Virus record (IMG/VR): IMGVR_UViG_3300045963_000145
Coordinates: 1 to 28,441 of that record
DNA: 28,441 nucleotides
Source of the DNA: a virus
Reading direction: 5' to 3' (one strand)
Position 1 is the stretch's first letter. Each line of letters starts with the position of its first letter. The translations under genes and the position numbers were made by a program. Positions 1 through 28,441 of the stretch are shown here, piece by piece. Under the pieces are notes generated by a model. The model was given only the letters and a program-made list of their open reading frames with translations, had not been told where the DNA came from and ran no database searches.

Positions 1-1
1 T

Positions 2-1504
2 GGTGATCGTAACAACCCGATGTACGCGGGTGACTACGACAACTCGTCGGTGCTGCGCAATCTGCGCATCATCGACCGCCAGCACCGCATGCTGGACCGT
101 CAGAAGCACTTCGTCGAGGTCGAAACGGGTGACACGCGGCCGATCCCGAAGGAATTCGACCGCAACAGGATCGCCTTCTTCGTCGAGAAGTTCGGCTTTC
201 AGGTCATCACCAAGCTCGTGCGGCGCATCCGCTGGACGGTGATCTGCGACAACGTCATGCTGCACGACGACTGGAGCCCGTACAAGCACTTCACGGTCAT
301 CCCCTACTTCCCTTACTTCCGTCGCGGCACGACGGTCGGCCTGGTCGAGAACCTGCTCGACCCGCAGGAGCTGTTGAACAAGGTTAGCAGCCAGGAGCTG
401 CACGTCGTGAACACGACGGCGAACTCGGGCTGGAAGGTGAAGACCGGCGCGATCACGAACATGTCGCCCGAGGAGCTGGAGCAGAACGGCGCTCGCACGG
501 GTCTGGTCATCGAGGTGGCCGGCGACCCCGACAAGGACGTCGTCAAGATCGCCCCGAACCAGGTGCCCGCCGGCCTGGACCGCATCAGCTTCAAGGCCGA
601 AGACCACATCAAGGGCATTTCGGGCATCAACGACTCGATGCAGGGCTTCGACCGCGAGGACGTGGCTGCCAAGGCCATCGACGCGAAGAAGAAGAGTGGC
701 TCGACCGGCCTGGCCAAGCCGATGGACTCGCTCACGCGCACCGACTTCATCCTTGCGCGCAACGGCCTGGACCTGATCCAGGAGTTCATGACTGAGCAGC
801 AGCTCGTCACCATCACCCACGATCACGCCACCGGCGAGTCGACCACGATCACGGTGAACGAAGCCTCGCCCGAGGGCCACATCATCAACGACCTCACGCT
901 CGGTGAGTACGACGTGGTCACCACCTCGATCCCGCACAAGGAGTCGATGGAGGACGACCAATTCGACCAGGCTGTGTCGATGAAGGAGATGGGCATTGCC
1001 ATCCCCGATAGCGTGATCGTGATGTCCAGCCGCCTGCTGAACAAGACCGAGATCATCAAGCAGATGGCTGGCAACCAGGACTCACCGGAAGCCAAGGCCG
1101 CAGCCGCTTTGCAGCAGCGTGGACAGCAGGCCGAGGTCGCCAAGCTCGAAGGCGAGGCTGCACAGAAGGCTGCCGACGCCAGTCTCAAGAAGGCAAAGAC
1201 CCAGGAGACCATCGTCAAGGCCCAGGTGCTGGCCAACACGCCCATCGAGTCGCCCGACGCTGTGGACCCCGAGTTGGATCGCGACGTGGCCAACCACGAG
1301 GCTGCGCTGGCCGTGGACAAGCAGGAGCACGACAAGCAGATGGACTTCGCTGAGCTGAACCTCAAGCGTGAGACCGAAGGCAACAAACTGCGCCTCCAGG
1401 CACAGGACATGGCAGCCAAGCGCGCAGACGCACGCGCCGCTGCTACCACCCAGGCAGCAGCCGCTGCCGCCAAACCCCAACCCAAGCAAGGACTGCGCAC
1501 ATGA
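2..1504 (+). CDS. Portal protein, P22 type (C-terminal part; start lies before the window)
   Basis: The reading frame is already open at the left edge, so the first visible ATG (position 20) is probably internal and the N-terminus is missing. The portal is the dodecameric ring at the capsid vertex through which DNA is packaged and ejected. The visible stretch with WSPYKHFTVIPYFPYFRRG, then GLVENLLDPQELLNKVSSQELH and NTTANSGWKV, is the conserved clip/stem-side region of P22-like portals. The last ~130 residues are Ala/Lys/Glu-rich and should form a long helix or coiled coil (a barrel-like extension), ending in a low-complexity Ala/Gln tail. At least 500 residues are present; family members are commonly around 700. 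The stop overlaps the next ATG by 4 bp (ATGA), coupling it to the scaffold-like gene. Family assignment is from recognised motifs, not a search. Confidence 0.85.
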   Translation, partial: GDRNNPMYAGDYDNSSVLRNLRIIDRQHRMLDRQKHFVEVETGDTRPIPKEFDRNRIAFFVEKFGFQVITKLVRRIRWTVICDNVMLHDDWSPYKHFTVIPYFPYFRRGTTVGLVENLLDPQELLNKVSSQELHVVNTTANSGWKVKTGAITNMSPEELEQNGARTGLVIEVAGDPDKDVVKIAPNQVPAGLDRISFKAEDHIKGISGINDSMQGFDREDVAAKAIDAKKKSGSTGLAKPMDSLTRTDFILARNGLDLIQEFMTEQQLVTITHDHATGESTTITVNEASPEGHIINDLTLGEYDVVTTSIPHKESMEDDQFDQAVSMKEMGIAIPDSVIVMSSRLLNKTEIIKQMAGNQDSPEAKAAAALQQRGQQAEVAKLEGEAAQKAADASLKKAKTQETIVKAQVLANTPIESPDAVDPELDRDVANHEAALAVDKQEHDKQMDFAELNLKRETEGNKLRLQAQDMAAKRADARAAATTQAAAAAAKPQPKQGLRT

Positions 1505-2622
1505 ACCTCTTCAACTGGGTCCACCGCCTCATGGCGTACATGACCTTCAATCTCGACGACGACCACAACAGCGCCGACGAGGGCGGTGACCGAGGCGACG
1601 AGTTCATCCCGACCAACACCGAGGCCGAAGCCGACGCCGCTGCTGCTGCGAAGGCCAAGCTCGATGTGGCTGCCGAGAAGGCTGCCGAGAAGGCTGCCGA
1701 GAAGGCTGCCGAGAAGGCTGCCGAGAAGACCGCGAAGGTCGAGGTCGACGAGGCCGCGGTGACAGCCGCTGCTGAAGCTGCGGTCGAGGCCGAGATCGCC
1801 GCCGAGGCTGAAGCTGCAGCCGAAGCCGAGGCCAAGGCGACCGGCAAGCCCCGCAAAGACACGCGCATCCCGCTCGCGCGTCACGAGGCGCTGCTGAACA
1901 AGGCGACTGAGCACGCGGCCGATCTCGCGCGCCAGCTCGCGCAATACGAGAAGGGCGCGAAGGTCGCCACCATCGCGGCCGAGCTGTCGGCAGCCGAGAT
2001 CAAGCTGGTCGAGATGGAGGCCGAGTTCACGAAGCTGACCTCTGACGGCAACGTCAAGGAGGCCAGCGCGGTGATGTCCAACATCCGCCGCCTGGAGCGC
2101 GAGGTGTCCGAGAGCAAGGTCGAGGCGCGCATCGCTGCGGCCACGGCCATCGCGACCGAGAACGCGCGCTTCAACGTCGCCTTGGAGCGCGTCGAAGAGG
2201 CCTACCCGCAGCTCAATCCCGACAACCCCGACCATGACGCTGAACTGATTAGCGACGTGGCCGACCTGAAGACCACCTACGAGCGCAAGGGCATGACGCC
2301 CACCGCCGCGCTGCAGAAGGCGGTCTCGAAGCTCGTGTCGGCCAAGACGGTCAAGCAGGAAGATGCCGTCGAGGTCAAGCCGAAGGTCGATGCGGACAAC
2401 AAGGACGTGGCCAAGGCTACCGCTGCCGAGCGCAAGGCAGCCGCCGTGGCCAAGGCCCTGGCCGCAGCCAAGGGCACACCCCCGAGCACCGCGAAGGTCG
2501 GCCTGGACTCCGACAAGGCCGGTGGCGGGGTGGACGCCAAGAACGTGATGAGGATGACCGAGAAGGACTTCAACGCCCTCTCGGAAGAGGCCCTCGCGGA
2601 GCTGCGCGGCGACAATTTTTGA
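1501..2622 (+). CDS. Probable capsid scaffolding protein
   Basis: A 373-residue, highly charged, Ala/Glu/Lys-rich protein placed between portal and capsid genes, the usual scaffold position in podoviruses. An acidic N-terminus (DLDDDHNSADEGGDRGDE) is followed by a low-complexity tract with five perfect copies of Ala-Ala-Glu-Lys (residues 57-76), then a long predicted coiled coil (about 120-240), a Lys/Ala-rich linker and a short C-terminal helix (MTEKDFNALSEEALAELRGDNF). Scaffolds of this type are helical, guide assembly of the coat protein and leave before or during packaging; the short C-terminal helix often contacts coat. The start overlaps the portal stop (ATGA). No sequence signature is family-specific, so the call rests on position and composition. 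Confidence 0.7.
   Translation: MNLFNWVHRLMAYMTFNLDDDHNSADEGGDRGDEFIPTNTEAEADAAAAAKAKLDVAAEKAAEKAAEKAAEKAAEKTAKVEVDEAAVTAAAEAAVEAEIAAEAEAAAEAEAKATGKPRKDTRIPLARHEALLNKATEHAADLARQLAQYEKGAKVATIAAELSAAEIKLVEMEAEFTKLTSDGNVKEASAVMSNIRRLEREVSESKVEARIAAATAIATENARFNVALERVEEAYPQLNPDNPDHDAELISDVADLKTTYERKGMTPTAALQKAVSKLVSAKTVKQEDAVEVKPKVDADNKDVAKATAAERKAAAVAKALAAAKGTPPSTAKVGLDSDKAGGGVDAKNVMRMTEKDFNALSEEALAELRGDNF
1669..1728 (+). repeat. Five perfect 12-bp tandem repeats inside the scaffold gene
   Basis: Five identical, contiguous copies of GCTGCCGAGAAG, encoding Ala-Ala-Glu-Lys. The DNA copies are identical even at synonymous positions, which suggests recent slippage expansion. Copy number is therefore likely to vary between related phages. 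Confidence 0.95.
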
Positions 2623-2648
2623 ACCTGAACTTTAACCAAGGAGAGATC

Positions 2649-3038
2649 GTGAACGAACAAGAGATCAAGAAGGCCCACGCTCGCATCGACGCGGAAGCGG
2701 AGAGACTGATTCGCGGCGAATGCGCTACCGAAGCGAGTTGCTCGCTGGGCGGTGATGTGCGCTACGTCCCACCGACCATCCGCACCACCGTCGAGGTGGC
2801 CGCGAACCGCAGCTTCTCCGACGCACTCCACGCACTGAAGTGTGGCCAACGTATCACGCGGCGCGGCTGGAACGGGGGTGGCATGTGGGTCTCGGCCCAG
2901 TATCCCGACAAGGGTTCGAAGATGGGCGTGCCGTATGCCTACCTGAAGAACGTCAACAACGAGTTGGTGCCGTGGCTGCCGAGCCAGGGCGACTTGTTCG
3001 CTGAAGACTGGGCGATCCTCCCGATCCAGCCGATCTGA
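2649..3038 (+). CDS. DUF2829 protein related to Thoeris anti-defence Tad2
   Basis: A 129-residue protein. The GTG start at 2649 is chosen because AAGGAGA (2638-2644) sits 4 nt upstream; a longer in-frame TTG at 2619 lacks such a site. Residues 1-54 are a polar extension. Residues 55-127 carry the DUF2829 pattern: SFSDALHALKCGQRITRRGWNG, then GMWV, then PWLPSQGDLFAEDW. Tad2 is the DUF2829 protein that binds the cyclic ADP-ribose signal made by Thoeris TIR proteins (1''-3' gcADPR) and so blocks the defence. Whether this copy binds such a molecule cannot be read from sequence. It lies between the scaffold-like and capsid genes and just before a terminator, so it is likely made with the late head proteins. 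The ~54-residue N-terminal extension is not part of the usual small domain. Confidence 0.82.
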   Translation: MNEQEIKKAHARIDAEAERLIRGECATEASCSLGGDVRYVPPTIRTTVEVAANRSFSDALHALKCGQRITRRGWNGGGMWVSAQYPDKGSKMGVPYAYLKNVNNELVPWLPSQGDLFAEDWAILPIQPI

Positions 3039-3074
3039 CCGTTCACCGTAGGGGCTGCCAGGCTACTGGCAACT

Positions 3075-3111
3075 GAGCTTCGATAGCGAAATGCAATCGA
3101 AGCTCTTTTTT
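3075..3111 (+). terminator. Rho-independent terminator after the DUF2829 gene
   Basis: A perfect 10-bp stem, GAGCTTCGAT (3075-3084) with ATCGAAGCTC (3096-3105), has an 11-nt loop and is followed directly by six T (3106-3111). It ends the portal/scaffold/DUF2829 unit and implies a separate start of transcription for the capsid gene downstream. Confidence 0.88.
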
Positions 3112-3133
3112 CGACTACACTGCGCCCAACGCT

Positions 3134-3230
3134 CCAGGCGCGCAGTCCTGGCCACGCGGGAACCGAGCGACACACGGTACACGTCCCAGGCACGATAGCC
3201 CTGGCCTCGCAGGCACGAAGCGACATTCGG
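3134..3230 (+). repeat. Two imperfect direct repeats with hairpins in the capsid gene leader
   Basis: The 253-nt gap between 3038 and 3292 has no convincing gene. After the terminator it holds two copies (3134-3177 and 3186-3230) of a ~45-nt element with a 52-nt period, about 70% identical when aligned by eye with one gap. Each begins CCAGGC, contains CCTGGCC 13-14 nt into the copy, and ends AGCGACA..CGG. Within each copy CCAGG pairs with CCTGG across an 8-9 nt loop, and these arms are conserved while the loops differ. This could be structured RNA in the capsid mRNA leader or a duplicated DNA-binding site. Confidence 0.7.
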
Positions 3231-3291
3231 CGAAGCGGTCTCTCGACCATCTAACTTCGATTCGTTTCTACTCTGCGAAAGGTGGACTGTC

Positions 3292-4434
3292 ATGTCCCTC
3301 ACCAATTTCACGCTGCTCACCACCGAGCAGAAGACCGTCTGGTCCCGCGACCTGTGGAAGCAGGCCCGCAACATGTCCTTCATCAATCGGTTCTTGGGCA
3401 AAGGCCCGAACTCGATGGTGCAGCACATCACCGAGCTGAAGAAGTCCGAAAAGGGCGCACGCGCCGTCATCACGCTGCTGGCCGACCTGGCTGGCGACGG
3501 TGTGGCCGGTGACCGCACCCTGGAAGGCAACGAAGAAGCGATGCAGACCTTTGACCAGGTCATCCGCATCGACCAGCTCCGGCACGCCAATCGCCACGAA
3601 GGCAAGATGGCCGACCAGAAGTCTGTCGTGGAATTCCGGGGCAACAGCCGCGACCTGCTGGCCTACTGGCTCAGCGACCGCATGGACCAGATGGCCTTCA
3701 GCGCCCTCGGTGGCCGCTCGTTCGCCATCCGTCCGAACGGTTCGACCCGCGTCGGCTCCGATCTGCCGAACCTGGAGTTCGCCAGTGACGTGACCGCGCC
3801 GAGCACCAAGCGCATGACCCGCTGGGACAACGTCAACGGCGTGCTGAAGGACTGGAACTCGGGCAACAACACCTCCAGCGCCATCGTCAACACCGGCGCT
3901 GCGGCCACGTCCGACTTCCCGGCCTGGCAGACCTTCGTGCAGCTCAAGGCCTACGCCAAGGACCGCTACGTCCGCGGCGTGATGGACGGCTCGGAAGAGA
4001 CCTACCACGCGTTCCTGACGCCGCAGGCCTTCGCCAAGCTGAAGAAGGACAACGACTACATGCTGAACCTGCGGCACTCGTCGTCGTCCAGCGTGAACGC
4101 GAACCTCTTCAGCGGCACCAGCGTGAAGATCGACGGTATCTACCTGCACGAGTTCCGCCATGTGCCGAACGTGTCGCAGGGCATCAGCGGCACCAACATG
4201 TACGGCGCCGGCCTGAATCTGCAGGGCTCGCAGATCCTGTTCTGCGGCGCGCAGGCCCTCGGCATGGCCGACATCGGTGCCCCCGATTGGAACGAGAAGG
4301 GCTTCGACTACGAGAACAGCCAGGGCATTGCGATGGGCAAGATCCTCGGCCTGCTCAAGCCCAAGTTCGGGACGATCTACGAAGCGAACACGACCGAAGA
4401 CTTCGGCGTGATCTCCTGCTACGTCGCTCAATAA
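3292..4434 (+). CDS. Major capsid protein, N4-gp56 / DUF4043 family
   Basis: A 380-residue protein, in the usual size range for this coat family. The region of residues ~35-140 shows the family signature: FLGKGPNSMVQHITEL, GDRTLEGNEEAM, IDQLRHANRHEGKMADQKSVV and LAYWLSDRMDQM. It would form the icosahedral shell with an HK97-type fold (family knowledge). The ATG at 3292 follows AAAGGTGG (3278-3285) with 6 nt spacing. It is preceded by a terminator and a repeat-bearing leader, so it probably has its own promoter, as expected for the most abundant virion protein. The stop codon overlaps the Shine-Dalgarno sequence of the next gene. Confidence 0.92.
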   Translation: MSLTNFTLLTTEQKTVWSRDLWKQARNMSFINRFLGKGPNSMVQHITELKKSEKGARAVITLLADLAGDGVAGDRTLEGNEEAMQTFDQVIRIDQLRHANRHEGKMADQKSVVEFRGNSRDLLAYWLSDRMDQMAFSALGGRSFAIRPNGSTRVGSDLPNLEFASDVTAPSTKRMTRWDNVNGVLKDWNSGNNTSSAIVNTGAAATSDFPAWQTFVQLKAYAKDRYVRGVMDGSEETYHAFLTPQAFAKLKKDNDYMLNLRHSSSSSVNANLFSGTSVKIDGIYLHEFRHVPNVSQGISGTNMYGAGLNLQGSQILFCGAQALGMADIGAPDWNEKGFDYENSQGIAMGKILGLLKPKFGTIYEANTTEDFGVISCYVAQ

Positions 4435-4444
4435 GGAGATCGAC

Positions 4445-4939
4445 ATGAAACTGCTCGCAAACCGCACCGCCCAGTACCCGCTGTTCCAGGAATTCGCGTT
4501 CAGTTGGAACAACTGGGTTGTCGACACCGTCGATGGCGCGAAGAAGACCTTCGGATCGACTCCGGCGCTGTCCACCGACCCCAACGAGTCGGGCCTGACC
4601 GGCGCCATCGGGTCCACGGTGACTTTCGACGCGCTGCCGATGCCGCCCGGCGCGGTGGTCATTGGCGGCGAACTGATCGTCGAGACGGCCTTTGTCGGCC
4701 CGACCGCCTGCACCGTCTCGGTGGGTATCGCCGGCTCGCTGGTGGCTGACCTGGCCGCGACCAGCCTGTTGTCCGCCGGCCGCACCGCGCTGCTGCTGAC
4801 TTCGCCGCTGCTGGAGAGTGCGGGTCAGAACGTCCGTCTCACCTTCACCTTCACTGTGGCCCAGGCCACGGCGGGCAAGGCGCGCATCCGTGTGATGTAC
4901 ACGGTCGACGGTCGCAGCAATGAAGTTCAGGTCTCCTGA
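4445..4939 (+). CDS. Probable capsid decoration (cement) protein
   Basis: A 164-residue protein starting 10 nt after the capsid gene, with a strong AAGGAGAT site (4433-4440). After a short polar N-terminus (YPLFQEFAFSWNNWVVD) it alternates Ala/Gly/Thr/Val strands (VIGGELIVETAFVGPTACTVSVGIAG and VRLTFTFTVAQATAGKARIRVMYTVDG), which suggests an all-beta sandwich. It has no signal peptide or membrane segment. A beta-sandwich protein immediately after the coat gene, with a strong ribosome binding site, is the usual setting of a head decoration protein. That function is inferred from position and predicted fold; I do not recognise the family with certainty. A strong hairpin follows. Confidence 0.6.
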   Translation: MKLLANRTAQYPLFQEFAFSWNNWVVDTVDGAKKTFGSTPALSTDPNESGLTGAIGSTVTFDALPMPPGAVVIGGELIVETAFVGPTACTVSVGIAGSLVADLAATSLLSAGRTALLLTSPLLESAGQNVRLTFTFTVAQATAGKARIRVMYTVDGRSNEVQVS

Positions 4940-4965
4940 TCGGGAAACTGATCAAGGACTGACCA

Positions 4966-4994
4966 ACGGACGGGGCTCGCAAGGCCCCGTCCGT
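4966..4994 (+). terminator. Strong GC-rich stem-loop after the decoration gene (terminator or attenuator without a U-tract)
   Basis: ACGGACGGGGC (4966-4976) pairs perfectly with GCCCCGTCCGT (4984-4994) around a 7-nt loop. There is no T-run after it, so it is not a standard intrinsic terminator. It may reduce read-through from the highly expressed head genes or protect the mRNA 3' end. Confidence 0.55.
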
Positions 4995-5026
4995 CCATCA
5001 GCACCCCCAACTACCAGGACGATGAC

Positions 5027-5407
5027 ATGGCCACTGCCAAGAAATTCATGATGCACCGCAACCGCACCGTCAGCTCGACGTGCGGCATCTCCATCGAATT
5101 CAAGAAGGGTGAGCTGCACCTCGTGCCGCCCGCGATGTTCGAGGAAGTGCTCGCCAAGGGCGGCGTGCCCGAGAGCGAGTTGGAAGAAGATGATCTGCCG
5201 AAATCGAAGACCTCGCCCGAAGCCATCGCCGAGCGCCGGGACGCGATCTTCAAGGCCTTCAAGGTCATCATCCTGCGCAACGACCGCAGCGACTTCACCG
5301 CCGGTGGCGCACCCCACGTGTCGGTGCTGGCGCGCGAGACTGGCTGGAGCGTCGATGCGCGCGAGCGCGACACGCTCTGGACTGAATACCCGAGCCTGGA
5401 GGACTGA
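5027..5407 (+). CDS. Small hypothetical phage protein, head-neck region
   Basis: A 126-residue soluble protein with an AGGA site (5016-5019) 7 nt before the ATG. The N-terminal half looks like a small beta domain (MMHRNRTVSSTCGISIEFKKGELHLVPPAMFEEVLAKGG); the phrase HLVPPAMFEEVLAKG is of a kind seen in short proteins found near capsid and adaptor genes in other phages. The second half is charged and helical (SPEAIAERRDAIFKAFKVIILRNDRSDFTAGG). It ends 3 nt before the adaptor gene, so the two are probably translated together. A neck or head-completion role is possible from position only. Confidence 0.6.
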   Translation: MATAKKFMMHRNRTVSSTCGISIEFKKGELHLVPPAMFEEVLAKGGVPESELEEDDLPKSKTSPEAIAERRDAIFKAFKVIILRNDRSDFTAGGAPHVSVLARETGWSVDARERDTLWTEYPSLED

Positions 5408-5410
5408 TCC

Positions 5411-6106
5411 ATGACCTCGGGTGATCTGCTCGATCTGTTTCGCGACGAGATGAATGACTCGGCCGTCCCGTATCTCTGGTCGGATGACTTTGTCTTCGGC
5501 GCTATCGACGACGCACAGACCACCTTTTGCCGCCTCACTGACGGCATTTCTGACGGTTCCACGGTGGCGGTCACGCAGATCGCCATCGTGCCCGCTACCG
5601 AGTGGTACGCCTTCAACCCGGTGATCCTCAAGGTGCGCACGTCGTACCGCACAGATACGGGTCGGCCGGTGGACATCATCAGTCAAGAGGACATGGTCAC
5701 CAGGGGCTACCGCTGGGACGGCAGCACGGGCACGCTGAAGGCTCTGGTGATGGGTATCGAGACTGGGAAGGTGCGGGCCTACCCGATGCCCACCGAAACC
5801 GTCACGGTGCAGCTCACGGTTTTCCGCAAGCCGCTGATCACGATCACTGACGACCAGGCGCTGGAGATCCCCGCCGACCACCACCGCGCCCTGCTGTTCT
5901 GGGCCAAGTATCGCGCCTACATGAAGCAGGACGCGGAGTGTTTCGACAAGACGCGCGCAGCGGACAACAAGGCCGACTTCGAGGCGTACTGCAAGGAAGC
6001 CAAGCTCGAACAACGTCGTGCGCGTCGTCAGCCTGGTGCGGTGGTCTATGGCGGCATCGTCAATGCCATCGGTGGCATGTCCAATGACTACGGCTACCCC
6101 CGTTGA
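5411..6106 (+). CDS. Head-to-tail adaptor protein
   Basis: A 231-residue protein. The N-terminus, with a helix containing LLDLFRDEMNDSAVPYLWSDD followed by FGAIDDAQTTFCRLTDG, matches the common phage adaptor pattern (helical bundle with 'LWsDdel..aindAq'). A beta region in the middle (VTVQLTVFRKPLITITDDQALEIPADHHRALLFWAKYRAYM) is also typical of this group, and a basic C-terminal tail (EQRRARRQPGAVVYGG) follows. Such proteins form the ring under the portal (gp6 of HK97, gp4 of P22 and gp11 of T7 play this role). The start is 3 nt after the preceding stop. Confidence 0.72.
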   Translation: MTSGDLLDLFRDEMNDSAVPYLWSDDFVFGAIDDAQTTFCRLTDGISDGSTVAVTQIAIVPATEWYAFNPVILKVRTSYRTDTGRPVDIISQEDMVTRGYRWDGSTGTLKALVMGIETGKVRAYPMPTETVTVQLTVFRKPLITITDDQALEIPADHHRALLFWAKYRAYMKQDAECFDKTRAADNKADFEAYCKEAKLEQRRARRQPGAVVYGGIVNAIGGMSNDYGYPR

Positions 6107-6123
6107 ACTGAACAGAGGACTCT

Positions 6124-6696
6124 ATGTCGACTCAATTCACTGCTGCCCAACTCGCCATCCTCAAGGCGGCGATTGCGGCCAATACCGATCCGACGTTCGT
6201 CAGCTACCGCACCGCGGGTGCGACGGGTGCGATGGCGAACTGGTACAACTTGCCGTCGAATCCGGTGGCCAATGGTTGGCGTACCGAAGCGCCGGTGGCC
6301 GACATCCTCGACGGCATCAACTGGACGCTGTACACGCCCAACGACGCGCCTGATGCCACGGCGACGTTCACCAATCGCGCCCTGGTCATCCAGACCAAGC
6401 AGATGAACCTGCAGAGCATGGTGCAGGGTCGGCAGTCGCTCGATGCCAGCAAGACCAACACTCGCGCTGGTCTGCGTGATGCAACTGTGCAGGTTCCGGC
6501 TGGTGCGTTGGGAGCGATGGTGGCCCCTGGCGGCAGTAACGGTGCGACAGTGCTCGCTGCCTGTGTACGCAGTGCGAGCTTCGGTGAAGTGTTGTTCTTC
6601 GCCGGCTCGGCGACCACGGGCGCCACCGCGGCCTTTCTGTTCGGCTGGCAGGGCAGCGTGGTGGACGCTGACATCGTCGCTGCGCTGGGTGCCTGA
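6124..6696 (+). CDS. Conserved phage structural-region protein of unknown function
   Basis: A 190-residue Ala-rich protein with AGAGGA (6114-6119) upstream of the ATG. It opens with a helix (FTAAQLAILKAAIAANTDPTFVSYRTAGATGAMANWYN), followed by a region with KQMNLQSMVQGRQSLDASKTNTRAGLRDA and a C-terminal part (LAACVRSASFGEVLFFAGS). This arrangement resembles a family widespread in tail-region operons of phages, in which 'QG..lDAskanvR.gl.da' is the recognisable core. No enzymatic or binding motif is visible. Its place between the adaptor and the beta-rich virion proteins suggests a virion or neck role. Confidence 0.6.
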   Translation: MSTQFTAAQLAILKAAIAANTDPTFVSYRTAGATGAMANWYNLPSNPVANGWRTEAPVADILDGINWTLYTPNDAPDATATFTNRALVIQTKQMNLQSMVQGRQSLDASKTNTRAGLRDATVQVPAGALGAMVAPGGSNGATVLAACVRSASFGEVLFFAGSATTGATAAFLFGWQGSVVDADIVAALGA

Positions 6697-6698
6697 CT

Positions 6699-7151
6699 GT
6701 GGCTACCGTCAAGCAGGTTCAGGGCACGCGTACTTCGTTGGCGTATACAGGCTTGGCCACGCTCGCGTCGGCCACCTACGTCGCCAATACGACGGCGTAC
6801 GACTGCACCGTCAATCAGCCGGTGGACGTGATCGTCGAGGTTGATGTGGCGACAACCAATGTGGTCGCCGGCAACAAGCAGGTGGTCGTATTCATGCAGG
6901 AGTCGCTCGACGGCACAAATTTTCGTAGTGGTCCGACCAGTGGTTCTGTTTCTACAGACGAACCGAACCTCAAACAACTCGGAGTGGTCCCGATGAACAG
7001 CACTACTACGGCTCAGCTCGGCACGTTTTCTATCGTCCAGGCGTTGGGCTACGTCCCGCAGAAGTTCAAGATCATCATCAAGAACGATGTGGGTGTGGCG
7101 CTCACCAGCGGCACTGTGTTCACGTCAGAGATCAGCGTCACGGTGATCTGA
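6699..7151 (+). CDS. Beta-rich virion protein, unknown
   Basis: A 150-residue protein starting with GTG at 6699, 2 nt after the previous stop; no strong Shine-Dalgarno is visible, so translational coupling is likely. It is almost entirely predicted beta strands with Thr/Val alternation (VDVIVEVDVATTNVVAGNKQVVVFMQESLDGTNF and FKIIIKNDVGVALTSGTVFTSEISVTVI), consistent with a jelly-roll-type structural protein. There is no hydrophobic anchor. The stop overlaps the next start by 1 bp (TGATG). I do not recognise a named family. Confidence 0.6.
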   Translation: MATVKQVQGTRTSLAYTGLATLASATYVANTTAYDCTVNQPVDVIVEVDVATTNVVAGNKQVVVFMQESLDGTNFRSGPTSGSVSTDEPNLKQLGVVPMNSTTTAQLGTFSIVQALGYVPQKFKIIIKNDVGVALTSGTVFTSEISVTVI

Positions 7152-7951
7152 TGCTTTTTGCTGCAAACCTTTCTCTGAATAACCAACCCCAAGCGCCGAT
7201 GACGCTGAATGGTGCGGGTATCGGTGTGGGTCTGCAGATGGCAATCGTGGCGTCGCAAGGCCTTGGCGTCAAAGATTTGGCTCGGGGTGACTCCTACAAC
7301 CCGCTGGGCACTGTCGCACTTACTGTAACGTCGGCCGGGCAGGCCTGGACTTTCGGGTCGAACGCGACGGATGGGATCACGACGTTCATTGGTAGCGGGA
7401 TTCAGACTTGGAGTAACCCACAAACGCTGGGCGTGGTGTTCATCCCGACAGCGCTGACGGCTGGCAACACGATATTCACTGTCGGCCGCTCCACAGCGGC
7501 GAATAATGCTTCTCGGTATGGCTTGAGAGTGGCGGCGAACGGGACGTCACTGGCCTATTACAGTGCTACGTCAGGCGGCGTGAACGTCGAGATCGCTACT
7601 CCGAATAATTTGGTGGTGGGCGGCGTCAACGTCGCGGTCGGTACTTACATTTCCAACACTGCGCGGCAAGCCTTTTTGAACGGGCAAGCGAGTGCATTGG
7701 ATACCGCGGCAAGCATTCACTTGGTTGGAACCACTGCAGCGTCGACGACGTTGGGAACTGCCACAGGCACTACGCGCACAACCGGCCAAGGCGGTAGTTA
7801 TTTACTGGCAGTGTGTTGGAACCGCATACTGCCTTTCAACGAAATCGCCTCCTTCAGCACGAACCCCTGGCAAATCTTTGCGCCGGCAGTGCGACGGAAT
7901 TTGTGGCTCCAAGCCATCATCGACCAACTCATGGGGCAAGCATGCTTGTGA
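7151..7951 (+). CDS. LamG / concanavalin-like virion protein
   Basis: A 266-residue protein beginning inside the preceding stop (TGATG). The region from about residue 60 to 255 looks like a LamG-type beta sandwich: TWSNPQTLGVVFIPTALT, FTVGRSTAANNASRYGLRV, AFLNGQASAL, and the C-terminal strand LLAVCWNRILPFNEIASFSTNPWQIFAP. The closing 'NPWQIFAP' phrase is common at the end of phage LamG-like proteins. Such domains are usually carbohydrate-binding or structural on the virion surface. Codon usage looks slightly less G/C-biased than in neighbours, a visual impression only. The next gene begins 10 bp before its stop. Confidence 0.62.
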   Translation: MLFAANLSLNNQPQAPMTLNGAGIGVGLQMAIVASQGLGVKDLARGDSYNPLGTVALTVTSAGQAWTFGSNATDGITTFIGSGIQTWSNPQTLGVVFIPTALTAGNTIFTVGRSTAANNASRYGLRVAANGTSLAYYSATSGGVNVEIATPNNLVVGGVNVAVGTYISNTARQAFLNGQASALDTAASIHLVGTTAASTTLGTATGTTRTTGQGGSYLLAVCWNRILPFNEIASFSTNPWQIFAPAVRRNLWLQAIIDQLMGQACL

Positions 7952-8265
7952 TCGCAGACGGACTCCCGCGTGGCCTGGGCTACCTCGAAGTGGACAATCG
8001 CCAAGCCGGCGATCTCCCGCCTGGTGTGGCCCGTCACTTCGAGGCTGATACCTATACCTGCACCCACTGCAGCACGGTCGTGGTGATGAACCCGCAACGT
8101 GTGCGCGAGCGCTACAAGTGCCGGGGGTGTAGCCACCATATCTGTGACCCGTGCGCCGCCAAACGTGCAGCGGGCGAAGGCTGCAAGACGATGGCCCAAC
8201 TGTTTGATGAAGAGATGGCAAAGGCCGGGCGGCAGGCCGAAGCCAGTGTGTTGATCCTGCCGTAA
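7942..8265 (+). CDS. Small zinc-finger protein with FYVE-like cysteine spacing
   Basis: A 107-residue protein starting at ATG 7942; a longer frame upstream would overlap deeply with the LamG gene. Seven cysteines occur in the order C40-x2-C43-x16-C60-x2-C63-x4-C68-x2-C71-x9-C81. The block KCRGCSHHICDPC (residues 59-71) has the same C-x2-C-x4-C-x2-C spacing as the core of treble-clef FYVE fingers, but the last CxxC pair is reduced to a single Cys81. It most likely binds one or two zinc ions. Similar small Cys-rich proteins occur in structural operons of other phages without a known role. It overlaps the upstream gene by 10 bp, which suggests coupled translation. Confidence 0.7.
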   Translation: MLVIADGLPRGLGYLEVDNRQAGDLPPGVARHFEADTYTCTHCSTVVVMNPQRVRERYKCRGCSHHICDPCAAKRAAGEGCKTMAQLFDEEMAKAGRQAEASVLILP

Positions 8266-8286
8266 CCCAACTGAAAGGAAGCCATC

Positions 8287-8781
8287 ATGGCCCGTTACTC
8301 TGCAAACTGGTCTTCGATCACCGCTGCTGCGGTGGCTGATACCACCACGTTCACCGCCGGCCAAGCGCCGGGTTTCCTCCGCTCCGGCGGCGCTGCTCAG
8401 CAGCTCAAGATCAACGAGGTCTACATCGGCGGCGAAGATACCGCGTCGACCCCGACCACGATGATCCTGGCGCGCTCCGGCGTCATTTCGGTCGGTGCGC
8501 TGTCGGTTGGGCAGAACAACCTGCTGGATGCCACGGCGACTGCGCCGGGCACCGTGGCTGCGTTCGGCTCGACTGCCGCGACCACATTCCCGCAGCGTTC
8601 GGCGACCGGCTACTTGCTTGACCTGTCGTTGAACACCTATGGCGGCATCGCCCGCTGGCAGGCGCGCTACGGCGAGGAAATCTCGATCTTCGGCGCAACC
8701 GCGCCGCTGGGCGAGGTGGTTCTGTCGAGCAAGACCGGCACGGGCAAGTCGTCGGGTCACATCCTGTACGAAGTGGTGTAA
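8287..8781 (+). CDS. Conserved beta-rich virion protein, unknown
   Basis: A 164-residue protein with a good AAAGGAAG site before the ATG. It has the pattern of a family often seen in phage tail/head-surface operons: N-terminal FLRSGGAAQQLKINEVYIGGEDTASTPTTMILAR, then FPQRSATGYLLDLSLNTYGGIARWQARYGEEISIFG, and a C-terminal SGHILYEVV. Predicted strands throughout suggest a jelly-roll; it could be a second surface or cement protein. No enzymatic motif is visible. It is the last gene before the first conserved upstream motif. Confidence 0.6.
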   Translation: MARYSANWSSITAAAVADTTTFTAGQAPGFLRSGGAAQQLKINEVYIGGEDTASTPTTMILARSGVISVGALSVGQNNLLDATATAPGTVAAFGSTAATTFPQRSATGYLLDLSLNTYGGIARWQARYGEEISIFGATAPLGEVVLSSKTGTGKSSGHILYEVV

Positions 8782-8787
8782 GTACGG

Positions 8788-8809
8788 GTCGAAGCTCGAA
8801 GATAGATCG
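8788..8809 (+). promoter_or_regulatory. Conserved upstream motif, copy 1
   Basis: The sequence GTCGAAGCTCGAAGATAGAT lies between the stop at 8781 and the ATG at 8815. It shares 18 of 22 positions with the copy at 22116 and 17 of 22 with the copy at 12620. All three precede the first gene of a block. The only Shine-Dalgarno-like bases here (GAGG, 8809-8812) are just 2 nt from the start codon. A phage-specific promoter or activator site is the favoured reading. Confidence 0.6.
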
Positions 8810-8814
8810 AGGCG

Positions 8815-10755
8815 ATGGCTAACATCTTTCGTGCCCCTCTGGCTGTAGCACGGCGGGAAATCCCGCCGGTGCTGCAGGGCTTCGCCAGTGGGGTGATCGT
8901 CTCGCTGCTCGTGACCGTTCTGGGCACGTTGGCGATGCCTGCTGGCAAGCAGACTGCACCTGGCGCGGCCCAGCATCCTTCATCTCTCCGCACCAACGCG
9001 AACACCAGTCAGGGTTCGCCGAAGACACTTCTCGCCGATGCACAGTATCCTGTCGGCACAGAGCTGCCCCCGTCGTCGGTTAAGTTGCCTTGGATCGTCT
9101 CCGGCACGGCGCTGGGTTCCCCGGCAACGCTGCGCTCCACCGTCGCGCCGGTCGTCCCGAGTCAGTTGAACCAGCCGGGGCGCGCAGCAGACCGTGCGGT
9201 AAACCCCGACACGACGTGCAGCACCCCGAAGGTGTTGTTCGCCGATGCTCAGCCTCCCATCGGCGCAGAAGTCTTTCCCGCTACGCTGCTCCATGCAGCG
9301 CGGCTGGCCGTCAACGTCGACACCTCACGTACGGCGACCTGCTTGTATGTGCCGGTCGTCACACCGCCCCCGTTCATCGTCGCACCTACGGCGGCGTGGC
9401 ATCAGCGGCCGAGTCTGTCGGTCGGTTCGGAGACGAGTCAAGGTACAGCCAAGGCCCTCATTGCGGAAACGCAACAGCCGGTCGGCACAGAGCTGCAGCC
9501 TAGGTTGGCACTTCAGCGCTCTGTTGGCGCAGACACTTCGCAGTCGGCCTTCGCTGCTTTGAATGCGGGCGTCGTCGCGCCGCCCTTCGTTCCTGGGTTG
9601 ACAGCGTTCACGGCCTTGTGGCCTGTGACGGCAATCAATGCCAGTACCAGCCAGGGTACAGCCAAGGCACTCATCGCTGACGCACAGCAGCCGGTTGGTA
9701 CAGGGCTGCAGCCAGGTCTGACGCCGCAGCGCGCCATCGGTCTGGACACGTCGCGCTCAGCCGCGCCTGTCCTGTACGTCGGCGTCGTCGCACCTCCGGT
9801 TATCCCGACACAGACCTCATTCACAGGCCAGTGGCCCGCGACGGCAGTCAATGCCAGCACCAGCCAAGGTACAGCCAAGGCGCTGATCGTTGATGCTCAG
9901 CAGCCGGTTGGTACAGGGCTGCAGCCTGGGCTGGCGCTTCAACGTGCCATTGGCCTCGATACATCGCGCTCAGCCGTCGCGCTGCTCGCGCTGCCTGCCG
10001 CACCTTTCGTCCCTGCGTCGTTCATCTCAGCACCTGCTCTGCTGCGTCTCAACGTCGAGACGAGCCAGGCCCTTGCGAAGGTTCTGACCGCTGATGCGCA
10101 GCAGCCCATCGGCACAGAGCTGCGGTTCAGTTCGCCGCAGCCACGTGCTCTCGGCCTTGACACTTCACGTTCGGCTGCAGCATTCCTTGCGCTGCCTGCT
10201 GCACCGTTCACACCTGCATCGTTCATTGCGGCTCCGTTGCCCCGCAACATCGGCACCGAGACGAGCCAGAGTTTCGCCAAAGCCCTTACAGCGGATGCGC
10301 AGCAGCCTATCGGTGCTGAGCGCACTGAGTCGTGGGTACTGCATGCGCCGAGTCGCGTGTGGGCTAACACATCGCTCTCGACGCCGCGCACCCTGGTCAT
10401 CGTCCTGCCGCCTGTTCAGGGGCGCGGTGACTCGTGGGTCGGCCCGATCCACAAACTGCGTGGGTTCCAGCCCGCCAGCACGGCGGCGGGCTCTCCGAAG
10501 ACCCTCACCGCTGATGCACAGCGTCCGGTCGGCACCGCGCGCACTGAGGCTGCCCCGCAGCGTGTGCGTGAGCTGTCTATCTGGGCTCGTCGTGGGTTCC
10601 AGCTCCCGGTCGCGCTGGCGGGCGCGTACACACCGGCGGCGAGCTTTTACCAGGTGCCATTCGATGACCGGACCTACACGGTGACCTTTGATGACCGGAC
10701 CCTCGTGGTGGCCTTCAACGACCGCACGCTGACCGTGCCAAAGGATTCAGCATGA
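8815..10755 (+). CDS. Long repeat protein with N-terminal hydrophobic segment, probable fiber or stalk
   Basis: A 646-residue protein. Residues 21-43 form one hydrophobic segment (ASGVIVSLLVTVLGTLAM), unusual for a virion fiber. Residues ~60-580 hold eight degenerate repeats of about 66-74 residues. Each has TSQGxAKxLxADAQQPVGTEL, with the 'DAQ' triads at residues 75, 144, 218 (ETQ), 289, 360, 428, 494 and 567, and most have a second half with RAIGLDTSRSA and an Ala/Pro stretch. The C-terminus has three short beta repeats (VPFDDRT, VTFDDRT, VAFNDRT; 615-638). It is coupled by ATGA to a fiber-tail adaptor-like gene, suggesting a tail appendage. If translation began at the internal ATG 8935 the hydrophobic segment would be lost. 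Specific function unknown. Confidence 0.65.
   Translation: MANIFRAPLAVARREIPPVLQGFASGVIVSLLVTVLGTLAMPAGKQTAPGAAQHPSSLRTNANTSQGSPKTLLADAQYPVGTELPPSSVKLPWIVSGTALGSPATLRSTVAPVVPSQLNQPGRAADRAVNPDTTCSTPKVLFADAQPPIGAEVFPATLLHAARLAVNVDTSRTATCLYVPVVTPPPFIVAPTAAWHQRPSLSVGSETSQGTAKALIAETQQPVGTELQPRLALQRSVGADTSQSAFAALNAGVVAPPFVPGLTAFTALWPVTAINASTSQGTAKALIADAQQPVGTGLQPGLTPQRAIGLDTSRSAAPVLYVGVVAPPVIPTQTSFTGQWPATAVNASTSQGTAKALIVDAQQPVGTGLQPGLALQRAIGLDTSRSAVALLALPAAPFVPASFISAPALLRLNVETSQALAKVLTADAQQPIGTELRFSSPQPRALGLDTSRSAAAFLALPAAPFTPASFIAAPLPRNIGTETSQSFAKALTADAQQPIGAERTESWVLHAPSRVWANTSLSTPRTLVIVLPPVQGRGDSWVGPIHKLRGFQPASTAAGSPKTLTADAQRPVGTARTEAAPQRVRELSIWARRGFQLPVALAGAYTPAASFYQVPFDDRTYTVTFDDRTLVVAFNDRTLTVPKDSA
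8998..10560 (+). repeat. Eight degenerate ~210-bp coding repeats
   Basis: Repeats inside the preceding gene, with cores starting near 9005, 9212, 9433, 9646, 9859, 10060, 10261 and 10490. The third to fifth units are the closest, sharing runs such as GGTACAGCCAAGGC and CAGCAGCCGGTTGGTACAGG. The outer ones are more diverged, consistent with growth by unequal recombination in the middle of the array. Confidence 0.85.
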
Positions 10756-11042
10756 GTCTGAAGAAGTTCACCAAGCAGCCGACTGAGGTTCTCGATTACG
10801 ACTTTCTATTGGCTGACTGGTTCGGTACGACCGGCGACACGGCTCTGTCGTTCACCGTGACCGTGCCGACTGGCATCACGCTGCAGTCGTCATCGGTCTA
10901 CAGCGGCAACACGATCATCAAGCTCTGGATCAGTGGTGGTGTCGATGGCATCACCTATAAGTTCTCGATCAATGTCACGACGGCGAGCACACCCGCTCGC
11001 GTGAAGCAGATCGACTTTCTCGTCAAAGTGAAGGACACGTGA
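10752..11042 (+). CDS. Small fiber-tail adaptor-like protein
   Basis: A 96-residue beta-rich protein. The N-terminal phrase FTKQPTEVLDYDFLLADWFGTTGDTALSFTVTV and the central VYSGNTIIKLWISGGVDGITYKFSINVTT match a small phage family often annotated as fiber-tail adaptor: an immunoglobulin-like or jelly-roll domain with 'DPaevldY.fdw..wL..gd.I' and 'v.vwlsGG..G..Y.v...itT'. It would join an appendage to the tail. Its start overlaps the stop of the long repeat protein (ATGA), so the two are probably made in a fixed ratio, which supports a shared structure. Confidence 0.6.
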   Translation: MSLKKFTKQPTEVLDYDFLLADWFGTTGDTALSFTVTVPTGITLQSSSVYSGNTIIKLWISGGVDGITYKFSINVTTASTPARVKQIDFLVKVKDT

Positions 11043-11326
11043 TGGATACCGAATTCGAGCCGCGCCTTGGTGTTTGGGAACGTCACGGACAGACCTTGCT
11101 GCTGGGTGTGATCACTGCGGTATTGGCATTCGCTGCCAAGGCCCTGTGGGATGGCAGCACCGCGCAGGCGACAGCCGCCATCGAGATCAAAAACCTCTCG
11201 CTGCAGATTGCCAAGTTGGAGGGCACTGTGCAGGCGATGCAGTCCAACTTCGTGACCCGCGGCGAGTTCGCAGTCCACGAGACCCGCATCCAGTCGCTCG
11301 AATCGCGTCGCGCGAAGCAGCCATGA
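11042..11326 (+). CDS. Membrane protein with coiled coil, lysis cassette (holin or holin-associated)
   Basis: A 94-residue protein; ATG 11042 overlaps the previous stop by 1 bp (TGATG). A polar N-terminus of about 16 residues is followed by one transmembrane segment (residues 17-36) and then a coiled coil (about 46-93; KNLSLQIAKLEGTVQAMQSNF). A single TM helix plus coiled coil directly before a second membrane protein and an endolysin suggests a holin, an antiholin or an accessory. Single-TM holins exist, but the topology cannot be proven here. It is linked to the next gene by an ATGA overlap. Confidence 0.6.
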   Translation: MDTEFEPRLGVWERHGQTLLLGVITAVLAFAAKALWDGSTAQATAAIEIKNLSLQIAKLEGTVQAMQSNFVTRGEFAVHETRIQSLESRRAKQP

Positions 11327-11547
11327 ACCTGCTGCGCCAACTGCTCACAGGCATTGACGGGATCACGCACGACCTGGCGCGGTGGACCTGGGCCGGGTCG
11401 TGGCTCGGGGTGACGTGCACTGCGATCTGGCAGTGCGCGACGGGACATCCGCCCACGCTGGTCGAGCTTGCTGCCGCCTACAGCGCGGTCGCCGCTGGCC
11501 ACGCCGTGTCGATCAAGGCCAAGGAAACGACGGAGCCCAAGCCATGA
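11323..11547 (+). CDS. Putative holin
   Basis: A 74-residue protein immediately upstream of the endolysin, overlapping it by ATGA. A helix with arginines (1-20) precedes two moderately hydrophobic stretches (about 21-40, TWAGSWLGVTCTAIWQCATG, and 46-64, LVELAAAYSAVAAGHAVSI) and a charged C-terminal tail. Two weak membrane segments and small size fit a class II-type holin that would permeabilise the inner membrane and release or activate the endolysin. The family is not recognised, so position is the main argument; the neighbouring 94-residue protein is the alternative holin. Confidence 0.62.
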   Translation: MNLLRQLLTGIDGITHDLARWTWAGSWLGVTCTAIWQCATGHPPTLVELAAAYSAVAAGHAVSIKAKETTEPKP

Positions 11548-11981
11548 GCATCACAATCGAACAGTATTTCGGCGGCCGGCGCGAGTCGCATCCGACCGAG
11601 TGCAGCCCTGGCATCGAGGACAAGGCATCGCGCTCGGTGCCGATCTTCAATGCGCTGATCGCCGAGGGCGAGGCCGATGGCGTGGTGTTCCAGATCCAGC
11701 CGGCGGGCGACTTCGCAGGCTCGCAACTGGCCAGCGGGTGGCGCCCGCCGTCGGTCAATGCCTGCACGCCTGGTGCATCGCTGACCAGTCGGCACATGAC
11801 CGGCGAGGCAGCGGACCTGTACGACCCGTTCGGCCTGGTCGACGCATGGCTGATGTCGCCACGCGGCCAGACCGTGCTGGTGAAGCTGGGCCTGTGGATG
11901 GAGCACCCCGACAGCACACCGAAGTGGGCGCACGTCCAGACCGTGCCGCCGCACTCAGGCAACCGGGTGTTTCACCCATGA
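11544..11981 (+). CDS. Endolysin, peptidase M15 family (peptidoglycan D,D- or L,D-endopeptidase)
   Basis: A 145-residue cytoplasmic enzyme with no signal peptide. Zinc-binding motifs of M15 peptidases are visible: S82-x-H84-x2-G87-x-A89-x-D91 (SRHMTGEAAD) preceded by SGWRPPSVNA (64-73), and the third ligand in W128-A-H130. It would cut peptide cross-links or stem peptides in peptidoglycan once the holin opens the membrane. The length is typical of single-domain M15 endolysins without a separate wall-binding domain. It overlaps the holin-like gene upstream and the spanin gene downstream by 4 bp each. Confidence 0.9.
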   Translation: MSITIEQYFGGRRESHPTECSPGIEDKASRSVPIFNALIAEGEADGVVFQIQPAGDFAGSQLASGWRPPSVNACTPGASLTSRHMTGEAADLYDPFGLVDAWLMSPRGQTVLVKLGLWMEHPDSTPKWAHVQTVPPHSGNRVFHP

Positions 11982-12505
11982 CCCTCTACCGCCTGCTGGC
12001 CGAGATCGCCATCGCCGCGGCAGTCTGCGTCGGCCTGTTCGCCGCTGGCCACCACGGCGGCTACGTCTCCGGCACCGCGCACGTCCAGTCGGCCTGGGAT
12101 GCCGAGACGAAGGTCCGCAATGAGACGGCCATCAAGAAGCTCGAAGCCAACCGCATCGCTGGCGACGAGAACGATGAAACTCAACAGAAAGCACTCGATG
12201 AAGCGAATCGTCTACTCACTCACGTTACTGCTCTGGCTCCTACTGCCGCTGCTGCTGGTAATGGGCTGCGCATCCGTACCATCACCGTCGCCGCCGCTTG
12301 TGATCGAGGGGCCGGAAGTGAAGCCGCTACCCCCGCAAGCGCGCCCGCCAGTTCGCCCGGCGATCTGCTCGCCTACGTGCAGAGAAGGATGGACGAGGCT
12401 GCAGTTGGAGTTGTCGAATTTGCTGACGCTGCCTCTATCGCCGGCGAACTCTGCTGGGCCGATGGCAACGCCAATCGCGCCGCCGCCCTGAAAGCCAAAC
12501 ACTGA
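11978..12505 (+). CDS. Rz: Inner-membrane spanin (Rz-like)
   Basis: A 175-residue protein with an N-terminal transmembrane anchor (residues 5-24, RLLAEIAIAAAVCVGLFAAG) and a periplasmic, charged helical region (about 37-85) rich in Lys/Glu/Asn and containing VRNETAIKKLEANR. This is the i-spanin layout: anchored in the inner membrane, it bridges to an outer-membrane lipoprotein and fuses the membranes at the last step of lysis. The start overlaps the endolysin stop (ATGA). A different-frame lipoprotein gene lies entirely within it. The C-terminal part is Ala/Pro-rich and its sequence is constrained by the embedded gene. Confidence 0.8.
   Translation: MTLYRLLAEIAIAAAVCVGLFAAGHHGGYVSGTAHVQSAWDAETKVRNETAIKKLEANRIAGDENDETQQKALDEANRLLTHVTALAPTAAAAGNGLRIRTITVAAACDRGAGSEAATPASAPASSPGDLLAYVQRRMDEAAVGVVEFADAASIAGELCWADGNANRAAALKAKH
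12198..12491 (+). CDS. Rz1: Outer-membrane spanin lipoprotein (Rz1-like), embedded in Rz
   Basis: A 97-residue product in the +1 frame relative to Rz, wholly inside it. MKRIVYSLTLLLWLLLPLLL is a signal peptide and VMGC (Cys24) is the lipobox, giving a lipoprotein processed by signal peptidase II. The mature part is Pro-rich (PSPSPPLVIEGPEVKPLPPQ), typical of o-spanins that pair with Rz. ATG 12198 is chosen because AGAAAG lies 6 nt upstream; ATG 12174 would give a longer basic N-region. A mature length of about 73 residues is on the long side for Rz1 but within the range seen in embedded spanins. Confidence 0.82.
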   Translation: MKRIVYSLTLLLWLLLPLLLVMGCASVPSPSPPLVIEGPEVKPLPPQARPPVRPAICSPTCREGWTRLQLELSNLLTLPLSPANSAGPMATPIAPPP

Positions 12506-12522
12506 ACACGCGGCATCGACCA

Positions 12523-12574
12523 GTTGGGGGTGTCGTCGCGCTCCAGGTTCGTCGCCTGGTATCCAACCCCCAAC
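12523..12574 (+). other. Structured RNA segment after the lysis cassette
   Basis: GTTGGGGG (12523-12530) pairs with CCCCCAAC (12567-12574), and inside it CCAGG (12543-12547) pairs with CCTGG (12555-12559). The inner hairpin is preceded by CGCTCCAGG, the same nine bases as the first repeat of the capsid leader near 3131. It stands directly before a terminator, so it could be a 3'-end stabilising structure or the body of a small RNA. Confidence 0.5.
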
Positions 12575-12577
12575 CAG

Positions 12578-12619
12578 GCTCCGCTCGCTTGTACCTTGGC
12601 AGGCGAGCGGGGCGCTTTT
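12578..12619 (+). terminator. Rho-independent terminator after the lysis cassette
   Basis: GCTCCGCTCGC (12578-12588) pairs with GCGAGCGGGGC (12603-12613) over 11 bp with one G-U pair. GC and then four T (12616-12619) follow. It closes the 8815-12505 unit immediately before the second conserved upstream motif. Confidence 0.82.
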
Positions 12620-12641
12620 ATCGAAGATCGAAGATAGACTA
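12620..12641 (+). promoter_or_regulatory. Conserved upstream motif, copy 2
   Basis: ATCGAAGATCGAAGATAGAC begins at the base after the terminator T-run and ends about 10 nt before ATG 12651. It contains ATCGAAG twice in tandem. No Shine-Dalgarno sequence separates it from the start codon (CTAAACTCAGAC lies between). Terminator followed directly by this motif is the arrangement expected for a promoter opening a new unit. Confidence 0.65.
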
Positions 12642-12650
12642 AACTCAGAC

Positions 12651-13916
12651 ATGTCAATCGGCCGTGAACTTCAAGTCAATCTGAGCACGTTGCTCGGACT
12701 GAACAATCGCCGACCGGACTTCCGGCTTCGTACGAAGGATGGCGTGTTCATCCGCGCTGCGGTCAACGCCGACATCTCTGAGGCAAACACCGCCAAGCGC
12801 CGCCAGGGCTACACGGTTTCGATCACCGGCACCGACTGCCACTCGTTGTGGGTCGACGAGTTGAGCGATACCGCCTACTACGTCGATGGCACCTCGCTGT
12901 ACTACACCACGGACGGCACCCACAAGACCCTGATCACGAATACTCTGGTCGCCGGTCGCCGCCTGACCTATGCGCGCGTGGGTAACGAGGTGATGTTCAG
13001 CGACGGTGTGCGCAACTTGACGACGGCCGACAACAGCGCTGCCGCTGTGCCGCTCGGTGCGACACCGATGGCTGCAGCTCCAGCAGTGGCCGGCAGCACG
13101 GGCGGTGCGCTCGACGCCGGCTATTACACCGTGGCGTTCGGCTTCATGAACGCCAATGTCGAAATCTCGCCGTTGACGCCGAATGTTCAGGTGCTGGTCC
13201 CCGATGCCGGCAAGATCGTTGTCACGGGTTTGCCCGCCACATGGCCGGCGGATGCCGCCTCGCTGCTGGTGTATGTCAGCTCGACCAATGGTGACACCCT
13301 GCTGCTGGAGCGCAGGCTGAGCGCGCCGGCCACCTCGCTCGACATCGCGGTCCTGGCGCGCTCGGGCATGCAGGCGATGACGCAGTTTACTGCGCTGTTG
13401 CCGCCAGGCCGGATCATGCGGTGGTATGGCGGTCGACTGTACTCGGCCCTGGACACGCTGCTCTGGTACAGCGACGTGTACTCGCCCGCGCTCTGCACGC
13501 CGACCAAGAACTTCATCGAGTTCCCCAAACCGATCACTGTGGTTGAGCCGTGTGACGATGGTCTCTTCATCGTCGCCGATGCGGCCTACTGGCTCGGTGG
13601 CGATCCCACGAGCACGACTGCCAAGAAGGTCTCGCCGACGCGCGGCATCTACGGCACGGGTGGGCACAGCCTGGCTGAGCAGAAGTGCTTCTGGATGTCC
13701 GACCACGGTCTGGTCGTCGGCAGTCCTGGCGGTGCCATCGAGCTGGTGCAGGACGAGAACGTCGCCATCAACCAGGCCGCATCAGGAGCCTCCCTGTTCC
13801 GCGAGGTCGATGGCCAGCGGCAACTGCTGTCAGCTCTCTTCAGCGCAGAACCCAGCACGACCTCCGCCCGCAGCTACATGGACGCGGAAATCATCCGCAA
13901 AGGGACAACGCTATGA
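12651..13916 (+). CDS. Tail tube / nozzle-like protein (beta-propeller type)
   Basis: A 421-residue protein. The N-terminus (VNLSTLLGLNNRRPDFRL, then AVNADISEANTAKRRQGYTVSITGTDCHSLW) matches a podovirus tail family in which 'gLnn..p...lr.....av NvDi...g...rRpG' precedes repeated beta blades with short Trp/Tyr/Gly motifs (DGTSLYYTTDG, MRWYGGRLYSALDTLLWYSDVY, DDGLFIVADAAYWLGG). The T7 gp12 nozzle and P22 gp10 have comparable beta-propeller folds, and I infer a similar place at the tail tip. It starts a new transcription unit after a terminator and overlaps the next gene by ATGA. A Shine-Dalgarno is absent. Confidence 0.62.
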   Translation: MSIGRELQVNLSTLLGLNNRRPDFRLRTKDGVFIRAAVNADISEANTAKRRQGYTVSITGTDCHSLWVDELSDTAYYVDGTSLYYTTDGTHKTLITNTLVAGRRLTYARVGNEVMFSDGVRNLTTADNSAAAVPLGATPMAAAPAVAGSTGGALDAGYYTVAFGFMNANVEISPLTPNVQVLVPDAGKIVVTGLPATWPADAASLLVYVSSTNGDTLLLERRLSAPATSLDIAVLARSGMQAMTQFTALLPPGRIMRWYGGRLYSALDTLLWYSDVYSPALCTPTKNFIEFPKPITVVEPCDDGLFIVADAAYWLGGDPTSTTAKKVSPTRGIYGTGGHSLAEQKCFWMSDHGLVVGSPGGAIELVQDENVAINQAASGASLFREVDGQRQLLSALFSAEPSTTSARSYMDAEIIRKGTTL

Positions 13917-14407
13917 GTCTGATCCACGCCGGCTTCAAGTACCTCGTCAACATCATCCGCGACGGTGCGGTGATCGACTCGTTCGAGGCGCACAACCTCA
14001 TGCCCACCGAAGGGCAGAACCACATGCTCTCGACCGAGTACAAGAGCGGCACGCCGGTCGGCACCTGGTACGTCGGTCTCTTCGAGGGCAACTACACGCC
14101 TGTGCTTGGCGACACCGCTGCTGCGTTCCCCGCTGCAGCGACCGAGTGCACGGCCTACGTGCTCGGCACGCGCACGCCGTGGGTGCCCGGCACTGTCGCC
14201 GGCGGCATCCTCGACAACACCGCCAGCGTGTCGGCCTTCACCATGAATGCGACGAAGACGGTCTACGGCGGCTTCGTCTCTTCGGCTGCGGCCAAAGGGG
14301 CCGTGACTGGCGTGCTGACCTCGGTCGTGCGCTTCCCTTCACCCAAGCCTTTGCTCTCGGGTGACATCCTGCAGGTGACTGCAGGCATCACCCTGACTTC
14401 TGCCTAA
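13913..14407 (+). CDS. Conserved tail-region protein, unknown
   Basis: A 164-residue protein coupled by ATGA to the nozzle-like gene. The N-terminus IHAGFKYLVNIIRDGAVIDSFEAHNLMPTEGQNHML is followed by GTWYVGLFEGNYTPVLGDTAAAFPAAATECTAY and a C-terminal GVLTSVVRFPSPKPLLSGDILQVTAGITLTSA. It is predominantly beta with no membrane segment. The same pattern is familiar from phage and prophage tail operons, where it usually stands next to the following 144-residue protein. Function is not known. Confidence 0.6.
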   Translation: MSLIHAGFKYLVNIIRDGAVIDSFEAHNLMPTEGQNHMLSTEYKSGTPVGTWYVGLFEGNYTPVLGDTAAAFPAAATECTAYVLGTRTPWVPGTVAGGILDNTASVSAFTMNATKTVYGGFVSSAAAKGAVTGVLTSVVRFPSPKPLLSGDILQVTAGITLTSA

Positions 14408-14419
14408 AGGAGGCTCAAC

Positions 14420-14854
14420 ATGTCCCTCATGCTCTCGACTGCGCTGCGCAACAAGCTGCTCGACACCGGCTCGCTCAAGACCATCCTGGCCGGCGGCTCG
14501 ATCAAGATCTACTCCGGTGCCGTGCCAGCCACGGCCGATGCTGCGGTCAGCGGCACGCTGCTGGTCACGATCCTGAACGGCGGCAGCGGCATCAACCTCG
14601 ATACCGCTGCTGCGGGCGGCATCATCAACAAGGCTTCCGCCGAGACGTGGAGCAGCACCGTCGCGTCGGGCGGCACCGCGACGTACTACCGCCACGTTGC
14701 CTCGGGCGACACTGGCGCGCTGTCGACGACCGAGGCGCGCATCCAGGGCACGATTGCCACGGTGGGCGCGGACCTGAACCTCAGCTCGACCACGCTGACC
14801 GGCGGCGCGACCCAGGCCATCGACTACTACTCGGTCACGGTCCCGGCGTCTTGA
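14420..14854 (+). CDS. Conserved tail-region protein, unknown
   Basis: A 144-residue protein with a near-perfect AAAGGAGG site before ATG 14420. It shows the pattern of a common prophage/phage family: SIKIYSGAVPATADAAVSG, INKASAETWSSTVASGGTATYYRHV, and STTEARIQGTIATVGADLNLSSTTLTGGATQAIDYYSV. It is a small all-beta protein, probably part of the tail or an appendage base. The strong ribosome binding site suggests many copies. It ends 4 nt before the next ATG. Confidence 0.62.
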   Translation: MSLMLSTALRNKLLDTGSLKTILAGGSIKIYSGAVPATADAAVSGTLLVTILNGGSGINLDTAAAGGIINKASAETWSSTVASGGTATYYRHVASGDTGALSTTEARIQGTIATVGADLNLSSTTLTGGATQAIDYYSVTVPAS

Positions 14855-14858
14855 TCCA

Positions 14859-17264
14859 ATGGCTGTCGTTGTCACCGACGGGTTCCGGGGGACTCTTGGC
14901 GCTGTCAACAACAGCGTCCCCATCTCTAGGGACGCGAATTACCTGAACTGGACCGATGCCACTACCAAGTGGTATCAGGGCAGCACTGGCGCCGGGCTCT
15001 CGGGACTTTCGGCAAGCACGACTTACAAGGCGGACATCAGCAACGTCGGCAGTGGGTTCTCTACCCCCACTCGCGGCACCGGAACGTTCACCGCCGAGAT
15101 CGCCTGTTTCGGCCCGTTGGAGCAGTTCGGATGGAGCACTGACCTCGGGCTCTATTGCTACTGCTCGATCGACACCGCCGGCCTGGCCACGCTGACCGAG
15201 AACACCGTCGCCGGCGGGGTTCAGTCGTTCACCTTCGCGACGGGCGTGCCGCGCTCGACGGCTGTGCGCACCGTGCTGCGGCTGGAGGTGACCACCACCA
15301 CGACGCTGCTGTTCGTCGACAACGTTCAGGTGATCTCGAATGCGCGCGGCTTCTCGGCCACGACCTCGCGCATCGACCATGTCTGGTTCCAATACTCCAC
15401 CACGACCAGCGGCACACTGACGACACTGCCGGCGAGCTTCAGCGGCATCCTGGTCGACTACGTCAACACGCTGCTGGCCACGACGACCGGGCCGCTCGGC
15501 ACGCCGGTCGTGGGCGACTCGACGCCGCCGGTCTTGACTGGGTCGATCACGGCTCTCGACATCACCTCCAACGCGTTCCTTCTGAACTACCCGGCGGCGA
15601 CCGATAACGTCGCAGTCACCGGGTATGAACTCAGCACGAACGGCGGCGGGTCATGGATTGACCTGGCTATGGCCCTGTCAGTCGTCGTGGTGGGGATGGC
15701 CCCATCGACGGCCTACTCTGTTCGCGTGCGTGCGTACGACGCGGCAGGCAATCGCAGCACGGCGCTCTCGGCGACAGTGACGACGACGGCAGTGCTCGCC
15801 GACCCGTCACCGCCTACGCCTCCCGCGACAACGCGGAGCTATTACGAGAACGGCCCGTGGGAGTTGTACTTGCATGATGCTCACCCGGTCTTCCTGCTCG
15901 ACGTGCTCAACGTGCGCGCCAATAACACGCCGGTAGTTGTCTCCAAAGATACGCTGACCGCCTTCCAGGCAACCGACGCACAGCACACGGGGCCGTTGTT
16001 TGACGGCACCACCAACTCGATCTTCATCTATTCGAGGGCGAGCGGTGTGTGGGCCGCGAACGGAACGGTTGACGGCACGCGCGACGGGTCGAGCTACGGC
16101 GGCACGGTTGCCTGCAACGGCAACGGGACCAAGCTCATCCGCACGATCCCGGTCTGGAACGGACTGGTCAGCGGCATTTACCTCCCGCAGCAGTTTTACC
16201 TGACGACGTTTATCCTCTCCGGCGGTTCCTGGCAGCCGACTGCTGTGCAGGCAATTGGCCCGCTGCTCAACGAATTTTCTCCGATGTCGGACGCTGCGAT
16301 GGCCTTCAACGGCCAGGAAGCCATCGTGGTGTTGCGCCCCCCCACTGCCACGCTCTACCACCTCATGTGGAACGGCACCGGGTGGGACGTGCGGTTCCAA
16401 GTGTCGAACGTGGACAGCATCGTTTACGTCAACGACGACCTCTCGGTAATTGTCTGCGAGGATGCGCTCAGCAGCGATTTGCGGAAGCTCGTGGAGAACA
16501 CATCGGGCGGCTTCGACGTCACCATCGTCCCGCAGAGCCAGTGGAAGTCGACACAGGTCACCAACGCGAACGACTCGACCTCGCACATCGCCGCCAACAT
16601 CTCGGACCCGACCGGCGTCAGCCCCGTTGTCCTGAGCGAGTACGCAGTCATCGCGGAAGATGTGTACGAGCCGGTGAACACCCAGACTCTGGCTGCGACG
16701 ACCTATTACCTCCCCAGGCCGACTCTCTACGCGAACGACACCGAGGAGTTTCTGCTGCTCTTGACTGCAACGACTCCGACCGACCAGGTCACCAACCTCT
16801 ACCGGCGTACGAAGAAGTTCACAGAAGTGCCCGTGGTCATCGGCACGACCGACATCACCGGCACGTTCACCGACCTCATCATCGACGCCATCGCTGTCCA
16901 GTCGCGCCTCCCGATTGACGGCATTCAGGGCGCTCACATTACGTGGACCCCGGCGACTGGCTTGCCGACCGGTTACGAGTTCGGCATGAACGGCGAGCCG
17001 TTTCTCCCCTGCTCACCACCGCTGCTGTGCATCAGCAATTGGTACATCAGGCCGGGCCCTCCCGGTGAGTTCTCGATGGCCAGCGGTGCCATTACTCCGA
17101 ACTCCTTCTACACGTTCCGTGTGCGCGCCTTCGATGCCAAGGGTCGGCGTGGCCCGACGATCATGGTCGCGTTCGCGGTCGATGCGGACGGCAATGTCAT
17201 CGGCAGCGGGGTCGATGGCTCCAGCTTCTGGAGCAAGTTCGTCCAGACCTATGAAGCCACCTAA
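14859..17264 (+). CDS. Large multidomain tail fiber/tip protein with FN3 domains
   Basis: An 801-residue beta-rich protein. Residues ~1-205 look like a concanavalin/LamG-type domain (YLNWTDATTKWYQGSTGAG, TTTTLLFVDNVQVIS). Residues 221-312 are a clear fibronectin type III domain (DSTPPVLTGSITALDI, VTGYELSTNGGGSWIDL, STAYSVRVRAYDAAGNRS). A long central part (~325-680) has blade-like strands with Trp-Gly turns, and a second FN3-like region near 690-790 ends with YTFRVRAFDAKGRRGP. Such modular proteins usually bind host surfaces or decorate the tail tip. No Shine-Dalgarno is evident 4 nt after the upstream stop. The central region is not recognised. Confidence 0.65.
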   Translation: MAVVVTDGFRGTLGAVNNSVPISRDANYLNWTDATTKWYQGSTGAGLSGLSASTTYKADISNVGSGFSTPTRGTGTFTAEIACFGPLEQFGWSTDLGLYCYCSIDTAGLATLTENTVAGGVQSFTFATGVPRSTAVRTVLRLEVTTTTTLLFVDNVQVISNARGFSATTSRIDHVWFQYSTTTSGTLTTLPASFSGILVDYVNTLLATTTGPLGTPVVGDSTPPVLTGSITALDITSNAFLLNYPAATDNVAVTGYELSTNGGGSWIDLAMALSVVVVGMAPSTAYSVRVRAYDAAGNRSTALSATVTTTAVLADPSPPTPPATTRSYYENGPWELYLHDAHPVFLLDVLNVRANNTPVVVSKDTLTAFQATDAQHTGPLFDGTTNSIFIYSRASGVWAANGTVDGTRDGSSYGGTVACNGNGTKLIRTIPVWNGLVSGIYLPQQFYLTTFILSGGSWQPTAVQAIGPLLNEFSPMSDAAMAFNGQEAIVVLRPPTATLYHLMWNGTGWDVRFQVSNVDSIVYVNDDLSVIVCEDALSSDLRKLVENTSGGFDVTIVPQSQWKSTQVTNANDSTSHIAANISDPTGVSPVVLSEYAVIAEDVYEPVNTQTLAATTYYLPRPTLYANDTEEFLLLLTATTPTDQVTNLYRRTKKFTEVPVVIGTTDITGTFTDLIIDAIAVQSRLPIDGIQGAHITWTPATGLPTGYEFGMNGEPFLPCSPPLLCISNWYIRPGPPGEFSMASGAITPNSFYTFRVRAFDAKGRRGPTIMVAFAVDADGNVIGSGVDGSSFWSKFVQTYEAT

Positions 17265-18879
17265 CCTCGTCGGCAACCTCACCGGCAACGCGGCTGTTGG
17301 CTTCGGGGATGTGCGTGGCATGGCGACGATCCAGACGCCGTTCCTGACGACGGCGGGGCCTGGGTACATCGCACGCAAGAAGGGCGACTCGTCGGAGGTC
17401 ATCTCGCTGACCACCGACAAGCCGACTGACCCGTACCTGTGGGGTCTGTTCTGGGCTCCCGGCGCTGGCTACACCTCGACCTCCATCGCCGCCACGGTGA
17501 AGACCGTGGCCACGAACCCCGAGCTGGGCACTGGCGCTGACACGAGCGCGGAGCCGCCTGCCGGTACGACCCTGGAGCAGGGGCTCGGCATCTGGGTCGG
17601 CGATGACTACGTCCTGATGCTGGGCTCGGCCACTTCGTTCACGGCCATCGGCTCGCACGCGCCGCCGCTCATCACGAACAAGACGTGGTGGCCCGTGCTG
17701 ATGAACCCACGGAACTCGACGCAGGGTGTGCCCACGGATGCGCGCCCGCGCAGCAAGTCCATCTCGTTTCAGAGCATCGCCGACTGCAACTACTACCCTC
17801 GGTCGATCTTTTCTTCCGGCTGGAAGGACGAAGCCTCGCGGTACGTGTGGGGCTACTCGTTCATCGACTACTGCTCAAGCAGCGACACTGTCGTCCCGCA
17901 GCAGACCGTCACCGCCCCTGTCGTGGTCGTCGGCAACACCGGCATGCTGACCACCGCGGCGACCGCGCTACCGTACGAGCCCAGCCGTGCGCAGCAGGGC
18001 GGGCAAGTGTTCTGCACTGGCCCTGGCCAGCTCATCGCCTTCTTCCTGGTGACCGAGTGGCTGGACCCGGCGCTGCCGGCAGGGGCCAAGCTGATCCCGA
18101 AGGTGCTGCCGTTCTACTGTGTGTCGACCGACCACGGCGCTTCGTGGACACGGCACGATGCGACGTTCCTCGATACCTACCTGCGCCTCTTCGCGGTAGA
18201 TGTCGTGCACAACTATCAGCGCACGCACTACGACAACGCGCAGCTCGAACTGATCGGGAACAGCATCCACGTCAGCTACATCGGCAACGGCAAGAGTTTG
18301 ATCATCGTCCCGAGCCTGGTGGACTCGACAACGTCCGACAACCTGCGGGCCAAGCTGTTCCTGTACGACGGCGGGTTCACGCTGTTGAGCTGGGCGGCTG
18401 ACTCGTGGGTCGACGGCTCGTCCCTCACGTTGAACACGGCACGCGAGATCTGCTCACAGAGCCCGTCGTTCTGCTTCGGCGAAGGATGCCTCGCGGTCTC
18501 GGTCTCTGGGCCGGGCGCGATCTCGCGCATCCTGTTCACGACCGACTACGGAGCCTCGTGGTCGTCGGTCACGATGCCGTTCTACAACCACGTCCTTGGG
18601 GCCGGCATCACGCTCGCTCCACCCACCGTCGTTGCCCCATACCAAGGGCCTCTGAAACGAGGTCGCATCATCTACACTGTGAACAGGGGCGATGGATCAG
18701 GCTCAGACATCTGGCAGACGGACGGCTCCTTTGCCACGTTCTCGAAGCAGGCCAGCATGTTCAACAACTGCGCCGGCGATACGCCCAACGTTTGGCCCTC
18801 ACTCGGCGCGTACCAGATCCCGTTCCTCAACCGCGTGAAGGTCCGTGTCGACCTCCCGAATGAGTTCAACCAACCATGA
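17251..18879 (+). CDS. Asp-box (BNR) beta-propeller tail protein
   Basis: A 542-residue protein. ATG 17251 is used, overlapping the preceding gene by 14 bp, although the frame is open further upstream. Two Asp-boxes are visible: S292-T-D-H-G-A-S-W299 and T430-T-D-Y-G-A-S-W437. This S/T-x-D-x-G-x-S/T-W turn marks blades of sialidase-like propellers. Surrounding segments (ISFQSIADCNYYPRSIFSSGWKDEASRYVWGY; RGRIIYTVNRGDGSGSDIWQTDG) fit a propeller reporting on an exposed surface. No complete sialidase active site (arginine triad with FRIP motif) was found, so binding rather than hydrolysis is more likely. It overlaps the next gene by ATGA. Confidence 0.62.
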   Translation: MKPPNLVGNLTGNAAVGFGDVRGMATIQTPFLTTAGPGYIARKKGDSSEVISLTTDKPTDPYLWGLFWAPGAGYTSTSIAATVKTVATNPELGTGADTSAEPPAGTTLEQGLGIWVGDDYVLMLGSATSFTAIGSHAPPLITNKTWWPVLMNPRNSTQGVPTDARPRSKSISFQSIADCNYYPRSIFSSGWKDEASRYVWGYSFIDYCSSSDTVVPQQTVTAPVVVVGNTGMLTTAATALPYEPSRAQQGGQVFCTGPGQLIAFFLVTEWLDPALPAGAKLIPKVLPFYCVSTDHGASWTRHDATFLDTYLRLFAVDVVHNYQRTHYDNAQLELIGNSIHVSYIGNGKSLIIVPSLVDSTTSDNLRAKLFLYDGGFTLLSWAADSWVDGSSLTLNTAREICSQSPSFCFGEGCLAVSVSGPGAISRILFTTDYGASWSSVTMPFYNHVLGAGITLAPPTVVAPYQGPLKRGRIIYTVNRGDGSGSDIWQTDGSFATFSKQASMFNNCAGDTPNVWPSLGAYQIPFLNRVKVRVDLPNEFNQP

Positions 18880-20858
18880 CCATCCTTCAACTTGGCGCGC
18901 GGCTCTATCGCGATGCGGTCCTCGTCACGCAGGAGGTGGTCAATGGTGGGACGACCGTCACGCAGCTCGTGCGCCAGCGTGTCGGCGGCTTCTACCCGAC
19001 CGCGCAGTACAACGCCGCGCTCGCAGCGGTGCATGCGCAGATCGGCTACTGGACGACCTACGACGAGGCTGCGGCCTCTGACTCGTTCATCAACTTCCTC
19101 GACTACTCGCTGCTGCAGCCCGCCACGCCGGCTGGGCTTTCAGACGCTGAGGCCGAGGAGCTGCGCGGGTGGGCCTTCGCTGGTTTCCCGAACATCGACG
19201 GCTTCCAAGGCTGGACGTACCTGTACCAAGATTTCCTCGTCCCGGTTCAAGTCGACCAGGCCGACGTCACTCAGACCCAGGTCAACGTGCTGACGCCTGG
19301 GTGGGACGCGGGTGCGATCTCGGCGGACTCGTTCTCTGGCTGGGGCCGGGTGAAGTTCAATGTGCAGGCCTCAAACAAATTCGTCATCGGCATGTGCGAC
19401 GGCGGCAACCCGCTCGACCCCTACGGTCGGTTCTTCGGTGTAGCCTTCGAGAAGGATGTCTGCTGGGACTTCTACCGCACCACCAGTCACGCGACCAACC
19501 CGATGGGCCAGCTCGATGAAGGCAACCTGGGCGGCTTGCGCTACACCCCGGTCGATGACGCCACCACATTCACCGTGCAGTGGCTCCGCAACATCCTGAC
19601 GATCACGCAGTACAACGCAGCCGGCTCCGTGGTTTGGACGTCGACGCGAGGCCTGGCTCTGGGCGACGAGATCGCGACGGGTTCATGGACTCTCGGCGCG
19701 GCGATCTACAGCCCCGGCTCGTGGGTGCTGGGTTATGAGGTGAGCGGGTGGGTCGGCATGGATGAGGTGCTGCCGGCGCTCGCAGGGCGCGGCGGTGCAG
19801 GTACGCCGAAGTCCCAGGCCATCACGCGCATGCCGAAGCTGCAGAGCAGGGGCCGGATGGCCACGCGCGGCGCGGGCTCGCTACCCAAGCTGGCCAGCAT
19901 GGGCGGGCGGCGCATCGCTGTGTCGTCGGCCTCGCTGCCCAAGCTCACTGGCCGTGGCTCGCAGATCGACGTTTTCGTCGGTGCCAACCGCGCGCAGTCT
20001 CGCCTGCCGCTGATGACCAGCCACAGCCACTCGATCACGGGCGAGGTGGGTCAGGCGGCGGTCAGGCTCCCGCTGCTGAAGGCACGCGGTACGAAGAACA
20101 AGCTGGCCGACAGCGCCGTCTCTCTGCCGCGCCTGCGCGGCGCTGGCTTCGCACTGCCTGCCGATCACGCCACGATGTACTCGGCGATGTTCGCCTCGGT
20201 GACGGCTGTGCCGACGCGGCTCACCCTGGCGGTGCTGACGTCTACGCTCACTGCCACCCCGACGATGGCCAGCGCGATGCTGTTCAACGTCAGCATGCCG
20301 ACCGGGGTCACGTCCTCGACGCCGACGACCCTGAAGCAGATCCTCCAGGCGCTGATGCTCACCGAGGTCAGCACCGACGCGAGCGTGCCGTTCACGCCGG
20401 TCGGTGCCGAGGTCTGGGTGATGAACATGGCGAACAACGCCACGTCAACCTACGAGGACTTCAACTTCAACTCGTTCGGCTCGTTCAACGGGCGCGGCTA
20501 CGGCCTGCGGAAGGACGGTCTCTACTTGCTCGAAGGCGACACCGACGCCGGCTCGCCGATTCGCGCGAGCGTGTCGTACGGCAAGCAGGACTTCAACTCG
20601 AAGGCCCGCAAGCACCTTGAGCGCGCCTACGTCGGCGTGTCGTCGAAGGGCACCATGTACCTCAAGGTGACGGCCAACGGCACCGAGTACATCTATGCGG
20701 CCCGCACCTCATCGACAGAGCTGAAGCAGCAGCGCTTCGATGTGGGCCGTGGCCTCCAGGCCACGTACTTCACGTTCGAGCTGTTCAACAAGAACGGCGG
20801 CGACTTCGAGATCGACAACGTGTCGTTCTTTGCCATCGACTTCACACGGAGAGTTTGA
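18876..20858 (+). CDS. Large tail protein with seven LP-repeats and a conserved C-terminal domain
   Basis: A 660-residue protein. Residues 1-290 include a globular beta part with AISADSFSGWGRVKFNVQASNKFVIGMCDGG. Residues 298-425 contain seven short repeats of the form x-L-P-x-L-x-x-R-G (L/M-P pairs at 299, 319, 336, 354, 377, 398 and 417), spaced 17-23 residues apart. A C-terminal domain (about 515-660) has EDFNFNSFGSFNGRGYGLRKDGLYLLEGDTDAG, DFNSKARKHLERAYVGVSSKGTMYL and GRGLQATYFTFELFNKNGGDFEIDNVSF, a combination familiar from tail-tip proteins of diverse phages. LP-type repeats occur in the same tail proteins elsewhere. It probably forms part of the tail tip or a fiber base. Confidence 0.62.
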   Translation: MTILQLGARLYRDAVLVTQEVVNGGTTVTQLVRQRVGGFYPTAQYNAALAAVHAQIGYWTTYDEAAASDSFINFLDYSLLQPATPAGLSDAEAEELRGWAFAGFPNIDGFQGWTYLYQDFLVPVQVDQADVTQTQVNVLTPGWDAGAISADSFSGWGRVKFNVQASNKFVIGMCDGGNPLDPYGRFFGVAFEKDVCWDFYRTTSHATNPMGQLDEGNLGGLRYTPVDDATTFTVQWLRNILTITQYNAAGSVVWTSTRGLALGDEIATGSWTLGAAIYSPGSWVLGYEVSGWVGMDEVLPALAGRGGAGTPKSQAITRMPKLQSRGRMATRGAGSLPKLASMGGRRIAVSSASLPKLTGRGSQIDVFVGANRAQSRLPLMTSHSHSITGEVGQAAVRLPLLKARGTKNKLADSAVSLPRLRGAGFALPADHATMYSAMFASVTAVPTRLTLAVLTSTLTATPTMASAMLFNVSMPTGVTSSTPTTLKQILQALMLTEVSTDASVPFTPVGAEVWVMNMANNATSTYEDFNFNSFGSFNGRGYGLRKDGLYLLEGDTDAGSPIRASVSYGKQDFNSKARKHLERAYVGVSSKGTMYLKVTANGTEYIYAARTSSTELKQQRFDVGRGLQATYFTFELFNKNGGDFEIDNVSFFAIDFTRRV

Positions 20859-20860
20859 TC

Positions 20861-21850
20861 ATGACCAGCCCCGCAGATTCCGTCGCCGCACTGACTGCAC
20901 AGGTCTGGGCTCAAGCCACGCGCCTGTCCGGTGTGGTGGACGACAAGGTCAACGAGGCGCTGTCTCTGGCCAGCACCGCGCCGTCCATCGCCGCGCCTGA
21001 CCTGATCTATGCGCCCGCACTGCCGAGCACGCCGGCACTGCCGACGATGAGTCAAGCCGAAGCGACGGGACTCTTTGACTCGACCAAGACCGACATCCTG
21101 AACATGCTGGTGGGAGAGTTCACCACCTTCATCGGCACCTACTTCGCGAATGACGCCTACCTCACCGACGCCGAGGACTGGCTGCACCAGGCCCTGGCTG
21201 TCGGCGGCACCGGCATCAACCCGACCGTCGAGGCTCAGCTCTGGGAGCGTGTGCGCTCAAAGGCGCTGACCGATGCTGCACGTGCGCAGGACGAGCTGTC
21301 CGTGACCTGGGCCGCGCGCCGGTTCCCGGTGCCGCCTGGTGCGTACATGAACGCCGGCCTGGTGCTGGCCCGTGACTCGATGGATGCCACGGCTGAAGCC
21401 GCCCGCAGTCAGGCCATCGAGTCGTTCAAGGTCGAGGTCGAGAACACCCGCATCGCCATCGAGCGCGCCATCGCGCTGCGGGGCGTGGCCATGCAGACGG
21501 CCAGTGAGTACGTGCGCACGCTGGCCACGGGGCCGCAGGTAGCCGCCAGCGCAGCCGGCACGATCATCGACGCCGAGGCGCGCTTCGCCAGCACGATGAC
21601 CGACTACTACCGCGCGCAGCTCACGGCTGTCGACATCCCCGTGCGGATCGCCACCACGAACTCCACCCTCAAGGTGCAGACGAATGAGGCGAACCTGCGC
21701 ACGGCAATGGAGACGCTGTCGGCCCGTGTCTCGGCGGTGATCTCGCAGGCGCAGATGCTGGCCTCACAGGCAGCGGCTGCGTTCAACTCGATCCACACCC
21801 AGGCCTCGATCTCTGGCAGCGACTCGACCAACACGAACATCCAGGGGTGA
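20861..21850 (+). CDS. Alpha-helical tail-region protein, unknown
   Basis: A 329-residue protein. ATG 20861 is preferred to an upstream TTG (20855); GGAG at 20848-20851 is the likely ribosome binding site. Apart from a Pro/Ala linker (IAAPDLIYAPALPSTPALP, about 43-61) it is nearly all helix, with a long C-terminal coiled coil (about 175-320). The central YLTDAEDWLHQALAVGGTGINPTVEAQLWERVRSKALTDA is a recognisable pattern of proteins next to tail-tip genes in podoviruses and siphoviruses. A needle, plug or ejection-related role would fit, but no direct evidence is visible. Confidence 0.58.
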   Translation: MTSPADSVAALTAQVWAQATRLSGVVDDKVNEALSLASTAPSIAAPDLIYAPALPSTPALPTMSQAEATGLFDSTKTDILNMLVGEFTTFIGTYFANDAYLTDAEDWLHQALAVGGTGINPTVEAQLWERVRSKALTDAARAQDELSVTWAARRFPVPPGAYMNAGLVLARDSMDATAEAARSQAIESFKVEVENTRIAIERAIALRGVAMQTASEYVRTLATGPQVAASAAGTIIDAEARFASTMTDYYRAQLTAVDIPVRIATTNSTLKVQTNEANLRTAMETLSARVSAVISQAQMLASQAAAAFNSIHTQASISGSDSTNTNIQG

Positions 21851-21859
21851 TGGCGCACA

Positions 21860-21886
21860 ATGGAACCTCCTTCGAGGAGGTTCCAT
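21860..21886 (+). promoter_or_regulatory. Perfect hairpin sequestering the ribosome binding site of the next gene
   Basis: ATGGAACCTCCT (21860-21871) and AGGAGGTTCCAT (21875-21886) are perfectly complementary around a 3-nt loop TCG. The downstream arm contains the ideal Shine-Dalgarno AGGAGG (21875-21880) and the first two bases of the start codon ATG (21885). In the folded mRNA both would be hidden. It has no T-tract, so it is not a standard terminator. Confidence 0.85.
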
Positions 21887-22076
21887 GAACAAGGTGTCTG
21901 AGGTGATCTTCAATGCCGGGGTCATTGCCCGTGAGAAGCTCACGGGGCGTAAGGCCTCTGTCAAGGAATACAACGAGCGCCATCGCTTCGTCCACACCAG
22001 CAGCTTCAAGAACCTGATGGTCGTCGGCGCGGTCATCGGTGTCGCGCTCTGGCAAGTGCTGAGCAAATACCTCTAG
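21885..22076 (+). CDS. Small tail-anchored membrane protein
   Basis: A 63-residue protein. The N-terminal ~40 residues are charged and amphipathic (VIAREKLTGRKASVKEYNERHRF); residues 43-61 form one hydrophobic segment (NLMVVGAVIGVALWQVL), ending three residues before the C-terminus. This predicts an N-in, C-out membrane protein. The perfect AGGAGG with 4-nt spacing, hidden in a hairpin, shows the frame is real and controlled. It sits between tail and ejection genes. It might be a late holin regulator, a superinfection or defence protein, or a minor virion membrane component; none can be chosen from sequence. Confidence 0.65.
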   Translation: MNKVSEVIFNAGVIAREKLTGRKASVKEYNERHRFVHTSSFKNLMVVGAVIGVALWQVLSKYL

Positions 22077-22080
22077 GTTC

Positions 22081-22100
22081 AGGCCGGCTGTCGCTGGCCT
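22081..22100 (+). other. Short hairpin between the small membrane gene and the ejection block
   Basis: AGGCCGGC (22081-22088) pairs with GCTGGCCT (22093-22100), 8 bp with one G-U pair and a TGTC loop. No T-run follows, so termination here is possible but not strongly supported. Confidence 0.4.
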
Positions 22101-22115
22101 TCGGCACCTGCGACA

Positions 22116-22137
22116 ATCTAAGCTCTAACATAGATCG
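22116..22137 (+). promoter_or_regulatory. Conserved upstream motif, copy 3
   Basis: ATCTAAGCTCTAACATAGAT ends about 10 nt before ATG 22146, the first gene of the ejection block. It matches copy 1 at 18 of 22 positions. Only a weak GGAA lies between the motif and the start codon. Confidence 0.62.
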
Positions 22138-22145
22138 GAACGTTC

Positions 22146-24380
22146 ATGGCCCGCTTGCGCAAGATTCCTGTCGGCGATGTGATTGAAGGTGCCGGTCCTG
22201 GTCCCGAGGTCGAGCCCCGAGCCGGGATTCCGCAGCCCCAAGTGGTTGAGGGTGCGCCGCCGATCCCCGAACCCGCATCGCGCGCCAAGCTGCGGCTGCC
22301 CGAGGTGACGGAGTGGTCGCCGACGCCCGAGCCCTCGACCACGCCGTCGAACGGTCGCTTCGGTGCACCGGCCAACCCCGAGCCTGGTTGGGAAGCGGCT
22401 AAGCCTGCAGCCACCGCCACGCCCGAGCCGATGGCCGGCCCGCGTGCACAGCCGGGCGGCTTTGCGCCCGAGGGTGTGCCGCCTGCGGCTGCTGCCGAGC
22501 CCAAGGTGGGCATGGCGCGGCGAGTGGCCGATGGCTTGCGCAACAGTGGTAGTGCTGCTCGCACTGCCACAACCGCCACGGGCGAGTTGCTCAAAGACGC
22601 TGGTGCGACGGCACGTGCGGCGCTACCCACGGCCTCGACGGCTTTGCGGGCGGGTGGCGGTGCAGCTCTCGTCGGGATGCAGGTTGCACCCCATGCCGGT
22701 GTCTACACGGGTGAGGGCGACATGTCGTTTGGAGACCGTGCACGGGTGGTCGCGGGTGATGCCCTGACTCTCGGCGGCGGTGCTGTCGGTGGTGCTGCCG
22801 GGGCTGCGCTCGGTTCGGGTTTTGCGCCCGGTGTAGGTACGGTGGCAGGCGGTTTCGCTGGTGGCGCTGCGGGCGCTGCTGGTGGTCACGCTCTGGCCGA
22901 GAAACTCTTCGGCGTGAAGGACGCGCTGCGGCGTGGCGGCTTCGACCCCGAGCGCGGTGTGACCGACCTGTTCGATGGCAAGGGTGTAGGGCCGACGCTG
23001 CCGCAGACCAGCACCGGCAATTTCGATTCATTCCGCCCGCCGAAGGAGGTGCTGCCGGCCACCGGGTTCGGCTCGGCTCGCGGCAGCGTGAACCCGCCGA
23101 TGGCTGCCGACGTGAGCATGCCCCTGCCCAAGAAGTACGTGGCACCCGAGGGCACGATCACGCGCGACGGCAACAGCTACTCCGGCACCAACATCAAGGT
23201 GGATGCGCCGATGGTGGGGCCGAGCGGCGGCGCGCTGCGCAACGGTGGCAACGTCACCGTGCTGCCCAGTGGTTCCGAGGGCTATCGCCAGGACTTGGCG
23301 ACGCTGGCCCGCAACGCGGCCGAGCGTGCGAACGCGCCCGAGCCCGGTGGTGCGATCGGTATCGGCAGCGGGTACGACGCCAGCATCGCGGCCAAGAACG
23401 CGGCCACCGAAGCGAGCAGCATCACGAATCCGATCAATGCGCTCGGTCGCAGCATGAGCGGTGCCGACCGCCGACTGGCGGCGCAACTGGCGACCGAGAC
23501 CGGCATCGCTGGTCGGCGCGAGGCGGGCGAGACTCAGCGCACGGGCATGTCGGTCGGCGCGCAACAGGTGGCCAACTCCAACGCACTGCGCATCGCGTCC
23601 ATGCACGATGCGACTCAGCGCCGGGGCAACGACCAGACCACACAGGTCGCGATGGCCGGGCATGAGATGGCACTGCGTGGCCACATGGCTCCGCTGGAGC
23701 TGGCGCAGTGGCGGCGCAACCAGGCCGGCAGCGTGTACCGCGCGGTCGGTGCGGGCGGTCAGGACGGCACGCTCCCGATCACGCCCGAGCAACACACCCA
23801 GGCCGCGGCTCACTTCCTGGCGATGGGCATGCCCGAAGAAGCGAAGGCAGCACAGGAGGCTGCCTCCAGCGCGAACACGCTGGACGACAAGCAGGGCGAG
23901 AGCAGCCGCAAGGCTTTCGATGGGCTCATCATGGGCGTCGACAAGGACGGCAAGCGGGTCGTCGATCACGATGCCTCTGCTCACGTGGCCGCGTTGACGA
24001 ACCGCTACGCGCCGGGGTTCGCGCACATGTCGGGTCCGCAGCGGCAACAGGTCGTGAGCCACATGGCCGCGCTCGGCCAGATGATGAACGACGGGCTCGG
24101 TCAGGACACGAAGGTCGGCTGGCGTGGGCTCAACCCGTTCTCTCAGGCCGCACCGGGTGATGTCGAGCCGCCGAACATCCAGGGAGCCAAGATCGAACGG
24201 CTCGGCAACGTCGAGGGCAAGGTGACCATCGGTGCGTCGGCTGGCGAGCACCTCATCACCACCAAGGACGGCAAGCAGTACCGCCTGCCCAACCTGGACA
24301 GTCGGCAGCGCGCCATCCTTGAGCAAGCCATCAAGAGCGGTAGCTGGGCTCCCCCGAACCAACTCCGTCCGCAGGAATAA
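22146..24380 (+). CDS. Ejection-type internal virion protein, Gly/Ala-rich
   Basis: A 744-residue protein. Residues 1-120 are Pro/Glu-rich and disordered. Residues ~165-250 are a glycine-zipper-like hydrophobic region (LTLGGGAVGGAAGAALGSGFAPGVGTVAGGFAGGAAGAAGGHAL) that could insert into a membrane. Residues ~375-610 are mostly helical and Ala/Gln/Arg-rich. The C-terminus has a small beta hairpin (GEHLITTKDGKQYRLPNLDSRQ). Podovirus pilot/ejection proteins are large, helical, low in cysteine and carry Gly/Ala membrane-active segments, which fits; none of the named families is recognised. It starts after the third conserved motif and is followed 2 nt later by the giant gene. Confidence 0.6.
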   Translation: MARLRKIPVGDVIEGAGPGPEVEPRAGIPQPQVVEGAPPIPEPASRAKLRLPEVTEWSPTPEPSTTPSNGRFGAPANPEPGWEAAKPAATATPEPMAGPRAQPGGFAPEGVPPAAAAEPKVGMARRVADGLRNSGSAARTATTATGELLKDAGATARAALPTASTALRAGGGAALVGMQVAPHAGVYTGEGDMSFGDRARVVAGDALTLGGGAVGGAAGAALGSGFAPGVGTVAGGFAGGAAGAAGGHALAEKLFGVKDALRRGGFDPERGVTDLFDGKGVGPTLPQTSTGNFDSFRPPKEVLPATGFGSARGSVNPPMAADVSMPLPKKYVAPEGTITRDGNSYSGTNIKVDAPMVGPSGGALRNGGNVTVLPSGSEGYRQDLATLARNAAERANAPEPGGAIGIGSGYDASIAAKNAATEASSITNPINALGRSMSGADRRLAAQLATETGIAGRREAGETQRTGMSVGAQQVANSNALRIASMHDATQRRGNDQTTQVAMAGHEMALRGHMAPLELAQWRRNQAGSVYRAVGAGGQDGTLPITPEQHTQAAAHFLAMGMPEEAKAAQEAASSANTLDDKQGESSRKAFDGLIMGVDKDGKRVVDHDASAHVAALTNRYAPGFAHMSGPQRQQVVSHMAALGQMMNDGLGQDTKVGWRGLNPFSQAAPGDVEPPNIQGAKIERLGNVEGKVTIGASAGEHLITTKDGKQYRLPNLDSRQRAILEQAIKSGSWAPPNQLRPQE

Positions 24381-24382
24381 AC

Positions 24383-27300
24383 ATGGCCGACCTCAGCAAC
24401 GCTCTCCGCATCAGCACGGCCCCGAGTGGGGCCGTTCCCGTCACTGCACCCGGCGCTTTGCGGGTCGGTGAAGCGCCCGACATCTCGGTCTTGAATGACC
24501 AGGACGCAGCGGCCAGCATGGGTCAGCTCCGTCGTGGTTTCACCAGCGGGCTGTACGGAGCTGACGCCAACGCGATGGCCACCGACGAGTCGGCGCTGCG
24601 TGCTTCGGGCCGGGTGGCTGAGGCCGATGCGCTGCGGGCTGAGATCGCCTTGGTTCAGCGCCGGGCGGCGACGTTCGCTCCGGCTGAGCAGGACGTCACC
24701 AAGCTCGGCTGGGAGCCGGGTCGCGCCTTGGACTACGGTCTGGGTGCCGTGGGCCAAGCGGCGTCGAGCATGGTGCAGCCGGCTGCGGCTGAGGTGGTGC
24801 TGGGCGGTGCGGGCAAGTTGATCAGCGGTATCAAGACGAAGCCGACCCAGGCCATCGGGGCGGGCCTGCAGCTCGCCGGCCCGGCAGCAGCGGGGCTGCT
24901 GAACTACCGCCAGAACAAGGGCGAGTTCTACAACGATGCGGTGGAAGATCCGAACATCCTGCGCAACCACACTGCCCAGGAGATCGACCGGATGGGCACG
25001 GGCCACGGCCTGGTAGCGGGTGCGATGGACACGGCGCTGCCCCACATGATCGCCGGGCGAGTGCTGGGCAAGCCGGGGTTGAAGGCGCTGGATGGGCTGA
25101 GCGCGCCGCTCAAGATCGGCGGCGACATGCTGATGGAGGGTGGGACCGAGGTCGGGCAGGGCATGGTCAAGCGCGCGGCGCTGGGCCAGTTGAACCCACA
25201 GCGCGACACCGGCGGGGACTCGGCAGAGGCCTGGAACGACTTCGCCGGAGGTGTGCTGGGTGCCGGCCCCATGAGCGGCGCGTCCCATCTGGTGGCTGCC
25301 GGCCACGCCCGTCTGGGGGTCAAAGGGGATGGAGAGGTAGGGGACGAGCTGAAAAACGGCGGGAAGGGCACTTCCCGGCCTTCGGCGAGCCTTCCTGAGT
25401 CCCTGGCTGCCGGTGCCAAGGCCAAAGCCGACCAGCTCCCGAGCCCTGGCGCGGAAGCCTGGCGCGACATCCTGACCGGCCAGGGGCAGGGTGGGACGTT
25501 CGAGGAGGACGTGGCGCTCCAGCGCGACTCTCTGGTCAAGGAGCTGACGGTCCGCTCTGCTCGAGGTGATGTTGCGGCCAAGCAACATCTGGACGCCGTG
25601 CTGGCCCAGAACCCGGCTGACCCGACCTACCTTGGGGACGACGCGCCCCGCATGGCTGCAGCCGAGCACCTCGTCGGTGACGGCACCAGCCCCGAGGCCA
25701 ACCAGCGCCTGATCGCTGCCTACGCCAACCGCAAGTTGAACGAGCAGCGCGGCCCCCGCCTCAACGAGCAGGAGTCAGCACCGGATGGGTTCGTACGGGG
25801 TGCCGACATGGTCGGCAAGACCCTCGAAGATCGGGCTGCACGGAACCCCGACTCGCCTGCGGATGCCGAGGCCATCGTCAAGTACCGTGAAGTCCAGCAG
25901 CGGTCGCGTCTGACCGCTGCGGTGATGCGCGACGCCGTGCCCGAGGGCAAGCCGCCGCAGTTCAAACAGATCGCCGCCGACCTGGGGCGCGAGATCGCCC
26001 AGTTCGCCAGCCAGGGCTATGCCAAGCCGACGCCGGGCGACATGCAGCGCGTGTTGCGCATTGGGCAGCAGATGGTGCGTATGTACGGGCGTAAAGCTGC
26101 GGACATCGCCACTCAGGTCGGCCGCACGTCGGGCGCTGACGGCTCGAAGCTGCACAAGCTGCTGCTCGGTAGCGTCGTGCTGGCACGTGACAGCGTGCAC
26201 CAGTTCCAGCAGAAGTCGGCCATCGAGCGCAGCACTGCGGCTGACCAGCTCGCTGCCGTGATCCCGCCGTATGCCGAGCAGAAGCTGCGGACTGCGGGCC
26301 TGGACTTGACCACGCCCGAAGGCCGTGAGTCGTTGCTCGATCACGCCGAGGCGTTCTTCGACAACGAGAGCGACCGTCCGGCCAAGGAGTTCCTGGCCAC
26401 CTTCGGCAAGGCCGGCGTCGAGGCCATGCGTCAAGTGGTCGGCCAACGGATCGAACCTCGTACTGAGATCGACACGAAGACTGACGAGAAGCCGGGCCAG
26501 GAGAAGGCGGTGCCTGAGAAGACTGCCAAGCAGTCGAAGGAGAGCGACGACGGGCTGCAGGGCGACATGGAGGAGGGCGACAACTGGCAGCTCGACGGTG
26601 CGCTCAAGAACATTGAGCGCGCACCGGGCTCGAAGCTCTACAAGTTCGCCGGCATGAATGCGGTGGGCGTGAAGGATGGCGAGCACCCGTTCAAGCGTGG
26701 CAAGGGCGAGAAGGGTGAGCCCGGCAAGTTCCCACGCTTGGTGAGCGGGGACGAGGTGTTCCACGGCGACGACAAGCCTGCCCTGCGGAAGATGGAAGAC
26801 CAGACCCACGAAGCGCTCGGCACGGTGGTTGGCACGAAGCGTGTCGTGAAGCAGGGCGACGGAGTCCTCAAGCACACGAACGAGAACGCCGACAAGACAG
26901 GCGGCACGCGGGTGCGCTCGGTGTCGGCTCGTGAGGTCATGGACGACCGTGGCGTCAAGCCAGTGCAGCGCGTGCGCCTGTTGCGTGACTACCTGGCGCA
27001 GGGCGTGAAGGGCAAGCCGATCATGTCGCGCGATGACCCGACGATTCCGCAGCTCGCCACGCTGGACCGCAAGATCGCCGAGATGAAGGCGTCCACGCCG
27101 AAGGAGCTGGTCAAGGGCGTGTCGCGTGAAGGCGCAGCCACGGTCGAGAACCCCAAGCATGCCGAGCTGCGCGAGTTGATCAGTCAGCGGCGCGAGGTGG
27201 CGGCGAAGCTCGCGGCCAAGATCGGTGTGGAGGTGGATGAAGACGCCAGCGTGCACGACATCGCCGACGCCTACTTCGATCAACGCTTCCTGGTCGTGGC

Positions 27301-28441
27301 CGAGCAGATGGCCGAGAAGGATCAGCTCCGGCTTGATGTGGCCGACGTGCGGCAGATGACGGACCTGGGCAAGCGCTACCTGAACAAGTCCGACCAGTTC
27401 GGTGAGGACAAGGCGGCGGTCCAGGCCGACATGAACCTGATCCGCTTCAAGTCGCTGATGGCTACCTCGAAGGACGGCATCTCGGTGATCCCGGCCGGTG
27501 AGCTGGTGGCCTGGGTGCTGAAGAACCGGAACGGTTTCCGCAAGCGCGAGGTGAACACCGACGTCACATCAGCTCTCGACTTCCGCAATGCGCTGATGGA
27601 GGGCATCGGTGCCCTGGTGGCTGATGGTCACGCCAGCGAGCTGCCCTTCATGGTCAATGAGCACGGCGACGAGATGTCCTTCGCGCGGGGGATTCCGGGC
27701 TGGTTGAAGCTGGGCAAGCTGAGCCAGTACGACTTGAACGCGAAGGCGAACGAGAAGCTGGAGCGTCGTGAGGAACATGGCGACGAGCCCATCGTCGGCC
27801 CGCAGCACGAAGACCCTGTGGCGCTGGAGCAAGACCAGGGCGAGAAGGAGCAGGAGCGTCGTGCGGCACGGAACACTGACCCCGATGAACTGCTCGATCA
27901 GGGACAGGAAGCGAAGCGCTTGGCGCGGAATTCGACACGTTACTGGGACGAACCGGCTGCGGCTCCGAGCGAAGTTGCGCTGCCGACGAACCCTGACCTG
28001 AAGGAAGTCGGCCCGCAGGAGCCAGTGCTCACGGGTCAGCAGACCTTGGAAGGCTTCGAGCTGCCTGAGGTCGAACCACATCAGCCCAGTATTCGCCCTG
28101 GCGCTGTTGGCGTCACGCGCCCCGGCCAGAAGGTCGACGAGAAGCGCTCGGGCCGCTACCCCGTCGCCCCGGAGACCGAAGACACGCGCAGTGGCCACGC
28201 TGGCCGCGTGCCGTCTGAGATGGAGCCGCGTGAGCAGAAGCAGGGCGCGATGCCCATCGACCGTACCGAGCTGGCCCAGCGCAATGGCATCCTCGACGCG
28301 GCGCTCGACAAGGTTATCGCGCTGACGCCGACGAACGCCATGAACAAGGCGCAGGGCGTAGCTGACCAGTTGTGGGGCAGTTTCAGGGATGGTCGTGCCG
28401 GAGCGTTCGGACGCCTTCAGGCGATGGTGCGCGACATGGAC
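24383..28441 (+). CDS. Giant virion/polyvalent-type protein (N-terminal 1353 residues; continues beyond window)
   Basis: One uninterrupted frame runs from ATG 24383, 2 nt after the previous stop, to the window edge: 1353 codons without a stop. Residues ~115-175 and 205-225 are hydrophobic Gly/Ala-rich segments. Residues 250-304 hold LMEGGTEVGQGMVKRAALGQLNP..EAWNDFAGGVLGAGPMSG, resembling the 'EG.TE..Q ... aG.lgGapmGg' region seen in large phage ejection proteins. The rest is charged and helical with low-complexity linkers (about 690-740 and 1130-1190). Giant proteins of this sort in Bcep22-like podoviruses and other 'polyvalent protein' phages carry enzymatic domains further on and are injected with the DNA (family knowledge). 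No enzymatic motif is recognised in the visible part. Confidence 0.7.
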   Translation, partial: MADLSNALRISTAPSGAVPVTAPGALRVGEAPDISVLNDQDAAASMGQLRRGFTSGLYGADANAMATDESALRASGRVAEADALRAEIALVQRRAATFAPAEQDVTKLGWEPGRALDYGLGAVGQAASSMVQPAAAEVVLGGAGKLISGIKTKPTQAIGAGLQLAGPAAAGLLNYRQNKGEFYNDAVEDPNILRNHTAQEIDRMGTGHGLVAGAMDTALPHMIAGRVLGKPGLKALDGLSAPLKIGGDMLMEGGTEVGQGMVKRAALGQLNPQRDTGGDSAEAWNDFAGGVLGAGPMSGASHLVAAGHARLGVKGDGEVGDELKNGGKGTSRPSASLPESLAAGAKAKADQLPSPGAEAWRDILTGQGQGGTFEEDVALQRDSLVKELTVRSARGDVAAKQHLDAVLAQNPADPTYLGDDAPRMAAAEHLVGDGTSPEANQRLIAAYANRKLNEQRGPRLNEQESAPDGFVRGADMVGKTLEDRAARNPDSPADAEAIVKYREVQQRSRLTAAVMRDAVPEGKPPQFKQIAADLGREIAQFASQGYAKPTPGDMQRVLRIGQQMVRMYGRKAADIATQVGRTSGADGSKLHKLLLGSVVLARDSVHQFQQKSAIERSTAADQLAAVIPPYAEQKLRTAGLDLTTPEGRESLLDHAEAFFDNESDRPAKEFLATFGKAGVEAMRQVVGQRIEPRTEIDTKTDEKPGQEKAVPEKTAKQSKESDDGLQGDMEEGDNWQLDGALKNIERAPGSKLYKFAGMNAVGVKDGEHPFKRGKGEKGEPGKFPRLVSGDEVFHGDDKPALRKMEDQTHEALGTVVGTKRVVKQGDGVLKHTNENADKTGGTRVRSVSAREVMDDRGVKPVQRVRLLRDYLAQGVKGKPIMSRDDPTIPQLATLDRKIAEMKASTPKELVKGVSREGAATVENPKHAELRELISQRREVAAKLAAKIGVEVDEDASVHDIADAYFDQRFLVVAEQMAEKDQLRLDVADVRQMTDLGKRYLNKSDQFGEDKAAVQADMNLIRFKSLMATSKDGISVIPAGELVAWVLKNRNGFRKREVNTDVTSALDFRNALMEGIGALVADGHASELPFMVNEHGDEMSFARGIPGWLKLGKLSQYDLNAKANEKLERREEHGDEPIVGPQHEDPVALEQDQGEKEQERRAARNTDPDELLDQGQEAKRLARNSTRYWDEPAAAPSEVALPTNPDLKEVGPQEPVLTGQQTLEGFELPEVEPHQPSIRPGAVGVTRPGQKVDEKRSGRYPVAPETEDTRSGHAGRVPSEMEPREQKQGAMPIDRTELAQRNGILDAALDKVIALTPTNAMNKAQGVADQLWGSFRDGRAGAFGRLQAMVRDMD

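Follow-up and report, generated by a model that had tools for sequence, protein, structure and literature searches.

A short, oriented sequence box recurs upstream of genes throughout a family of tailed phages, and the reading we prefer, with a probability of roughly 0.45, is that it serves as the dispersed operator of a phage-encoded, immunity-type repressor placed at promoters of the host RNA polymerase. The box came to light in the window, which is an entire IMG/VR record (28,441 bases). It begins within a portal gene, ends within a giant virion gene and carries all its convincing genes on the plus strand, and is probably a fragment of a tailed-phage genome of ~60–70 kb. The nearest named phages, Kochitakasuvirus KPP25/phiR18 (Pseudomonas) and Acidovorax phage AP1, have virion genes in common with the window (major head protein identity 56% for KPP25/phiR18 and 48% for AP1) but, unlike it, lack the box.

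A scan of both strands of the window at ≤3 mismatches returned three copies of the box and no others, and 100 dinucleotide shuffles of the window gave 0 matches, so the three-copy repeat described in the original prediction is real and not a product of chance. The box starts that it gave (8788, 12620, and 22116) lie one base low, and the gaps to the assigned ATG codons (8815, 12651, and 22146), put there at 8–12 nt, were measured as 6, 10, and 9 nt. A position weight matrix built from relatives revealed two additional boxes that had been missed; they lie in front of the major head protein gene and would be expected to control it. A weak match at 26451 is located inside a gene. The features are summarized in Table 1.

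Table 1. Boxes, adjacent elements and associated genes in the window.
Feature	Position	Strand	Remarks
Box copy 1, TCGAAGCTCGAAGATAGATC	8789..8808	+	matrix score 27.1; 0 mismatches; 6 nt to ATG 8815
Box copy 2, TCGAAGATCGAAGATAGACT	12621..12640	+	precedes head closure Hc3 gene; no Shine-Dalgarno; 3 mismatches; 10 nt to ATG 12651
Box copy 3, TCTAAGCTCTAACATAGATC	22117..22136	+	matrix score 31.2; 3 mismatches; 9 nt to ATG 22146
Fourth box, TCGACCATCTAACTTCGA	3243..3260	+	score 22.7; 31 nt before head protein ATG 3292
Weak fifth box, TCGAAGCTCTTTTTTCGA	3097..3114	+	followed by TACACT
TAAACT, -10-like hexamer directly after box 2	12640..12645	+	sequence; class enrichment
TACACT, -10-like hexamer after distal head protein box	3116..3121	+	class enrichment
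Intrinsic terminator (hairpin 12578-12613 plus T-run)	12578..12619	+	ends one base before box 2
Major head protein gene	3292..4434	+	PHROG 334, 2.5e-71; 56% to KPP25
Gene after box 1, 646 aa	8815..10755	+	possibly tail-related
Gene after box 2, head closure Hc3	12651..13916	+	PHROG 8040, 2.6e-50
Gene after box 3, encoding a 744-aa virion protein; followed by the giant virion gene	22146..24380	+	putative start

The position of a box directly behind a strong terminator was confirmed for copy 2, the only such case among the window sites. As a general feature, terminator adjacency was rejected, as it was found at 3 of 86 sites in relatives compared to 14 of 929 control genes. In two relatives, a box with a perfect intrinsic terminator immediately behind it lies upstream of the head protein gene (L014:6566-6606 and L015:2896-2945). 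The head protein leader also contains a short hairpin (window 3213-3231; present in L014, L020, L042, and others) with two-sided stem changes in five of six pairs across 18 sequences, a conserved loop of approximately GCGACA/GACGACA and no Rfam match. The giant virion gene at the end of the window (24383-28441, cut off) corresponds to a protein of 3217 aa in G001 (L114:9276-18926, plus strand), whose conserved part carries a HEALH motif; the protein matched nothing in Pfam or the PDB.

The box comprises 18–20 bp of the form TCKAA-NN-TCKAA-N-WTMGA(TC), to which all information is confined. It can be read in two ways at once, namely as a 7-bp direct repeat and, over positions 6–20, as the 15-bp palindrome GATCKAASTTMGATC. 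The direct repeat TCGAAG-N-TCGAAG noted originally was borne out by parallel changes that keep both halves across the window copies (TCGAAG-C-TCGAAG, TCGAAG-A-TCGAAG, and TCTAAG-C-TCTAAC), although statistical support for such paired changes in the two halves is weak (p = 0.04). In G016 and other relatives, the palindrome occurs without the extra half-site (14 copies of the core in G016 vs. 0.13 expected). No hairpin-like covariation was detected at positions 3, 10, and 16 (pairs 3/16 and 10/16), and an RNA hairpin within the box was rejected on this ground. The likely ligand is thus double-stranded DNA rather than RNA.

While a first single-protein scan of IMG/VR found nothing, an alignment-based scan retrieved more than 560 stretches that encode a relative of the major head protein. 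Of these, the best 80 were fetched, and 20 records were searched, mostly read whole; most relatives are metagenomic and may be incomplete, and gene starts were taken from a simple codon-usage script. The box was present in 16 of the 20 relatives, with more than 50 matches compared to one for the backwards pattern. A second, independent pattern matched 52 loci (~31 from this phage family, the remainder mostly low-GC strangers) against 8 for the reversed control. The degenerate window box matched only four IMG/VR contigs, of which at least two also turned up independently as close relatives, with head proteins 88% and 82% identical. In 11 genomes, 77 sites scored above 19, where column-permuted matrices predicted 0.15; 54 of them were non-coding, in genomes that are ~12% non-coding. 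A same-strand ATG followed within 30 nt in 30 of the 77 cases and an opposite-strand ATG in two, and a looser start rule gave 75 same-strand vs. 23 opposite-strand cases among 141 sites. Because orthologous sites recur in these position counts, p-values derived from them overstate independence. Upstream of the head protein gene, 28 of 76 loci have a site, mostly at -133 to -156, compared to 20 of 760 windows chosen at random. The orthologue of the 744-aa gene was box-preceded in G001, G004, G009, and G014. The original prediction had expected matches only in intergenic positions of one orientation; the sites are mostly intergenic and on the strand of the gene, and a family-wide, oriented site kept at orthologous genes is supported. 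Host chromosomes contained no box beyond chance; the matches there sit essentially only on a prophage contig, and a host regulon was rejected. Herminiimonas sp. CN and a Janthinobacterium MAG contain related prophages or phages devoid of the box (L166 and L167), which point to hosts among the Oxalobacteraceae.

The genes preceded by sites encode head, head-closure, ejection, and small-terminase proteins as well as replication proteins such as a RecB-like nuclease. The proposed division of the late region into separately controlled units was consequently too narrow in the word "late", since replication genes and short intra-operon gaps in relatives also have boxes. Three classes of position were distinguished. 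At unit heads far from the ATG, for example in the head protein leader, a -10 hexamer (TATATT, TACACT, TAGAAT, TAAACT, or TATAGT) follows 1–8 nt after the box, and TANNNT was found there at 26 of 66 ATG-distant sites vs. 2 of 66 and 7 of 66 in control windows. This agrees with the -10 element of host sigma-70; ATG-near sites show TAGAAT, not TATAAT. No conserved -35 hexamer was detected 15–19 bp upstream of the -10, TTGACA occurs only occasionally upstream of the box and no information is held there, in agreement with the original view that the sites do not form a good sigma-70 promoter with a -35 element. What looked like a -10 at positions -4 to 1 was discarded, since it arises from the TAA or TGA with which the upstream gene ends right at the box.

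Boxes of the second class lie 8–11 nt before the ATG and frequently terminate in TAGAAT. Of the hexamers most strongly enriched 6–9 nt before starts in this family, TAGAAT alone is clearly not of the Shine-Dalgarno type (23 vs. 1.8). Where a box lies within 13 nt, 28% of the genes have a Shine-Dalgarno sequence, compared to 70% of the remaining genes. A leaderless promoter has its -10 hexamer ~12 bp ahead of the start codon, and its transcript begins at the ATG. The spacing observed is that of leaderless promoters (PMC3160421), and together with the missing Shine-Dalgarno it suggests leaderless virion genes in Gram-negative phages. Copies of TAGAAT-N6-9-ATG are also found where the TCKAA box is missing, in many cases ahead of the small terminase gene (L034:2888, L050:3035, L049:2592, and others). 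The third class comprises intra-operon boxes, which directly adjoin the stop codon of the preceding gene or themselves provide it; those 4–8 nt from the ATG are purine-rich and supply the Shine-Dalgarno of the next gene (AA at positions 14–15 in 13 of 21 vs. 1 of 29). These boxes must accordingly be transcribed.

The box is probably read by a phage-encoded protein, because it is a dedicated, oriented site, conserved at orthologous genes and absent from host chromosomes. Genomes with an integrase have more boxes than those without one (p = 0.012, n = 14 genomes), a link that favours a function in lysogeny and may also reflect shared ancestry. The best candidate for the binding protein, and only a candidate, is a family of 125–145 aa found in 11 box-bearing records (among them G010, G013, and G019 with few sites). 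It has a predicted winged-helix fold (pLDDT >90 over approximately residues 11–60) and weak matches to Fur, PerR, MarR, and PadR types (E ~0.05–0.1). It is missing from G001 and G002 and present in the box-poor G017 and G018, and its association with boxes is marginal (p = 0.052). A 277-aa protein next to MoxR/VWA genes was dropped as a regulator owing to its presence in box-negative relatives, and a conserved 77-aa protein, also considered, has no recognised domain. The 277-aa protein, a MoxR-type AAA ATPase and a DUF2201 VWA protein are conserved and lie close together among the replication genes (L115:13407-17462, minus strand, in G001; L118:5264-9100, plus strand, in G009). A common sigma factor as reader was rejected, since sigma-like proteins are sporadic, with none in genomes other than two. 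G004 encodes a FliA-like sigma factor of 284 aa (L126:3736-4590, minus strand; Sigma70_r2 7.8e-20, r4 1.2e-8) between ORF018 and the head protein genes, and G012 a sigma-like protein of 177 aa (L141:12051-12584, minus strand; Sigma70_r2 3.1e-6) beside virion genes and with no relatives in the other genomes examined.

For the preferred repressor we infer the following mechanism. A phage-encoded, probably dimeric DNA-binding protein would bind the 15-bp palindrome and, in the clade of the window, an additional TCKAA half-site located 7 bp upstream. At unit heads, the box immediately precedes or overlaps the -10 hexamer of what would be a host RNA polymerase promoter, and the bound protein would control initiation there; between closely spaced genes of an operon it would stop elongation. 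Its most likely role would be that of an immunity-type repressor which silences early and late units together, each unit opening once the repressor goes. This assignment is favoured because of the intra-operon copies and the link to integrase. Against it stand the lack of a recognisable repressor (in the relatives, HTH_3 was absent or below threshold and no homologue of P1 C1 was found), the lack of a conserved -35 that a host promoter acting unaided should show, and G001, the closest to the window among the long records, which keeps boxes with no integrase found and, like G002, lacks the winged-helix candidate. A further reading appears unlikely, in which a phage-encoded winged-helix regulator unlike known phage repressors and activators would read one and the same box in early and late operons, both at their heads and in the gaps within them, and the unit-head box with its own -10 (TAGAAT) at leaderless spacing would fix promoter, mRNA 5′ end, and translation start in one element.

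The competing explanation to be taken most seriously, tentative as it is, holds that the box replaces the -35: a phage-encoded activator would bind it and bring the host RNA polymerase to the adjacent -10, as Lpa of phage P1 does at the P1 late promoters, and transcripts of unit heads would start at or just before the ATG, leaderless or with a very short leader. The missing -35 and the leaderless geometry are better explained in this manner than by a repressor, and the TAGAAT enrichment before starts, the reduced Shine-Dalgarno frequency and the same geometry in P1 late promoters also speak for it. Less well explained are the intra-operon boxes, which have no -10 and a Shine-Dalgarno inside them, and the tracking of box number with integrase; furthermore, the palindrome overlaps the -10 and the likely start, boxes occur in early and late modules, and no Lpa homologue was found. 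On balance we favour the repressor over the activator.

Two further explanations concern a different polymerase or a different ligand. The original prediction had offered a dedicated binding protein or a phage RNA polymerase as the reader; the dedicated site is upheld, and the polymerase is not. A self-contained, oriented element of 18–20 bp that ends in ATA-GA resembles T7-class promoters, but a T7-type polymerase (PF00940) gave 0 matches in the 20 relatives while the T7 positive control scored 9.9e-110 (the window itself being a fragment), the giant virion protein has no PDB match, and neither the palindromic core in relatives nor the -10 hexamers after the box fit such a promoter, which makes this the least credible of all the readings. 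An N4-type virion polymerase with hairpin promoters was rejected, in view of the lack of covarying arms and of a PDB match for the giant protein. It is likewise improbable, to a slightly lesser degree, that the box functions at the RNA level, as a signal for translation or processing close to starts, in the manner of the Start-Associated Sequences of cluster K mycobacteriophages, oriented repeats located immediately upstream of starts and conserved across relatives (PMC3203893). Boxes close to ATGs, the missing Shine-Dalgarno and the Shine-Dalgarno-like variants in the boxes closest to the ATG would suit such a signal, but boxes stand anywhere from 4 to ~30 nt, and in some cases more than 130 nt, ahead of the ATG, and keto/amino degeneracy with a palindrome without covariation fits DNA and not an RNA stem. 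The Start-Associated Sequence GGGATAGGAGCCC is itself unrelated to the box and has a Shine-Dalgarno-like core, whereas the box is tied to -10 hexamers.

Among known systems, mycobacteriophage L5 with its cluster A repressor comes closest to the repressor reading: its operators and stoperators occupy promoters and short gaps between genes and follow the direction of transcription (PMC9283540). The box shares the many dispersed copies at promoters and short gaps and the orientation with transcription. It differs in that the L5 sites are 13 bp long, asymmetric and bound by a monomer, whereas the box has 18–20 bp with a palindromic core and would probably be bound by a dimer; moreover, no L5-type repressor was identified in the box phages, which belong to a different family and have different hosts. 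The C1 protein of P1 has 22 operators dispersed in one genome (PMC8546580). These are scattered like the box and have the string GCTCTAA in common with it, by chance or convergence, but they do not score with the box matrix, and neither a C1 homologue nor sites resembling ATTGCTCTAATAAATTT were found in the box phages. The P1 late promoters, which are not C1 sites, consist of a -22 box for Lpa and a -10 and, like the box, place a short symmetric element directly upstream of the -10 in the place of the -35, 19 bp in all; the box differs in also serving replication genes and intra-operon gaps.

For a large and mostly uncultured phage family, the box represents a first regulatory code, and it lets operon boundaries be predicted from sequence. 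The box system would also offer a direct test of L5-style genome-wide silencing outside the mycobacteriophages.
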